Source: Polynucleobacter sphagniphilus
Lineage (GTDB): Bacteria > Pseudomonadota > Gammaproteobacteria > Burkholderiales > Burkholderiaceae
Assembly (NCBI RefSeq): GCF_001953355.1
Contig: NZ_MPIY01000017.1
Location: 124,001 to 188,000 of the forward strand
Length of the DNA: 64,000 nt
Direction of reading: 5' to 3'
Below the pieces are notes generated by a model. That model did not search any database, was not told the DNA's origin, and worked only from the letters and a program-made list of their open reading frames with translations. The stretch's first letter is position 1. Every line of letters begins with the position of its first letter. Below are positions 1 through 64,000 of the stretch, one piece after another. A program made the translations under genes and the position numbers.

Positions 1-207
1 GTGGCGCCCGGACCGACCGACACCGGCATGCTGGATCGTTTTACCGGCACGCCGGAAAACAAGGCGGCTTTGGTGGCGGGTGTGCCACTGGGCCGTGTGG
101 GCAAGCCCGACGACATCGCCGCCGCCATTCTGTATCTGGCGTCCGCAGGCGCGGCCTTTGTGACCGGCCAAATCGTTACGGTCGACGGTGGCAAGTCTGC
201 GGGTTAA
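1..207 (+). CDS. Short-chain dehydrogenase/reductase, C-terminal end (partial)
   Basis: Only the last 68 codons are inside the window. The PGPTDTGM segment at the start matches the SDR loop after the catalytic Tyr/Lys, and the end (AAAILYLAS, FVTGQIVTVDGG) is the classic SDR C-terminus. The Rossmann glycine motif and active site must lie upstream of base 1, so the GTG at base 1 is not a real start. Substrate cannot be told from this part. Base composition is clearly more GC-rich than the rest of the window, as for the next two genes, which suggests a separate origin. Confidence 0.85.
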   Translation: MAPGPTDTGMLDRFTGTPENKAALVAGVPLGRVGKPDDIAAAILYLASAGAAFVTGQIVTVDGGKSAG

Positions 208-254
208 GACCTGCACGTCCCCGCGCCACATTCACACACCAGGAGATGCACACC

Positions 255-545
255 ATGTTTTTAATTTCACTGACGCTCACGGCAACCGCTGACCAAATCG
301 AGCCCCACAACAAGGCGCACGGCGAATGGGTCAGGCGCTACATCACCGAAGGAAAATTTTTGCTCGCGGGCCAAAAGAAGAACAGTTCGGGTGGCGTTCT
401 GCTGGCCACTGGACTGGATGCCGTCGAACTCGCACGGGTTCTGGGCGAGGACTCCTACGTCATGGCATCACTCGGAAGCTATGAAGTGACCGAATGCGCC
501 ATCAAGCTCACACAGCCCTGGCTGGAAGGGTTGAAGGCTGCGTAA
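255..545 (+). CDS. YciI-like (YCII-related domain) protein
   Basis: A 96-residue protein of the YCII-related family: small ferredoxin-fold proteins with a conserved His that are often fused to or encoded beside metabolic enzymes; the reaction is unknown. The pattern is typical: beta strand FLISLTLTA, then HNKAHGEWVRRYITEGKFLLAGQ with the conserved His, then a Gly-rich strand. I chose ATG 255 because AGGAG at 241-245 sits 9 bases before it, while the ATG at 246 directly abuts that site. It follows the SDR gene by about 50 bp and probably shares its transcript. GC-rich like its neighbours. Confidence 0.75.
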   Translation: MFLISLTLTATADQIEPHNKAHGEWVRRYITEGKFLLAGQKKNSSGGVLLATGLDAVELARVLGEDSYVMASLGSYEVTECAIKLTQPWLEGLKAA

Positions 546-561
546 GCAGAGCCCGGACAGC

Positions 562-588
562 AGGGGCGGGCCTACAAGGCCCTCCCCT
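562..588. terminator. GC-rich hairpin after the YciI-like gene
   Basis: AGGGGCGGGCC (562-572) and GGCCCTCCCCT (578-588) form an 11-bp stem with one mismatch around TACAA. It lies 17 bases after the stop codon, the usual place for a terminator, but no T-run follows, so intrinsic termination is uncertain. Confidence 0.4.
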
Positions 589-731
589 TGGCGTTCAGCA
601 ATTCATGGGTGTCCTCGGCCAATGAAATGGGTTGGATCAGACATGCGGGACTGGAGTCACCCCAAAGCTGCCTTCATTGGAAGTCGGCTACCGCGGCACT
701 GCGGGTTTACGTTTTGCTCCAGACCCGACCT

Positions 732-947
732 TCATTTACGCTGACTCTTTGCGGGAGCAACCTCTTCACTGGGCAGATCGACAGCCTCACGCAACGCTTT
801 GCCTGGCTTGAAATGCGGCACACGCGCCGCAGGAATTTCCACTGGAGCGCCGCTGCGCCGGTTACGGCCCATCCGCGAGGCACGGTGGATGACTGAGAAA
901 CTACCGAAGCCCCTGATCTCAATGTGCACGAGGTCTGATCGGTTCAT
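732..947 (-). pseudogene. ihfB: Integration host factor beta-like gene with internal in-frame deletion
   Basis: The 71-residue product begins MNRSDLV, as IHF-beta does, then jumps to [12 protein letters not shown] and ends [15 protein letters not shown] plus a tail. The segment between, about 38 residues forming the two N-terminal helices and first linker in normal IHF/HU (about 95-105 residues), is absent, yet the frame is kept. The DNA-binding beta-arm ([20 protein letters not shown]) remains but the dimer core is lost, so a normal IHF heterodimer is not expected. ATG 947 has GGAG just upstream. It is divergent from, and abuts, the zeta-like gene. GC-rich, unlike the core genome. Confidence 0.7.
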
Positions 948-1526
948 TTGCTCCGAAGGATAAGGCAGCTTTTTCAGGATTCGCCCAAAAAGCGCGTTCA
1001 AAAGCCATTTGGGCGCGTTTTTAGACCGCCACTAACAGGACCCAACGGCGCAGGCAAAACCACGTTTGCCCGTGACTTTTTGCCAGCGGAAGCCCAAACG
1101 CTCAGGTTTATCAATGCCGACTTGATTGCTGCTGGCTTGGCTCCCTTCAATCCTGAAACGGCCTCCTTTAAAGCTGGCCGCCTAATGTTGGAAGAAATTG
1201 ATGAGTGCGTGGATGCTGGACACAGCTTTGCGTTTGAAACCACGCTTTCAGGCTTGGCCTATTTGAAAAAAATTGCGGTCTGGCAGCATCTTGGCTACCA
1301 AGTGAAGCTTTGGTTCCTGTCTCTGCCCAATGAGGACATAGCAGTTTCAAGAGTTGCACGCCGTGTTCTACAAGGTGGTCACAACATCCCTGAGGACGTT
1401 ATACGCAGACGTTTCAAAGCAGGCCTTGAAAACTTCCATGAGCGTTACAGCAAGGTTGTGAACTCATGGGCGTTTTATGACAGCTCAGGCATGCACCCTA
1501 AACTAATTGACTGGAGCAACAAATGA
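948..1526 (+). CDS. Zeta-toxin-like P-loop ATPase/kinase
   Basis: Related to zeta toxin family proteins (P-loop kinases; in true zeta toxins the substrate is UDP-N-acetylglucosamine). Visible motifs: Walker [10 protein letters not shown] at residues 31-39, FINAD at 54-58, FAFETTLSG at 94-102, and Arg-rich [21 protein letters not shown] near residue 140. The first ~28 residues do not resemble the usual hydrophobic strand before the P-loop and are read from DNA next to ihfB. The only visible start is TTG 948, with no other ATG/GTG before the P-loop, so the gene may be 5'-truncated and re-started. It overlaps the next ORF by 4 bases (ATGA). Confidence 0.65.
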
Positions 1527-1729
1527 ACACCAAAGACATTCGCACCTCCACCGATCCAGATCTAGCTGGCTCATACGCAGCAATGGAACGTGCAGCACGT
1601 GCCGCTCAAGATCTCGCTATCAAAACCAACACGGGTATCGTTGTAGCAGTTGATGGCAAAACAGTTGAATTGACTGCTGCTGATTTGATCAAAATGCGTG
1701 ACCAAGAAGCACAGCAGTCACACCACTGA
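1523..1729 (+). CDS. Small protein paired with the zeta-like gene
   Basis: A 68-residue ORF whose ATG overlaps the TGA of the zeta-like gene, so the two are translationally coupled. The sequence is mostly helical in character (DLAGSYAAMERAARAAQDLA), then a short strand-like part with VAVDGKTVELTAADL. No family recognised. Coupling suggests a partner or antitoxin-like role, but in classical epsilon-zeta systems the antitoxin precedes the toxin, so the order is reversed. A good terminator follows, closing a two-gene unit. Confidence 0.65.
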   Translation: MNTKDIRTSTDPDLAGSYAAMERAARAAQDLAIKTNTGIVVAVDGKTVELTAADLIKMRDQEAQQSHH

Positions 1730-1752
1730 GCTGATAACAGCGCTAACCCACT

Positions 1753-1776
1753 AGCCAGCTTCGCGCTGGCTTTTTT
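1753..1776 (+). terminator. Rho-independent terminator of the zeta-like unit
   Basis: AGCCAGC (1753-1759), loop TTCGC, GCTGGCT (1765-1771), then six Ts. It lies 24 bases after the stop of the small partner ORF. Confidence 0.85.
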
Positions 1777-1845
1777 GTGCGAGCTACTATCGCGCGCGTG
1801 ATAAGTACTTGATGCACACCTACCAAGCATCAGTTAAGGCACTAG

Positions 1846-2322
1846 TCAAAAGCCGCAGAACTAAACAAAGCTAGCCTCTATCATTTCTTTCCAGAAGGCA
1901 AAGAAGCGATGGCAATAGCCACCTTAGAAATGGTCAAACATAGTGTTCAAGAGAACATAGTGAATGTACTCGCTGGTGATGACTCGATTAAGAGCAGGCT
2001 TAAAACGGCTTTGAAAAACCTCGATAGTTTTTATGATGGCGGCCAAAAAGCTTGTCTCCTAGAACTCATGAACTCGAGCACCACAGGCAAAGCCGTCAAG
2101 AAGTTGATTGCTCAAGTGTTTGATATGTTGATTAAAGGGTTTGCTTCTTTTTATGCTGAAGTGGGTTTTTCTAAAACTGATTCAAAAGTTCAAGCAGAAA
2201 ACACAGTCATTGGGATTCAAGGAGCTTTAGTACTATCCCGCGGTCTGGACTCAAAAGATCCATTCAAAAGACAGCTCAAGAAGATTGAGCAATTGGCGTT
2301 AGCAAAAATTAATTCCAATTAA
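1846..2322 (+). pseudogene. TetR-family regulator lacking its DNA-binding helices
   Basis: From 1846 the frame reads AELNKASLYHFFPEGKEAM, the recognition-helix end of a TetR HTH, then a full ligand/dimerisation domain with FYDGGQKACLLEL and GALVLSRGLDSKDPFKRQLKKIEQL, as in LmrA/YxaF-type TetR proteins. Upstream the frame is closed by stops at 1843 and 1810 and the first ~35-40 HTH residues are missing. The first ATG is 1909, giving a 137-residue product with no HTH. It is a decapitated regulator; a free ligand/dimerisation domain could still be made and interfere with an intact homologue. The break lies shortly after the zeta-unit terminator. Confidence 0.75.
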
Positions 2323-2385
2323 TGTCGTTTTAAACGACATCGACTGACGCAGGGATGAATAATGAATTTGTCCTTTTAAAGGACA
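2322..2385. repeat. Two near-identical palindromes after the TetR remnant
   Basis: ATGTCGTTT-T-AAACGACAT (2322-2340) and TGTCCTTT-T-AAAGGACA (2369-2385) share the pattern TGTC-S-TTTTAAA-S-GACA, differing by a compensated base pair. They lie just behind the TetR remnant. They could be operators of the lost regulator or hairpins; neither has a T-run. Confidence 0.5.
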
Positions 2386-2434
2386 TTTCTATATAGCGAT
2401 ATCCGGCTCTAATGGCATCTACATCTGACTCCCC

Positions 2435-2545
2435 AAATGAAAAAACCACCCGAAGGTGGTTTTGGTATTTCTTGGTGGCCCGGGGCGGAATCGACCAGAG
2501 CCTAGGATGCCCAATCCTAGCTAGACTACTTCCAGCTAAGGTTTA
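2435..2545 (-). repeat. Terminator plus decayed tRNA-Phe-like sequence, copy 1
   Basis: Read on the minus strand: a tRNA-like sequence with D-arm-like TAGCT...GTAG, an anticodon stem AGGAT...ATCCT like tRNA-Phe but with loop TTGGGCA, a T-arm with one base lost, acceptor end CCGGGCC and ACCA, then a hairpin ACCACC-TTCG-GGTGGT flanked by A/T runs. The T-arm and acceptor are nearly identical to the intact tRNA-Phe at 5141-5216. The 5' acceptor strand does not pair, so it is a pseudo-tRNA. The end of the brnA-like gene is read through it. Copies 2 and 3 start 669 and 1338 bases further on. Confidence 0.75.
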
Positions 2546-2735
2546 ACTTCTTACGAGATGCCGCACAATCTCTCAAATAAAGGTTAATGAGGCTTTGATA
2601 AGGAATGCCCACCTCTTCTGATACAGACTTGAAGTAACTCACTGAATCCTCATCCAATCTAATCGTAATGGGCTTCTTGAGCATAGAAGCATATGGATTT
2701 TTACGGGCTTTTGAGAAATCATATTCTTTACGCAT
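2526..2735 (-). CDS. brnA: BrnA-type antitoxin
   Basis: A 69-residue protein with a basic N-terminus (RKEYDFSKARKNPYASMLKKPITIRLDEDSVSYFKS) and the ribbon-helix-helix signature of BrnA: a PITIRLD strand then two helices ending IPYQSLINLYLRDCA. The family neutralises BrnT and represses the shared promoter. The start at ATG 2735 is chosen because AAGG lies 8 bases upstream; GTG 2744 and ATG 2741 are too close to that site. It follows brnT directly on the minus strand, the usual toxin-first order. Its last codons run into the pseudo-tRNA repeat, so the C-terminus may be recombined. Confidence 0.8.
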   Translation of the reverse strand: MRKEYDFSKARKNPYASMLKKPITIRLDEDSVSYFKSVSEEVGIPYQSLINLYLRDCAASRKKLNLSWK

Positions 2736-2746
2736 TTTCATCACCT

Positions 2747-3025
2747 TTAATAAGCTTTTGACTCTTTAGGAGTTGCCTTACGAGCCGAAATAATACGGAC
2801 AACATTGCCTTCCCTTCGATAGCAATGACAAACCAAAACTACACGAAGAGAATGGCTTACTCCCAGCAAGATAAATCTGTCTTCATCCTCCGAATGATCG
2901 GGATCGGAAATTAACTTAGCACTTTCATCATAAAAAACAGATTTCGCCTCTTCAAAAGAAATGCCGTGTTTCTTCAGATTGGCTGATGCTTTTCTGGGTT
3001 CCCATTCAAATCGCAATGAAGTCAT
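2747..3025 (-). CDS. brnT: BrnT-type toxin (RelE-like RNase)
   Basis: A 92-residue protein with the BrnT signature: FEWEPRKASANLKKHGISFEEAKSVF at the N-terminus and RIISARKATPKESKAY at the C-terminus. BrnT is a ribosome-independent RNase that arrests translation and is neutralised by BrnA. ATG 3025 is favoured because family members start close to FEW; a second ATG at 3040 would add five residues. Both starts lie in a palindrome (3024-3042) that is the likely BrnTA operator. The cassette sits between tRNA-like repeats 1 and 2. Confidence 0.85.
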   Translation of the reverse strand: MTSLRFEWEPRKASANLKKHGISFEEAKSVFYDESAKLISDPDHSEDEDRFILLGVSHSLRVVLVCHCYRREGNVVRIISARKATPKESKAY

Positions 3026-3042
3026 ATGTACATTGTACATAT
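3024..3042. promoter_or_regulatory. Palindromic operator at the brnTA start
   Basis: ATATGTACA-T-TGTACATAT is a perfect 9-bp dyad around one base and covers the start codon of brnT. The known autorepression of brnTA by the ribbon-helix-helix antitoxin makes this its likely target (inference). Confidence 0.6.
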
Positions 3043-3103
3043 ATTATTTGGGGTAAGCAACCAGGCTTAAAAATTCTGGTTCACGCAACCTTTCCGCAGG
3101 ACT

Positions 3104-3170
3104 AAATGAAAAAACCACCCGAAGGTGGTTTTGGTGTTTCTTGGTGGCCGGGGCGAAGTCGACCAGGGCC
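3104..3170 (-). repeat. Terminator plus tRNA-like 3' end, copy 2
   Basis: Same hairpin and T-arm/acceptor/ACCA sequence as copy 1, with small deletions in the acceptor and T-arm. The anticodon part is gone; similarity ends at GACCAGGGCC. It separates the brnTA cassette from the HAB-like gene, which ends 10 bases to its right. Confidence 0.75.
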
Positions 3171-3179
3171 AAAACAGAG

Positions 3180-3713
3180 CTATCCGTTCGAATACTCCGG
3201 ATTAAAGGTTTGAAATAAGGCAATTCCAATACAAGCTAAGAATAATGCTAATGAGGTGTAATTCATTGTCTTAACTCGACGAACTAAACAGTCATATTTT
3301 AAAAAGCCCGCAATGGCCAATAAAGTTGCAAGTACTGCCAAGAGAGATAGATTAATCAGCAATAAAGTTACAACATTCCAAAAGCCTGTCGCTCCTGGCA
3401 CTAAATCTTGATGAACAATATATTGCTCTTTACCGGCACCAAAAACACCTACAAAAAAAGTGCCCAGCCAATTGGCCCACAGTGAAATATAGAGAGAGAT
3501 AGTCGCAATCTTTTTTGAAAAAACTGGCAACGTTAATTGTGGCCACATCCAAGCAAATGCAAAGAATACTAGCGCCTGAACGACGCCAATTAAATGGGCT
3601 TGTAATATTCCGATTTGGGCAATTGCGTAAGGTGAGTAAATGGGCACCAATAATCCACACATCAGCATCAATAAGCCTGATATTAAGAAATATCTATTGA
3701 AGTGAAAATTCAT
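3180..3713 (-). CDS. HAB-like (hydroxylaminobenzene mutase family) membrane protein
   Basis: A 177-residue protein with four predicted membrane segments (about residues 8-30, 37-57, 72-92 and 112-137) plus a C-terminal hydrophobic segment. QAHLIGVVQALVFFAFAWMWPQL and SLWANWLGTFFVGVFGAGKEQ resemble HabA/HabB-type mutases (Ala-His-Leu near the second helix; Asn-Trp-Leu and Gly-Ala-Gly later). The family rearranges hydroxylaminobenzene to aminophenol, but most relatives are untested. AGGG lies 6 bases before the ATG. The gene stands alone between tRNA-like repeats 2 and 3, whose hairpins could terminate it. Confidence 0.6.
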   Translation of the reverse strand: MNFHFNRYFLISGLLMLMCGLLVPIYSPYAIAQIGILQAHLIGVVQALVFFAFAWMWPQLTLPVFSKKIATISLYISLWANWLGTFFVGVFGAGKEQYIVHQDLVPGATGFWNVVTLLLINLSLLAVLATLLAIAGFLKYDCLVRRVKTMNYTSLALFLACIGIALFQTFNPEYSNG

Positions 3714-3772
3714 TTTTTGCCCTAATTACTAAAGTTGAATTCTTCAATATTAGACTAAAAGCTTATTCTTAC

Positions 3773-3868
3773 AAATGAAAAAACCACCCGAAGGTGGTTT
3801 TGGTGTTTCTCGGTGGCCCGGCTCGGAATAGACCAGGACCTAGGATGTTTAATTCCGCCTCTAGACTG
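3773..3868 (-). repeat. Terminator plus decayed tRNA-like sequence, copy 3
   Basis: Identical hairpin segment to copies 1 and 2, then an acceptor/T-arm with several substitutions and an anticodon-stem region CATCCTAGG that matches copy 1 rather than tRNA-Phe. Copies 1 and 3 therefore share an ancestor already diverged from tRNA-Phe. It separates the HAB-like gene from the HigBA-type cassette. Confidence 0.75.
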
Positions 3869-3898
3869 TTGCTTTAAAAGACAATTTACTCTTGCTCA

Positions 3899-3920
3899 AT
3901 GTTAACAAATTTGTTAACAT
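3899..3920. promoter_or_regulatory. Perfect palindrome upstream of the HigBA-type operon
   Basis: ATGTTAACAAA followed by its exact inverse, a 22-bp perfect palindrome ending 6 bases before the toxin start codon. Likely operator for the HTH antitoxin encoded second in the operon (inference from autoregulated HigBA systems). Confidence 0.65.
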
Positions 3921-3926
3921 ACACGG

Positions 3927-4250
3927 ATGAGCTATTCCATCCTTTATTACAGCGAGCAGGTTCAAGAAGACATTATGAATCTTCCCGACACGCTTCAAGC
4001 TCGCTATATTGGATTGACCACTCGAATGATTGAGCATGGGCCGAATTTAGGCTTGCCTCATACGGATTCATTTGGCGGCGGCTTATTTGAATTAAGACTT
4101 AAAGGGGCTGAAGGTATCGCCCGAGTTTTCTTTTGTACGATGGTGGAGAAAGAAATAGTGATGCTCCATAGCTTTATTAAGAAGACTCAAAAGACGCCTG
4201 AGAAAGAATTAAAGATTGCGAAAGCACGTATGAAGGAGTGGAAAAAATGA
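3927..4250 (+). CDS. RelE/HigB-type toxin (phage-derived Gp49-like)
   Basis: A 107-residue protein matching the Gp49-like HigB family: YYSEQVQEDIMNLPDTLQARYIGLTTRMIEHGPNLGLPHTDSFGGGLFELRLKGAEGIARVFFCTM then HSFIKKTQKTPEKELKIAKARMKEW. These are ribosome-dependent mRNA interferases of the RelE fold; conserved Arg/Lys residues of the sheet (LFELRLK, IARVFF) and the C-terminal KKTQKTP helix are present. It precedes its antitoxin with a 4-base overlap, as usual for higBA. The operator-like palindrome lies directly upstream. Confidence 0.85.
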   Translation: MSYSILYYSEQVQEDIMNLPDTLQARYIGLTTRMIEHGPNLGLPHTDSFGGGLFELRLKGAEGIARVFFCTMVEKEIVMLHSFIKKTQKTPEKELKIAKARMKEWKK

Positions 4251-4558
4251 CAACACAGAAGAAAACAAAAATGCTTACCCATAAACAAATGATAAGCAAA
4301 ATGCTTAAAAAGCCAGCTGTAAAAGCCGCAGTCAAAGAACTTGATCGCACTGAATTTGCTATTCTTGATGAGATTCTTACGGCAAGGAAAGAGGCTGGAT
4401 TAACGCAAGCTCAAGTGGCAAAAAAGATGGGAACACAAACCCCAGCTATTGCTAGATTAGAAAGCTCTCTGGCTACCGGCAAACATTCCCCAAGCCTAAC
4501 TACCCTAAGAAAATATGCGGCGGCCTTGGGCAAGAGAGTTGAGCTTCATTTAGTCTGA
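4247..4558 (+). CDS. HigA-type antitoxin with XRE helix-turn-helix
   Basis: A 103-residue protein with an HTH_3 domain in the C-terminal half (ILTARKEAGLTQAQVAKKMGTQTPAIARLES, then a linker and LTTLRKYAAALG). It should bind and neutralise the preceding toxin and repress the operon. ATG 4247 overlaps the toxin stop (ATGA) and has AAGGAG 8 bases upstream; the GTG at 4238 lies inside that ribosome site and is unlikely. Confidence 0.85.
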   Translation: MTTQKKTKMLTHKQMISKMLKKPAVKAAVKELDRTEFAILDEILTARKEAGLTQAQVAKKMGTQTPAIARLESSLATGKHSPSLTTLRKYAAALGKRVELHLV

Positions 4559-4661
4559 GGACGTCTATATCCACTGTAATCATTTCACCCATAATTCATA
4601 ATAGCTATGTTTGAAATAAAATTGATTGATCAGTTTTACTTTCTGGGACAACTAATCAGAT

Positions 4662-5009
4662 ATGGCATTTAGCATTGAACAGCTAGGGGATATTGACTAT
4701 TTGGTCGGGCAGTGGTGTCTGCTTCTGGCTCCACTTGAAATCAAAAAAGATCTTGATTACGATTACGAAATCGATGGCCAGACTGTAAGTGTTTTTGAAG
4801 TTCGCCCTTTGTGGCGTGGAAAACCAGGAGAGTTAACTCGACGACCGTTTGTAAAATTTCGGTATATACAGTCTGAGGCTCTGTGGCATATTTATTGGAT
4901 GCGAGCCAGCGGAAAATGGCAAGCCTATGAGCCAAATCCAATCTCAAAAGATCTCAATGAGGCATTACAAGTTATTGATGCCGATCAATATGGCTGTTTC
5001 TTTGGATAA
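4662..5009 (+). CDS. DUF3024-family protein
   Basis: A 115-residue protein matching DUF3024: LDYDYEIDGQTVSVFEVRPLWRGKPGELTRRPFVKFRYIQSEALWHIYWMRASGKWQAYEP. The family is small, soluble and widespread in proteobacteria; its function is unknown. The conserved Tyr/Glu-rich strand (VFEVRPLW) and the W-x-I-Y-W-M-R-A strand are both here and the length is normal. It lies between the HigBA-type cassette and tRNA-Phe; no partner gene is evident. Confidence 0.8.
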   Translation: MAFSIEQLGDIDYLVGQWCLLLAPLEIKKDLDYDYEIDGQTVSVFEVRPLWRGKPGELTRRPFVKFRYIQSEALWHIYWMRASGKWQAYEPNPISKDLNEALQVIDADQYGCFFG

Positions 5010-5105
5010 CAAGCTTGGGTTAGTCACCCTAGTTGCATTGCCTTGACTATTAGCTACTCCAGAATAAAAAACAAGATTTATAGTGTCGATGCTAACTTTC
5101 AAATG

Positions 5106-5135
5106 AAAAAAGAGAGCTAGAAGCTCTCTTTTTGA
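5106..5135. terminator. Bidirectional terminator behind tRNA-Phe
   Basis: AGAGAGCT (5111-5118), loop AGA, AGCTCTCT (5122-5129), with an A-run before and a T-run after, so it can work in both directions. It ends tRNA-Phe transcription on the minus strand. Its flank AAATGAAAAA is shared with repeats 1-3, but the hairpin itself differs from theirs. Confidence 0.8.
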
Positions 5136-5140
5136 ATTCT

Positions 5141-5216
5141 TGGTGGCCCGGGGCGGAATCGAACCACCGACACAAGGATTTTCAATCCTCTGCTCTACCG
5201 ACTGAGCTACCAGGCC
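5141..5216 (-). tRNA. tRNA-Phe (GAA)
   Basis: A complete 76-nt cloverleaf with encoded CCA. Acceptor GGCCTGG pairs with CCGGGCC, D-arm GCTC/GAGC, anticodon stem GAGGA/TCCTT with loop TTGAAAA (anticodon GAA), T-arm GGTGG-TTCGATT-CCGCC. A TATAAT box lies upstream in the minus direction (about 5228-5233). Nucleotides 1-38 and the 27 bases upstream are duplicated at 17748-17812: this gene is the integration target of the element to its right. The intact gene therefore spans the left junction. Confidence 0.95.
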
Positions 5217-5243
5217 AAGACTTGGAATTATAAATGAAAGTGT
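5179..5243. repeat. Left attachment-site repeat (attL) in tRNA-Phe
   Basis: 65 bases identical to 17748-17812. The repeat runs from the anticodon loop to the tRNA 5' end and 27 bases into the upstream flank, including the TATAAT box. Bases on either side differ between the copies, so the repeat ends are sharp. Confidence 0.9.
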
Positions 5244-5365
5244 GAATGGGCTTGCTAAATGAGCCTACTGTGGCTAACTCTTGGAAAAACCTTGTAAATC
5301 CTAGCTTTGTGCGGATTTTCTATCCTTCCTACGGTAGAGGGTGAGATAGAGGGTTGCTTAAGACT

Positions 5366-5548
5366 CTATGGCTTTACAGCCCCGGCCTTCTGTAGCTGTT
5401 GTTGTGCCTTAGCGACTTGCTGACGCTGTCGCTCCGCTTTAACAGCCTCCTGACTGCGCTTAACTTGTTGCTTAAGCGTGTCTATACGCTGTTGCTGTGG
5501 CGTCAGTGGCTTTATAGATTTGATAGTTTCTACTTCTTTAATAAGCAT
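5366..5548 (-). CDS. Small Gln/Lys-rich coiled-coil protein (paralogue A)
   Basis: About 60 residues from the ATG at 5548: MLIKEVETIKSIKPLTPQQQ, then a charged helix rich in Gln, Lys and Arg (VKRSQEAVKAERQRQ) of coiled-coil character. The start was chosen by alignment with the second copy at 8461-8634, which shares IKPL-T/S-P-x-Q and VKR..EAVKAER; a longer frame to 5632 has no matching N-terminus. No strong ribosome site is visible. The family is not recognised. It lies behind the autotransporter terminator on the same strand, near the left end of the element. Confidence 0.55.
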   Translation of the reverse strand: MLIKEVETIKSIKPLTPQQQRIDTLKQQVKRSQEAVKAERQRQQVAKAQQQLQKAGAVKP

Positions 5549-5637
5549 CAATATATTTAGCAGGCTAGGTTTAAGTAAAAGCAGGCTTTTTGAAGGTGAA
5601 AAACCCTGCGTTTTAATAAACCCCTTATTCAAGACAA

Positions 5638-5658
5638 CAAAAAACCCGCCGAAGCGGG
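5638..5658 (-). terminator. Terminator of the autotransporter gene
   Basis: On the minus strand CCCGC-TTCG-GCGGG followed by TTTTTT. It lies 29 bases after the autotransporter stop codon. Confidence 0.85.
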
Positions 5659-5686
5659 TCTATTGTTTGATTCAAATTAACACCGT

Positions 5687-7894
5687 TTACAAACCAACCG
5701 TATACGTCGCCATCACTGTGGTTGTTTGAACTGCTTGGTAGGGCTCTTGTCTATAGATGCCTGTGATACCTAAACGTTGATTCTTCTCAACATCATAGTA
5801 AGCACCAACAGTAGCTGTTGGTCTGGTCTTGACTGGATTGGCATTGAAGTTAATCGGGGTTAATCCAGTGATACCAGTGGCAGAGTAAGTTCCGTTGCTT
5901 GTATTGGTATCTGTCTCAACACCAGCACTAGCAAACGCAGTTGCTTGTGGGATGAACCTATATTGGGCACCAACACCAGCTAATGCTGTAGTGGCGTTTG
6001 TATTTAATGCTGAGTATGTCAGTGGTGCTGTTACAGAACTAGTAGCTTGTTCTGAGTAGCCATTCATATTGTTTTGTGTGTAACGAACACCAACATATGG
6101 AGATACGATCACATCAGGAGTAAAACCAAATCCATACTTAGCTGTTAGCTGTGCGCCTTGGCTATTGAGTTGTGAGGAACCAGAACCAGCCTCACTAGTG
6201 CCTACTACTTGGCGTGTAACTGTCGTGTTCTTTTGACCATAAGCCGCAGATACTTTTACTTCTGTACCAGTGCCATTCAAGCGCTCATTCCAAGCACCGA
6301 ACAATCCAATGAGTGGTGTGTTGTTGCCAAGATTCACAGTGGAGCCTGCGTTGTTTACTGATAGATTCTGGTCTGCGTAAGCGCCAATACGAACAGATGG
6401 CATTACACGATATGCGGCAATTAAGAGTGCGCTGGTATTGTTTAATCCGTTGGCTGCTGATACTTGGGTATTGCGGCCACCAGCAGATACGCAAACATTA
6501 TTAGCACCGAACACATTACAGTCGTAAGTAAAGCTATTAGCAAGAACGGTATTTTGAAGTGTGAAGGTGTTTTGTAATGCGGATGCTGTGTTGACGAGAG
6601 ATTGTTGTGTGTCGGCTGTGGAGGCGCCAGTAACAATTAAATCCCAAATAGTTCCAGAAGAATTGTTTAGGCTCCAAGTAAAGCCGTTGTAATTACCCTT
6701 GGTGTTATTAAGATTGCTTGATAACACGCCAGACAAAACGCTTGAATAGGTACCCTTATTAAGGGTTGACGCGGCTACGCCAGCAACTCCGCCGCCATAA
6801 ATTCCGAAGGTAGTGGCACCACTAATACCATTTACGGCTAGCTGACCATAGCTCGTTTTGCTATTAATAATGATGTTGTAGTTAGTGGGTAAATTTTGAT
6901 AGAAAGTTAGCGGGCCATTTGTATTGCCAGCACCCTGTCCGTTATTCAGCGTGGTAATTGTTCCGTAGTTCACAATCCCGTAGTCAGGGCCAGTAATGCT
7001 TGCGGTATTAGTGAGAGCATTAATTGTTCCGCCGTTTTGAATGCCGATGTAGCCACTTATCAAACCAGAACCACTATTGGTCAAATTACCAATAGTGCCA
7101 TTGTTATTGATGCCCATTTGCGGGTTGGTGGTTCCGGCAGTAATTGAGCCGGTATTAGCAATGCTGTTGATCAATCCAGAATTAATAATTCCATATGTTG
7201 TACCTGTTATTGAGCCACTATTTTGAATCGAGTCAATGGTTGCTAAAACGGTGTTGGTTCCAGAAATATTATTGCCAGAGTTATATATGGCGTAGTTTGA
7301 GCTAATGGTCCCTGAATTTACAATTGAACCAATTGTGGTCGTTGAGCTTACACCCGAATAGCCAAACCCACCAACAGAGGCCGTATTAAATATGCCGTAA
7401 GACCCTGAACCCGTTATTGTTCCCGTATTAGTAATTGATCCGATGGAAACATGTGAGGTGCTATTGTTACAGCCCGAAGGGCAACCAAGGGCGGCATCAC
7501 TCAGAATGGCGTAATCACTTCCTGTAATTGAGCCAGCATTATTGATCGCATTAATAGTTGAGTAGATTGACTTATTGGCGCCACTCGCAGCCGACTCAAT
7601 CAAAATACCATAAAAACCGGAACCAATCGATCCTGTTGCCGCATTGGTAATAGTGCCAACAGTAATATTAGATGGAGATGTACTACTAAAAAAATTAATG
7701 CCGAAGTTTCCACTGCCAATTGTTCCGGCATTTGTAACTGAATTAATATCGCTAGCTACTGTTACTGTTGGACAACTTTGGCTGCTACCAACGGCAATAT
7801 TTGATCCTGAGCATGTTTGGGCGCTCACATCAGCAATCGCAAACAAAATAAAACCGGTTACTAATGCGATATTTTTAATATTAAGTAATTTCAT
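5687..7894 (-). CDS. Autotransporter adhesin-like protein (type Va)
   Basis: 735 residues. A signal peptide covers about residues 1-25 (hydrophobic core IALVTGFILFAIADVSA, then Gln). The passenger (about 26-430) is built of Gly/Ser/Asn/Thr-rich repeats of the type I-x-N-x-G-S-I-T-G-x-x-Y-G-I, expected to form a beta-helix. The C-terminal ~270 residues look like an autotransporter beta-barrel with alternating strands, for outer-membrane insertion. The last residue is Leu (TYTVGL), not the usual Phe/Trp. It is cargo of the element. A vestigial second 3' end of the same gene lies at 8087-8143, so the locus has been duplicated or replaced. Confidence 0.85.
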   Translation of the reverse strand: MKLLNIKNIALVTGFILFAIADVSAQTCSGSNIAVGSSQSCPTVTVASDINSVTNAGTIGSGNFGINFFSSTSPSNITVGTITNAATGSIGSGFYGILIESAASGANKSIYSTINAINNAGSITGSDYAILSDAALGCPSGCNNSTSHVSIGSITNTGTITGSGSYGIFNTASVGGFGYSGVSSTTTIGSIVNSGTISSNYAIYNSGNNISGTNTVLATIDSIQNSGSITGTTYGIINSGLINSIANTGSITAGTTNPQMGINNNGTIGNLTNSGSGLISGYIGIQNGGTINALTNTASITGPDYGIVNYGTITTLNNGQGAGNTNGPLTFYQNLPTNYNIIINSKTSYGQLAVNGISGATTFGIYGGGVAGVAASTLNKGTYSSVLSGVLSSNLNNTKGNYNGFTWSLNNSSGTIWDLIVTGASTADTQQSLVNTASALQNTFTLQNTVLANSFTYDCNVFGANNVCVSAGGRNTQVSAANGLNNTSALLIAAYRVMPSVRIGAYADQNLSVNNAGSTVNLGNNTPLIGLFGAWNERLNGTGTEVKVSAAYGQKNTTVTRQVVGTSEAGSGSSQLNSQGAQLTAKYGFGFTPDVIVSPYVGVRYTQNNMNGYSEQATSSVTAPLTYSALNTNATTALAGVGAQYRFIPQATAFASAGVETDTNTSNGTYSATGITGLTPINFNANPVKTRPTATVGAYYDVEKNQRLGITGIYRQEPYQAVQTTTVMATYTVGL

Positions 7895-8035
7895 TTTTTA
7901 TTTTTCTTAGATTTTTCTAGCCAACCAATTCAGTAACTAGGTATTGGCAGCCTATTTTCACCAAATTCCATATAAATCACAATAACTACTATCAATTTTG
8001 AGTATTAACCCTAGCCCCATTGCCCACTAAACAAC

Positions 8036-8063
8036 AAAAACCCGCTCACATCAATGCGGCGGG
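8036..8063 (-). terminator. Possible terminator of the vestigial autotransporter copy
   Basis: CCCGC (8041-8045) and GCGGG (8058-8062) with a long interior and an A-run on the left, so a T-run on the minus strand. The position relative to the remnant stop matches the terminator behind the intact gene, as expected for a duplicate. Confidence 0.5.
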
Positions 8064-8086
8064 TCTTTGTGTATCAAACAGCTTAT

Positions 8087-8143
8087 TTACAAGCCCACCG
8101 TATACGTCGCCATTACGGTCGTTGTTTGAACTGCTTGGTAGGG
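8087..8143 (-). pseudogene. 3'-end remnant of a second autotransporter copy
   Basis: On the minus strand it codes for PYQAVQTTTVMATYTVGL then stop, identical in protein to the end of the autotransporter at 5687 with a few silent changes in the DNA. Similarity stops before the preceding codons. No barrel or passenger remains. Confidence 0.85.
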
Positions 8144-8157
8144 CTTATGAGCAACCA

Positions 8158-8442
8158 CTAACCATCAACCCTTCCCTCAAAAGTCTCATTTGATGAATCT
8201 AAAAAGACTTCCTCTTCGCCCAAATTATTAGACGCCAAAATATCAAATAGTTCCGCATGCAATTCCTCATTGCCAATAAAGCAGTCGATAAACTTCTTTT
8301 GGGAGCTTACATCAACATCCTCGCATCGCCCCTCCTCCTGAACGGCCTCAATTTCCGCCTTTATTCGCCTCCAATTAGAGGCATTCAGATCAATTGCAAT
8401 TTCGTTGACTGAGGCGATAATTTTAGAGACTATTAATTTCAT
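8158..8442 (-). CDS. Hypothetical 94-residue acidic protein
   Basis: No family recognised. The N-terminal half is probably alpha/beta (MKLIVSKIIASVNEIAIDLNASNWRRI, then helical IKAEIEAVQEEG), the second half is acidic with FIDCFIGNEELHAELFDIL and a Glu/Asp-rich tail. AAGGG lies 8 bases before the ATG, supporting real translation. It sits between the broken coiled-coil paralogue and the autotransporter remnant on the same strand, probably in one transcript with them. Confidence 0.55.
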   Translation of the reverse strand: MKLIVSKIIASVNEIAIDLNASNWRRIKAEIEAVQEEGRCEDVDVSSQKKFIDCFIGNEELHAELFDILASNNLGEEEVFLDSSNETFEGRVDG

Positions 8443-8460
8443 ATTTTGAGCCCTTAGAAG

Positions 8461-8634
8461 TCATAGCTCAACTTTACCAAGCTCTTGCTGTCCAGCCTTA
8501 ATCTTTTGCCTGGCACGCTCAGCTTTTACAGCCTCTTAATCTCTCTTGACGCGATCTTTCATTGATTTAAGTCTAGCTTGCTCTGGACTTAAGGGTTTGA
8601 TTGGAAGTTTATTGGCTATTTCATTAAAACGCAT
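8461..8634 (-). pseudogene. Coiled-coil protein paralogue B with internal stop
   Basis: The ATG at 8634 starts a 58-codon frame, MRFNEIANKLPIKPLSPEQA..., that aligns with paralogue A (5366-5548). Codon 33 (8536-8538) is TAA where A reads Gln, consistent with CAA to TAA. Beyond it EAVKAERARQKIKAGQQEL continues the alignment to TGA at 8461. The start is 2 bases after the stop of the 48-residue ORF upstream, so they were an operon. Confidence 0.75.
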
Positions 8635-8636
8635 AG

Positions 8637-8783
8637 TTACCCAATCTGTAGAGGTTGGTGGGGCACATTACTAGCGCCGAAAATTGCCTTGAAGAGTGCA
8701 TAGGCTTGAGCTTGATTTTGAGCGAAGAGAATCGTCTCAACCCATAGTCCGCTTGCATTTACTGTTGCCTTATATCTTTTCAT
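8637..8783 (-). CDS. Small 48-residue protein upstream of the coiled-coil paralogue
   Basis: The frame starts MKRYKATVNASGLWVETILF and continues AQNQAQAYALFKAIFG to a stop at 8637. An initial beta-strand-like part (YKATVNASGLWVETILFA) then one helix gives it the look of a real small domain, not noise. Its stop is followed after 2 bases by the paralogue-B start, a typical coupled arrangement. No family recognised. The DUF6641-like gene lies upstream on the same strand, separated by one TGTCGTG palindrome. Confidence 0.5.
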   Translation of the reverse strand: MKRYKATVNASGLWVETILFAQNQAQAYALFKAIFGASNVPHQPLQIG

Positions 8784-8805
8784 ACAAGTATTTATCGCAA
8801 GCAAG

Positions 8806-8826
8806 GTGTCGTGCTTAACACGACAC
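8806..8826. repeat. TGTCGTG-N5-CACGACA palindrome, copy 1
   Basis: GTGTCGTG-CTTAA-CACGACAC, 8-bp perfect arms, just after the end of the DUF6641-like gene. It is followed by CCCCTGCCCCT, nearly the same sequence as follows copy 6. Confidence 0.9.
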
Positions 8827-8835
8827 CCCTGCCCC

Positions 8836-9276
8836 TTACTTCTTAAACCCTAGCTTCAATGCCCCGCTAGCTGACTCAATTTGAGCATCAAGCTCTCCCG
8901 CTTCTACAGCCTGCTTAACCAGCTCAAGCGCCTTCACTAAGTTTTGTGCACTATCTACTTCAACGCTGTGCTTGCCTTTAGCAAGCTCAATCACTTTAGT
9001 GCCGTATTTGACTGACACGCAGACTTTGCCAGCTTCATTCTTAAACCACCACTCGCGAATACGCTTGGGAATTTCTACTTGGCGACGCAAACCAGTTTCT
9101 TTATCTTTAACGCTTTTGAACTTAGTAACAACAAATGGCGTGCCATCTATATGACTTTTGGCTAGCTGGATTTGCTCCCACAACTTGCTAGAAAGCTTGT
9201 TCCTGCGAAATACGATTGCAGGGATATGGGTAGGTTTTTTAGCTGTTGTTAGCTTGAGTGATTCCAATGCGCTCAT
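8836..9276 (-). CDS. DUF6641-like protein
   Basis: A 146-residue protein starting MSALESLKLTTAKKPTHIPA, with RRNKLSSKLWEQIQLAK, then VEIPKRIREWWFKNEAGKVCVSVKYGTKVIELAKGKHSVEV and a C-terminal helix. This recalls a plasmid- and island-borne family I know as DUF6641; the assignment is from memory. Function unknown; the KVCVSVKYG strands and W-W pair are probably the folded core. It is transcribed away from the iteron-like region, which occupies its upstream side, so it may belong to the element maintenance module. Confidence 0.55.
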   Translation of the reverse strand: MSALESLKLTTAKKPTHIPAIVFRRNKLSSKLWEQIQLAKSHIDGTPFVVTKFKSVKDKETGLRRQVEIPKRIREWWFKNEAGKVCVSVKYGTKVIELAKGKHSVEVDSAQNLVKALELVKQAVEAGELDAQIESASGALKLGFKK

Positions 9277-9410
9277 TTAATTTTCCTTGTTTGTTAATGG
9301 GCACATTTAATTTATTACCTGATTTGGGATTTGGTCGACCTCAATTTGTCCAAAACCACCAAATATCGCCAATATTTTTGTTTGTTTTCCTTTAGCAAAG
9401 CTAAATAAGT

Positions 9411-9580
9411 GTGAGTGGCGAAGTGAGTTGCGAATGAGTGGCTATAGAAATAAGTTGCGAATGAGTTACTACTTGGGACAAATGAGTAACTCTGACTCGT
9501 AACTACGCAACCCGAAGCAAGCAACCTCTCTTTTGAGATCTGCAACTTCTACGCAACTAACTGCGCCACTCACTGCAACC
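9411..9580. repeat. Iteron-like array with direct and inverted TGAGTTGCGAA units
   Basis: The gene-free stretch 9277-9597 holds tandem units GTGAGTGGCGAA (9411) and GTGAGTTGCGAA (9423), then TGAGTGGC, TAAGTTGCGAA (9451), TGAGTTAC, TGAGTAAC, and units in the opposite direction: ACTACGCAAC (9502), TCTACGCAACT (9548), CTGCGCCACTCAC (9561). Such mixed-orientation short repeats between divergent genes are typical of plasmid replication origins or partition sites, or of an operator cluster. AT-rich DNA (9360-9410) lies on the left. Confidence 0.6.
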
Positions 9581-9597
9581 AATAAGGAGAAATCAAT

Positions 9598-10047
9598 ATG
9601 CAGAAAGAAATCGCAGTTCGTTTGTTTCAAAATGCCAAATACGGCACAACCTACGCTAAAGGTGTTCGCCATCAAGCTCTATTTAATGCCACCGCAGACA
9701 TTAAGAATCCTAAAGTCAAATATGTCTTGGATTTTTATACTTATGAGCATTGGGAATTTCTGGCCAAAGAAAATCAACTAGAGATAGTCAATCAAGTTCG
9801 TAACGAAGTAGATAAGGACACGCTGGTTAGCTGGATAGTGCGTTATGACTTGGCAACAAAGACTAAAACATCCGTCTATGGCTTTGGCACTTTAAATATG
9901 AAATCTAATGAATTAATACTATGTGTATTAGATGGTGAGGCAAAAGTGGAGGATAGCTGGAAACTCACGGCTAAACCTTGTAGAGCTATTGCTGGAAAGA
10001 ATGTTGCTGAACTCCTAGCAACTAATAGTGAACTAGCCAGCTGGTGA
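9598..10047 (+). CDS. Unknown 149-residue protein beside the iteron-like array
   Basis: No family recognised. The sequence is a soluble alpha/beta type: EIAVRLFQNAKYGTTYAKGVRHQALFNATADI, VKYVLDFYTYEHWEFLAKE, and VSWIVRYDLATKTKTSVYGFGTLNM. AAGGAG lies 8 bases before ATG 9598, a strong ribosome site. It is the first gene to the right of the repeats and divergent from the DUF6641-like gene. It could be an element-specific DNA-binding or regulatory protein, but no HTH is evident. The strong hairpin at 10059 follows the stop by 11 bases. Confidence 0.6.
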   Translation: MQKEIAVRLFQNAKYGTTYAKGVRHQALFNATADIKNPKVKYVLDFYTYEHWEFLAKENQLEIVNQVRNEVDKDTLVSWIVRYDLATKTKTSVYGFGTLNMKSNELILCVLDGEAKVEDSWKLTAKPCRAIAGKNVAELLATNSELASW

Positions 10048-10058
10048 TTGAGAAAAAA

Positions 10059-10085
10059 CCACTGTCGTGTTTGGCACGACAGTGG
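10059..10085 (-). repeat. TGTCGTG-N5-CACGACA palindrome, copy 2 (extended, terminator-like)
   Basis: CCACTGTCGTG-TTTGG-CACGACAGTGG, 11-bp perfect arms. On the minus strand it is followed by TTTTTTCTC, so it works as an intrinsic terminator for the AAA ATPase gene ending at 10105. It lies between convergent genes. Confidence 0.9.
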
Positions 10086-10104
10086 TGATGGGAAATACAA
10101 CAGC

Positions 10105-10815
10105 TTACTGGGGCAATCTTCCACCCAACTTCACGCCTGCAATCATCACATCACTAGCAAAAGTTCTCAAAGAGCCTTTTGCTTTATGTGCAATCGCTGT
10201 AATAGCCGCTACAGGCAATGCGGTGGAAACAAGAGACATCTTCTGCAGTATGCTTTGTCCTATTGAAACATAGGCATTAGCATCTGCCGACTGGTTCATT
10301 TCAATCAAAAAGCTACGATTGATAATGCCATCGTCAATACGGTCAAGATAATTGGTTGTAAAGATGAACTGACAACGCTTCAAGTCCATGACTGATTTAA
10401 GTGACTGCTGTGCAGATACAGTGAGCTTATCCACCTCATCAAACAAGAAGTAGTCAGTTTGACCATAGTGGTGAAAAGGATTTCGGCTATTGCACATGGT
10501 GATCTGCTTAACAATCGCCGTGCTACTTAAACCCCCTCCACAACGAAATATCTCAGGGATAGCATCTTCAACTACCTGCATTTGCCCAATAGGGCTTGTT
10601 TGTGGATAGTTACCTGCATACGCTGTTTCAAGCAGGCTAGGCAATAAAAATCCTAAAGTGCTTTTACCAGTGCCATAAGTGCCATGCAGCAAAATGCCAC
10701 TTTTGCCATTAAATGGAAATGGCAATTGGCGACTGAGAATGAGCTCCAATACTTCTCGCTCTGTTGAATTGTTAATCAAAAAGTCGTCTAAACAACTGGG
10801 TGCAAATAAGGACAT
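10105..10815 (-). CDS. Clamp-loader-like AAA ATPase
   Basis: A 236-residue AAA protein: Walker A GTYGTGKST (about 45-53), Walker B FLFDEVDK (123-130), sensor 1 FIFTTN (150-155) and a candidate arginine finger in INRSF (165-169). The order resembles replication factor C small subunits and other helicase/clamp loaders. No helicase or nuclease domain is fused. ATG 10815 is chosen because AGGAGG lies 4 bases upstream; a longer frame to 10866 would cross the terminator hairpin. It follows the 320-residue gene on the same strand. Possible roles: plasmid-type replication or a remodelling ATPase for the partner (inference). Confidence 0.8.
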   Translation of the reverse strand: MSLFAPSCLDDFLINNSTEREVLELILSRQLPFPFNGKSGILLHGTYGTGKSTLGFLLPSLLETAYAGNYPQTSPIGQMQVVEDAIPEIFRCGGGLSSTAIVKQITMCNSRNPFHHYGQTDYFLFDEVDKLTVSAQQSLKSVMDLKRCQFIFTTNYLDRIDDGIINRSFLIEMNQSADANAYVSIGQSILQKMSLVSTALPVAAITAIAHKAKGSLRTFASDVMIAGVKLGGRLPQ

Positions 10816-10834
10816 AGTCCCTCCTATTAAGTGT

Positions 10835-10864
10835 AAAAAAGGGGCTATGTAAATACATAGCCCC
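10835..10864 (-). terminator. Terminator/attenuator between the 320-residue gene and the AAA gene
   Basis: GGGGCTATGTA and TACATAGCCCC form an 11-bp perfect stem with a 2-base loop (10841-10864), followed on the minus strand by TTTTTT. It sits between two co-directional genes, so the AAA gene is expressed only by read-through or its own promoter. Confidence 0.85.
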
Positions 10865-10873
10865 AATGGTTAA

Positions 10874-11836
10874 TTAAGCAAACTCAGCTTGCAGTTGCTC
10901 TGTAGCCTGTGTTTCTGTCACAAAAACATTGTTAAATGCTTCTGTCGCTTTCACTGCTTGTGCTTTTTCTGCAATTTCTTGTGCAGTCTTAGCAATTTGC
11001 TTGGCTGCCTTGTCTTCTGCTTTCGCTTCTGACTTTTGCACTTTTGCGGCTTCTTCTTCTGCTTTTTTCAGCGCATTAAGTTGTTCACGCTTTTTAGCTT
11101 GTGCCAGTGTGTAATACGCTGCCAACGCAGTATTCACAGCACCATCGTGACGAACTACAGCGTTTACTTCAAATTCGCCTGTAGGCAAGTAAGTGGCCAC
11201 AAACACCACTTGCTTGTCCACCCAGTCTGCATTTGCCTTAACTGTTTCAGCGTCAAACTTCACCTTACTGATCACAGCTTCGCTTACTTCGGCTTTAACA
11301 AGCTCAGCTCGCTTAGTGGCTGACAAAGGCTTAGTGCCACCCATACGAATTTGCTCAACACCACCGTTTTCTTGCAAAAATGCAACCAAGTCATCAGCTC
11401 CAACCTCTTGTCGCAATGCTTCACGCAAAGCAATTGAATATGCTGAAACACGACGACGATCAACACCAAATACACACTTAACAACACGAGTCATATCGTG
11501 TGTTGTGGCGCCAAAGCTATTGGTATAGCCCTTGTCAGCGATAAATGCCTCCATCGCCTCTAGCTTAGCTTTACGCACTTCTTTGTCAGCGTCTTGCTTC
11601 ATCACCAGATAAAAGCTGTAAGCCTGCTTCAAAATGCCGTATAAGCGATTATTAGACTGAGCAAGTTCAACTGTTTCCCAGCTAATACGGGCTGACTCCA
11701 AAGACTTCAATTGCTCAAATGCGCTAGGCTGAGCAGCGGGTGTCGTGTCAAACACGACAACCGTTGCAGGCACATTCAGGGCTGCCAAGTTAATTGAAGG
11801 ATTTACTGCGTTTACTGCCAAAGTTGCTGTTGTCAT
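10874..11836 (-). CDS. Unknown 320-residue protein with Ala/Lys-rich coiled-coil C-terminus
   Basis: No family recognised. Residues 1-40 are low complexity. Residues about 40-165 look like a folded helical domain (FEQLKSLESARISWETVELAQSN, GILKQAYSFYLVMK, then RVVKCVFGVDRRRVSAYSIALREAL). The middle has strand-like VVFVATYLPTGEFEVNAVV. The last ~80 residues are Ala/Glu/Lys coiled coil (KKREQLNALKKAEEEAAK). AAGGAG lies 7 bases before the ATG. It precedes the AAA ATPase gene, with a terminator hairpin between. One TGTCGTG palindrome falls inside its N-terminal codons. The pair is probably a functional unit of the element. Confidence 0.65.
   Translation of the reverse strand: MTTATLAVNAVNPSINLAALNVPATVVVFDTTPAAQPSAFEQLKSLESARISWETVELAQSNNRLYGILKQAYSFYLVMKQDADKEVRKAKLEAMEAFIADKGYTNSFGATTHDMTRVVKCVFGVDRRRVSAYSIALREALRQEVGADDLVAFLQENGGVEQIRMGGTKPLSATKRAELVKAEVSEAVISKVKFDAETVKANADWVDKQVVFVATYLPTGEFEVNAVVRHDGAVNTALAAYYTLAQAKKREQLNALKKAEEEAAKVQKSEAKAEDKAAKQIAKTAQEIAEKAQAVKATEAFNNVFVTETQATEQLQAEFA
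11741..11759. repeat. TGTCGTG-N5-CACGACA palindrome, copy 3 (inside a coding region)
   Basis: TGTCGTG-TCAAA-CACGACA within codons for VVVFDTT near the start of the 320-residue protein gene, about 80 bases inside it. The spacer TCAAA is identical to copy 6. Confidence 0.9.
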
Positions 11837-11979
11837 AAGGTTTCTCCTTTTAATGACGGGTTAGTAAATATGCGGACTGCTTTTGGTTTGTTTCGCTGCC
11901 CACAACCCCTACTATCCGCATTAACTATTTAATTGGTCATAGTTGATATATACTGTTAATCCTATATAGGTAAAGGCTT

Positions 11980-12915
11980 ATGCGGTATATCAGAGGCATT
12001 CAAAAGGGGATTGGGCGATTACGCTCCCGCACCATTGAGGAGGAGCTCAGTTATGCCCGCACTAGCGTTAGGCGTTGGTGGTGGGAGTATTTGCGGCTTA
12101 GCAAAGACTATTGGCTGATTTGCCAAACCTCCTCCAACCCCATGAATCCACGGACAACGGATGAAGGCATGCGTTGGCTATATAGAAAATTTGGGGATAT
12201 TCACAGCGTGGATTTTGATACTTGGTATGAAAAGAAAGGCTCATACCTGTTTAGAGAGCAGGTTGAATTGCCCAAAGTAATGGAGGTTGCCGATGACCTT
12301 AGTAATTTATCCGAAGAGCGGGATGGCAAGCTATTGCTAGAGATTCCACTGTCCATGAGTCAGGCATCTATCAATCGACAGATCAATCGCATACTGAAAA
12401 AACATATCAGTGAACGCCCCACCAATAAATTGGAAACAAGTAAGTCAGAATTTCCAATTAACCCTGTCTTGTATCGCTTGCCTACTTTGCAAAAAATGCA
12501 CGAAGTCTGGTGCTTGCATAGAGAGTTGATTGCTAAGACTGTTGCATTGGGTGACGCAGTGGATAAGTATTCGACTAAAGGTGATTTATTTCGGATTGGC
12601 AAAGTTTTACGATTAAGTCCAGCCAACGAGAGCCCAGCCGAAGATCCATTCATTCATCACAAGCGGCTAAACATCATGCGAGCTACAGTAAGCCGTTACT
12701 TAAATCGCGCCAATATGTTGATTGGCAATGTGGAGATAGGTCAGTTTCCTCGCTTTACAAAAATTTCCCCAATCGAAAGATTTAGCAAGGGGCAAAGAGA
12801 ATCCCATAAAGAGCTAGAAAAACTTTGGTGGGAACTGGATTTAACTTCGACACTAAGTGGGACAAAGATAGAGGATGCCAAGAAGATTGTTTATAGCTGG
12901 TATGGTAATAAGTAG
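11980..12915 (+). CDS. Unknown 311-residue island protein
   Basis: No named family recognised. The N-terminus is basic and aromatic (RLRSRTIEEELSYARTSVRRWWWEYLRLSKDYWLICQTS), followed by an alpha-helical body. LEIPLSMSQASINRQINRILKKH near residue 130 resembles a helix-turn-helix-like pair and suggests nucleic-acid binding (inference). Similar Trp-rich N-termini occur, from memory, in island proteins near recombinases. It runs opposite to the 320-residue gene with about 140 bp between, and is convergent with the small recombinase. The stop codon TAG is the first part of palindrome copy 4. Confidence 0.6.
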   Translation: MRYIRGIQKGIGRLRSRTIEEELSYARTSVRRWWWEYLRLSKDYWLICQTSSNPMNPRTTDEGMRWLYRKFGDIHSVDFDTWYEKKGSYLFREQVELPKVMEVADDLSNLSEERDGKLLLEIPLSMSQASINRQINRILKKHISERPTNKLETSKSEFPINPVLYRLPTLQKMHEVWCLHRELIAKTVALGDAVDKYSTKGDLFRIGKVLRLSPANESPAEDPFIHHKRLNIMRATVSRYLNRANMLIGNVEIGQFPRFTKISPIERFSKGQRESHKELEKLWWELDLTSTLSGTKIEDAKKIVYSWYGNK

Positions 12916-12937
12916 TGTCGTGTTGATCACGACACTA
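12913..12937. repeat. TGTCGTG-N5-CACGACA palindrome, copy 4
   Basis: TAGTGTCGTG-TTGAT-CACGACACTA, 10-bp perfect arms, starting at the stop codon of the 311-residue gene and ending 12 bases before the stop of the convergent recombinase gene. Confidence 0.9.
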
Positions 12938-12948
12938 TTAACAATTAG

Positions 12949-13515
12949 TTATATCAACTCAACGGCCGCTCTTTTCATATCGTCATTCACATCAATGTAT
13001 TTTTGCGTCACAGCGATACTCTTGTGTCCCGCTAGGCTAGCCAAGATGCGCACAGAGATGCCCTTGTTTGCCAAGGTCGTAATAAATTGCCTACGACCAC
13101 TGTGGCTACTAGCGCCAGCGATACCTGCTCGCTTATAAAGCCAAAAGAAGTGCTGGCATAGGGTATTGGGTGTCCAGCCCAAACGCTTAGATGTATGGAA
13201 CAAGGGAATGTCAGGCATGGTGATATGTCGGGTTTTGAGATACACAGCCAATTCTTCTTTTAGTTTTGCTGGCAAGAACACCGTTCTGCCGTCATTCCCT
13301 TTAGTTTGCTGTGCACTTAAACGAATTTCACTTTTAATCGTGCCATCTTCATTTAATACATCTCCCATTTTTAATTGGGCAATTTCTTTAACGCGAAGTC
13401 CTGCCCAGTATCCCATGAGCAACATTGCGCGATTGCGCTGTGCATAAGTTGTGCTGCTGATGTAGCGTAAGACTTGTTCTAATTCATTTGTGGTGAGTGT
13501 TTTTGCTTGAGCCAT
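12949..13515 (-). CDS. Short tyrosine recombinase (catalytic domain only)
   Basis: A 188-residue protein with a complete catalytic set: Arg in GLRVKEIA (about residue 41), Lys in QQTKGNDGR (72), His-x-x-Arg in SHSGRRQF (about 138-141), His in LAGHKS (about 164), and nucleophile Tyr in TQKYID (173). The N-terminal core-binding domain of XerCD-type enzymes is missing, giving the size of FimB/FimE-type invertases. AAAGGA lies 6 bases before the ATG. An inverted repeat with 18-bp arms lies 108 bp upstream of the start and may be its substrate (inference). It is distinct from the integrase at 16333. Confidence 0.85.
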   Translation of the reverse strand: MAQAKTLTTNELEQVLRYISSTTYAQRNRAMLLMGYWAGLRVKEIAQLKMGDVLNEDGTIKSEIRLSAQQTKGNDGRTVFLPAKLKEELAVYLKTRHITMPDIPLFHTSKRLGWTPNTLCQHFFWLYKRAGIAGASSHSGRRQFITTLANKGISVRILASLAGHKSIAVTQKYIDVNDDMKRAAVELI

Positions 13516-13622
13516 TTTTGTCCTTTAGATAAATAAAACTGTGTATGCAGTTTGTATTCTTTTGCTCAAAAGGACGACCAGTTTGCGTCAAAAATAATCT
13601 TTCCAAGAATCAATGACTTAGC

Positions 13623-13670
13623 ATTTAGCGCCACCAAAGAAAATAGCAATAATCTTTGGTGGCGCTAAAT
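13623..13670. repeat. Perfect 18-bp inverted repeat in the recombinase-ars gap
   Basis: ATTTAGCGCCACCAAAGA (13623-13640), a 12-base interior, then its exact inverse (13653-13670). It lies in the gene-free stretch 13516-13922, which also holds palindrome copy 5, a CAGGG-GGTT-CCCTG hairpin near 13746 and the hairpin at 13847-13875. No T-run follows, so a terminator is unlikely; a recombination site for the neighbouring recombinase or a regulatory RNA hairpin are options. Confidence 0.85.
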
Positions 13671-13818
13671 ATATTTATACAAATCGTGGGATAAAGACGA
13701 CGAATTTAAGCAAACACCTCAAATCAGCTCTACACGCTTAAACCAGGGGGTTCCCTGATGCACAGCTATTTGGCGCCGCAATTAGTTTGCATATAGACGG
13801 TTTTTGAGGGGGTTGTGA

Positions 13819-13837
13819 TGTCGTGTTTAACACGACA
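13819..13837. repeat. TGTCGTG-N5-CACGACA palindrome, copy 5
   Basis: TGTCGTG-TTTAA-CACGACA in the gap between the small recombinase and the ars operon. Confidence 0.9.
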
Positions 13838-13846
13838 CCTTACTTA

Positions 13847-13875
13847 ACGACTGCTTATTACTTCAAAGCAGTCGT
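13847..13875. terminator. Hairpin downstream of the ars operon
   Basis: ACGACTGCTT (13847-13856) and AAGCAGTCGT (13866-13875) form a 10-bp stem. It lies about 50 bases after the aquaporin stop on the minus strand. No T-run follows in that direction, so its strength is uncertain. Confidence 0.45.
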
Positions 13876-13922
13876 TTGTATTACATATTTACCGCTGGCA
13901 ACTTTCGACCCAAAGAAGACTA

Positions 13923-14594
13923 TCAAAGCCCTCTTGTATAGCTCTTGCTATCTTTTGGCTCAACTAAGGCAAGAATTCCGACAATCAGTAGTGCCGCTAA
14001 AACTTCAGCTACAACAAATCCTAATACATCACTAGGAGCAATTCCCACAAAGGTATTGGTTAAGCTCCTTGCCACTGCTACTGCTGGATTGCTAAAGAAG
14101 GTAGATGAAGTAAACCAGTAGCCCGCTGTAACTGTCAAAGCAACCAACATTGGAACCTTATCTTTAGCCTCTTTATCTCCGATGTGAATTACCGAGAGCA
14201 ATACGAGTGTTGATACAAGCTCACTCACCCAAATACCCAATCCTGTTCTGACTTTGGTAGATTCTTGAATAATTGGCAGGCTGAACATTAAATGTGTGAG
14301 CCATATTCCAGCAATAGCGCCTGTGAACTGACAAACCCAATAGCCCAACATCTTTTTCAAATCGAGATGCCCTAGCTTCCAAAACATCAAAGTGACTACT
14401 GGATTAAAGTGAGCTCCCGAGATGGGTCCTAGCAAAACAATTAAAGCGTAGAGTCCTGCCCCAGTAGCAATGCTATTTCCAAGTAAAGCTACTGCGGCAT
14501 TACCAGAACCCAATGTCTCGCCCATAAAACCAGAGCCCGCTACTATTGCCAAAAGCAATGCTGTGCCCACAAACTCACAGACATAACTTCTCAT
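13923..14594 (-). CDS. aqpS: MIP-family channel (aquaglyceroporin) in the ars operon
   Basis: A 223-residue, six-helix MIP channel. The first half-helix motif is NPV (residues 64-66, in SGAHFNPVVT) and the second NPA (169-171, in FFSNPAVAVAR) with the expected Arg at 176. In Sinorhizobium meliloti AqpS works with ArsC: arsenate is reduced and arsenite leaves through the channel down its gradient. Here the same pair is present and no arsB or acr3 pump gene is in the window. It overlaps arsC by 4 bases (ATGA) and is the last gene of arsR-arsC-aqpS. The symbol is by analogy. Confidence 0.85.
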   Translation of the reverse strand: MRSYVCEFVGTALLLAIVAGSGFMGETLGSGNAAVALLGNSIATGAGLYALIVLLGPISGAHFNPVVTLMFWKLGHLDLKKMLGYWVCQFTGAIAGIWLTHLMFSLPIIQESTKVRTGLGIWVSELVSTLVLLSVIHIGDKEAKDKVPMLVALTVTAGYWFTSSTFFSNPAVAVARSLTNTFVGIAPSDVLGFVVAEVLAALLIVGILALVEPKDSKSYTRGL

Positions 14595-15070
14595 GCTTTT
14601 GTATGGATATCTTTTAGGCTCATTGAATCTAACTTGTCTAATGGCATATCAGCTAAAAGATTAATACGCTTTTTGAGTCCAATCATCACATCTTTAAATG
14701 CTTTGCGCTTATCTTCATCGGTGCCTTGGACTTGGGATGGGTCAGGAAATCCCCAGTGTGCTGTTGCTGGATTGCCAGGCCAGAATGGACATTGCTCACC
14801 AGCGGCTTGATCACAAACAGTAATGATGAAATCCATCTTAGGAGCATCGGGCAAACCGTATTCGTCCCAGCTTTTGCTTCTCAACTTGCTTTGGTCGTAA
14901 CCCATTTCTTTAGTCAACTCTGCCGCAAATGGATTAACAGAGGTGCCAGGACTAGATCCTGCTGAATAACCAACAAATAATCCACTGGGATGGGTTGATG
15001 CTAATGCTTCACCTAATACAGAGCGGGCGGAGTTATGGGTACAGAGAAACAGGATGTTGTATTGCTTCAT
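14591..15070 (-). CDS. arsC: Arsenate reductase, thioredoxin-coupled (low-MW phosphatase fold)
   Basis: A 159-residue protein of the LMW protein-tyrosine-phosphatase fold. The phosphate loop CTHNSARS is at residues 10-17 and the redox cysteines Cys86 and Cys94 are in VCDQAAGEQCPFWPG, the arrangement of thioredoxin-dependent ArsC. These cysteines separate it from plain LMW-PTPs. It reduces arsenate to arsenite in the cytoplasm. It overlaps arsR and the aquaporin gene by 4 bases at each side, so all three are translationally coupled. Confidence 0.9.
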   Translation of the reverse strand: MKQYNILFLCTHNSARSVLGEALASTHPSGLFVGYSAGSSPGTSVNPFAAELTKEMGYDQSKLRSKSWDEYGLPDAPKMDFIITVCDQAAGEQCPFWPGNPATAHWGFPDPSQVQGTDEDKRKAFKDVMIGLKKRINLLADMPLDKLDSMSLKDIHTKA

Positions 15071-15396
15071 TTGACTTTGGCTTTCTTCAAAGGTTTAACG
15101 GGAGTACAGGATTTACCGCCACAGCAGTTATCTAATAAAAATTCACTTAGCTTTTGAACTTGCTCGGCATTAGGTCTATAGATGAGATTACGACTTTGAC
15201 GCTCTACCAATAAAAGCTCGGCATCTACTAAATCTTTTAGGTGAAAGCTGAGGGTGGCATTGGGGATACCGAGTTTTTCAATAATTTGACTTGGGGTTAA
15301 CCCAAGATCGCCACGCTGGACAATGAGGCGAAACACATTTAGTCGGGTTTCCTGCCCTAAAGCGAGAAAAGCAGAGATAGCGTTATCATTGTTCAT
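15067..15396 (-). CDS. arsR: ArsR-type arsenic-responsive repressor
   Basis: A 109-residue winged-helix ArsR protein. The HTH includes TPSQIIEKLGIPNATLSFHLKDLVDAELL. The metalloid site is not the classical CVC helix motif; instead Cys91, Cys92 and Cys97 cluster at the C-terminus (NCCGGKSC), like the As(III)-binding ArsR of Acidithiobacillus ferrooxidans. It should repress the arsRC-aqpS operon and perhaps the divergent arsH until arsenite binds. The 94-bp divergent region contains a dyad at 15395-15418. Confidence 0.9.
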   Translation of the reverse strand: MNNDNAISAFLALGQETRLNVFRLIVQRGDLGLTPSQIIEKLGIPNATLSFHLKDLVDAELLLVERQSRNLIYRPNAEQVQKLSEFLLDNCCGGKSCTPVKPLKKAKVK

Positions 15397-15418
15397 ATTT
15401 CGAATTATATGGAAATAT
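15395..15418. promoter_or_regulatory. Candidate ArsR operator
   Basis: ATATTTC (15395-15401) and GAAATAT (15412-15418), an inverted repeat with a 10-base spacer in the arsR-arsH divergent region, touching the arsR start. Placement and symmetry fit an ArsR site; this is inference. Confidence 0.5.
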
Positions 15419-15490
15419 ATGACAGTTTTATGAAAGCGTATTCTTCATAGTCGCCTACCTGTAATAGCACTCTGTAACCAATAATCATCC

Positions 15491-16201
15491 ATGCCTGACC
15501 TTTCTAATATCGATAAAGCACTCTTTCACAAGCCCACCCTTGATGAATTAACTGTTAAATCTTCCCAAAGTCATCCACCGAGAATCTTGCTTTTATACGG
15601 CTCACTCAGGGAGCGGTCATTTAGTCGCCTCCTAGCCGAAGAAGCTGAGCGAATCTTAGAGGCAATGGGTTGTGAAACACGATTCTTTAATCCCAAGGGA
15701 TTGCCGCAAGTAGACGATGCCCCTGAAACACATCCCAAAGTAGTGGAACTAAGAGAGTTGGTTCAATGGGCAGAAGGAATGGTTTGGAGCAGTCCTGAGC
15801 GACACGGAGCTATGACAGGATTAATGAAATCGCAGATTGATTGGATCCCACTTAGCGTTGGCGCTGTAAGACCCTCACAAGGCAAGACGCTGGCTTTATT
15901 ACAAGTAAGCGGCGGATCACAATCTTTTAATGCGGTTAATCAAATGCGAATTTTAGGTAGATGGATGCGGATGATCACCATTCCCAATCAATCATCCGTA
16001 CCTAAAGCATTTTTAGAGTTTGCCGACAATAATCGAATGAAGCCATCCGCCAATTACGATCGTGTAGTTGATGTGATGGAAGAGTTAGTTAAGTTCACTC
16101 TATTAACCAGATCAGTTTCGGGCCATTTAACCGATCGCTACAGTGAGCGCAAAGAGAGTGCTGAGGAATTATCTAAAAGAGTAAACCAAAGAAGTTCTTA
16201 A
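15491..16201 (+). CDS. arsH: ArsH, NADPH-dependent flavin oxidoreductase
   Basis: 236 residues matching ArsH throughout: the flavodoxin-like FMN site [10 protein letters not shown] (37-46), then [35 protein letters not shown] and [21 protein letters not shown]. ArsH oxidises trivalent methylated and aromatic arsenicals, detoxifying organoarsenicals. It is divergent from arsRC-aqpS across a shared control region. The start at ATG 15491 gives the normal family length; its ribosome site is weak. Confidence 0.92.
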
Positions 16202-16300
16202 TTAATCTTATGCCGTTAAGGCTGCTATTGGCCGTTCTCTGCCCACCAAACTCATAAAATCACCCTATTTTGAGTGTCTGCAGTCTGTCCAATATCAGCC

Positions 16301-16319
16301 TGTCGTGTCAAACACGACA
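16301..16319. repeat. TGTCGTG-N5-CACGACA palindrome, copy 6
   Basis: TGTCGTG-TCAAA-CACGACA between the arsH stop and the integrase stop. It is followed by CCCTTGCCCCT, as in copy 1, which also lies at the 3' side of a minus-strand gene. Confidence 0.9.
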
Positions 16320-16332
16320 CCCTTGCCCCTGT

Positions 16333-17547
16333 TTATGCCAACCTATCTGCTGCCATTGTTGCCGTCATCTTGCTGTAATGCCTCTCAATCATATTCACAC
16401 TAGTTCCCATTTGCCGTGCAAGCGTATGTATATCAATGCCGCTTGCTAACGCAAAAGTAGCATAAGTGTGTCGCAAGCTATACAGCGTTCGGTTTAAGCC
16501 ACCACTATCCTTACGCATACTGCTTCGCACCATTAAGTTTCTAAATATATTTTCCATATTGCTTATCTGTGTGTTGTCAGGCAAACAAAAGATGGCTTTG
16601 TCTAACTTAGCTTCAATTAGTCCATTTAAGTTTGTGTAGTCCAACTTATGCCAACGCATTAGACGCTCAAATACCTTTATCACTTCGTGCTTAGCAATCA
16701 GATAGCGTGGACCAGTCTTGCCGCTTACCCAAACACGCAAATATTTTTTATTACCAATCCAATGCCATTGCAAGTGCTTCCATCGCAAGCGTAGTGCTTC
16801 TGTGCCGTGTCGCACTCCAGTGTTTACCAAAAATTCTATGTAAGCAACACACAGCGTTCGCATTAGTCTTGTGCGTTCTGTATAGCTACTCTTTACCCAA
16901 GTCTCTGTATAACTTATCAACTCAATAATTTCTTCTTTACTAAAAGCTGGGCGAGGCTGACTACGCTTGCCTTTGCTGTCCAACATCGGCACAGCACGAT
17001 TGTGTGCAACATAGCCACGCTCTCTCGCTAAATTCACAACACGAATGTATGCACTTGCGTGATTGCGTTTCGTGCTTGCCATCGGCACTTTATTCATTTC
17101 AGTAATTCGCCACGCATCAAAATCTGCAAGCATCTCTGTCGTAATTTTTTCTACTTCGTAGGCGCCAAAAAAAGGAATGAGATATTTGTTAATTGCAAAA
17201 ATGTAATCTCTATAACAACGACGACCAATGTTGTTATCCAATGCTCTACTCATATTTGCAATTTCATCTAACGCAATCTGCTTAAATGTTTTCGTAGTGA
17301 TTGCCAAGCCAGCATCTGTTTTTATTTTTACAGTTTCAATAATTGCAATCGCATTTATCTTTGCTTGCTCTATGTCGTCTGTATTTGTTGTAGTGCTGTG
17401 CCACTTGTTGTTCGCTAACTTAAATCGCACTTGCCACTGCACCGACTGCGGACGCTTATACAGCAAGGCTTTGCCGTCCATCAGCCTTACTTGTTTAATA
17501 GTATTTGCGTCAAACTGTGTTGTAAATAATTGTTGTAGTGAGGACAT
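16333..17547 (-). CDS. Phage-type tyrosine integrase of the element
   Basis: About 404 residues from ATG 17547. An N-terminal DNA-binding part (FKLANNKWHSTTTNTDDIEQAK) and SAM-like core-binding domain precede the catalytic domain with Arg in VNTGVRHGTEALRLRW, Lys in VSGKTGPR, His-x-x-Arg in YSLRHTYATFAL and Tyr in ERHYSKM. Length and layout are those of tRNA-targeting integrases. A TTG at 17574 would add nine residues; neither start has a clear ribosome site. The start faces attR 200 bp away, the usual position for the integrase of such elements. Confidence 0.9.
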   Translation of the reverse strand: MSSLQQLFTTQFDANTIKQVRLMDGKALLYKRPQSVQWQVRFKLANNKWHSTTTNTDDIEQAKINAIAIIETVKIKTDAGLAITTKTFKQIALDEIANMSRALDNNIGRRCYRDYIFAINKYLIPFFGAYEVEKITTEMLADFDAWRITEMNKVPMASTKRNHASAYIRVVNLARERGYVAHNRAVPMLDSKGKRSQPRPAFSKEEIIELISYTETWVKSSYTERTRLMRTLCVAYIEFLVNTGVRHGTEALRLRWKHLQWHWIGNKKYLRVWVSGKTGPRYLIAKHEVIKVFERLMRWHKLDYTNLNGLIEAKLDKAIFCLPDNTQISNMENIFRNLMVRSSMRKDSGGLNRTLYSLRHTYATFALASGIDIHTLARQMGTSVNMIERHYSKMTATMAADRLA

Positions 17548-17574
17548 ACACTTAAGTATGTTTTCAAATGCCAA

Positions 17575-17747
17575 CTTGGACGACGATTAGTTTTTTATCG
17601 TCGCAAAAATCCCACGCAATACTCTGCGAACAAAATTATGTGTGTGATTTTTTTATTGAGTGCCGCAGATTTTTCTGCGAATTGAACGGCGCTGTGAAGA
17701 GAAGCTTTTGACTAATGTTTACAACTGTCAAACATCGAAAAATATTT
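17575..17747. other. Integrase-attR gap with short repeats
   Basis: This part of the gene-free stretch 17575-17950 holds a hairpin (CGACGAT and ATCGTCG near 17580-17602), a dyad GCAGA-TTTTT-TCTGC near 17665, and two direct copies of TCTGCGAA. Such repeats beside the core site could be arm-type integrase sites and the int promoter (inference). From 17813 to 17950 I see nothing specific. Confidence 0.4.
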
Positions 17748-17812
17748 TTTTCAATCCTCTGCTCTACCGACTGAGCTACCAGGCCAAGACTTGGAATTAT
17801 AAATGAAAGTGT
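17748..17812. repeat. Right attachment-site repeat (attR): 5' half of tRNA-Phe
   Basis: A perfect 65-bp copy of 5179-5243. Bases 17748-17785 are nucleotides 38 to 1 of tRNA-Phe in antisense, followed by 27 bases of the tRNA upstream flank with its TATAAT box. The 3' half is absent, so this is a tRNA fragment, not a gene. Confidence 0.92.
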
Positions 17813-17950
17813 TCGTCAGCTTGGGAAAAGTGGAAAACTGTCCTTACTCTCGAAAAAATGCCTTAAATCCTTGATTCGCCGGGATGGCAAACCCTACTGC
17901 ACGATAGTTGGTGGAGATGTAGAAATCCTCTTTTGATAGGAGTCTAATTA

Positions 17951-18247
17951 CTAGACGCTCAGTTCTTCTTGGTTCAAAAGAGATTTTCTACTGGCAAGGT
18001 ATTTGACACCTTTGGCTCCATAGTTTTCAGTATGGATTTGATTGGGTAACAAATGAAATACATCGCCCGCTAAGAAAGTGCTTTTTATGCCGCCGATGAT
18101 GATGTCAATTTGACCCTCAATTATCAGGGCTTGAACTTCGTATGGGTGTGAATGTAAATCCAAAAAACCACCTAATTCACGCTCCACTAAAACCGGCTCG
18201 GGAAACCCCTCTTTTGTTAACTTCTCTATAAATACTTCTTGCTTCAT
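17951..18247 (-). CDS. Small cupin-domain protein
   Basis: 98 residues with a single cupin: motif 1 LDLHSHPYEVQALIIEGQIDIIIGG (His-x-His and Glu metal ligands) and motif 2 GDVFHLLPNQIHTENYG (second His). Probably a metal-binding beta-barrel with a regulatory or small-molecule role; the substrate is unknown. It is the first chromosomal gene after attR, so it was next to the tRNA-Phe upstream side before integration. Confidence 0.8.
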   Translation of the reverse strand: MKQEVFIEKLTKEGFPEPVLVERELGGFLDLHSHPYEVQALIIEGQIDIIIGGIKSTFLAGDVFHLLPNQIHTENYGAKGVKYLASRKSLLNQEELSV

Positions 18248-18385
18248 TTATTTGGTAACCATCATTTATCAATCTTCATTGTAGTTACATTACTGCTTTG
18301 CAAAAATGATCTAGGTCACACTACACCATCGTAATTCCCTTGATGCTTAATTGTCGTGCTTCCCAACAAATGGGGAGCAGATAAT

Positions 18386-18454
18386 ATGCGATCCTCTATC
18401 TATCGTGACCAGGCAAATCAGATTGAGCGATCCAATACAATTGAGGCGCGATAA
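18386..18454 (+). CDS. Possible 22-residue leader peptide before the HPP gene
   Basis: ATG 18386 has GGAG 8 bases upstream and opens a 22-codon frame (MRSSIYRDQANQIERSNTIEAR) ending at 18454, 41 bases before the HPP gene. No family recognised. It could be a chance frame. Confidence 0.25.
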   Translation: MRSSIYRDQANQIERSNTIEAR

Positions 18455-18495
18455 CCTTGCTTACCGAGGTCACTATTAATTATTCAAGGAATGTC

Positions 18496-19644
18496 ATGAA
18501 TTTGAAGAAGTTTTTTGAACCCTTAAATATATTAAATAGCACTCCCGTGCCTTGGTCTGAGCATTGGAGGTCCGCAATTGGGGGGCTCTTAGGGGGCGGT
18601 CTGGTTGCATTTCTAGCGAAATTTATTGGGGACTTCGTTCAGATAAACGAATGGGCCATGGCATCCCTAGGTGCAAGCGCTCTTTTAATATTCGTATTGC
18701 CCTCAAGCCCAATGGCCCAACCTAAAGCAGTTATTGGCGGAAACATCATTTCAGCATTAGTAGGAATTTCGTGTGCCATTTTTATTCAAGACCCAAGAAT
18801 TGGTGTGCCGGTTGCTATTGGAGTGTCTATATTTGCCATGCTTTTCTTTAACTGCCTTCATGCGCCAGCAGCTGCTACAGCCTTAAGCGCAGTTCTTGGT
18901 CATATTATTAGTTATCGCTTTGCACTGTTCCCGGTATTAATAGACTCGGTACTACTGGTATTAGCGGGCATTATTTACAATAGGGCAACAGGCAAATCCT
19001 ATCCACACATACCGCAAGCTCCTAGCCCCCAAGCAAAACCTAAAAATACCAGCCAAGATGACTCCTCTGAACTCAACTCGGTATTAGCCCAATACAAAGA
19101 ATTTTTTGATATCAATACAGATGATCTCACCAATATCATCAAGCAAGTAGAGCTGCGCGCATACGAGCAGAAATTAAAGTCGATCACCTGCTCAAAGATT
19201 ATGAGCGCCCCTGCAATTACGGTTCAAATGGCAACCCCTCTTGAGAAGGCCTGGATTTTGCTAAGAAAAAATCACATAAAAGCGTTGCCAGTAGTAGATA
19301 AAAATTCTAGGGTGATTGGCGTCATTACTCTAGAAGATTTTCTACAATATGCTGCAGTAGACTTTGATCAGACATTTGGCCAAAGAATTAAAGGTTTTAT
19401 GCGACAAGGCCTCACTCGATCCTCGGCTAAATTAATGGACGCCTACCCCAATGCAGTAGGTCAAGTGATGCGAAAGCCTGTAAGAGTCATAAGCTCCAAT
19501 CGCAATGCATTAGATTTAGTCGATATCTTCGAAGGTCACGGCCACCATCACCTGCCCGTTATCGATCAAAACCAAACTTTGGTTGGAATTCTCACTCAAT
19601 CAGACTTTGTAAGAGCAATTCATAGCTCCCTACAATCGACCTGA
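18496..19644 (+). CDS. HPP-family membrane protein with C-terminal CBS pair
   Basis: 382 residues. Residues about 30-165 form an HPP domain with four membrane segments and the signatures GASALLIFVLPSSPMAQPKAVIGGN and HAPAAATALSAV. A linker follows, then two CBS domains (from ITCSKIMSAPAITVQMATPLEKAW and from VGQVMRKPVRVISSNRNALDLV). HPP proteins transport nitrite in plastids and cyanobacteria; CBS pairs usually bind adenine nucleotides. Substrate here is unknown. ATG 18496 is chosen for the AAGGA 5 bases upstream; a TTG at 18457 is less likely. The 3' end overlaps the convergent YcaO gene by 25 bp. Confidence 0.85.
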   Translation: MNLKKFFEPLNILNSTPVPWSEHWRSAIGGLLGGGLVAFLAKFIGDFVQINEWAMASLGASALLIFVLPSSPMAQPKAVIGGNIISALVGISCAIFIQDPRIGVPVAIGVSIFAMLFFNCLHAPAAATALSAVLGHIISYRFALFPVLIDSVLLVLAGIIYNRATGKSYPHIPQAPSPQAKPKNTSQDDSSELNSVLAQYKEFFDINTDDLTNIIKQVELRAYEQKLKSITCSKIMSAPAITVQMATPLEKAWILLRKNHIKALPVVDKNSRVIGVITLEDFLQYAAVDFDQTFGQRIKGFMRQGLTRSSAKLMDAYPNAVGQVMRKPVRVISSNRNALDLVDIFEGHGHHHLPVIDQNQTLVGILTQSDFVRAIHSSLQST

Positions 19645-21854
19645 TGATTGGACCCTTGAGAAGGTGGCACTTTGGCCCGAGCAGCATGCAATTTTCTATA
19701 GCTATCGATCAATCGGTGATGTCGCTCTAGACCTTCCAACTTCATGCTAGTTGGCGTCAAACCATAAAAACGGATAGTGCCCTCCACAGATCCGATGACC
19801 GCATCCATTCTGGAATCACCAAACATTCGACGGAAGTTGGCTTCGTAATCCCCGATAGCCAAGTCCTCATTGAGTAGCGTCTCTAGCACTACATCCAAGG
19901 CTTGATAAAACAATCTGCGTTCAACGGTGTTGTCGTTGTATTGCAAGAAGGCGCCCACCAATTCGTGAGCCTCCTCAAATTGCTTTAAAGCAAGATGAAT
20001 AAGCAACTTCAACTCCAGCACTGTTAGCTGACCCCAAACTGTATTTTCGTCAAATTCAATACCGATCAACGAAGCAATATCACCGTACTCATCAAGCTCG
20101 TTATTTTCTAAGCGCTCAAGCAATGCAGCGAGGGCTTTATTGTCCAGACGATGTAAATTCAAAATATCAGCACGAAATAAGAGGGCTTTATTGGTGTTAT
20201 CCCAGATCAAATCTTCTATTGGATACACTTCGGAATAGCCCGGTACCAAGATACGACAGGCAATTGCACCTAGCTGATCGTATACCGCCACGTATGCTTC
20301 TTTGCCAAGAGACTCAAGAATGCCATACAAGGTGGCTGCCTCATCCACATTCGAGTTTGTGCCTTGGCCAGAAAAGTCCCACTCAACAAAATCATAGTCT
20401 GACTTACTGCTAAAAAAACGCCACGACACAATGCCACTTGAATCAATAAAGTGTTCAACAAAATTATTGGGCTCGGTCACCGCCTCACTTGCAAAAGTGG
20501 GTGGAGACAAATCATTTAGACCTTCCAAACTACGGCCTTGCAGCAGTTCTGTCAAACTGCGTTCAAGCGCCACCTCTAAACTTGGATGCGCTCCGAATGA
20601 GGCAAACACGCCACCGGTTCGGGGGTTCATCAAGGTGACGCACATCACTGGGTACACGCCCCCCAAGGAAGCATCCTTAACTAGCACTGGGAAACCCTGC
20701 TCTTCTAGAGCACGAATACCCGCCAGAATATCGGGATACTTTTCTAGCACTTCTTGAGGTACATCTGGCAGGGCAATTTCACCTTCCAGAATTTCTCTTT
20801 TAACAGCGCGCTCAAAAATCTCCGACAAACATTGCACCTGTGCTTCAGCAAGGGTATTGCCAGCACTCATGCCGTTGCTGCCATAGAGATTTTCAATCAG
20901 ATTAGATGGGAAATAGATAATTTCTCCATCAGACTGCCGCTCATATGGCAATGAGCAAATCCCTCGCTCTACATTCCCCGAGTTAGTGTCAACAAGATGT
21001 GACGCTCTTAGCTCACCATCAGGGTTATAAATTTGTAGGGAGTAAGCATCCAGAATTTCAGCGGGTAGCGCATCCTTGGGTCCGGACTGAAACCAGCGCT
21101 CATTTGGGTAGTGGACAAAGCTTGCCTTAGCCAGGTCTTCACCCCAAAATACGCCGGCATAAAAATGGTTATTGCTCAAGCGCTCGATATACTCACCCAG
21201 GGCTGAAGCAAGTGCGCTTTCTTTGGTCGCACCTTTGCCATTGGTAAAGCACATTGGTGAATGCGCATCACGAATATGCAAAGACCACACATTAGGAATA
21301 ATGTTGCGCCATGAGGCGATTTCAATCTTGATTCCTAAATTGGCCAAGATGCCAGACATATTGGCGATGGTTTGCTCCAGCGGCAGATCCTTGCCAGCAA
21401 TATAGGTGCTGCTCTTAGGATCTGGCTTCAACGACAATAAAGTCTGTGCATCCGCATCAAGATTTTCCACCTCCTCAATGACAAACTGCGGCCCAGCTTG
21501 AACTACTTTTTTAACTGTACAACGCTCAATCGATCGCAATATACCCTGGCGATCTATAGCAGAAATATCCTCAGGCAACTCAACTTGGATCTTGAGAATC
21601 TGTTGGTAGCGATTATCCGGATCAACAATATTATTTTGTGAGAGTCGGATATTTTCCGTAGAGATATTGCGCGTATTGCAATACAGCTTCACAAAATACG
21701 CCGCACATAAAGCGGAAGAAGCTAAGAAGTAATCAAAAGGGCCTGGGGCAGAACCATCACCCTTATAGCGAATAGATTGGTCGGCAATGACTGTGAAGTC
21801 ATCAAACTTCGCTTCAAGACGCAGCTTATCGAGAAAGTTGACCTTAATTTCCAT
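19620..21854 (-). CDS. OsmC-YcaO fusion protein
   Basis: 744 residues. Residues about 1-140 form an OsmC domain (VIADQSIRYKGDGSAPGPFDYFLASSALCAAYFVKLYC, the peroxidatic-type Cys region). From about 165 to 590 a YcaO domain follows (GKGATKESALASALGEYIERLSNN, and EAQVQCLSEIFERAVK with the ATP/Mg acidic residues), and the last ~150 residues are helical. YcaO activates amide backbones with ATP; this fusion has been linked to RimO-dependent ribosomal protein S12 methylthiolation, but its exact role is unsettled. It is a single-gene unit, convergent with the HPP gene. Confidence 0.9.
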   Translation of the reverse strand: MEIKVNFLDKLRLEAKFDDFTVIADQSIRYKGDGSAPGPFDYFLASSALCAAYFVKLYCNTRNISTENIRLSQNNIVDPDNRYQQILKIQVELPEDISAIDRQGILRSIERCTVKKVVQAGPQFVIEEVENLDADAQTLLSLKPDPKSSTYIAGKDLPLEQTIANMSGILANLGIKIEIASWRNIIPNVWSLHIRDAHSPMCFTNGKGATKESALASALGEYIERLSNNHFYAGVFWGEDLAKASFVHYPNERWFQSGPKDALPAEILDAYSLQIYNPDGELRASHLVDTNSGNVERGICSLPYERQSDGEIIYFPSNLIENLYGSNGMSAGNTLAEAQVQCLSEIFERAVKREILEGEIALPDVPQEVLEKYPDILAGIRALEEQGFPVLVKDASLGGVYPVMCVTLMNPRTGGVFASFGAHPSLEVALERSLTELLQGRSLEGLNDLSPPTFASEAVTEPNNFVEHFIDSSGIVSWRFFSSKSDYDFVEWDFSGQGTNSNVDEAATLYGILESLGKEAYVAVYDQLGAIACRILVPGYSEVYPIEDLIWDNTNKALLFRADILNLHRLDNKALAALLERLENNELDEYGDIASLIGIEFDENTVWGQLTVLELKLLIHLALKQFEEAHELVGAFLQYNDNTVERRLFYQALDVVLETLLNEDLAIGDYEANFRRMFGDSRMDAVIGSVEGTIRFYGLTPTSMKLEGLERHHRLIDSYRKLHAARAKVPPSQGSNHQVDCREL

Positions 21855-21952
21855 GGGGATAATTCCAAAATGGTGTGGCCGCCATTATCCATCGGAAAGC
21901 CAAGAGCAGGTGATCCAAACTCAGGGCTAGCTGCCAATATGAGTGTTAAAGG

Positions 21953-22636
21953 CTAACTCTCGCTTTTGTTGCGCGAGGTATCAATCCCAAGGGCTTTGAG
22001 CTTGCGATAGAGATGGGTGCGCTCTAGGCCGGTGTACTCAGATATTTTTGTCATGCTACCGCCCATGATGAGCATCTGATGCTCAAAGTAAGCCTTTTCA
22101 AATAAATCCCTAGCCTCTCTGAGGGGGAGGTCAAAATAGGTTTTAGCAATTCCACTGATATATTCACCCTCTGGCGGCAATAGCGCCGACTCCACCACTG
22201 CCGTCTTTGGAACAGAAGTACTTGCGGGTGTACCTTGCGAAATCTTTCCCTCTTCAGGCTCAACAAATTTTGGCGAGCTTTCGAGAGCCTTACTAACGGT
22301 CTTTAATAGCTTTTGCAAAGCAATTGGCTTTTCGAGAAAGTTAAGGGCACCAATGCGAGTTGCCTCAACCGCGGTATCGATAGTGGCGTGTCCCGACATC
22401 ATGACTACTGGCATCGTCAACTGACCGGTCTTTGACCACTCCTTTAATAGCGTAATGCCATCGGTCTCCGGCATCCAGATATCAAGCAAGACCAAATCGG
22501 GGCGCATCTGCTCACGAATTTTTCGCGCTTGTGCTGCACTTTCCGCCGCATAAATAGTATGGCCCTCATCCGTCAAAATCTCATTTAAGAGCTCACGGAT
22601 GCCCATCTCATCGTCGACCACCAAAATACTAGCCAT
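21953..22636 (-). CDS. ntrX: NtrX-like response regulator without an AAA domain
   Basis: 227 residues: receiver domain at 1-120 (DDE at 8-10, phospho-acceptor Asp in LVLLDIWMPETDG, Thr/Ser in VVMMSGHA, Lys in FLEKP), a linker, then a Fis-type HTH at the C-terminus (SMTKISEYTGLERTHLYRKLKALGI). The central sigma-54 ATPase domain of full NtrX/NtrC is absent, so it cannot remodel sigma-54 polymerase in the usual way. Short forms of this kind are, from memory, usual in related betaproteobacteria. It follows the sensor gene by 2 bases. Confidence 0.85.
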   Translation of the reverse strand: MASILVVDDEMGIRELLNEILTDEGHTIYAAESAAQARKIREQMRPDLVLLDIWMPETDGITLLKEWSKTGQLTMPVVMMSGHATIDTAVEATRIGALNFLEKPIALQKLLKTVSKALESSPKFVEPEEGKISQGTPASTSVPKTAVVESALLPPEGEYISGIAKTYFDLPLREARDLFEKAYFEHQMLIMGGSMTKISEYTGLERTHLYRKLKALGIDTSRNKSES

Positions 22637-22638
22637 TC

Positions 22639-24969
22639 TTATGCCGCCTCTTTAGCGAGATTCATAAACAATATTGATACCTGCGCACCAACCACTAACT
22701 CTCCCTGCATACGATTACGAATTTCTATTTTGGCACCATGATCATCAATAATTTTTTTAACTACAGCCAAACCTAGTCCCGTGCCTTTAGTTTTTGTTGT
22801 TACATACGGCTCAAATGCTCTGACTAATATCTTAGCTGGAAATCCGGAGCCTGAGTCACTTATTGTCAGTCGTACCGCATGTTGCACAACCCCCTCGGTC
22901 TCGCCATAGGGCACTAGTTTTGTTTTTACTTCCACTGGTGCATTCTGGTTTGGGCCCTCTAAGGTCGCGTCTTGTGCATTCTGTAACAAATTGTGGATGA
23001 CCTGTCTTAACTGAGTTGTATCGCCCATAATATCTGGACAACTCATGTCTAAATCTATTTTGATCGGACTGCCTTCATATAGCCCCAAGATTTCAGTGGT
23101 TAAAGTATTGATCGACACTGGTTTTAACTGGGGCGCTGGTGTCTTTGCAAAATCCCTAAAGTCATTGACCATCTCTTTCATCGCTTGAACTTGACGAATA
23201 ATAGTTTGCGTACTGCGATTCATCATTTCTTCCTGCTCGGGATTTAATTTTCCTGCCAGCTTATGCTGCAAACGCTCTGCAGAAAGCTGGATTGGAGTCA
23301 AAGGATTTTTGATCTCGTGTGCCAAACGCCTTGCAACCTCGCTCCAGGCAATTGAGCGCTGGGCACTAACCACATCAGTAATGTCATCAAAGACCACCAT
23401 ACGTAAGTCTTGAGCAAGCTCTGTACCACGCACAAAGAGGGTTACCCCTAGCTCATTCTCAAACTCATTGGTTGTGTGTAATTGAATTTGCTTTTGCCAT
23501 ACAGGCGCATCTTGCTGCTCACTCTTCAGCCGCTCTTTTGAGTCGCCCTCTGTGCCACTGGCAACCGCTAGTTTCATCGTTGCAAAGCCATCTTTAATCG
23601 CCTGCTCAAACTCCAGTAATGCAGGGATCTCACTCAGAGGCCTGCCATCAAGTTGAGTTAGGTCTTTAGCAAAAATACGATCTGCTCCAGCGTTACTTGA
23701 GACAACATTGAAGTTTTTATCAAAAATGCAAACCCCGGCAGTTAAATTTCCCAGTACCGTCTCTAAAAAGGTTTTTGATTCCTGCAATGAATTACGCGTA
23801 TCCGAAAGCTGCCTGGTCATCACATTAAACTGGCGAGTGAGCATACCTAACTCATCGCCAGTATCTAATTCTGGCTTGGGCGATAAATCTCCCTGTGCCA
23901 CTGCTTGCGTTCCCCTGAGCAACATTAGTAGAGGCCTAGCTAGCTGGCGACCAAGCAGTAGGGCCAGAGTAACCGCAACAAATAAGGAAAAAAATAAAGT
24001 TAAGGTCAGGGTACCAGCAAACATTTTGCGCAACCCGGCGCGCCCCAAGGCTTTTTCTTGATAGTCGCTATAAGCAGCCTGTACCGCCATCGTATTTTTA
24101 GTAATGCCCTCTGGCATTACTTTTATCAACTGCAAATACCAAAGCTCTTTTTGGTATTGAGGGTTTAGTCCAAAACCATGTCCGCTGGCGCGCTGCTCTT
24201 TTGTAAGTGGAATGATTGCACGCAAGCGGTAGGCCTGTGGTTGGCTTGAAGTTTGTGGTTCATCAATCAACCCTGCGCCTTTTAATTTAGATGCTTGATT
24301 CATCAGGTCTGCTGACGGCGGGCTTGAGGGTGTTTGCAATGCCGCTGAGGCTGCAGTAGCAACTACCACTTGTTGACCATTGAAGATCGTAATTTCTTGC
24401 AGGCCAAACTGATCGCGCAGACGAGACAACAAGAGCGTTAGTTCCGCTGGGCTTGCTTGATTTGGTGAGCTTTGAATTTGATCAGCAACTATTCGTCCCT
24501 CGTCTTGCAACTCTTGAAGCGAACCACTTAAGGTTGCGCGCCCCAATTCCAGCCCAGCCTCTAGGGCAGATTCGACCTTCACATCAAACCAAGTTTCAAT
24601 ACTGCGTGATACAAACTGCATGGATACGCCGTAAAGAATGAGGCCCGGCACAACACCCACTAAAGCAAAAATCATTGCCAACTTCGCAATCAGCCTTGTG
24701 CCAAATCGCCCCTGATACCAACGAATTGCGATGACTACCACCAGAGTTAGAATCACCAAAGTGAGGCCAATGCCGATCACTACGTTGGCTGCATAAAGCC
24801 AAATAAAATAGTTATCAAAAAACTCGGTATTCGATGAGGCCACCAAAAGCATTACCAACAATAGCAATGCGAACACGCCGATAACACCAGCCGCGATCGG
24901 AAGAAATCGCCTTCTAAGCGCGACCTTATCGAGAAAGTTCAAATTAATGAGGTCTGACAATATTGTCAT
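22639..24969 (-). CDS. ntrY: NtrY-like membrane sensor histidine kinase
   Basis: 776 residues. Three N-terminal membrane segments (about 20-110), a periplasmic region, a fourth segment near 315, HAMP (LLGRQLARPLLMLLRGTQAVAQGDL), PAS (VLGNLTAGVCIFDKNFNVVSSN), HisKA with the phospho-His in ARRLAHEIKNPLTPIQLSAERL, and HATPase_c (NLLQNAQDA, DSGSGFP, GTGLGLAVV). In the NtrYX systems the kinase responds to nitrogen or redox signals; the signal here is unknown. It overlaps the DUF4390 gene by 4 bases and is coupled to it and to the regulator gene. Confidence 0.92.
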   Translation of the reverse strand: MTILSDLINLNFLDKVALRRRFLPIAAGVIGVFALLLLVMLLVASSNTEFFDNYFIWLYAANVVIGIGLTLVILTLVVVIAIRWYQGRFGTRLIAKLAMIFALVGVVPGLILYGVSMQFVSRSIETWFDVKVESALEAGLELGRATLSGSLQELQDEGRIVADQIQSSPNQASPAELTLLLSRLRDQFGLQEITIFNGQQVVVATAASAALQTPSSPPSADLMNQASKLKGAGLIDEPQTSSQPQAYRLRAIIPLTKEQRASGHGFGLNPQYQKELWYLQLIKVMPEGITKNTMAVQAAYSDYQEKALGRAGLRKMFAGTLTLTLFFSLFVAVTLALLLGRQLARPLLMLLRGTQAVAQGDLSPKPELDTGDELGMLTRQFNVMTRQLSDTRNSLQESKTFLETVLGNLTAGVCIFDKNFNVVSSNAGADRIFAKDLTQLDGRPLSEIPALLEFEQAIKDGFATMKLAVASGTEGDSKERLKSEQQDAPVWQKQIQLHTTNEFENELGVTLFVRGTELAQDLRMVVFDDITDVVSAQRSIAWSEVARRLAHEIKNPLTPIQLSAERLQHKLAGKLNPEQEEMMNRSTQTIIRQVQAMKEMVNDFRDFAKTPAPQLKPVSINTLTTEILGLYEGSPIKIDLDMSCPDIMGDTTQLRQVIHNLLQNAQDATLEGPNQNAPVEVKTKLVPYGETEGVVQHAVRLTISDSGSGFPAKILVRAFEPYVTTKTKGTGLGLAVVKKIIDDHGAKIEIRNRMQGELVVGAQVSILFMNLAKEAA

Positions 24970-25547
24970 CGCGCAAATATATTAGGGCTGTTAAAGGAGA
25001 ATGGGAAGCGCACCCAGTCACTCGAAACATTCCAGTCGCGATTATTTAATGCATTGACCTGAAATGGTTTTGGCAGCTTGCTTAAATCTAAAGTCATACG
25101 CAATCCCGCGCTATAGGATTTACCTTGGTCTACTTGCGAGCTATCAAAAACGTGCCAGCCGCCAATACTGCCTACGGCTTGCAATGCTTCTGGCATTGTT
25201 TTTGCAGTAAAGGTAAAGCCATCAGATGCAATACGATATTGCTGAGTCAGTGGCTGATAAGAAAGGCGGGTTTGCCTTTGAGCAACCGCAGCCTTCTCCT
25301 CAAACCAATACCAACGGCCCCGAGTTAATTCAAATTCAGTTTGAAAATATAAAACTACGCCTTTTTGTACCGCCTCTTCAAGGCCGGGGGCTAATTCAAT
25401 TTTAAATGCCGCATTTAACAACCATTCATTATCCGAGCGCTCAATCTCAGCAGATTTGATTTTGATGCCCTCTGCCCTAGCAGTGACCGAGACAAAACTC
25501 AGCGCCACCAGGCAACAAAAGATAAATTGTTTAATGCGTTGGCTCAT
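24966..25547 (-). CDS. DUF4390 exported protein
   Basis: 193 residues with a signal peptide (KQFIFCCLVALSFVSVTARA, cleavage about residue 25) and a DUF4390 domain (GIKIKSAEIERSDNEWLLNAAFKIELAPGLEEAVQKGVVLYFQTEFEL, then GRWYWFEEK). Periplasmic, function unknown. The family is regularly encoded between rsmB and ntrY in betaproteobacteria, suggesting a link with the NtrY sensor. It overlaps rsmB upstream and ntrY downstream by 4 bases each. Confidence 0.88.
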   Translation of the reverse strand: MSQRIKQFIFCCLVALSFVSVTARAEGIKIKSAEIERSDNEWLLNAAFKIELAPGLEEAVQKGVVLYFQTEFELTRGRWYWFEEKAAVAQRQTRLSYQPLTQQYRIASDGFTFTAKTMPEALQAVGSIGGWHVFDSSQVDQGKSYSAGLRMTLDLSKLPKPFQVNALNNRDWNVSSDWVRFPFSFNSPNIFAR

Positions 25548-26860
25548 GAACCATTTTTCTTAAACAAGGCATAGTAAAAGCCATCATTGGCTTCTGTGGG
25601 CAAAATCTGCCCCGGCGAACTTAATCGTACCGCATTGGCATGCTCGGTCGCAAACCATTGCGCCTGATCTTCGCCCTCTTCAGGAAAAACTGAGCAAGTT
25701 ACATATAAAAGCAGGCCCTCTGGCTTTAGCATCTTCCATGCTTGAGCCATAATTTCACGCTGCTTATGCTGCAAAGTCCGAATATCGGCCTCACGCCTTA
25801 AAAAAGGAATATCGGGGTGGCGAGAAACAATGCCTGAGGCAGAGCAAGGCGCATCAAGTAAGATTTTGTCAAAAAGCTGGCCATCCCACCAAGCTGCTTT
25901 TGATGCATCACCCCGCACCACACGCACATGCTCCGAACTTAAGCGCAGGCGATCTAGGTTTCCAGTAATTTTCCCCAGGCGCCCCCCATCGAGCTCAAGG
26001 GACAGCATTTCACAATCTGCGAGCTCCAACAAATGTGCCGTTTTTCCACCTGGGGCAGCACATGCGTCCAATATCTTCTCACCTGGCTGCGGGTTTAACA
26101 GGGTTGCTGCCACCTGCGCACCGCTATCCTGCACTGAAACAGCCCCACTATAAAAACCTGGCAAGTCAATCACTGGCACCGGATCTCTTAAGAGTAAAGC
26201 GGAGTTTAGTTTGACTCCAGCCACCTCTTCAATAGGGGTAGCAGCAATATTGGCCTCATTTAATAATTCTTGATACTGGTCTCGCGTGTATTGACGTGTA
26301 TTCACACGCACAATTAATGATGCACGTTGGGCCTGTGCGATTTGCAATCCTTGCCACGACTTTGGATAGTTGCGCTTTAGATTGGCACGCCACCAGGGCG
26401 GGAAAAACATTGGGATCGGATCGGGTGGGTAACGCACCTCTCCTTCGGGTGGGTTGACAATGAGGCTAACCTTTCGGAGCACCGCATTTACTAAACCCTT
26501 GGCATACAAGGTCTTGTCATACTGCTCGCAAGCCTGCACTGCTTGATCAACGATAGTGTGTGCTGCATACCCCTTGCCATCTGAGGTTCCCTGTAAAAAT
26601 AGCGCAATGGCAACACTCAAAAGATGATCCACTTCAACCGGGGGTGGTTTTGGGATAAATTGCTTGATCAGCTCATGTGAACGAACCCATTTTCGCAAAG
26701 CATCAAATGTCAGGCTTTGCACAATCGGGCGCTCATGAGGCTCAAGCTGATCGAGCACCTCAGTAAGAGAGCGGCCACTCATCACCTCTCCAACGGCCTG
26801 TGCCGAAATAGTAATGGCCTCTGAAAGTGGCAGGCTACGTAATGTTTTGTGATCAGTCAA
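25544..26860 (-). CDS. rsmB: 16S rRNA m5C967 methyltransferase RsmB
   Basis: About 438 residues: a NusB-like RNA-binding domain (LSEAITISAQAVGEVMSG...), then the SAM methyltransferase domain with FYSGAVSVQDSGAQVAA, motif I LDACAAPGGKTAHLLEL, motif IV LLDAPCSASGIVSRHPDI and the catalytic Cys of YVTCSVFPEE. It methylates C967 of 16S rRNA. The frame is open to 26968 inside fmt; TTG 26860 (AAAGGG upstream, 8-base overlap with fmt) or ATG 26887 are the realistic starts. Part of the def-fmt-rsmB-DUF4390-ntrYX minus-strand operon. Confidence 0.9.
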   Translation of the reverse strand: MTDHKTLRSLPLSEAITISAQAVGEVMSGRSLTEVLDQLEPHERPIVQSLTFDALRKWVRSHELIKQFIPKPPPVEVDHLLSVAIALFLQGTSDGKGYAAHTIVDQAVQACEQYDKTLYAKGLVNAVLRKVSLIVNPPEGEVRYPPDPIPMFFPPWWRANLKRNYPKSWQGLQIAQAQRASLIVRVNTRQYTRDQYQELLNEANIAATPIEEVAGVKLNSALLLRDPVPVIDLPGFYSGAVSVQDSGAQVAATLLNPQPGEKILDACAAPGGKTAHLLELADCEMLSLELDGGRLGKITGNLDRLRLSSEHVRVVRGDASKAAWWDGQLFDKILLDAPCSASGIVSRHPDIPFLRREADIRTLQHKQREIMAQAWKMLKPEGLLLYVTCSVFPEEGEDQAQWFATEHANAVRLSSPGQILPTEANDGFYYALFKKNGS

Positions 26861-27857
26861 CCGATTCCCTTTGGAAATGCACTGCATTGTGTTGCGCCAT
26901 GATGAGCTGCAAAATTGCACTGGCTGGCATGCGCTTGCCGCCTGGTCTTTGCATCTCAAGTATTTCAATTACGTCTTTGCCGCACTGTATATAAACACCC
27001 TCATCATGCACACCCAATACTTGACCTGGCTGCCCCACAGGAAATGACCGCTCCTGGCTAGCAACGCGAGAATTCCAGAACTTGAACGTTACACCCACAG
27101 CCGAGCTGTTGGCCCCAGGAAAAGGATTGAAGGCCCGAATTCGATAATCAATTTCTGCAGCACTCAAACTCCAGTCAATATCCGCTTCGTTCTTGAGTAT
27201 TTTTTCTGCATAGGTCACACCATCGCTCAATTGGGCTGTTGTGTGCAATGGGCCACGCGACTCAAGTAAGCGCAATGTTTCATTAATTAATTCTGCGCCC
27301 AAGCTTGCAAGACGGTCATGCAGGGTGGCGCTTGTTTCATGATTTGCAATCTCAATTTCACGGACCAACACGGTATCGCCCGTATCTAGGCCCGCATCCA
27401 TTTTCATAATGCTGACACCCGTTTTTAGATCGCCCGCTTCTATTGCCCTTTGAATTGGGGCCGCTCCACGCCAGCGAGGTAAAAGTGAGGCGTGGATATT
27501 AAAACAACCCAATCGCGGTGGCGCCTCTGCAAGATCAAGAATTTCCTGAGGAAGAATCAACCCATACGCAACTACCACCATTACATCAAAATCGGTATGG
27601 GCTAGTTGAGCATAAGCAGCCTGAGCTTCGAGTTGCTTGCTTGAATCAGTGCTATTGCGCTTAAGCGACTCTGGCTGCAAAACAGGAATATTTTTTTCTA
27701 GTGCAAATTCTTTAACGGGACTGGCTTGCAAATGCATGCCTCGGCCCGCACGCCGATCCGGCTGTGTCAGCGCCAAAACAATTTGATGTCCGGCAGCATC
27801 GATAGCGCGCATGGCTTGTGCTGCAAATTCTGGGGTACCAGCAAAAACAATTTTCAT
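26853..27857 (-). CDS. fmt: Methionyl-tRNA formyltransferase
   Basis: 334 residues, normal length. The N-terminal formyltransferase domain has the Rossmann start MKIVFAGTPEFAAQAMRAI, the catalytic region NIHASLLPRWRGAAPIQRAI and MDAGLDTGDTVL; the C-terminal OB-like domain follows (IDYRIRAFNPFPGANS). It formylates initiator Met-tRNA. It lies 9 bases after def, the classical def-fmt pair, and overlaps the rsmB start. Confidence 0.96.
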   Translation of the reverse strand: MKIVFAGTPEFAAQAMRAIDAAGHQIVLALTQPDRRAGRGMHLQASPVKEFALEKNIPVLQPESLKRNSTDSSKQLEAQAAYAQLAHTDFDVMVVVAYGLILPQEILDLAEAPPRLGCFNIHASLLPRWRGAAPIQRAIEAGDLKTGVSIMKMDAGLDTGDTVLVREIEIANHETSATLHDRLASLGAELINETLRLLESRGPLHTTAQLSDGVTYAEKILKNEADIDWSLSAAEIDYRIRAFNPFPGANSSAVGVTFKFWNSRVASQERSFPVGQPGQVLGVHDEGVYIQCGKDVIEILEMQRPGGKRMPASAILQLIMAQHNAVHFQRESVD

Positions 27858-27866
27858 GAGGTGCGC

Positions 27867-28382
27867 TTAGCGCTGACCCGCCAACTCTTTGGCGCGTTTT
27901 TTCATTTTGAGTGAAATGCGATTTCGCTTCAAAATGGAGAGGTACTCAACAAAGACTTTGCCCTGTAAGTGATCCATTTCGTGTTGCAAACAAACTGATA
28001 AAAGGCCATCGGCCTCTATTTCAAACTCCTTGCCATTGATATCAAGTGCTTTCACTCGAATATGGTCCGGTCTTTCAACTTCATCATAGTATTCGGGCAC
28101 AGAGAGGCAGCCCTCACGCCACGCCTTCTTTTCTGGGCTGGCCCAAACGAGCTCTGGGTTAATGAATACCATGAGCTCGTTTTGGTTTTCTGAAACATCA
28201 ATCACCACAATCCGCTCATGAATATCTACTTGCGTGGCCGCAAGACCAACTCCAGGGGCGTCATACATTGTGTCCGCCATATCGGCAACAATTTTCTTTA
28301 TGCGCGCGTCTACCTGGGTGACCGGTTTGGCAACCTTATGCAAGCGCGGATCGGGATAACAAAGGACTGGTAATAGAGCCAT
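27867..28382 (-). CDS. def: Peptide deformylase
   Basis: 171 residues from ATG 28382. The three metal-site motifs are intact: GVGLAATQ (about 44-51), [10 protein letters not shown] (about 90-99, metal Cys) and QHEMDH (133-138, two metal His and catalytic Glu). It removes the formyl group from nascent proteins. The frame continues to 28733, but the extra N-terminus has no family match and overlaps dprA in antisense. Divergent from dprA by 71 bp. Confidence 0.96.
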
Positions 28383-28453
28383 GTAGGAATTATCCAACAG
28401 AGTAATCAGTCTGTCCCAATTGCTGAAAATAAACCTGCACTCAAAATAAGCTG

Positions 28454-29101
28454 ATGCAAACCCTCTCTCCAGCACATCCCCACTATCCAAAGAGATTTCA
28501 TGATCTTTACGACCCCCCAAAACTCCTCTATATAGATGGGGATCAAACACTCCTAGCGCGCCCCATGATTGCGATTGTGGGGGCAAGAATGGCCACACCA
28601 ACTGGAATGCATCACGCCAGGGTCTTTGCGCAAACCCTTTCAAAGGCTGGGTTCCTAGTGATTTCAGGTTTGGCGCGCGGTATTGATGGGGCCGCCCATC
28701 GCGCCTGTCTTGAGTTAGGCCCTGGATTTTCAACCATTGCAGTCTGTGGAACGGGGTTAGATAGGGTCTACCCTCCAGAACACCTTAATTTAGCTCAATC
28801 TATTGCCGCAGAAGGGCTATTAATATCGGAACATCAACCGGGAGTGGGTGCAAAAGCATTTCATTTCCCGCGCCGCAATCGCCTGATTGCTGCGCTAGCA
28901 CTGGGGGTGGTTGTTATTGAGGGCGCAGAGCGCTCGGGCTCACTGATTACGGCCCGGCTTGCATGTGAGTTGGGGCGAGAGGTCTTTGCTCTCCCTGGCG
29001 CCATTCATCACCCCCTCAATGCAGGCTGTAACCGCTTAATTCAGGAGGGGGCAAAGCTAGCAAACTCTCCAAAAGACGTTCTAGAGGAGCTCTTAATTTA
29101 G
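28454..29101 (+). CDS. dprA: Short DprA (DNA-processing protein A), Rossmann core only
   Basis: 215 residues with the DprA core: [107 protein letters not shown] and [10 protein letters not shown]. DprA protects incoming single-stranded DNA and loads RecA during transformation. Typical DprA is about 350-380 residues with an N-terminal SAM-like and a C-terminal winged-helix domain; both are missing. The upstream side is occupied by the def promoter, so the short form is genuine unless there is a sequence error. Confidence 0.88.
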
Positions 29102-29334
29102 ATGAATCCATTTTTAACCAATTAAAAGTCATGTTTTATATGATTAATAAAATGAGTGAGCACTTACTAATAATTTTTTGTTTTTCGTGTAGCAAGGCTA
29201 TTTTGGACTTTTACTAATTTATCGGTTAATAATAAAAAAGGGTGGATCGCTAGACTAAATCCCAATTTGGTTTAAATTGATCATCCCTTTTCCCCATTAA
29301 AAACAGAGTTTCAGGCTCATATTTAGGCAAACGC

Positions 29335-32007
29335 GTGGCTAAAGCATCTACCAAAAGCAGCTCAAAAACATCAAGTATTGACCACCCCAAGGCGCTCATC
29401 ATTGCCGAGAAGCCATCGGTTGCTAACGATATTGCAAAGGCACTGGGCGGGTTTACGAAATACGACGATTATTTCGAAAGTGATGATTATGTAATTTCAT
29501 CTGCCGTTGGCCACCTGCTCGAAATTGGTGCCCCTGAAGAATACGACGTGAAACGTGGCAAATGGTCTTTTGCCAACCTACCCGTAGTGCCTCCTTATTT
29601 TGACTTACGCCCCATTGTCAAAACCGAATCTCGCTTAAAAGTGTTGCAAAAGCTAATCAAACGCAAGGACATTGACACCCTAATCAATGCATGCGACGCA
29701 GGACGTGAGGGCGAACTCATTTTCCGCCTCATTGCACAGCACGCCAAAGCTCCGCAGCTAGTCAAACGTCTTTGGTTGCAGTCTATGACTCCAAACGCCA
29801 TTCGGGAAGGGTTTGTATCACTACGTAGCGATGAGGATATGCAGCCGCTGGCCGATGCCGCTCGCTGCCGCTCAGAAGCGGATTGGTTGGTTGGCATTAA
29901 TGGTACGCGGGCCATGACCGCATTTAATAGCAAAAGCGGAGGCTTCTTTTTAACCACCGTAGGTCGTGTCCAAACACCAACGCTATCCATTGTTGTGGAG
30001 CGTGAAGAATTAATTCGCAAGTTTGTTTCCAAAGACTACTGGGAAGTAAAGGCTGAATTTATTGCGGCGGCCGGGGTATACGAAGGCCGTTGGTTTGATC
30101 CAAAGTTTAAAAAAGATGTTGCTGCACCAGATGCGCGTGAGAATCGCCTCTGGAGTGAGGCAGCCGCCCAAAGCATTGTGGCGGCATGTCGCGACAAAAA
30201 AGCTACCGTCACAGAGGAAGCAAAACCGGCAACGCAACTTGCCCCCCAATTATTTGACTTAACTAGCTTGCAACGCGAGGCGAATGCGCGCTTTGGCTTC
30301 TCCGCAAAAAATACATTGGGCTTGGCACAAGCTTTATATGAACGCCATAAAGTACTTACCTACCCTCGTACTGATGCAAAGGCGCTGCCAGAAGATTATT
30401 TGGATACCGTCAAACAAACGATGGAAAACCTGGCGAAGCATTCTCAAGAATATCGGCCATTTGCCGAACAAATCTTAGCGGGTGACTCGAAAGATTCAAA
30501 AACCAAGTCAGGCACCGGGTGGATTAAGCCAAACAAAAGAGTTTTTGATAACTCCAAAATCTCAGATCACTTTGCAATCATTCCAACATTGGAATCTCCT
30601 AAATCATTAAGCGAACCAGAGCAAAAACTGTATGACCTGGTGGTACGTCGCTTCTTGGCAGTGTTTTATCCCGCGGCTGAATTCCGCGTCACCACTCGCA
30701 TCACCGAAGTATTGGGCCATCACTTCAAAACCGAAGGGCGCGTACTTGTGAATCCTGGTTGGCTAGCCGTCTACGGCAGATCCAACCAAGCGGATGACGA
30801 GCTCGTAGCTGTGCAAGAGGAGGAAACCGTTCAAACGGAATCCATCGCTGCAATCCCCTTGAAAACTAAACCCCCGGCACGCTATACAGAGGCTACTTTG
30901 CTCTCAGCAATGGAGAGTGCGGGCAAATGGGTGGATGATGATGAGATGCGCGAAGCCATGGCCGAAAAAGGTCTTGGAACCCCAGCTACGAGGGCTGCAA
31001 TTATTGAGGGCTTACTTGCTGAAAAATATATAGTACGCGAAGCCCGCGAATTAATACCCACAGCAAAAGCATTTCAGCTGATGACCCTATTGAGGGGTTT
31101 GGACGTAGAGGAATTAACGCGTCCGGACCTGACTGGTAGCTGGGAAAACAAACTATCCCTCATTGAGCGCGGGCAGATGAAGCGCGACACCTTCATGCAA
31201 GAAATTGCCCAAATGACCCAGCGCATTGTCAAACGCGCCAAAGAATATGACAGCGATACCATTCCTGGCGACTATGCAACCTTGTCTACGCCTTGCCCGC
31301 ATTGCAAAGGCTCAGTCAAGGAAAATTACCGGCGTTTTGCCTGCGAGAAATGCGGCTTTACCATCAGTAAAACACCGGGTGGACGAGCCTTTGAATACCC
31401 TGAAGTAGAAGAGCTATTGCGGGAAAAAACGATTGGACCATTGCAGGGATTCCGCAGCAAAATGGGTAGGCCGTTTGCAGCCATCATTAAGTTGTCTGAA
31501 ATTCCGGAAGATGATGCCGATTATCCAAACGCCGGATTTAAGTTGGAGTTTGACTTTGGTAACACCCAAGAAGATGAAACTGAGGCTGTAGACTTTACTG
31601 GACGATTCGCATTGGGTGTATGTCCAAAATGTTCCGGTGCGGTTTATGAAGATGGCATGCGTTACGTCTGTGAAAACAACACCGGACCAAACAAAACCTG
31701 TGACTTCAAAACCGGGAAGGTTGTGCTCCAACAAGAAATATCTGCTGAACAAGTTCAAAAGTTACTCAAAGAAGGCAAGACAGACTTGTTAGCCAACTTC
31801 AAGTCCAATCGAACGGGTCGAGGATTTAAAGCTTATTTAGCCTTGGGTCCTGATGGAAAAATTGGTTTTGAGTTTGAAGCCAAGGCGCCCAAGGCGGAGG
31901 GCGCTGCTAAGGTGCCGGCGAAGAAACGCGCCGGTGCTAGTGCCGCCACCAAATCAGCAGCCAAGCCAAAACGTGCGTCTAAGGCTAAATCATCTTCAAG
32001 CACTTGA
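29335..32007 (+). CDS. topB: Type IA DNA topoisomerase (topoisomerase III-like)
   Basis: 890 residues: TOPRIM domain (ALIIAEKPSVANDIAKALGG, then acidic DAGREGE near residue 121), and the active-site Tyr343 in LTYPRTDA. After about residue 640 two Cys4 zinc ribbons (CPHCKGS..CEKCGF; CPKCSGA..CENNTGPNKTC), a GRGFKAYL segment and a Lys/Ala-rich tail follow. It relaxes or decatenates DNA. The start is a GTG. The preceding 29102-29334 is AT-rich and holds no other gene. The last 175 bp overlap the convergent mnmC-domain gene. Confidence 0.92.
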   Translation: MAKASTKSSSKTSSIDHPKALIIAEKPSVANDIAKALGGFTKYDDYFESDDYVISSAVGHLLEIGAPEEYDVKRGKWSFANLPVVPPYFDLRPIVKTESRLKVLQKLIKRKDIDTLINACDAGREGELIFRLIAQHAKAPQLVKRLWLQSMTPNAIREGFVSLRSDEDMQPLADAARCRSEADWLVGINGTRAMTAFNSKSGGFFLTTVGRVQTPTLSIVVEREELIRKFVSKDYWEVKAEFIAAAGVYEGRWFDPKFKKDVAAPDARENRLWSEAAAQSIVAACRDKKATVTEEAKPATQLAPQLFDLTSLQREANARFGFSAKNTLGLAQALYERHKVLTYPRTDAKALPEDYLDTVKQTMENLAKHSQEYRPFAEQILAGDSKDSKTKSGTGWIKPNKRVFDNSKISDHFAIIPTLESPKSLSEPEQKLYDLVVRRFLAVFYPAAEFRVTTRITEVLGHHFKTEGRVLVNPGWLAVYGRSNQADDELVAVQEEETVQTESIAAIPLKTKPPARYTEATLLSAMESAGKWVDDDEMREAMAEKGLGTPATRAAIIEGLLAEKYIVREARELIPTAKAFQLMTLLRGLDVEELTRPDLTGSWENKLSLIERGQMKRDTFMQEIAQMTQRIVKRAKEYDSDTIPGDYATLSTPCPHCKGSVKENYRRFACEKCGFTISKTPGGRAFEYPEVEELLREKTIGPLQGFRSKMGRPFAAIIKLSEIPEDDADYPNAGFKLEFDFGNTQEDETEAVDFTGRFALGVCPKCSGAVYEDGMRYVCENNTGPNKTCDFKTGKVVLQQEISAEQVQKLLKEGKTDLLANFKSNRTGRGFKAYLALGPDGKIGFEFEAKAPKAEGAAKVPAKKRAGASAATKSAAKPKRASKAKSSSST

Positions 32008-33068
32008 GCGCAAATCAGCTTGGCCGCTAGAGCCGACCATAAAATGCCCCTCGAACCCAGGGCAGTAGCGAGGAATACCCCTGGGCGCTGAACAAGCCGT
32101 CCAATGATAGGCAGTCGATCCCCAGCAACACAACGCACCCCCACAAAGCTGCCTTCCCCCTTTAGATCTGCACAACTGGCCTGCTCATAATCAAGCAAGC
32201 GTCTTGCCTGTTCGCGATTAAAGTCATCACTGCTTTGGCGAGCACGCAGATCTTCCTCGCCCTCATCAAAACTAGAGCCCACTACCCAGCGGTAGTCACT
32301 ACCTTCAAACTCCTGAGCCGGCAAACAATATCCATCGCCCGAAAGAGCGACCTTAGGAAGCCTGTTTGCCCATTCTGATTTTTTTGATACTGAAAAAATA
32401 CTTAACTGTCCGCGTACTGGCTTTAGTGGAAGCCGAATATCAACGCTTGCCATTAAGGCTTTTGTGCCCATTGCTGCAGCAATAATGACCTTATCCGAGC
32501 TCACAATCGATTGCTTATCTTTGTTGAGCAAAGCCCACTTTCCATCAAGCCATTGTAGGCTCTCAACGCCAACACCCCAAAGACACTGAAGATGCTCGTG
32601 CGGGGATAATAAGCTTTGCGCAGCTATGCTTAAATCTAAAGATGCACCCCGCGGTAGCCAAACTCCGCTTTGTGAAATGCCGCAAGTTTTCTGAGCCTCT
32701 TTTGCGTCCAATGCCAGAGCCATTTGCTCGTCTAGGCCTAAAGAGCGCAAATATTGAGTCATCTCTTCGCGATGAAATGTTTTGCCACTTCTTGTTGGTT
32801 GAAATACGCCGTGCTGATTCCAAGTTGCGCCCCAGCGTTCCTCGGCCAATAAAAAAGCGACGCGGGTTAGGCGCAGCAGGCGAGGTGAGCCCCTCCCAAT
32901 ATGAGGGTGGGCTATCGCATAAGGGTGACTTGAGCAGGCAGCTGCGGGACCGGTAGCGCTATCAATCAGACAGACTGATTTTCCCAGTTGCAGTAACTCA
33001 TTGGTAATGGTTGCGCCTGCAATACCAGCCCCAATCACCACTATTTCATGGTGTTGGGGTTTAGACAT
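31833..33068 (-). CDS. mnmC: Stand-alone FAD oxidoreductase domain of MnmC
   Basis: 411 residues: FAD site IVVIGAGIAGATITNELLQLG at the N-terminus, then SHPYAIAHPHIGRGSPRLLRLTRVAF, KPVRGQLS, and the C-terminal GVRCVAGDRLPIIGRL..ATALGSRGILWSALAAKLI. This matches the second domain of E. coli MnmC, which converts cmnm5s2U34 to nm5s2U34 in tRNA. The N-terminal methyltransferase domain is not fused here. The family would normally end near ALAPARF; the last ~20 residues are read opposite to the topB tail. Confidence 0.85.
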   Translation of the reverse strand: MSKPQHHEIVVIGAGIAGATITNELLQLGKSVCLIDSATGPAAACSSHPYAIAHPHIGRGSPRLLRLTRVAFLLAEERWGATWNQHGVFQPTRSGKTFHREEMTQYLRSLGLDEQMALALDAKEAQKTCGISQSGVWLPRGASLDLSIAAQSLLSPHEHLQCLWGVGVESLQWLDGKWALLNKDKQSIVSSDKVIIAAAMGTKALMASVDIRLPLKPVRGQLSIFSVSKKSEWANRLPKVALSGDGYCLPAQEFEGSDYRWVVGSSFDEGEEDLRARQSSDDFNREQARRLLDYEQASCADLKGEGSFVGVRCVAGDRLPIIGRLVQRPGVFLATALGSRGILWSALAAKLICAQVLEDDLALDARFGLAADLVAALAPARFFAGTLAAPSALGALASNSKPIFPSGPKAK

Positions 33069-33097
33069 GTAATTTAAATGTGGGGCGGATTTTAGTA

Positions 33098-34963
33098 TTA
33101 GGCGTTTAAGCGCTCTTCAATCTTCACGCGCGTCTCTAAAAGTTCTTTTGGGAGACGGTCGCCAAGATGTTCAAACAATTCGGTATGTAGCTTTAACTCC
33201 TCCTGCCAATCTTCTGCGGCAATCGCAATAGCCTTCGAGAATTTTTCAGCAGAGAAATCTAAGCCGCCCCAATGCATGTCAGCATACTCGGGAGAAATTC
33301 CAAATGGTGTTTCTACTCCACTTGCCTTGCCCTCGGCACGACCCAAAATCCAAGAGAGTACGCGCATATTTTCTCCAAAACCAGGCCACACAAATTTACC
33401 ATCTTCGTCTTTACGGAACCAATTAACGCAGTAAATTTTTGGAAGTGTGGCACCCTCAGCTGATAGCTTTTTACCCATATTGAGCCAGTGCTGGAAATAA
33501 TCGCTCATGTTGTAACCAGCAAAAGCAATCATTGCAAATGGATCGCGGCGTACAACACCTACCTTGCCAGTAATCGCTGCGGTAGTTTCTGAGCCCATGG
33601 TTGCAGCCATGTAAACCCCTTCAATCCAATTACGCGCTTCGCTTACTAGCGGTACGGTAGTCGAGCGTCGCCCACCAAATAAGAAAGCATCAATTGCAAC
33701 ACCCTCGGGATTATCCCAATTGGGATCAACAGCGGGGTTATTTGTTGCAGCTACAGTAAAGCGAGAATTTGGATGGGCTGCCTTGCGTCCAGCAGCACCA
33801 TCTGCAGGGGTCCAATCTTTTCCTTGCCAGTCAATTAAATGATCTGGCGGCGTATCGGTTAGGCCTTCCCACCACACATCGCCGTCATCAGTTAAGCCAA
33901 CGTTCGTAAAGATCACATCTTGATTTAAAGAATCAATACAGTTTTGATTGGTTTGACGATTGGTGCCAGGAGCCACACCAAAATAACCAGATTCTGGATT
34001 AATCGCAAATAAACGTGTTTTACCTGTGACAGGGTCTTTGCGAGGCTTGATCCATGCGATGTCATCGCCAATGGTTGTGACTTTCCAACCCTCGAAACCT
34101 TTGGGGGGAATCATCATGGAGAAATTGGTTTTTCCGCAAGCAGATGGGAATGCAGCTGCAATATGGTATTTCGTACCCTCAGGTGAAGTGACGCCAAGGA
34201 TCAACATATGCTCAGCCAACCAACCTTGGTCACGCCCCATATTAGATGCAATCCGCAATGCAAAACATTTCTTGCCCAACAATGCATTACCGCCATAACC
34301 CGAACCAAAAGACCAAATCTCTCGTGTCTCTGGATAGTGAACGATATATTTGGTTTTGTTATTTGGCCAGGCCATATCCTTTTGACCGGCCATTAAAGGC
34401 ACGCCAACTGTGTGTACACAAGGAACAAAATCGCCATCTGCGCCCAATTGATCAATCACTGCTTTTCCCATGCGGGTCATCAACTTCATATTGATAGCAA
34501 CATAAGGACTATCAGAAAGCTCAACGCCAACGTGTGCAATTGGTGATCCAATTGGCCCCATTGAAAATGGCACTACATACATTGTTCTACCGCGCATTGA
34601 ACCATCGAAGAGTGGCTGCAGGGTTGCTCGCATTTCACTTGGCTCCACCCAATTGTTAGTTGGGCCAGCATCTTCTTTTTTCGCAGAACAAATAAATGTG
34701 CGATCCTCGACTCGAGCTACATCATCTGGATCAGAAAGCGCCAAAAAGGAATTTTTACGTTTAGCTGGATTGAGGCGTTTAAAGACGCCGGCCTTCACCA
34801 ACTTTTCGCAAAGCATTTCGTATTCTGCCTCGGAGCCATCACACCAATAAATATGATCTGGTTTGGTAAGGGCTGCCGTATCAGCAACCCACTGAATTAA
34901 TCGTTTATTTTTAACGTAGTCTGGTGCGTTTACATTGACTACTGCCTGATTATTTGTGGTCAT
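33098..34963 (-). CDS. pckG: Phosphoenolpyruvate carboxykinase (GTP)
   Basis: About 621 residues, the normal size of the GTP-dependent enzyme. Motifs: kinase-1a P-loop FPSACGKTN, the Mn/oxaloacetate region [10 protein letters not shown], the guanine-binding [12 protein letters not shown]-type helix (here [17 protein letters not shown]), and [32 protein letters not shown]. It makes PEP from oxaloacetate for gluconeogenesis. The start at ATG 34963 is favoured by the G-rich site just upstream; ATG 34975 is possible. Single-gene unit between mnmC and mnmE. Confidence 0.96.
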
Positions 34964-35049
34964 CAAGTCCCCCATTCGGTGTTTTTATGGTCTGACGAGT
35001 TTAGCATTTTGGGCTTGTTTTTTTGATCAAGCCAATGAGTGCAAACCCT

Positions 35050-36429
35050 TTATTTACCGATGCAAAACTGGCTGAAAATTTTTCCCAAAAGATCGTCTGG
35101 AAGGAGTTTTCCTGTAATTTGACCCAAATGGTCTTGTGCCAAACGCAGCTCTTCGGCAAATAATTCAAGAGAAATGTTGCCATTTGCCGCAAATACTTCT
35201 GATTTTTTTAAGTGTTCGGCGGCACGCTCGAGGCAATCTAAATGCCTACGCCTTGCCAAAATCGCGCCCTCCTGAGAGCCGCTCCACCCAATAATTTCTA
35301 AAATTTTTCTCTTTAGGCCATCAACACCTTCGCCTGTTTTTGCCGATATAAACAAAGTCTCTTCATGGGCTGTTTTTTTAAGCTCGGGGGCCAATAAATC
35401 CGCCTTGTTGATGACCTCTAATACAGGGCATTTTGGTGGCAGCTCCTTCAATATTTGTGACTTTAAATCGCCATCAATGAGCTCATCTGTTTGGTTTGAG
35501 TTTGGATCTTTCAAAAAGATCACCAAGTCAGCCAAACGAATGGCCTCCCAAGAGCGCTCAATCCCTTTTGATTCAACTAAATCATCGGTTTCGCGCAAGC
35601 CCGCGGTATCAATGATGTGCATTGGTATGCCGTCTATATGGATGCTCTCTTTAATACGATCCCTAGTGGTTCCAGCGATAGGGGTAACAATGGCAACTTC
35701 TTCTCCAGCAAGTCGATTTAGTAATGAGCTTTTACCAACATTCGGGGCCCCCGCTAAAACCAACTGGACTCCATCTCGCAATAGCTTTCCTTGTTTTGCG
35801 TTTTCTCTTAAGGATGACAACTTGGCGCTCACAGCTTGAAGTCGTTGTTTGGCTTGTGCGTTTTCCAAAAACTCGATTTCTTCTTCGGGAAAATCGAGTG
35901 TGGATTCCACCAAAATTCTTAATTGAGTAATTTCTTCAATCAAACCATCCACATCAGCAGAGAAGGCGCCCTGTAAAGAACGCGCGGCTCCTCGAACGGC
36001 GGCCTCGCTTTGCGCATCAATTAAATCGGCGATGGCTTCCGCTTGAGCCAAATCAATTTTGTCATTCAAGTAAGCACGCAAGGTGAACTCGCCTGGCTCA
36101 GCAATCACAAGGCCCTTATCTTTGCCAAGCTCTAAGCAGCGCTTCATTACCAAAGCTAAAAGGTGGGGGCCGCCGTGACACTGCAACTCCAAAACATCTT
36201 CCCCGGTAAATGAAGCGGGGCCTATGAAATAAATTGCAATAAGTTGATCGATAACACTCCCATCGGCATCTCGAAAACTTAATAATTTAGCTTGGCGTGG
36301 CTCAAGCGATTTTTGCAGGAGGATAGTTGTGAGCTCGGCCAAGTCTGGCCCGCTAATACGTATCACGCCCACACCACCTTTGCCTGATGCAGTGGCTACA
36401 GCAATGATGGGTAACTTTCTAGTCATCAT
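35050..36429 (-). CDS. mnmE: tRNA modification GTPase MnmE (TrmE)
   Basis: About 459 residues. An N-terminal tetrahydrofolate-binding domain (PIIAVATASGKGGVGVIRISG), a helical domain, and an inserted G domain: G1 GAPNVGKSS, G2 TPIAGTTRD, G3 DTAG, G4 NKAD. The protein ends FCIGK, the MnmE catalytic Cys motif. With MnmG it installs cmnm5U34 on tRNAs. Start ATG 36429 has AAGGA 8 bases upstream. It follows yidC by 40 bases in the conserved rpmH-rnpA-yidD-yidC-mnmE order. Confidence 0.97.
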   Translation of the reverse strand: MMTRKLPIIAVATASGKGGVGVIRISGPDLAELTTILLQKSLEPRQAKLLSFRDADGSVIDQLIAIYFIGPASFTGEDVLELQCHGGPHLLALVMKRCLELGKDKGLVIAEPGEFTLRAYLNDKIDLAQAEAIADLIDAQSEAAVRGAARSLQGAFSADVDGLIEEITQLRILVESTLDFPEEEIEFLENAQAKQRLQAVSAKLSSLRENAKQGKLLRDGVQLVLAGAPNVGKSSLLNRLAGEEVAIVTPIAGTTRDRIKESIHIDGIPMHIIDTAGLRETDDLVESKGIERSWEAIRLADLVIFLKDPNSNQTDELIDGDLKSQILKELPPKCPVLEVINKADLLAPELKKTAHEETLFISAKTGEGVDGLKRKILEIIGWSGSQEGAILARRRHLDCLERAAEHLKKSEVFAANGNISLELFAEELRLAQDHLGQITGKLLPDDLLGKIFSQFCIGK

Positions 36430-36469
36430 TGCTGTATTCCTTAAGGTGGGCACTTAACTAGCTAGCGCT

Positions 36470-38152
36470 TTATTTGGCTGGCTTTTTTCCAAACAATTTA
36501 TTAATTTGCCATTGCTGTGCAATTGATAAAAGGTTGTTGGTTACCCAATATAAAACCAGACCGGCGGGGAAGAAGAAGAACATTACCGAGAAAATAATCG
36601 GCATATACATCATCACTTTTGCTTGTACAGGGTCTGGTGGAGTAGGGTTCAACTTGGTTTGTACAAACATGGAGATAGCCATGATGATTGGCAAAATGTA
36701 ATATGGGTCTGGGACCGATAGATCATGAATCCACAGCACCCAAGGTGCGCCACGCATTTCTACAGACGACAACAATACCCAATATAAAGAGATAAACACC
36801 GGAATTTGAATGACCACCGGCAAACATCCTCCCAGTGGATTGATTTTTTCCTTGCGGTACATCTCCATCATCGCTTGATTGAGCTTTTGTGGGTCGCCCT
36901 TAAACTGCTCCTTCATCAACGCTAGTCTAGGTTGAACCTCTTTCATGCGTGCCATCGATTTATAGCTTGCAGCCGAAAGTGGGAAGAAAACCAATTTAAT
37001 CAGAATGGTGAGGAGGATGATGGACCAACCCCAGTTACCAACCAAGTTATGTATTTTTTCTAATAACCAAAAGATTGGTTTTGCCAAAATGGTGAGATAT
37101 CCATAATCTTTCAACAACTCCAATCCTGGCGCAATCTTTTCTAAAGCACGCTCTTCTTGGGGGCCAATAAACAGCTGAGCCTTTTCAACAACAGTGCTAC
37201 CTTGTGCAACAGCACCTAAGGGGGTTTGCATGCCCACTCGATAGAGATCGTTGTCAATTTTTCCAGCGTAGATATCTCGTACAAATTTATCACCCGGAAT
37301 CCATGCGCTAGCAAAGTAATGCTGCACCATAGCAACCCATCCAGATTGACCAGCTGGAATCTGTGAGGGGAATGACGCTTTATTTTTTTCTATGTCTGTA
37401 AATTGAATTTTTTTATACTTCTCTCCATCCGTATAGATGGCTGGACCAGTAAAGGTGCTTGCTGAAAACGCTCCACCAAATGGTCCAATTTTTTTCTCTT
37501 GCGAGCCGTCGCGAACAATTTCTGTATAAAGAATAATTGGCGTACCGTTAACATTTGTTTGTGTGATGCGATGACCAACATCAACCACATAGCTACCCGG
37601 AGTCAAAATAAATGTTTTTTCTAGCCTCACGCCATTGCGCTCACTCACTAAGGTCATGAATGGGTTTCCAGAACCATCTTTGCCAGAAGCAAGTAACTTG
37701 AAGGTACTGTTATGGTTTGGAAGGTCGGCATTGCCAGCTGCAATGAGGCCCGAGCGAGCAAAATATTTGTGGTTAGCGTTGTATTGAAAGAGCTCGACAG
37801 GCTCATTGTTCTCTGCAACGAGAGATTTCAAGAGTTTCGCATCGATAACATTTGCGCCATTTGCGCTAATTTGTAAAACCAGCACATCATTTTGCAAGGT
37901 AAATCGTTCTGCACTTTCTACAGCAGCAGAGTTGCTTGCTACAACCTGTGCGGGTGCAGATGCGGCACCAGCTTGCATAGGCACATCATTTTTTTCGCTA
38001 CCAGCTTTTGTTACGGGTGAAGAATTACTGCTTACAGGTGCGCCCCCAAATAACGAAGGCTTGCCCTCATGAATGAGCCAGTTGTTATAAAGCATTAAGC
38101 CTGACAGTGCGAATACAGCCCAGAGAATTGTTTTTTTAAAGTCCATTTGCAT
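36470..38152 (-). CDS. yidC: Membrane protein insertase YidC
   Basis: 560 residues: N-terminal membrane anchor (ILWAVFALSGLMLYNNWLI), a Ser/Ala-rich linker, the periplasmic beta-supersandwich (about 70-340), then five conserved membrane segments including NWGWSIILLTILIKLVFFPLSAASYKSMARM and the insertase region GGCLPVVIQIPVFISLYWVLLSSVEMR. It inserts proteins into the inner membrane alone or with SecYEG. It follows yidD by 8 bases. Confidence 0.97.
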   Translation of the reverse strand: MQMDFKKTILWAVFALSGLMLYNNWLIHEGKPSLFGGAPVSSNSSPVTKAGSEKNDVPMQAGAASAPAQVVASNSAAVESAERFTLQNDVLVLQISANGANVIDAKLLKSLVAENNEPVELFQYNANHKYFARSGLIAAGNADLPNHNSTFKLLASGKDGSGNPFMTLVSERNGVRLEKTFILTPGSYVVDVGHRITQTNVNGTPIILYTEIVRDGSQEKKIGPFGGAFSASTFTGPAIYTDGEKYKKIQFTDIEKNKASFPSQIPAGQSGWVAMVQHYFASAWIPGDKFVRDIYAGKIDNDLYRVGMQTPLGAVAQGSTVVEKAQLFIGPQEERALEKIAPGLELLKDYGYLTILAKPIFWLLEKIHNLVGNWGWSIILLTILIKLVFFPLSAASYKSMARMKEVQPRLALMKEQFKGDPQKLNQAMMEMYRKEKINPLGGCLPVVIQIPVFISLYWVLLSSVEMRGAPWVLWIHDLSVPDPYYILPIIMAISMFVQTKLNPTPPDPVQAKVMMYMPIIFSVMFFFFPAGLVLYWVTNNLLSIAQQWQINKLFGKKPAK

Positions 38153-38160
38153 TCACTTAA

Positions 38161-38394
38161 TTAATGATGTGTTTGTTTTACCGCAGGATCATAACCACCG
38201 TGTGACAGTGGGTTACACCGCAGTATGCGCCATGCTGACATGCCAAAGCCCTTTATAAAACCATAATGCTTAAAGCATTCGCACGCATACTGCGAGCAGC
38301 TGGGTACATATTTGCAGTGCATTCCGAGATAAGGGCTTAGCAACACTTGATAGCCCCTGATTAATTTAACTGCAACCGTGTTAACGAGCCGCAT
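38161..38394 (-). CDS. yidD: Membrane protein insertion efficiency factor YidD
   Basis: 77 residues with the YidD pattern: VAVKLIRGYQVLLSPYLGMHCKYVPSCSQYACECFKHYGFIKGFGMSAWRILRCNPLSHGGYDPA, including the conserved Cys in PSCSQY and RCNP. Peripheral membrane protein that assists YidC. The longer frame to 38499 lies inside rnpA; ATG 38394 begins one base after the rnpA stop, giving tight coupling. Confidence 0.95.
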   Translation of the reverse strand: MRLVNTVAVKLIRGYQVLLSPYLGMHCKYVPSCSQYACECFKHYGFIKGFGMSAWRILRCNPLSHGGYDPAVKQTHH

Positions 38395-38395
38395 A

Positions 38396-38713
38396 TTAAA
38401 TAAGCCCTTGGATTTGAGTGCGCAGCAGAATTTTTTCTTTTTTCCGAAGCTTGCCGCGAGTGCCTCGGCCAATGGGGCTTTTGAGTTTAACCACAACATC
38501 GCTTTTTAAATCGCTTGCCTGCGCGGTTCGAATTAGTTCCCGAATCATTCGCTTTAGGCGGTTACGATCTACTGCGCGCTTTGCCAGTTTTTTAGCTACG
38601 GCAATGCCCAAATCTGGCTCTATACCTTTTTCAGGCTGTGCAAAGTACAAGCCCCAACACAAACTAGTCTTGGGGCGTGTTTTAAGTAACTCTGAAATCC
38701 TTGCGCTATTCAA
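38396..38713 (-). CDS. rnpA: Ribonuclease P protein component
   Basis: 105 residues. Typical RnpA signature: LGIAVAKKLAKRAVDRNRLKRMIRELIRTAQ (the RNR RNA-binding helix) and VVVKLKSP. It binds RNase P RNA for tRNA 5' processing. The only suitable start is TTG 38713, 8 bases after rpmH; the weak start probably relies on coupling with rpmH translation. Confidence 0.94.
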   Translation of the reverse strand: MNSARISELLKTRPKTSLCWGLYFAQPEKGIEPDLGIAVAKKLAKRAVDRNRLKRMIRELIRTAQASDLKSDVVVKLKSPIGRGTRGKLRKKEKILLRTQIQGLI

Positions 38714-38721
38714 GGATTAAA

Positions 38722-38856
38722 TTAAACAGCGAGGCGTTTGCGACCTTTTGCGCGGCGAGCATTTAAGACTGCACGACCACTTTTGGTTTTCATGCGAATA
38801 CGAAAGCCGTGGGTACGCTTACGACGTGTTACTGAGGGTTGATATGTTCTTTTCAT
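38722..38856 (-). CDS. rpmH: Ribosomal protein bL34
   Basis: 44 residues, full match to bL34: [45 protein letters not shown]. First gene of the rpmH-rnpA-yidD-yidC-mnmE operon, transcribed away from oriC. The promoter must lie in the dnaA-rpmH gap. Confidence 0.97.
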
Positions 38857-38914
38857 GATTGATCCCGGGGAAACCAAGTATTTTCCTTGTTGCGAGCCAA
38901 AAGGTCAATCAATG

Positions 38915-39062
38915 TAACTAAATATATAGGTATTTTTCACTATATTTACCTATTTATTTGGGTATCCCTATGATAAATATAGAATTTTTTCTTTTGTACA
39001 CAAGTTATCCACAGCTTTTCCACGGTTTTCTGCCTTGTGGATAACTTTCGGGCGTAGCTACA
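38915..39062. other. Origin region, part 1 (rpmH-dnaA gap)
   Basis: Two perfect DnaA boxes in opposite orientation, TTATCCACA (39005-39013) and TGTGGATAA (39036-39044), lie just before dnaA. A very AT-rich stretch (38915-39000) to their left could be an unwinding element. The boxes may also serve dnaA autorepression. Confidence 0.75.
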
Positions 39063-40523
39063 ATGGATCCTCAAAAAATTATGAGCAACCTACAGAATCC
39101 AGCCGCCTTGACTTCAATAAACCCATTGGGCTTTTGGGATGCCGCCTTAGGCACCCTCTCCCGCGAACTCTCACCCCAGCAATTTAAGACTTGGATACAG
39201 CCCCTTACCTTCATAACTTTTGAAGAGAGTGAGCAGTCACTCACTATAGGCGCGCCCAACCGATTTAAGCTTGATTGGATTAAAAAAACTTTTGCAGACC
39301 GTTTCCAAGAATTAGCGTCTGAGTATTTTGGCCAATCGACTACATTAAATTTTGTATTAGATATAGATGGTGGTTCTCCAGATTTAACCCCAAAGAATAA
39401 AGAATTAACAACCGAAAATAATGAAGCCTCTGTTGCTCTTCAATCAAATTCTTTGATTGAAGATGAGGTTTTGGTTGAGGAGCAGTCTTTTGAAATTGAA
39501 GATCACTCCAAACTTAATCCCAACCTAACTTTTGACACCTTTGTTACGGGTAAAGCAAACCAGCTGGCTAGGGCGGCCTCTATTCAGGTTGCCCACAACC
39601 CTGGGGCATCCTATAACCCCATGTTTCTTTATGGTGGGGTTGGTCTTGGAAAAACCCATCTGATCCACGCGATTGGCAACCACCTTCTCAAAGAAAAGCC
39701 GAACGCACGGATTCGCTATATTCATGCAGAACAGTACGTCTCTGATGTTGTTAGGGCATATCAACAAAAAGCTTTTGACCGCTTTAAGCGCTATTACCAC
39801 TCACTAGACCTATTATTGATTGATGACATTCAGTTTTTTAGCGGCAAATCTCGAACCCAGGAAGAGTTTTTCTATGCCTTTGAGGCCCTTCTAGGCAATA
39901 AATCACAGGTTATTATTACCAGCGACACCTATCCTAAAGAGATGGCTGGAATTGATGATCGACTCATTTCCCGCTTCGACTCGGGTTTAACGGTTGCTAT
40001 TGAGCCCCCCGAATTAGAAATGCGCGTAGCTATTTTGATGAAGAAGGCTGCCAACGAAGGTATCCCAATGAGTGAGGATGTGGCTTTTTTCGTAGCCAAG
40101 CATCTTCGATCCAACGTTCGCGAGCTTGAAGGAGCTTTACGCAAAATTCTAGCGTTTGTTCGCTTCCACGGGCGGGAGGTCACTATTGAGGTTGCAAGAA
40201 CGGCCCTAAAGGACCTTCTTTCAATCCAAAATAGACAAATTTCTGTAGAAAATATCCAAAAGGCGGTAGCGGATTTTTACAGTATTAAGGTAGCTGATAT
40301 GTATTCCAAGCGAAGACCCGCCAATATTGCGCGTCCGCGCCAAATAGCCATGTTTATGGCTAAAGAATTGACGCAAAAAAGTCTACCGGAAATTGGCGAA
40401 CTGTTTGGTGGTCGTGACCACACCACCGTTTTACACGCCGTTCGCAAGATCGCGGATGAGCGCTCGCACGATGGACAGCTTAATCATGAAATTCATGTGA
40501 TTGAGCAAACCCTGAAGGCCTAG
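39063..40523 (+). CDS. dnaA: Chromosomal replication initiator DnaA
   Basis: 486 residues. Domain I ([25 protein letters not shown]), a variable acidic domain II (about 100-150), AAA domain III with Walker [11 protein letters not shown], Walker [11 protein letters not shown] and sensor/arginine region [11 protein letters not shown], and domain IV with the DnaA-box HTH ([38 protein letters not shown]). It opens oriC. ATG 39063 or the in-frame ATG 39081 may be the start. DnaA boxes flank the gene on both sides. Confidence 0.98.
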
Positions 40524-40785
40524 TTTTGCCTGTGGATAAGTTTGTGGATAGCCCAATGGATAACTTTGGGGATTGTATGTGGATAAATTGTGGAAAGGTC
40601 GCGCTTCATGCAAAAATAGGGTATTGAGAAAAAGTTACCCAATATTTATGCAGCGTTTATACAGAAGTTGTCAACAAGTTTTTTTGTTTGTAAGCACTTG
40701 TTTTAAATGTAGTTTTTGACTTATCCACTGAAATCGGAAGCCTTATTATTACTACTAATAAGATATATACAAGGATTTAAAAGCA
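40524..40785. other. Origin region, part 2 (dnaA-dnaN gap): DnaA-box cluster
   Basis: TGTGGATAA at 40531-40539 and 40578-40586, TGTGGATAG at 40543-40551, the inverted TTATCCACT at 40721-40729, and a degenerate ATGGATAAC near 40556. AT-rich DNA lies between 40600 and 40720. With more boxes than the rpmH-dnaA gap, this is the better candidate for the functional oriC, possibly with both parts acting together. Confidence 0.8.
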
Positions 40786-41901
40786 ATGCAATTAGTTAAC
40801 GCCTCGCGAGATAGTTTATTAAAACCATTACAAGTGGTTAGTGGCATTGTTGAACGTCGTCATACTTTGCCGATTTTGGCCAATTTGTTATTTAAGAAAC
40901 AAGGTGAGAGAGTTTCTTTTATTTCTACTGATATAGAAATTCAGATTACGACCAATGCTTCTTTTGGTGTTGGTGCTGAAGATGTCACAACTACAGTGGC
41001 CGCTAGAAAATTGCTAGATATTTTGCGCGCTCTACCTGAGGGCCCGGTAAGTTTGAATTTAAAAGACAATAAGATGGTTGTTCAGAGTGGCAAAAGCCGC
41101 TTTTCATTGCAGACCCTGTCTGCAGCAGAATTTCCAATTATGCAAAGTGTGGGTGAAGTTACCGCTAGCTGGCAGATGTCTCAAAAAAGTTTTCGCCAAC
41201 TTATCAGCCAAGTTCATTTTGCAATGGCTCAACAAGATATCCGTTATTACTTAAATGGCATGTTGTTGGTTATTGAGGGTAAAGAGGTGGTCGCAGTAGC
41301 TACTGATGGACACCGTCTTGCTTACTCTCAAGTTCAGTTAGCGCAAACACCATCCGGTTCTGGGCAGAGACAGGAAATTATTGTTCCGCGTAAGACAATA
41401 TTAGAGTGTCAACATCTTCTTGAGGACTCCGATGAACCTTTAGAGATAAGCCTTACATCTAACCAAGTGAAATTTACATTTGGAGATATTGAGCTTATCT
41501 CCAAATTGGTTGAAGGTAAATTCCCTGACTTCCAACGCGTTATTCCAAAAGGGCATAAAAATTCTTTAGTTGTTGGACGTGATGTTTTGCAAGCAGCTCT
41601 TCAAAGGGCAGCCATTCTAACAACTGATAAATTCAAAGGTGTGCGCTTCTCCTTATCACCCAATCGCATCACCGTTCAATCTACCAATGCGGAGCAAGAA
41701 GAGGCGCAGGAAGAGATTGAAACCGAATATGCTGGTGACTCTGTAGAGATAGGTTTTAACGTGAGTTACTTGTTGGATGTTTTATCGAACTTGAAAAATG
41801 AAAAAATCCAAATCAGCCTAGGTGATGCAAACAGTAGTGCTGTGATTACCTTACCTGGATCAGAAGATTTTAAGTATGTTGTGATGCCAATGCGCATTTA
41901 A
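40786..41901 (+). CDS. dnaN: DNA polymerase III beta sliding clamp
   Basis: 371 residues, normal length, with three repeated clamp domains. Recognisable parts: MQLVNASRDSLLKPLQVVSGIVERRHTLPILANLL, YYLNGMLLVIEGKEVVAVATDGHRLAYSQ, KLVEGKFPDFQRVIP, and the C-terminal FKYVVMPMRI that ends the clamp family. It tethers polymerase III to DNA. Second gene of dnaA-dnaN-gyrB. Confidence 0.98.
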   Translation: MQLVNASRDSLLKPLQVVSGIVERRHTLPILANLLFKKQGERVSFISTDIEIQITTNASFGVGAEDVTTTVAARKLLDILRALPEGPVSLNLKDNKMVVQSGKSRFSLQTLSAAEFPIMQSVGEVTASWQMSQKSFRQLISQVHFAMAQQDIRYYLNGMLLVIEGKEVVAVATDGHRLAYSQVQLAQTPSGSGQRQEIIVPRKTILECQHLLEDSDEPLEISLTSNQVKFTFGDIELISKLVEGKFPDFQRVIPKGHKNSLVVGRDVLQAALQRAAILTTDKFKGVRFSLSPNRITVQSTNAEQEEAQEEIETEYAGDSVEIGFNVSYLLDVLSNLKNEKIQISLGDANSSAVITLPGSEDFKYVVMPMRI

Positions 41902-41906
41902 TTTAG

Positions 41907-44411
<2,505 letters not shown>

Positions 44412-44414
44412 GTG

Positions 44415-44909
44415 ATGAAAAATAAAAAAGTCAAACCACCAAAGGTGGATCGGGATGCCATCACCGTAAAAACTTCACCAATCCATGGAAAAGGTGTTTT
44501 TGCTGCGAAGCAAATTAAAAAAGGCGACGCTATTATTGAGTATAAGGGTGAAAGAATTAGCTGGAAGTTGGCTGAAAAGCGCCACCCGCACGACCCTAAA
44601 GATCCAAATCACACCTTCTACTTCTCTCTAGAAGGTGGACGTGTGATTGATGCTAAATACGGTGGCAATGCTGCTCGATGGATTAATCACTCATGCAAAC
44701 CAAACTGTGAAACACAGGAGGGTAGCTTTGGTGGTGAGCCGCGCGTTTTTATTTATGCCAAAAGAACACTAAAAGTGGGGGAAGAGCTTTTTTATGACTA
44801 TTCCCTCGACATAGAAGGCCCCATTACAAAAGAACTCAAAAAAGACTATGAATGTCGTTGTGGTGCTAAAAAGTGCCGCGGTACGATGTTGGCAATCGAA
44901 GATAAGTAA
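44415..44909 (+). CDS. SET-domain protein (lysine methyltransferase-like)
   Basis: 164 residues almost entirely a SET domain: IHGKGVFAAKQIKKGDAIIEYKGERIS, RWINHSCKPNCET (the N-H-S-C SAM/pseudoknot motif), GEELFYDYSLD (catalytic Tyr) and a Cys-rich post-SET ending ECRCGAKKCRGTM. All key residues of active SET methyltransferases are present; the bacterial substrate is unknown. ATG 44415 follows the gyrB stop by 3 bases (a GTG at 44412 is also in frame), so it is cotranscribed with gyrB. Confidence 0.88.
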   Translation: MKNKKVKPPKVDRDAITVKTSPIHGKGVFAAKQIKKGDAIIEYKGERISWKLAEKRHPHDPKDPNHTFYFSLEGGRVIDAKYGGNAARWINHSCKPNCETQEGSFGGEPRVFIYAKRTLKVGEELFYDYSLDIEGPITKELKKDYECRCGAKKCRGTMLAIEDK

Positions 44910-44926
44910 TTTAATTAAACAATCAA

Positions 44927-45166
44927 ATGCTGTTCTTATCTATTCAAGAGATTGAGGCTGCAATAAATTATTGGCGCAGTCAATCCCCCGCCAAAGGGGA
45001 TGAGTTGAGTTTGTGTGTTGAGGTGTCCTCCCTAGCCAAGCCATATGCCATGATGATTGTCCAGGGTTCCCAGCGCATTCCAATGGACCTCCTAGATGCG
45101 TCTGCCAAAAGTGCAATCCAAAAATACCTCACACAATTAAACATCAAAAATACTGAGCCGACCTAG
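44927..45166 (+). CDS. DUF3717 protein
   Basis: 79 residues matching DUF3717 of Burkholderiales: SIQEIEAAINYWRSQSPAKGDELSLCVEVSSLAKPYAMMI. Function unknown. It follows the SET gene by 17 bases; no strong ribosome site is visible. Confidence 0.8.
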   Translation: MLFLSIQEIEAAINYWRSQSPAKGDELSLCVEVSSLAKPYAMMIVQGSQRIPMDLLDASAKSAIQKYLTQLNIKNTEPT

Positions 45167-45237
45167 GGTTAATGCTATATAGAGTTTATCGTGGCTAGTC
45201 TATCCTAATGTTCTTATCCCATAGAGGGTAAAAAGGC

Positions 45238-46005
45238 TTGGGTGTGGAAGAGACAATATTAAAAACAATTGGACTAGGAAAGTCCTTCTTAGGTTTTTCT
45301 GCGGTTACAGACGTTAATTTAAGCGTATCGCGCGGATCTATACACGCGCTTATTGGCCCCAATGGCGCAGGCAAAACCACCTGCTTTAATCTGCTTACCA
45401 AATTCTTGGAGCCTACCCAGGGGCAAATTCTATTTAATGGTATTGATGTGACCCATGAGCGGCCAGCGCAAATTGCACGCCGCGGGGTGGTTCGATCATT
45501 TCAAATCTCAGCGGTTTTTCCCCACCTTACGGTTTTGGAAAATGTTCGAATTGCGCTTCAAAGAGAATTAAATACAGAATTCTTTTTTTGGAAATCTGGA
45601 GCTTCATTAAATGCGCTCAACGGTCGCGCACTGGAGCTTTTGCATGAGGTTGGTTTGGAGAGCTTTGCTAATGAGTTGGCCGCCAATCTGGCTTATGGAC
45701 GCAAGAGGGCGCTGGAGATTGCAACAACTCTGGCGATGGAGCCAGAGCTGATGTTGCTCGATGAGCCCACACAGGGTATGGGACACGAGGATGTTGAGCG
45801 AGTAACCGATTTAATTCAAAGGGTTGCAAAAGGGCGAACTATTCTGATGGTTGAGCACAATATGAAGGTTGTATCTTCGATTGCCAATCGAATTACCGTG
45901 CTTCAACGTGGGGCCATTTTGGTTGAGGGCAATTATCAAGAGGTTTCAAACAACCCCTTGGTGGTTGAGGCCTATATGGGAAGTCATGGAGGAGATTCTC
46001 TATGA
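45238..46005 (+). CDS. livG: Branched-chain amino acid-type ABC transporter ATPase (LivG)
   Basis: 255 residues: Walker [10 protein letters not shown], the LivG-type Q-loop FQISAVFPHLTVLENVRIAL, an ABC signature reduced to LAYGRKRALEIA, Walker B LMLLDEPTQGM and H-loop VEHNM. Cytoplasmic ATPase of a hydrophobic-amino-acid or amide uptake system. Start TTG 45238, or GTG 45244 with AAGG 7 bases upstream. First of five genes; overlaps livF by 4 bases. Confidence 0.92.
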   Translation: MGVEETILKTIGLGKSFLGFSAVTDVNLSVSRGSIHALIGPNGAGKTTCFNLLTKFLEPTQGQILFNGIDVTHERPAQIARRGVVRSFQISAVFPHLTVLENVRIALQRELNTEFFFWKSGASLNALNGRALELLHEVGLESFANELAANLAYGRKRALEIATTLAMEPELMLLDEPTQGMGHEDVERVTDLIQRVAKGRTILMVEHNMKVVSSIANRITVLQRGAILVEGNYQEVSNNPLVVEAYMGSHGGDSL

Positions 46006-46706
46006 GCTCCAAAGCCTTAGAGGTGGATGCTCTCCAATCTTGGTATGGAGAATCTCACATCTTGCATGGCCTTCGTTTCTCTGTCGCCGATGGAGAAGTA
46101 GTCACCCTTTTGGGTAGAAATGGTGCCGGACGCAGCACCATTCTAAAAACAATCTTAGGCCTCACCAGCAAAAGAGCTGGTTCCATTAAGGTGTATGGGA
46201 CGGAAACTATTGATATGGCGACCTATCAAATAGCGCGTCTTGGTATTGGGTTTTGTCCCGAAGAGCGCGGCATTTTTTCAAGCCTAACGACGGAAGAAAA
46301 TCTACTTCTGCCGCCGAAGATTGCTTCTGGTGGAATGGGTTTGGATGAGATTTATGAGATGTTTCCCAATCTTTATGAAAGACGTAACAGCCCTGGCACC
46401 AGATTATCGGGTGGTGAACAGCAAATGCTGGCTATGGCTAGAATTTTAAGAACGGGCGCTAGATTGTTGTTGCTCGATGAGATAACTGAGGGTCTTGCGC
46501 CGGTGATTGTTCAAAAGTTGGGTGAGGTCGTATCCAAACTAAGGGATAAAGGCTTTACGATCATCTTGGTGGAGCAAAACTTTAGGTTTGCGGCGCAGTT
46601 GGCCGATAGACACTATGTTGTAGAGGGTGGTTTGATAGTTGAAGTGGTTGAGCGAGCTGAATTAGGTACAAAAGCCCAGTTACTAAACGGCTATCTAGGC
46701 GTTTAA
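46002..46706 (+). CDS. livF: Branched-chain amino acid-type ABC transporter ATPase (LivF), Walker A Arg variant
   Basis: 234 residues: signature LSGGEQQML, Walker B LLLLDEITEGL and H-loop VEQNF are normal for LivF. The Walker A reads GRNGAGRST, with Arg where the nucleotide-binding Lys is expected. I recall similar Arg variants in some LivF relatives but cannot confirm. LivG, its partner, has the normal Lys, so the two ATP sites may be unequal. ATG overlaps the livG stop. Confidence 0.92.
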   Translation: MSSKALEVDALQSWYGESHILHGLRFSVADGEVVTLLGRNGAGRSTILKTILGLTSKRAGSIKVYGTETIDMATYQIARLGIGFCPEERGIFSSLTTEENLLLPPKIASGGMGLDEIYEMFPNLYERRNSPGTRLSGGEQQMLAMARILRTGARLLLLDEITEGLAPVIVQKLGEVVSKLRDKGFTIILVEQNFRFAAQLADRHYVVEGGLIVEVVERAELGTKAQLLNGYLGV

Positions 46707-46732
46707 TTAAATAATTTCTAAAAGGAAAAATA

Positions 46733-47935
46733 ATGAGACAAACTTTAATTTCGATGGCTGCCGCAGCTTTTTTTGCGGTTGCGGGTAATGCTAGCGCGGC
46801 TGACCAACCCCCTTTGAAAATCGGTTTTATTACCGATATGTCTGGTTTGTACGCTGATATTGATGGTCAGGGTGGCTTAGAGGCCATCAAAATGGCGGTT
46901 GCCGATTTTGGTGGCACCGTATTGGGCAGAAAGATTGAGATTGTTTCTGCTGACCATCAAAATAAGGCAGACATTGCTGCATCTAAAACAAGAGAGTGGA
47001 TTGACCAAAATGGCGTTAACGTCATTATTGGGGGAACCAACTCTGGGACAGCACTAGCAACAGCAAAGGTGGCAGCGGAGAAAAAACGTATCTACATTAA
47101 CAATGGTGCTGGTACCTCTGCGCTTACAAATGAACAATGCAGCCTGTATACGATTCACTACACCTATGACACCATCGCGATGGCCAATGGTTCTGCCAAA
47201 GGCTTGTTAGATAAGGGTTATAAAAATTGGTTTTTCTTAACGGCGGATTATGCGTTTGGTTATGCGCTCGAAAAAGATGCTTCTAATGTTGTTCTTGCGA
47301 ACGGTGGAAAAGTGTTGGGTGATGTAAAGCACCCGCTCAATGCGAGTGATTTTTCATCTTATCTACTGCAGGCGCAGAGCTCCAAAGCACAAGTTCTGGG
47401 TTTGGCTAATGCTGGCGGCGACACAATTAACTCTGTAAAGGCCGCAAATGAGTTTGGCATTACAAAAACGATGAAGCTTGCGGGTTTATTGGTTTTCATT
47501 AGCGATGTACATGCAATTGGTATTAAAAATGCACAAGGTCTTTTAGCAACAACAGCGTGGTATTGGGATCAAAATGATCAAACACGTAAATTTGCTGGCC
47601 GCTTTATGGAGAAAATGAAGCGCATGCCTGGCATGGTTCAGGCCGGCGATTATTCCTCAACTATGACCTATCTCAATGCAGTGAAAGCTGCTGGTACGGA
47701 TGATTCAGATAAAGTGATGGAGCAGTTACGTAAAACCAAAATTAATGACATGTTTACAAAAAATGGATATATCCGTAAGGATGGAACCATGGTTCACGAC
47801 ATGTATTTGTATGAGGTTAAATCACCAGCCGAAGTTAAAAGCCCTTGGGACTACTACAAATTGGTTTCTTCGTTATCAGGAGAAAAAGCGTTTGCAATTC
47901 CACCTGATTCAAAATGTGCATTACTAAATAAATAA
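46733..47935 (+). CDS. livK: ABC transporter periplasmic substrate-binding protein (LivK-like)
   Basis: 400 residues with a signal peptide (SMAAAAFFAVAGNASA, cleavage about residue 23), then a type I periplasmic-binding fold: LKIGFITDMSGLYADIDGQGGLEAIKMAVADFGG, VIIGGTNSGTALATAKVA, and FFLTADYAFGYALEKDA. It delivers the substrate (probably a branched-chain amino acid, amide or short organic acid) to the permeases encoded next. AAGGAAAA lies before the ATG. Confidence 0.92.
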   Translation: MRQTLISMAAAAFFAVAGNASAADQPPLKIGFITDMSGLYADIDGQGGLEAIKMAVADFGGTVLGRKIEIVSADHQNKADIAASKTREWIDQNGVNVIIGGTNSGTALATAKVAAEKKRIYINNGAGTSALTNEQCSLYTIHYTYDTIAMANGSAKGLLDKGYKNWFFLTADYAFGYALEKDASNVVLANGGKVLGDVKHPLNASDFSSYLLQAQSSKAQVLGLANAGGDTINSVKAANEFGITKTMKLAGLLVFISDVHAIGIKNAQGLLATTAWYWDQNDQTRKFAGRFMEKMKRMPGMVQAGDYSSTMTYLNAVKAAGTDDSDKVMEQLRKTKINDMFTKNGYIRKDGTMVHDMYLYEVKSPAEVKSPWDYYKLVSSLSGEKAFAIPPDSKCALLNK

Positions 47936-47938
47936 ATC

Positions 47939-48823
47939 TTGGAAATTTTCGGCCTCTCCACTTCCGCTCTGTTAAGCCAACTCCTTTTGGGGTTGGTTAA
48001 CGGTAGCTTTTATGCTGTCCTCAGTTTAGGGCTTGCTATTATTTTCGGCCTTTTAAATGTGATCAATTTTTCACATGGGGCTATGTTCATGTTGGGTGCG
48101 ATTGTCACCTGGATGGCTGGGCAATATTTTGAAATTAACTATTGGGTAATGCTTTTACTGGCACCATTCATTGTTGGTCTTCTAGGCATTGTGATTGAGC
48201 GCTTATTTTTACGGCGTCTTTATCAACTAGACCATCTTTATGGCTTGCTGTTAACTTTCGGTTTAACGCTTTTTATAGAGGGTGTTTTGCGATCGATTTA
48301 TGGCGCATCGGGTCTTGCTTACAGTACTCCCGAGTTGTTAAGTGGAGCAACGGACTTGGGCTTTATGGTTCTGCCAAACTATCGCGCCTGGGCGGTTTTC
48401 TCGTCTTTGACGGTGTGCTTTGTTACTTGGTACGTCATTGAAAAAACCAGTATCGGTTCTTATTTGCGCGCTGGAACAGAAAATCCAAAACTGGTTCAAG
48501 CATTTGGTGTGAACTTTCCACTAATGACAACCTTAACCTATGGTTTTGGCGTTGCGCTCGCCGCGTTTTCTGGTGTGCTTGCAGCGCCTATCATTCAAAT
48601 CTCCCCTTTAATGGGCTCCAATCTGATCATTACCGTTTTTGCTGTGGTTGTAATTGGTGGAATGGGATCCATTATGGGATCCATTCTTACTGGTTTAGGT
48701 TTGGGCTTGGTAGAGGGGCTTACCAAAGTGTTTTATCCACAGGCATCGAGCACTGTAGTCTTCGCGATTATGGTGATTGTTTTATTGTTTAGGCCGGCAG
48801 GTTTGTTTGGACGTGAAAAATGA
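47939..48823 (+). CDS. livH: Branched-chain amino acid-type ABC permease (LivH)
   Basis: 294 residues, about eight membrane helices. LivH signatures are present: GLVNGSFYAVLSLGLAIIFGLLNVINFSHGAMFMLG, and the EAA-type loop region with VIGGMGSIMGSILTGLGLGLVEGL. The start is TTG 47939, 3 bases after the livK stop, without a clear ribosome site, so it depends on coupling. Overlaps livM by 4 bases. Confidence 0.92.
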   Translation: MEIFGLSTSALLSQLLLGLVNGSFYAVLSLGLAIIFGLLNVINFSHGAMFMLGAIVTWMAGQYFEINYWVMLLLAPFIVGLLGIVIERLFLRRLYQLDHLYGLLLTFGLTLFIEGVLRSIYGASGLAYSTPELLSGATDLGFMVLPNYRAWAVFSSLTVCFVTWYVIEKTSIGSYLRAGTENPKLVQAFGVNFPLMTTLTYGFGVALAAFSGVLAAPIIQISPLMGSNLIITVFAVVVIGGMGSIMGSILTGLGLGLVEGLTKVFYPQASSTVVFAIMVIVLLFRPAGLFGREK

Positions 48824-49779
48824 AGTTAGCCAAACCCATTATTCTTCTGGCTTCAATTGGTATCGCAATAGCGTTGCCGCATTTCTTCTATCCAATATTT
48901 TTGATGAAGATTTTGTGTTTTGCTCTATTTGCGGCAGCATTTAATCTACTGCTTGGATATACAGGTCTTTTATCCTTTGGTCATGCCGCCTTCTTTGGTG
49001 GAGCTGGCTATTGCGCAGGTTACTTTATGCGGGACATGGGTGTTGGTCCCGCCATAGGAATTACCATTGCCGTTTTATTTGCTGCCGCTTTAGGCGCCCT
49101 GATTGGGGGTTTAGCAATTAGACGTCAAGGTATTTATTTTTCCATGATTACTCTCGCGCTTGCGCAAATGTTTTACTTTGTTTGTGTGCAGGTGCCAGCG
49201 TCTGGGGGTGAGGATGGTTTTCAGGGTATCCCGCGTGGTGATTTATTTGGTTTAATTAATCTGCAGAATGATCTGAATTTATATTATTTGGTTTTATGTC
49301 TTACTGTAGCTGGATTTTTATTTATCAAGCGAATTATTTCTTCACCCTTTGGCCAGATCCTTAAGGCAATTAAAGAAAATGAGCCGCGTGCAATTTCTTT
49401 GGGTTACAACGTAAATCGTTTTAAGTTTTTGGTGTTTATCTTATCTGCAGCGCTTGCTGGTTTGGCTGGCAGCACTCAAGCATTGGTCTTGGGTTTTGAG
49501 ACTCTCACTGATGCACATTGGACAATGTCGGGCCTTGTGATTTTGATGACATTGGTTGGTGGTGTAGGGACCATGCTTGGTCCATTTGTGGGTGCGCTGG
49601 TAATTGTGTTGCTTGAGCATCGAGTTGGTGAGATTGGTAGCTTTTTATCTCAAGTAACCGGCGTTGCTTGGTTTAACTCACTGGGCGAGTCCGTCACGAT
49701 CGTGACAGGATTGATATTTGTTTTCTGTGTAATGGCATTTCGTCGTGGCCTGGTTGGCCTCTTTATTAAACAGAAATAA
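48820..49779 (+). CDS. livM: Branched-chain amino acid-type ABC permease (LivM)
   Basis: 319 residues with about eight to nine membrane segments and the LivM motifs FNLLLGYTGLLSFGHAAFFGGAGY, GGLAIRRQGIYFSMITLALAQM and LVGGVGTMLGPFVGALVI. With LivH it forms the membrane channel. Last gene of the livGFKHM-type operon; convergent with the phosphotransferase gene, the stops abutting. Confidence 0.92.
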   Translation: MKLAKPIILLASIGIAIALPHFFYPIFLMKILCFALFAAAFNLLLGYTGLLSFGHAAFFGGAGYCAGYFMRDMGVGPAIGITIAVLFAAALGALIGGLAIRRQGIYFSMITLALAQMFYFVCVQVPASGGEDGFQGIPRGDLFGLINLQNDLNLYYLVLCLTVAGFLFIKRIISSPFGQILKAIKENEPRAISLGYNVNRFKFLVFILSAALAGLAGSTQALVLGFETLTDAHWTMSGLVILMTLVGGVGTMLGPFVGALVIVLLEHRVGEIGSFLSQVTGVAWFNSLGESVTIVTGLIFVFCVMAFRRGLVGLFIKQK

Positions 49780-50796
49780 CTATTTTTGCTGGGCGCACGC
49801 CCAACCAATATCTGCAAGTGCCCCAGCCTTTTTGCCGTTTTCAACAGCATCACTCGCATTGGCATTGCCATCCATTGCACGTTTCGCAATACCATGCAAA
49901 ATTGCGGCAATACGAAATAAGTTGTACGCCATCAAGAATGGCCAATGCTCAACCACTGGCCGTCCAATTTGTTTTTCATACATGGCGATATATTCTGATT
50001 CACTTGGAATTCCGAGCGAGCTGAAATCAAGCCCCGCTATACCGCGCCACAAACTGGGGGGGATGCGCCAGGCCATACATTGATAGGAAAAATCTGCCAG
50101 CGGGTTTCCTAGGGTTGATAGCTCCCAATCCAAGACCCCAATGACCCGCGCTTCGGAATGATGAAACACCAAATTATCCATACGAAAGTCACCATGAATG
50201 AGGGTGGTTTCATCTTCACTGGGGATGTGTTCGGGTAACCAATCTATTAATCTGTTTAACGAGTCTGGAATGGGAATATTGGCTTCGCGCACCTGACGAG
50301 ACCAGCGGGCAACCTGTCGAGAAAAGTAATTGCCAGGCTTACCAAAGCTTTCCAATCCTAGCGCCACATAATCAAGTTGATGAATAGCTGCGATGGTTTT
50401 ATTCATTTCGCAATAGATGGCACTGCGCTCATCCGCACTTAGCCCTAGTAATGATTGGTCTATGAATACGCGCCCATCTAAAAACTCCATGATGAAAAAT
50501 GCCGTACCAATCACATTTTCATCTTTGCAATAAGCCAACATCTTCGGCACAGGCACTGCGCTGTTGGCCAATGCTTTCATGACCCTGTACTCTCGATCAA
50601 CAGCATGCGCTGATGGAAGTAGAACGCCTGCCGGCTTCTTTCTGAGCACAAAGTGATCATTGCCGCTGCTGATTTTGTAGGTGGGATTTGATTGACCGCC
50701 AGTGAGCTGACTCAACTCTATCGGGCCATTAACAAGACCAATATCTTTTAAATAATGCGCAAGAGCTTCTTGAAAGGAGACATTCGTCATGTTCAT
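49780..50796 (-). CDS. APH-family phosphotransferase (ACAD10/11-like)
   Basis: About 338 residues of the aminoglycoside-phosphotransferase/choline-kinase fold: LTGGQSNPTYKI (nucleotide loop), FVLRKKP (ATP Lys), Brenner motif LIHGDFRMDNLVFH and VIGVLDWELSTLGNPLADFSY (metal Asp). This subtype, like human ACAD10/11, is often encoded beside acyl-CoA dehydrogenases and is thought to phosphorylate hydroxyacyl-CoA intermediates. Here it follows an SDR and an acyl-CoA dehydrogenase on the same strand. ATG 50796 or 50790 are likely starts. Confidence 0.88.
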   Translation of the reverse strand: MNMTNVSFQEALAHYLKDIGLVNGPIELSQLTGGQSNPTYKISSGNDHFVLRKKPAGVLLPSAHAVDREYRVMKALANSAVPVPKMLAYCKDENVIGTAFFIMEFLDGRVFIDQSLLGLSADERSAIYCEMNKTIAAIHQLDYVALGLESFGKPGNYFSRQVARWSRQVREANIPIPDSLNRLIDWLPEHIPSEDETTLIHGDFRMDNLVFHHSEARVIGVLDWELSTLGNPLADFSYQCMAWRIPPSLWRGIAGLDFSSLGIPSESEYIAMYEKQIGRPVVEHWPFLMAYNLFRIAAILHGIAKRAMDGNANASDAVENGKKAGALADIGWACAQQK

Positions 50797-50809
50797 GCTT
50801 AATCGTTTT

Positions 50810-51598
50810 TTAGAGACCACTTACTAGGTGGCCGCCATCTACTGCAATGGTGGAACCGCTCATGGCTTTACTAGCATCTGATGCTAGTAACAACAAGGGG
50901 CCATTTAAGTCATCCAGCTCATTAAATCGTCGCGAAGGTATGCGGGGCAATATTTTTTGCCCTGCATCACTTACTAAAAACTCTCGATTGAGATCGGTGA
51001 TCACATATCCTGGCAAGAGTGCGTTCACTCGAATTTGATGGCGCGCTAATTCAAGCGCCATCACCTTGGTACTTTGAATGACCCCCGCTTTTGAGATTAC
51101 ATAAGGGGCTGCGCCACCAATGACGCGCTCCCCCAAAATCGATGCAATATTAACAATGCTTCCTGATGAGTTTGCAGCTATCAACCTTCTTGCTGCTTCT
51201 GTTGCAACTAGCCAAGATCCCTTTAAATTGGTGTCCATCACCCGATCCCAATCTTCCTCAGTGTGATCAAGTAATTTTCCTGTGCTACTAACACCCGCAT
51301 TATTGATAATGATGCTTGGCAGTGACCACTCAAGAATTTGATCAAAACACCGAACAACACTCTTTTTATTTGTGACATCCAACTCAAAGGCTTTGGCTTG
51401 TCCACCAAGATCCTCAATCTCGCGAACAGTAGTCTCTAGTTGACTAATGCGACGTGATGCAACTGCCACCCTCGCCCCGGCCTGAGCAAGCAATAAAGCG
51501 GAGTGTTTGCCAATACCACTGGATGCTCCAGTAATGAGCGCCGTCTTATTCTCTAACTTAAAAAGTTGCTCAAGCACCATCAATTTATTTATTTCCAA
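50810..51598 (-). CDS. Short-chain dehydrogenase/reductase
   Basis: 262 residues: NAD(P) site TALITGASSGIGKHSALLLAQAGARVAVASRR, IINNAGVSS, catalytic Ser in IVNIASILG, Tyr-x-x-x-Lys in YVISKAGV, and the C-terminal SGSTIAVDGGHLVSG. The R following the second strand (VASRR) suggests NADPH use. It sits between an acyl-CoA dehydrogenase gene (14-base overlap) and the phosphotransferase gene, suggesting a hydroxyacyl or related lipid/aromatic acid route. The start may be ATG 51580. Confidence 0.9.
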   Translation of the reverse strand: MEINKLMVLEQLFKLENKTALITGASSGIGKHSALLLAQAGARVAVASRRISQLETTVREIEDLGGQAKAFELDVTNKKSVVRCFDQILEWSLPSIIINNAGVSSTGKLLDHTEEDWDRVMDTNLKGSWLVATEAARRLIAANSSGSIVNIASILGERVIGGAAPYVISKAGVIQSTKVMALELARHQIRVNALLPGYVITDLNREFLVSDAGQKILPRIPSRRFNELDDLNGPLLLLASDASKAMSGSTIAVDGGHLVSGL

Positions 51599-52745
51599 TT
51601 AGTTTGCGAGCCATGCTCCAGCGATGCACTTCACTTGGACCATCATAGATTCTGAATCCGCGCATATCTTTAAAGATTTTCATCAACTGGGTTTCCCCGG
51701 TGACGCCTTGACCGCCCAAAATTTGTACACAGCGATCCACCACCCGCCACTCTGCTTCTGAGCAAATTACCTTAGCTCGACTAGATTCGAAGTTGCCACG
51801 TTCACCCCGATCTAATAGTAATGCGGTGTCCCATATATGTAGTCGTGAAGTGTGCAGGTCCATATTGTTGTCTGCAATCATGAAGCCAACACCCTCATGC
51901 TCTCCTAGGGTTTTTCCAAAAGCTTGACGTCGTTTTGCATAAGCAATCGCAATATCTTGCGCGCGTCGTGCTTGACCCAACCAGCGCATGCAATGCGTTA
52001 AACGTGCCGGCGCTAAACGAACCTGAGCATTTTTAAATCCCTTACCTAGCTCACCTAATATTTGATTGCCCGGAATGCGCAGATTTGTGAACTGCAGGAC
52101 GCCATGCCCACCTGTAAAGCAGCTATCAAGCGCATCCATATTTCTAAGCAACTCAATTCCAGGGGCATTCATGTCTGAGAGAAACATGGTTGCACTGCCA
52201 TCATCCAGGCGCGCCATGATGATTACAAAATCAGCGCCATCAGCGCCGGTGATAAACCACTTTGTACCGTTGATGATGTAATCATCGCCATCCTTGGTTG
52301 CTGTTGTGCTCAGCATCGAGGGATCTGAGCCTGCACCGGGCGACGGTTCTGTCATTGCAAAACAAGAGCGGGCCTTACCTGCAACTAAAGGCCTGAGCCA
52401 ACGTTCTTTTTGTTCAGGCGTGGCAATCTCCTCTAGCAAATGAATATTTCCCTCATCAGGAGCGTGAATATTCATTGCGATTGGCCCCAAACTTGAATAG
52501 CCGGACTCTTCAAAGACAATTGCTTTCTCAATATGACTAAGACCAAGCCCGCCCATTTCAACTGATGCGTGTGGTGTCAGTAGACCCGCCTTGCGCGCTA
52601 GCTCAATAAGCTCTTTGCGTAATTCATCAGAAGGCCCGTGCTCACTTTGGCGTGGATCATTTTCAAAGGGAGTGATTTGATCTTTTATGAATGATCGCGT
52701 CTTTTCCTGCAGCTCTAATAGTTTTGGTGATAGTGATAGATCCAT
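51585..52745 (-). CDS. Acyl-CoA dehydrogenase family protein
   Basis: 386 residues, normal length. The N-terminal helical domain is followed by CFAMTEPSPGAGSDPSML and the FAD/acyl region TKWFITGADGADFVIIMARLDD, a C-terminal helical domain with KRRQAFGKTLGEHEGVGFMIADN and QILGGQGVTGETQLMKIFKDMRGFRIYDGPSEVHRWSMARKL. FAD-dependent alpha,beta-desaturation of acyl-CoA. The substrate class is unclear. First gene of a three-gene minus-strand operon. Confidence 0.92.
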   Translation of the reverse strand: MDLSLSPKLLELQEKTRSFIKDQITPFENDPRQSEHGPSDELRKELIELARKAGLLTPHASVEMGGLGLSHIEKAIVFEESGYSSLGPIAMNIHAPDEGNIHLLEEIATPEQKERWLRPLVAGKARSCFAMTEPSPGAGSDPSMLSTTATKDGDDYIINGTKWFITGADGADFVIIMARLDDGSATMFLSDMNAPGIELLRNMDALDSCFTGGHGVLQFTNLRIPGNQILGELGKGFKNAQVRLAPARLTHCMRWLGQARRAQDIAIAYAKRRQAFGKTLGEHEGVGFMIADNNMDLHTSRLHIWDTALLLDRGERGNFESSRAKVICSEAEWRVVDRCVQILGGQGVTGETQLMKIFKDMRGFRIYDGPSEVHRWSMARKLIGNK

Positions 52746-52928
52746 TTTTTGATTGTATAGCCACTAATTAACAATAGATTTCTTCTCAGGCTCTGTTTTA
52801 TTTGGACAAGTTGGATCTCCACGCCCGGTTTAGGGATGCATGTAGGTTATTGCACATTTACAAAATAATCAATTAAATCAATAACTTATGAAGCTTATTA
52901 CCATGGGACTACATAATTTTTCAAGCTT

Positions 52929-52944
52929 TGTTTCACGTGAAACA
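52929..52944. promoter_or_regulatory. parS centromere site 1
   Basis: TGTTTCACGTGAAACA, a perfect match to the conserved chromosomal parS palindrome bound by ParB. It lies 40 bases before mnmG and about 2.7 kb from parA. Confidence 0.95.
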
Positions 52945-52983
52945 AACAAAATGCTATGATCATCGCCCTATCAGAGGCAAATC

Positions 52984-54903
52984 ATGCGTTATTCAAAAAG
53001 TTTCGATGTCATAGTTGTTGGTGGCGGACACGCTGGGACTGAAGCCGCCCTTGCTGCAGCTCGTATGGGCTGCGATACGTTATTAATTACCCATAGCATC
53101 GAAAATCTCGGTGCAATGAGCTGTAATCCATCTATAGGTGGAATTGGCAAAGGTCATCTAGTAAAGGAAATTGATGCCATGGGCGGCGCCATGGCAGCAG
53201 CAACGGATGAGGCGGGAATACAGTTTAGGATATTAAATTCCAGCAAAGGCCCTGCAGTCCGCGCAACTCGTGCTCAAGGCGATCGAGTTTTGTATAAGGC
53301 AGCAATTCGTCGCCGCTTGGAAAATCAAGACAACTTAAGCTTATTTCAAGCTGCTGTGGATGATTTAATAGTGGTTGGCGATGAGGTTTGTGGTGTCTTA
53401 ACCCAAATGGGCCTAGAATTTTTTGCCAAGAAGGTGGTTTTAACCGCAGGCACCTTTTTGGATGGCAAGATTCATGTTGGTTTAAATAATTATGCGGGTG
53501 GCCGTGCTGGCGATCCTGCTGCAATATCGCTTTCAGCTCGCCTGAAAGAATTAAAGCTCCCCCAGGGCAGATTAAAGACGGGAACCCCACCCAGAATTGA
53601 CGGTAGAACGATTGATTTTTCGGTAATGTTGGAACAGCCGGGCGATCTGGATCCCTTGCCGGTGTTTTCTTATTTGGGTAGGCCAGAAAATCATCCAAGA
53701 CAGGTTCCGTGCTGGATTTCTCATACTAATGAGAAAACCCATGAAATTATTCGCGGTGGTCTCGATCGTTCGCCAATGTATACAGGCGTCATTGAGGGTG
53801 TTGGGCCGCGCTATTGCCCTTCTATTGAGGACAAGATTCATCGTTTTGCCTCCCGAAATAGTCACCAGATCTTTTTGGAGCCAGAGGGCTTAACTACAAA
53901 CGAGTTTTATCCCAATGGTATTTCAACCAGTTTGCCCTTTGATGTTCAGTGGGATCTGGTTAGAAGCATTCGTGGAATGGAGTCGGCGGTCATCGTTTGT
54001 CCTGGCTATGCTATTGAGTACGATTATTTTGATCCGCGCCAACTGCGACACAGCCTAGAAACCAAGGTAATTTCAGGTTTGTATTTTGCCGGTCAAATTA
54101 ATGGCACAACCGGATATGAAGAGGCTGCAGCACAAGGCATGTTGGCTGGAATCAATGCTGGTTTGGCTGCAAAAGGAAAAGAGCCTTGGATTCCTAAGCG
54201 AAGTGAGTCCTATATTGGGGTTCTAGTGGACGATCTCATTACTAGGGGTGTTCAAGAGCCCTACCGTATGTTTACAAGTCGCGCAGAGTATCGTTTAAGT
54301 TTGCGCGAAGACAATGCCGACTTACGCCTAACTGAAATAGGCAGAAATCTTGGTTTGGTGGATGATTATCGTTGGGAAGTCTTCTGCAGGAAACAAGAGG
54401 CTGTTTCACGTGAAACAGCCCGTCTACAAGAAATTTGGGTTGGCCCAAAGCATGAGGTTGCCAAAGCGGTATCTGAACTGCTTGGACAAGACTTATCTCA
54501 TGAGTGTAGTTTGGCTGAGATTTTGAGGCGCCCTGGCGTTAGCTACGATGCGCTTACATCGCTCGCGGGGGGTGAGTGGTCTGCGGGGGTTCTGGATGAT
54601 GACCTTGGTTTGGCCCAACAAATTAGTGATCAGGTTGAGATTTCGGTTAAGTACCAGGGATATATAGATCGGCAAGCGGTTGAAATTGCCCGCCAAGAGC
54701 ACAACGAAAGTTTCCCGCTCTCGGAGTTTTTGGACTATACCCAGGTGCTGGGATTATCAAAAGAAGTGCAGCAAAAACTGAACTTCCATAAGCCAAGCAC
54801 TTTAGGTCAGGCCGGAAGAATTTCGGGTGTGACGCCTGCTGCATTATCTTTGTTGCTGGTGCACCTTAAAAAGGGCTTGGGCAGAACCCAGGAGTCGGTG
54901 TGA
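52984..54903 (+). CDS. mnmG: tRNA uridine-34 carboxymethylaminomethylation enzyme MnmG (GidA)
   Basis: 639 residues: FAD site [21 protein letters not shown], the conserved [44 protein letters not shown], and a C-terminal helical MnmE-binding domain ([41 protein letters not shown]). With MnmE (35050-36429) it modifies U34 of tRNAs. A second parS lies inside the gene. Upstream 52746-52983 holds the first parS and promoter DNA. Its stop overlaps rsmG. Confidence 0.98.
54402..54417. promoter_or_regulatory. parS centromere site 2 (inside mnmG)
   Basis: TGTTTCACGTGAAACA again, extended by three further base pairs on each side into a 22-bp palindrome, within the codons for EAVSRETAR of mnmG. Coding and ParB-binding information are superimposed. 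Confidence 0.95.
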
Positions 54904-55571
54904 GTGAGGGCTTGATCGCTCTTGGAATAGAGGATCTGGGTCTCAATCTAGGCCCTGAAAATATTGCTGATTTAGATATATTTCTTCATGAAATGGGCCG
55001 GTGGAACCAGGTGCATAACTTGACGGCAATCGAGGGTGAAAGTGAATCTATCAAACTTCATCTCATTGATTCTATTGCGGTTTTGCCTGTAATGAGGCGG
55101 TTTTTAGAAGGCCCAAACCCCCTCATTGCGGACTTGGGCTCAGGTGGCGGTCTGCCTGCAATACCTATTGCCATATTGCAACCAGAGTGGCGGCTCACCT
55201 TAATTGAGGCTGTGCGAAAAAAGACTGCATTTTTGCAGCATATTCGTGGGAAATTAAAGCTGCACAACATCACGGTCTTGAGTGAGCGCGTAGAAGTTGT
55301 TGCGGTGCAGCAATCAGGCGTATTTGATGCCGTAATTTCCAGGGCGTTTACGAACTTAGCTCGATTTTTAGAGCTTTCTTTGCCACTGTTAAAGCCCAAC
55401 GGATTGGTGTTTGCTATGAAATCAAAACGAGCTGATGAAGAGATGCAAGATGTCAATCTGAGTCAATGGCAACTCATTGCCGATATCCCTCTGCATATCC
55501 CTCATACAACGGTCGAACGCAGACTTTTAGTGTTGAGCCCCATAAAAATATCACCCACCCTCTCTGAATAA
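54900..55571 (+). CDS. rsmG: 16S rRNA m7G527 methyltransferase RsmG (GidB)
   Basis: 223 residues: [16 protein letters not shown] site [17 protein letters not shown] and [30 protein letters not shown] match RsmG. It methylates G527 of 16S rRNA. The start is a GTG that overlaps the mnmG TGA by 4 bases (GTGA), so translation is coupled. Confidence 0.97.
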
Positions 55572-55583
55572 AAAAATCTATCC

Positions 55584-56372
55584 ATGGCAAAAATATTTTG
55601 TATTGCAAATCAAAAAGGCGGTGTTGGTAAAACAACTACAGCTGTTAACTTGGCCGCTGGATTGGCTGGGCATCAGCAACGCGTTTTACTGGTTGACCTT
55701 GATCCACAAGGGAACGCAACTATGGGCTCAGGCATTGAAAAAACAGATTTAACTACGAGCGTTTATCAAGTATTAATTGGGCTTGCAACAGTGAAGGAGT
55801 GCGCAAAAACTTGTGAAAGCTCCGGCTTTGATGTGTTGCCAGCAAATCGTGATTTGGCGGGTGCGGAAATCGAATTGGTTGATTTGGAATTACGAGAGCA
55901 AAGGCTGAAGAATGCACTTGCTGCAGTCGCCGATGATTACGATTTTATTTTGATTGATTGTCCGCCAGCACTTTCTCTTTTAACCTTGAATGGATTGTGC
56001 GCTGCTAACGGAGTGATTGTGCCAATGCAGTGCGAGTATTTTGCATTGGAAGGTTTGTCCGATTTGGTCAATACGATTAAACAAGTTCATGCAAATTTAA
56101 ATCCAGACCTCATGATCATTGGCTTGCTGCGTGTGATGTTTGATGCTCGGATGACTTTGCAGCAGCAAGTGTCTGAGCAATTGCTTGAACACTTTGGCGA
56201 CAAGGTTTTTAAAACCATTATTCCTCGTAACGTCAGATTGGCTGAGGCCCCATCTTATGGGCTTCCTGGCGTTGCATTTGACAAGTCATCGCGCGGAGCA
56301 AAGGCGTATTTAGAGTTTGGCGCTGAAATGATTGAGCGCATTAATCAACTGCAAACACTAGGAAGATATTAA
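55584..56372 (+). CDS. parA: Chromosome partitioning ATPase ParA
   Basis: 262 residues: deviant Walker [19 protein letters not shown] (two Lys), [34 protein letters not shown] and the C-terminal [17 protein letters not shown]. Chromosomal Soj/ParA type that moves ParB-parS complexes after replication. It lies 12 bases after rsmG and 6 bases before parB; both parS sites are within 3 kb. Confidence 0.97.
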
Positions 56373-56378
56373 AAAATT

Positions 56379-57266
56379 ATGGTTGCTATTAAGAAAAAAG
56401 GTTTGGGCCGCGGTTTAGAGGCATTGCTTGGTGACAAAGCTACAACCCAAGCTCAGGTTGAAATTAACCGTTTGCCATTGACGGCATTGCAGGCTGGTAA
56501 ATATCAACCGCGACAAAAGATGGATGCGGGTCCACTGCAGGAGCTTGCCGAAAGTATTCGTGAGCAAGGTGTAATGCAGCCACTGTTGGTTCGATTGGTA
56601 GGCGCAGGAAAGTATGAAATTATTGCGGGAGAGCGTCGCTTTAGAGCAGCAACCCTGGCCGGATTGAAAGAGGTTCCTGTTCTGGTTTCGGGTGCTGATG
56701 ATCAAGCAGCTGCAGCGATGGCTTTAGTAGAAAATATGCAGCGCCAAGATTTGAATCCTTTAGAGGAGTCACAGGGATTGGCTAGGCTCATTGAAGAGTT
56801 TGGTTTTACCCATGAACAGGCTGCCAAAGCGGTTGGTAAATCACGCAGCGCCATTTCTAATTTGTTGCGCCTGATTCAATTGGCAAAACCAGTGCAAGCG
56901 ATGTTGCTGGCTGGCGAAATTGATATGGGCCATGCTCGCGCCCTGCTGCCTTTGCCTGGTGCCAGCCAAGTTGCTTTGGCTCAGAGAATAGCCGCCCAAG
57001 GTTTATCGGTCCGCGAAGCGGAGAGAATGGCTGCAGCCTTAGCTTTGGCTGGGGGTCAAATCGGCGACAAAAAAGCAAAAAGTAAAGAGGGGGCGCATTC
57101 GCCATCCCGAGATCCGGATATGCGCCGTTTATCCCAAGAAATTGCAGATGTAATAGGCTTAAATGCGGAATTTAAGTTTAAAGGCAGGGGTGGGGAGCTC
57201 AGGATTCGTTTTAGCCAATTTGATGAGCTCGATTCTTTGTTAAGAAAACTGGGTGTTCAGGAGTAG
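56379..57266 (+). CDS. parB: Chromosome partitioning protein ParB
   Basis: 295 residues: N-terminal ParA-contact (KGLGRGLEALLG), ParB/Srx CTPase domain with IREQGVMQPLLVR and AGERRFRAATLAGL, the HTH (FTHEQAAKAVGKSRSAISNLLRLIQL) and a C-terminal dimerisation domain (GRGGELRIRFSQFDELDSLLRKLG). It loads at parS and spreads along DNA. Confidence 0.97.
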   Translation: MVAIKKKGLGRGLEALLGDKATTQAQVEINRLPLTALQAGKYQPRQKMDAGPLQELAESIREQGVMQPLLVRLVGAGKYEIIAGERRFRAATLAGLKEVPVLVSGADDQAAAAMALVENMQRQDLNPLEESQGLARLIEEFGFTHEQAAKAVGKSRSAISNLLRLIQLAKPVQAMLLAGEIDMGHARALLPLPGASQVALAQRIAAQGLSVREAERMAAALALAGGQIGDKKAKSKEGAHSPSRDPDMRRLSQEIADVIGLNAEFKFKGRGGELRIRFSQFDELDSLLRKLGVQE

Positions 57267-57334
57267 TTTTAAATGAAAAAGAGCCCAAAACATTTGACCT
57301 ATTGCAGTGCACACATTAAACTCTCGGGGCTAAA

Positions 57335-57829
57335 TTGATTCCTCAAAAAAATCAATTTTCCAAGGCAAATGAGTGGGATGAGCCAGAAGAAGAATATATT
57401 CGGGCCTACAGTAAGGCGGAAATTATTGCGTTGCAGCAAAACAACGCAAATAAATACCCCCCAGTATCGCCTTGGAAAGTAGTGGCTGCGCAGACCTTGG
57501 TAACGATGGTCAGTATGGTTGCTTGGGCAGTTTTTGGAGGGTCTGTAGGGGTAAGCCTTTATACTCAGTCGGCCTTTCTCGGTGGTTTAATTAGCGTCTT
57601 GCCTACAGGATTGTTTTTAGTACGACTGGAGTTGGCAAAAAAGACGTCGAAATTAAAACCAGAAGGGTTTTTGGCAGCATTGGTCACGGGCGAATTTATT
57701 AAAATTGCCACCACCTTAATGCTGTTTTTAGGAATTGCTTATCTCGTTCCTGGCATAGCATGGGTCCCCTTGTTGGTGACCTACTTTCTTGCCTTGAAAT
57801 GTATGTGGTTGGTGTATTTAAGGCGCTAA
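57335..57829 (+). CDS. atpI: AtpI-like protein of the ATP synthase operon
   Basis: 164 residues: a soluble N-terminal part (about 1-45) then four membrane helices (WKVVAAQTLVTMVSMVAWAVF, FLGGLISVLPTGLFLVRLELA, FIKIATTLMLFLGIAYLV, WVPLLVTYFLALKCMWLVYL). This is the layout of AtpI/UncI, which aids assembly of the c-ring or ion uptake. It is less conserved than the other atp genes. The start is a TTG. First gene of the atp operon. Confidence 0.85.
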   Translation: MIPQKNQFSKANEWDEPEEEYIRAYSKAEIIALQQNNANKYPPVSPWKVVAAQTLVTMVSMVAWAVFGGSVGVSLYTQSAFLGGLISVLPTGLFLVRLELAKKTSKLKPEGFLAALVTGEFIKIATTLMLFLGIAYLVPGIAWVPLLVTYFLALKCMWLVYLRR

Positions 57830-57875
57830 GTAAGCGCTAGTAGTAACAACTGAGATTGAACAAAGGACTAGTTAA

Positions 57876-59063
<1,188 letters not shown>

Positions 59064-59125
59064 TTGTTTTGGCGTGGATGGCCTAGAGTCATCCAACCGT
59101 TCTCAACAATACTGAAAGGAATATC

Positions 59126-59596
59126 GTGAATCTGAACGCGACCCTATTCGCGCAAATGATCGTCTTCTTTGTCTTATGGTGGGTAGTTGCACGCTTTGTG
59201 TGGCCACCCCTGGTTAAGGCATTGGATGAACGCTCAACCAAAATTGCTGATGGTTTGGCTGCGGCCGAGCGCGGAAAAGAAGCTCTCGCATTGGCAAATA
59301 ATGTCGCAGAGCAAGAATTAACCAAAGCACGCCAAGAAGGTGTGCAACGTGTAGCTGAAGCAGAAAAACGTGCGCAAATGTCTGCCGAAGAAATTCGTGC
59401 CAACGCACAAGCAGAGGCTGCTCGTATTATTTCTCAAGCTAAACAAGAAGCAGACCAACAGATTACCCGTGCACGCGAAGTATTGCGCGCTGAAGTAGCT
59501 GTGTTGGCTGTAAAAGGTGCCGAGCAAATTTTGCGTCGCGAAGTTGATGCAAAAACGCACGGTGCATTGCTTGACCAACTAAAGGCAGAGCTTTGA
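59126..59596 (+). CDS. atpF: ATP synthase subunit b
   Basis: 156 residues, the same length as E. coli b: one N-terminal membrane helix ([23 protein letters not shown]) then a long helix rich in Ala, Glu and Lys forming the peripheral stalk. The start is GTG 59126 with AAGGA upstream. Ends 1 base before atpH. Confidence 0.96.
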
Positions 59597-59597
59597 T

Positions 59598-60134
59598 ATG
59601 GCTGAATTAGCCACTATTGCGCGCCCTTATGCCGAAGCACTTTTTGAAAGTGCAGCGCCTGCTGAGCTTGCCAGTTCTTTGGAGCAGTTAAACGAACTGG
59701 CACAGCTTGCTGTATTGCCAGAAGTGGCTGTGTTGTCAAATAACCCAAAAGTTTCGGCTGATGATTTAAGCAAATTGCTTTCCGGCATGGTCAAGACCAA
59801 ACTAGACGGCAAGATCTCTAGCTTTTTGAGTCTAGTGAATCAAAACCATCGCTTGTCCGCCATTCCTGAAATTGCACGTCAATTTGAGGAAATGAAGAAT
59901 CAAAGCGAAGGTGCATCAGAAGTAATGATTACTAGTGCGTTCCCTTTAGAGGGTGCTGCATTAACGGATTTGTTGTCAAGTTTGAAGAAGCGTTTTGGGG
60001 GTAAAGAATTGCGCCCAACTATTCAAGTAGACCCAGCGTTGATAGGCGGAGTGCGTATTCAAGTTGGCGATGAAGTGATGGATAGTTCTGTCAAAGCACG
60101 GTTAGCTCAAATGCAAGCAAGTCTTGGCGCATAA
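59598..60134 (+). CDS. atpH: ATP synthase subunit delta
   Basis: 178 residues: N-terminal helical bundle (ATIARPYAEALFESA) and the conserved C-terminal RFGGKELRPTIQVDPALIGGVRIQVGDEVMDSSVKARLAQM. It links the b-stalk to the alpha3beta3 head. Confidence 0.96.
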   Translation: MAELATIARPYAEALFESAAPAELASSLEQLNELAQLAVLPEVAVLSNNPKVSADDLSKLLSGMVKTKLDGKISSFLSLVNQNHRLSAIPEIARQFEEMKNQSEGASEVMITSAFPLEGAALTDLLSSLKKRFGGKELRPTIQVDPALIGGVRIQVGDEVMDSSVKARLAQMQASLGA

Positions 60135-60179
60135 GTTATCCCTATTAAGAACATACGAAATAAGACCCAGGAGTAAGTA

Positions 60180-61721
60180 ATGCAACTCAACCCTTCCGAG
60201 ATCAGCGAGCTGATCAAAAGCCGAATTAGCGAAATGGGTGTTGATTCCCAGCTTCGCAACGAAGGCACTGTTATTTCAGTGACCGACGGTATTTGCCGTG
60301 TACATGGCTTGTCTGGTGTGATGCAGGGCGAAATGTTGGAATTTCCTAACAACACTATCGGCCTCGCGTTGAACCTTGAGCGTGATTCAGTTGGTGCTGT
60401 GGTATTGGGTGAATACACCCACATTAAAGAAGGCGATCCAGTTAAATGTACTGGTCGTATTTTGGAAGTTCCGGTTGGTCCAGAGTTGCTTGGCCGCGTT
60501 GTAAACGCGCTCGGTCAACCGATCGATGGTAAAGGCCCAATTAATACCAAGTTAACCGACTTCATTGAAAAGGTTGCGCCAGGCGTGATCGCTCGTCAGT
60601 CCGTCAGCCAGCCGGTACAAACTGGTTTGAAGGCGATTGATGCGATGGTTCCTATTGGTCGTGGTCAGCGCGAGTTAATCATTGGCGATCGTCAAACTGG
60701 TAAAACCGCTGTTGCAGTTGATGCGATCATTAACCAAAAAGGTAAAGGCGTTTATTGCGTTTACGTTGCTATTGGTCAAAAAGCTTCTACTATTGCCAAC
60801 GTTGTGCGCAAGCTCACAGAGTTGGGTGCGATGGAGTACACCGTTGTTGTTGCAGCAAGTGCCTCTGAGTCTGCTGCAATGCAGTACCTCTCTGCATATG
60901 CTGGTTGCACTATGGGTGAATACTTCCGTGATCGCGGTGAAGATGCTTTGATCGTGTATGACGATTTAACAAAACAAGCGGTTGCATACCGTCAGATTTC
61001 TTTGCTATTGCGCCGTCCACCGGGCCGCGAAGCATATCCTGGCGACGTTTTCTATCTCCACTCACGTTTGCTTGAGCGCGCTGCTCGTGTAAATGCTGAA
61101 TATGTTGAGAAATTTACAAATGGCGCAGTAAAAGGCAAGACCGGTTCCTTAACCGCTCTGCCGATTATTGAAACTCAAGCTGGCGACGTCTCTGCTTTCG
61201 TTCCAACCAACGTCATTTCGATTACTGACGGTCAGATCTTCTTGGAAACTGACTTGTTTAATGCTGGTGTGCGTCCTGCGATTAACGCTGGTATTTCTGT
61301 TTCTCGCGTTGGTGGTGCAGCTCAAACTAAAGTGATTAAAAAGTTATCAGGCGGTATTCGTACTGACTTAGCTCAATATCGTGAGTTGGCTGCGTTTGCG
61401 CAGTTTGCCTCCGACCTTGATGAAGCTACTCGTAAGCAGCTTGAGCGTGGTCGCCGTGTTACTGAATTGTGTAAGCAGGCTCAATACAAGCCTTTGCAGG
61501 TTTGGGAAATGGCGGCTTCTTTATTTGCTGTGAACAATGGCTACTTTGATGACCTCGAAGTCAAAAACGTATTGGCATTCGAAAAAGGCTTACAAGATCA
61601 TTTGAAATCTAAATATGCAGATTTGGTTGCGCGTATTGAAGAGACTAAAGACTTGAGCAAAGATGACGAAGCTGCTTTGCGTGCCGCGATTGAGGATTAC
61701 AAGCGTTCAGCCTCTTTCTAA
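60180..61721 (+). CDS. atpA: ATP synthase subunit alpha
   Basis: 513 residues, exactly the E. coli length. Walker [10 protein letters not shown], the alpha signature [17 protein letters not shown], and [44 protein letters not shown]. Non-catalytic nucleotide-binding subunit of F1. Good ribosome site (AGGAG) upstream. Confidence 0.98.
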
Positions 61722-61738
61722 GAGGGCCCGCATAAATC

Positions 61739-62608
61739 ATGGCAAGCACAAAAGAGATACGATCAAAGATCAAGAGCGTGCAAAACACGCGCAAGATCAC
61801 GAAGGCAATGGAAATGGTCGCCGCATCCAAGATGCGCCGCGCCCAGGAGCGCATGCGTAATGCGCGCCCTTATGCCGAAAAAATTCGTGAAATTGTGGCC
61901 AACCTTTCTAAAGCTAATCCTGAGTTCCGCCCTGCTTACATGGCAACTCGTGAAGTGAAGAAAGTTGGCACTATTTTGGTCACTACAGACAAAGGTTTAT
62001 GCGGCGGTTTGAATACCAATGTATTGCGTTTGATTGCAAACCAGGTGCGCGATTTCCAAGAGGCCAATATCGGTGTTGCTTACACTGCGATTGGTTCCAA
62101 GGGATTGCAGTTTTTAAATCGTTCAAAAGCAAAATTAATTTCTCAAACAATCCAGTTGGGTGACACCCCACACATGGATACCTTGATTGGGGCAATTACG
62201 GCCCAATTAGAAGCATTTGAGAATGGTGAAATTGATGCTGTTTACTTAGCTTATACCCGCTTTGTAAATGCAATGAAGCAAGAACCTGTTTTAGAAAAGC
62301 TATTGCCATTGGAGCCAGCAGCTATTGCCCCAGAGGATAAGACTGGTAATTCTTGGGATTACATTTATGAGCCTGATGCTGAGTCCATTTTGAATGGACT
62401 CCTAAAGCGCTACGTAGAAGCAATGATCTATCAAGCTGTTGCAGAGAACATGGCCTCCGAGCAGTCTGCTCGCATGGTCTCCATGAAGGCTGCTTCAGAT
62501 AACGCTAAGAACGTTATCGGCGAATTGCAATTGGATTACAACAAGACACGACAGGCTGCTATTACCAAAGAGTTGTCAGAGATTGTTGGTGGAGCGGCTG
62601 CGGTTTAA
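61739..62608 (+). CDS. atpG: ATP synthase subunit gamma
   Basis: 289 residues: N-terminal helix [35 protein letters not shown] and C-terminal helix [37 protein letters not shown] form the rotor coiled coil; [15 protein letters not shown] is the conserved Rossmann-like start. It starts 17 bases after atpA. Confidence 0.97.
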
Positions 62609-62648
62609 GCAGTCAGCGTTTAGAAATACGAAAGAATTTAGGAATTGA

Positions 62649-64000
<1,352 letters not shown>

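Follow-up and report, generated by a model that had tools for sequence, protein, structure and literature searches.

The palindrome-bearing island

The DNA analysed here (the window, 64,000 nucleotides of the freshwater bacterium Polynucleobacter sphagniphilus) includes a small mobile island, 12.6 kb long and situated at a tRNA-Phe gene, with 65-bp direct repeats as its limits (Table 1). Six exact 19-bp copies of the palindrome TGTCGTG-N5-CACGACA occur in the window, all within this island. The preliminary description had reported six exact copies and their spacers correctly; three of its start positions were right and three were 1–4 bases off. First-order Markov expectation is 0.002 copies per whole genome, and dinucleotide shuffles of the window, with spacers N3–N8, gave 0 exact matches.

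The island cargo looks like an arsenic operon. Residues R41, K72, H138, R141, H164, and Y173 of the small recombinase sINT, which we take to be its catalytic residues, are invariant in 17 relatives. Against the NCBIfam integron integrase, both window recombinases score far below the cut-off.

Table 1. Island features and associated palindromes in the window
Feature	Position	Strand	Remarks
Sibling palindrome TGTCGTTTTAAACGACA	2323..2339		outside island; opens composite repeat of ~100 bp
Left 65-bp direct repeat	5179..5243		overlaps tRNA-Phe (5141-5216); identical to 17748-17812
Palindrome copy 1	8807..8825		spacer CTTAA; 10 nt past DUF6641 gene stop
DUF6641 protein	8836..9276	-	Pfam PF20346
P149, 149-aa protein	9598..10047	+	no Pfam match
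Palindrome copy 2	10063..10081		spacer TTTGG; between convergent ends of 149-aa and AAA genes
AAA ATPase, clamp-loader-like	10105..10866	-	Pfam PF00004, phrog_168
P320, 320-aa protein	10874..11836	-	candidate palindrome reader (covariation and elimination)
Palindrome copy 3	11741..11759		spacer TCAAA; within 320-aa ORF, 77 nt from ORF start
P311, 311-aa protein	11980..12915	+	no family match, no PDB match
Palindrome copy 4	12916..12934		spacer TTGAT; between convergent ends of 311-aa and small recombinase genes
sINT, 188-aa catalytic-domain-only tyrosine recombinase	12949..13515	-	second candidate reader; Pfam PF00589
Palindrome copy 5	13819..13837		spacer TTTAA; cargo-slot border on recombinase side, 85 nt past stop of last cargo gene
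Cargo: MIP channel, LMW phosphatase, HTH regulator, FMN reductase	13923..16201	.	family matches
Palindrome copy 6	16301..16319		spacer TCAAA; other cargo-slot border, 13 nt past large integrase stop
bINT, 413-aa phage-type integrase	16333..17574	-	Pfam PF00589, phrog_1
Right 65-bp direct repeat	17748..17812		identical to 5179-5243

Distribution

The whole genome (2,042,438 bp in 17 contigs) has seven exact copies, and a scan allowing up to two mismatches found the same seven and no more. The control pattern, read backwards, gave 0 exact matches and seven at up to two mismatches. The seventh copy (C17:276793) adjoins a DUF6641 homologue within another, related island, so the confinement to the element claimed earlier was nearly right: in this genome the palindrome is confined to this kind of element. 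Across the genus, exact copies were found in 9 of 101 genomes (23 copies). Seventeen of these lie in islands with homologous genes, but six of the nine genomes have no close relative of the 320-aa gene, so the proposed tracking of copies with this gene is partial. Scans of viral_contigs and genome_contigs matched 71 and at least 117 stretches, respectively, mostly with single copies in unrelated taxa among the matches listed.

The small recombinase is present in 95 of 186 genomes. That this island family is common in Polynucleobacter, and that related islands carry other repeated palindromes, is new here. Nine relatives belong to the window island type; three loci left out of these nine (L022, L029, and L032) have one TGTCGTG-type copy each, 3' of DUF6641, with only a 48–50% sINT in L022 and L029 and no P320 in view in any of the three.

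Palindrome types in related islands

Repeated palindromes of TGTCGTT-, TGTCGG-, GCGTTAC-, GCGTAAA-, and GTCCTT-type were found in related islands, and several conserved slots are occupied by each island's own type. The slot 3' of DUF6641 contains TGTCGTG-, TGTCGTT-, GCGTTAC-, or GTCCTT-type copies depending on the island (it is filled by a typed palindrome at 17 of 60 DUF6641 copies), and in many islands a hairpin of unrelated sequence lies directly 3' of this gene. The slot of copy 3 is also occupied in L024, L298, L299, L300, and L030, and in L302 with one mismatch. Three TGTCGG-type copies of island L320 stand 65–74 bp upstream of bINT, P320, and sINT; L327 has this type at bINT and no palindrome at P320. 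Because other palindromes stand at several of the same places in related islands, an island-specific reader is suggested.

Conservation and placement

Over 106 homologous copy pairs, arms are 96% identical, a figure biased upwards since copies were picked at up to two arm mismatches and lost copies were left out; spacers and the better of the two flanks are each 69% identical. Spacers in homologous slots are reverse complements in 11 of 83 non-identical pairs vs 7.7% of random pool pairs, an excess that is suggestive only.

Most intergenic copies in the window and its relatives (22/26) lie at most 25 nt past a stop codon. Ten of these 26 TGTCGTG-type copies are between convergent genes and none between divergent genes, many of them being the same slot in related islands and hence not independent. 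An operator role in a promoter-operator layout, one of the options raised earlier, is not supported for the TGTCGTG type and was rejected on this placement. Divergent gaps contain 12 of 56 intergenic TGTCGTT-type copies and 3 of 14 TGTCGG-type copies. A scan of two L320 copies of the TGTCGG type found no promoter consensus overlapping them.

T content 3' of the palindrome on the best strand is 4.31 per 12 vs 4.53 at random (35 copies). On the gene strand it is 4.04 vs 5.54 and 6.00 in two ordinary terminator families of the same loci. At least four consecutive T follow the palindrome in 22% of those TGTCGTG-type copies that have a gene end (23 in all), and in 11% and 33% of copies in these two terminator families. 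Among the six window copies only copy 2, on the minus strand, has a terminator-like score, and a hairpin followed by a T-tract was found at one of six. Ordinary terminators are rejected on T counts, copy 2 excepted. The absence of T excess and the conserved arms, with their upward bias, support the earlier view that the copies are selected, two-fold-symmetric sites and not a set of unrelated terminators. The palindromes are multi-copy, island-typed, and placed mostly just past stop codons and at the P320 gene start, without ordinary terminator features.

Candidate readers

A typed palindrome lies within 200 nt of the P320 start in 11 of 20 copies (eight within the reading frame, three upstream), a count that leaves out 12 of 32 P320 hits scoring below 50 bits. 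The same count is 7/21 for P311, the divergent neighbour of P320, 10/64 for bINT, 1/64 for sINT, 1/17 for AAA, 0/33 for P149, and 0/60 for DUF6641. De novo, perfect palindromes of the described kinds occur in 15 of 43 distinct P320 start regions, four being of a further type; such a palindrome is absent from 9 of the 20 copies and 28 of the 43 regions.

Nearest-neighbour agreement with palindrome type is 22/23 for P320, 16/17 for P311, 14/15 for AAA, 18/20 for P149, 31/38 for sINT, 25/32 for bINT, and 19/31 for DUF6641. For these scores types were assigned according to copy counts within 6 kb. Of 50 islands, 39 received a type (three of them by hand), one was dropped, its copies belonging to its neighbour, and ten were left out as having no typed palindrome. 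Typing of L264, L321, and L333 by cargo copies, probably wrong, lowered some of these scores.

Swaps or absences argue against P311, P149, AAA, DUF6641, and bINT as common reader. P311, named earlier as a possible binder, is only 29–31% identical in L298, L300, and L301 despite the same palindrome; P149, likewise proposed, is 34% identical in L026, which also has the same palindrome. L302 and L312 have 97%-identical DUF6641 and different palindrome types. Two putative common readers remain from these sequence comparisons, P320 and sINT.

Family searches with P320 gave no recognised DNA-binding family. Its AlphaFold model (mean pLDDT 75.6, a moderate confidence) shows several helices, among them a long one at the C terminus, together with a beta hairpin; that of P311 is also of moderate confidence (69.4), and neither gave a useful match in the PDB. 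P320 had no match in phages and plasmids, and the P311 plasmid search gave three distant Bradyrhizobium matches. Across the order, the P320 profile matched 5 of 300 genomes, three of them in Polynucleobacter.

Barrier sites as the preferred reading

Tentatively, and at slightly less than an even chance, the palindromes may be protein-read, stoperator-like barrier sites with island-specific specificity. An island-encoded, presumably dimeric DNA-binding protein, most likely P320, would bind them, with a specificity differing between islands. The bound protein would block or silence transcription where island transcription units end, so that each cargo unit would be insulated, and may also regulate its own gene, like phage stoperator systems. 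Conserved arms with free spacers, placement, T content no higher than random, type switching, the association with the P320 start, type agreement, and the upstream copies of L320 speak for this reading. Exact cargo borders, which are better explained by recombination, speak against it, as do P320 copies without palindromes, the P320 family searches, the L327 pattern, the lack of promoter consensus over the two L320 copies, and the 22% of copies with a run of at least four T. Palindromes also occur without P320: in L026, a locus that lacks a P320 homologue, exact copies persist, and both P320 copies of that genome are elsewhere; G002, G003, G043, and G094 have one or two palindrome copies and no P320 match, and G031 has one copy and a distant P320 match only.

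Stoperators lie near gene ends, and their sites differ between related phages. Cluster A mycobacteriophages (L5, TipsytheTRex) have many stoperator copies scattered in one genome and read by their own repressor; a monomer with an HTH binds these sites, whose 13-bp consensus is asymmetric (PMC9283540). As with stoperators, several conserved sites are restricted to a single mobile element, six of the seven genome copies being in the island and the seventh in a related one; the sites here, however, are palindromic and 19 bp long, their hosts are islands, and the candidate reader has no detected HTH family. Operators of KorB and KfrA in IncP plasmids likewise provide several palindromic sites per element-encoded protein, a putative one in the present case, and KfrA-like protein has a long coiled coil; yet no KorB, ParA, ParB, or KfrA family was found among the core-protein matches.

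Possible recombination at cargo borders

The main rival, possible though rather doubtful, takes the palindromes as sites where the 188-aa tyrosine recombinase recombines DNA, units of a gene or operon and one 3' palindrome being inserted or exchanged there as integron cassettes are. The slot between copies 5 and 6 has seven different cargos among eight of ten islands. In 7 of 11 island pairs compared the cargo differs, and in four of these seven (window/L298, window/L301, window/L030, and L299/L311) the homology on each side ends no more than 5 bp from the palindrome edge; window and L298 are homologous at 12951-13836 and 16300-17811 (92–93%) with nothing homologous between. In the other three a border lies away from a palindrome: window and L299 have about 75 bp of cargo in common at both ends, and L300 has no sINT-side copy. 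L030 and L311 do not share cargo on different backbones, being collinear over 8.5 kb at 88.6%. L024 and L026, with no cargo and one site, are not clean empty sites, since they carry a different large integrase (26%).

Over all loci, 46 of 560 alignment ends coincide with typed palindromes, a 21-fold excess over random, but gene 3' ends without palindrome (7.8-fold) and other hairpins (4.8-fold) are enriched as well. The intact catalytic residues of sINT also favour recombination, as does its identity of at least 83% in all nine relatives, where it is the sole such core gene (one copy is truncated, and six of the nine were fetched for sINT similarity). Differing spacers hinder most tyrosine recombinases, though some tolerate mismatch. 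The two cargo-flanking spacers differ in 7/7 islands with both sites, instead of presenting the matching overlap of a tyrosine-recombinase core site; they are reverse complements in L030 and L302, and differ in either orientation in the other five. Copies in the P320 ORF and in gaps between core genes of kept order also fit recombination poorly, as do TGTCGTT-type arrays in genomes without sINT match at E<=1e-20 (e.g., G059, G033, and G023).

Integron cassettes are units of a gene and an attC site right after its stop, with a tyrosine recombinase nearby. The island resembles them in having a site just past the stop codon and a tyrosine recombinase nearby, and differs in having no IntI above the curated cut-off, 19-bp palindromes in place of attC, both gene orientations, and one site within a reading frame. 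It is unlikely that the islands form a non-integron cassette system, in which most modules would be a gene or operon with one 3' palindrome. The island-encoded reader of such a system would be the catalytic-domain-only tyrosine recombinase, a DNA-binding protein with a coiled coil, or the two together, and related islands of one genus would have six or more interchangeable palindrome specificities.

Less likely readings: RNA hairpins and repetitive elements

It is improbable that the palindromes are RNA hairpins of 3' untranslated or early coding regions, through which an island RNA-binding protein would control stability, processing, or translation. Constant stems and free loops, a mean fold energy of -12 kcal/mol, the unrelated hairpins after DUF6641, and the avoidance of divergent gaps by the TGTCGTG type agree with such a role. 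The TGTCGTT- and TGTCGG-type copies between divergent genes do not, a plain hairpin would not need a constant stem sequence, and single-base departures, a few of which were inspected visually, mostly leave the transcribed strand without a G-U pair.

REP/BIME repeats are 3'-end palindromes that form mosaic composites. Spread of the palindromes as such selfish or neutral hairpins is very improbable: they do lie at gene 3' ends, TGTCGTT-type arrays are mosaic composites (palindrome, 28-bp block, and a second palindrome of either of two types), and the genome has one Y1-type transposase gene (C17:249344), but this gene is elsewhere on the contig, the few genome copies are all in islands of one family rather than dispersed, the type changes with the island, and slots are maintained between diverged islands.

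Implications for island biology

The use of other palindromes at several of the same slots in related islands suggests that an island-specific protein reads the palindromes to mark or insulate island modules. Genomic island exchange is reported for one Polynucleobacter species as a major driver of gene-content change (PMC5644125). If one protein reads the palindromes, they would reveal the means by which an island keeps foreign cargo in order or silent and the way in which new cargo is added; palindrome types would then amount to island compatibility groups, comparable to phage immunity groups.

Occurrence of the Palindrome

The preliminary description of six palindromes holds: all six exact copies of TGTCGTG-N5-CACGACA were found in the window, and none in window shuffles. 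All six lie within the 12.6-kb island (see table). A whole-genome pattern search, as proposed there, gave seven exact copies of this TGTCGTG-type palindrome, six of these in the window island, and no further TGTCGTG-type copies with one or two mismatches allowed; the backwards control pattern gave no exact match in the same genome and seven at up to two mismatches. In the genus, 23 exact copies occur in 9 of 101 genomes (7, 4, 3, 3, 2, 1, 1, 1, and 1 per genome), with 0.25–0.59 expected in about 208 Mb of sequence and no exact match of the control in the same genomes. Islands with genes homologous to the window core hold 17 of the 23; the remaining six are found in genomes G083 and G039 (two copies some 7–9 kb from such an island), G031 and G043 (two near an autotransporter-like gene), and G003 (two). 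The wider pattern TGTCGT-N4-8-ACGACA matches in 77 of the 101 genomes, with up to 12 matches per genome, and the control also reaches up to five.

Nothing on these sites was found in literature listings on Polynucleobacter islands, palindromes, cassettes and integrases, on the sequence TGTCGTTTTAAACGACA, on DUF6641 and on related elements; the 2017 island paper cited by PMC5644125 may describe them. In part of the text of that genus paper (PMC5644125), islands are mentioned, and palindromes, repeats, integrases and tRNA were not found.

Repeated palindromes and island features in the window and in related islands (L handles)
Feature	Location	Copies	Remarks
TGTCGTG-N5-CACGACA	window 8807, 10063, 11741, 12916, 13819, 16301	6	exact
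Island-bounding direct repeat	window 5179-5243 and 17748-17812	2	65 bp, identical; overlaps tRNA-Phe gene
Cargo	window, between 13819 (sINT side) and 16301 (bINT side)		four genes
TTGTCGG-N5-CCGACAA	L320	3	
AGCGTTACTTAAAGTAACGCT	L330	4	two flank one 411-aa gene
GCGTAAA-N5-TTTACGC	L331	3	
GTCCTT-N3-AAGGAC	L336	6	
TGTCGTTTTAAACGACA	L257; L334	4; 6	

Position Relative to Genes

The 35 distinct TGTCGTG-type copies, many of which represent the same slot in related islands and are thus not independent, lie in tandem gaps (16), convergent gaps (10), inside the gene of the 320-aa protein P320 (4) or at contig or locus edges (5), and never in divergent gaps. Twenty-two of the 26 intergenic copies are at most 25 nt past a stop codon. 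They had been regarded as something other than unrelated terminators, and the absence of T excess after them agrees with this, although, of the 23 copies for which there is a gene end, 22% are followed by a run of at least four T. Typed palindromes, i.e., island-specific repeated palindromes of any described type, occupy the 3′ slot of the core gene DUF6641 in 17 of 60 copies; slots lacking one often carry some other hairpin. For P320, a typed palindrome lies within 200 nt of the start in 11 of 20 tested copies (of 32 matches), including the L257 copy, which has an internal stop.

Between some homologous copies the spacer is reverse-complemented (TCAAA/TTTGA and TTTGG/CCAAA; window 11741 and 10063 compared with L024, L298, and others), as if the hairpin loop had been flipped. 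Inverted repeats of other kinds occur before both recombinase genes in some islands. Upstream of the 188-aa tyrosine recombinase sINT they are longer and of other sequence (L303; L327 at 9590, 11-6-11; L330 at 9636, 15-6-15), and their size is reminiscent of Xer/dif sites. The start of the 413-aa phage-type integrase bINT is, by eye, directly preceded in several islands (e.g., the window just above 17574, L320, L327) by one with 7–8-bp arms, differing among islands, and a 9-bp gap.

Related Islands and Other Palindrome Types

Relatives of sINT, bINT, and P320 are present in 95 (E ≤ 1e-20), 77 (E ≤ 1e-60), and 68 (E ≤ 1e-15) of 186 genus genomes, respectively, and the islands carry varying gene sets drawn from DUF6641, P149 (149 aa), sINT, P311 (311 aa), P320, an AAA ATPase, and bINT. 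De novo search of 49 loci, the window among them, revealed different repeated palindromes in related islands (see table); many of the loci had none at the stringency of this search. Clusters of TGTCGTTTTAAACGACA in other islands reach 5–8 copies per 10–12 kb. Both TGTCGTG- and TGTCGTT-type copies are present in L030, which looks like a recombinant: one of its two TGTCGTT copies follows a 341-aa gene and the other DUF6641, and islands L376 and L382, of the TGTCGTT type, have copies in the same places.

A further palindrome, GCGTTAG-N5-CTAACGC, is located within the reading frame of P320 in L391, L392, and L396 (position +76) and in L390 (+28), nearly where the window-type palindrome lies. A composite repeat of about 100 bp (window 2323-2424; also L253, L255, L256, L260, L261, and L266) consists of TGTCGTTTTAAACGACA, a 28-bp block, a second palindrome GTCCTTTTAAAGGAC and then about 50 bp; in L254 the second palindrome is again TGTCGTTTTAAACGACA. 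It has 33 profile matches in the fetched loci, some incomplete. Small genes left of the tRNA (window 2526-5009) recur in islands L253, L254, L260, and L266, which belong to other genomes, with 92–100% protein identity, a few with 80–83%.

Cargo Slot and Its Borders

The window cargo looks like an arsenic operon, and other genes fill the slot in L298–L302. L030 and L311, collinear with each other over 8.5 kb, share a 619-aa gene there. Cargo is missing from L024 and L026, each with a single palindrome and a different large integrase, and L300 lacks the sINT-side copy. Homology ends within 5 bp of both palindromes in four of seven different-cargo pairs (window/L298, window/L301, window/L030, and L299/L311); about 75 bp of cargo are common at both ends in window/L299, and in the two pairs that include L300 only the border next to the integrase coincides with a palindrome. 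When all loci are taken together, typed palindromes account for 46 of 560 alignment ends, 21 times the random value; enrichment is also seen at gene ends that lack a palindrome (7.8-fold) and at other hairpins (4.8-fold). In TGTCGTT-type arrays some homologous genes retain the palindrome with unrelated sequence beyond, and for 14 of 197 alignment ends both sequences have a palindrome no more than 25 bp away.

Candidate Reader Protein

Nearest-neighbor agreement between palindrome type and protein, with some island types set from cargo copies and thus unsure, was 22/23 for P320, 16/17 for P311, 14/15 for AAA, 18/20 for P149, 31/38 for sINT, 25/32 for bINT, and 19/31 for DUF6641. Several proteins are argued against by swaps: bINT has 24–26% identity in L024, L026, and L302, AAA is absent in L302, and DUF6641 is 97% identical in L302 and L312 despite different palindrome types. 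Among the binders suggested earlier, P311 (29–31% identity in L298, L300, and L301) and P149 (34% in L026) are likewise swapped, and the 320-aa protein is still a candidate. P320 and sINT therefore remain as candidate readers. sINT is favored by the cargo borders and by L026; it is 83–99% identical in all nine window-type relatives, six of which were fetched by sINT similarity, and is truncated in L311. L026 and L311 lack P320; in L299 and L300 its gene runs into a contig end, and in L301 it falls outside the stretch examined. P320 is favored as candidate reader and self-regulator because its own start region holds a type-matched palindrome, and we lean to P320 over sINT.

Proposed Mechanism

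The data themselves show where the palindromes lie, that they are conserved, that their type switches between islands and that ordinary terminator features are lacking; binding, barrier action and self-regulation we infer. The specificity of the candidate reader would differ between islands. The bound protein would most likely act as a barrier or silencer where the units of the island end, as at the stoperators, the repressor-bound sites of cluster A mycobacteriophages.
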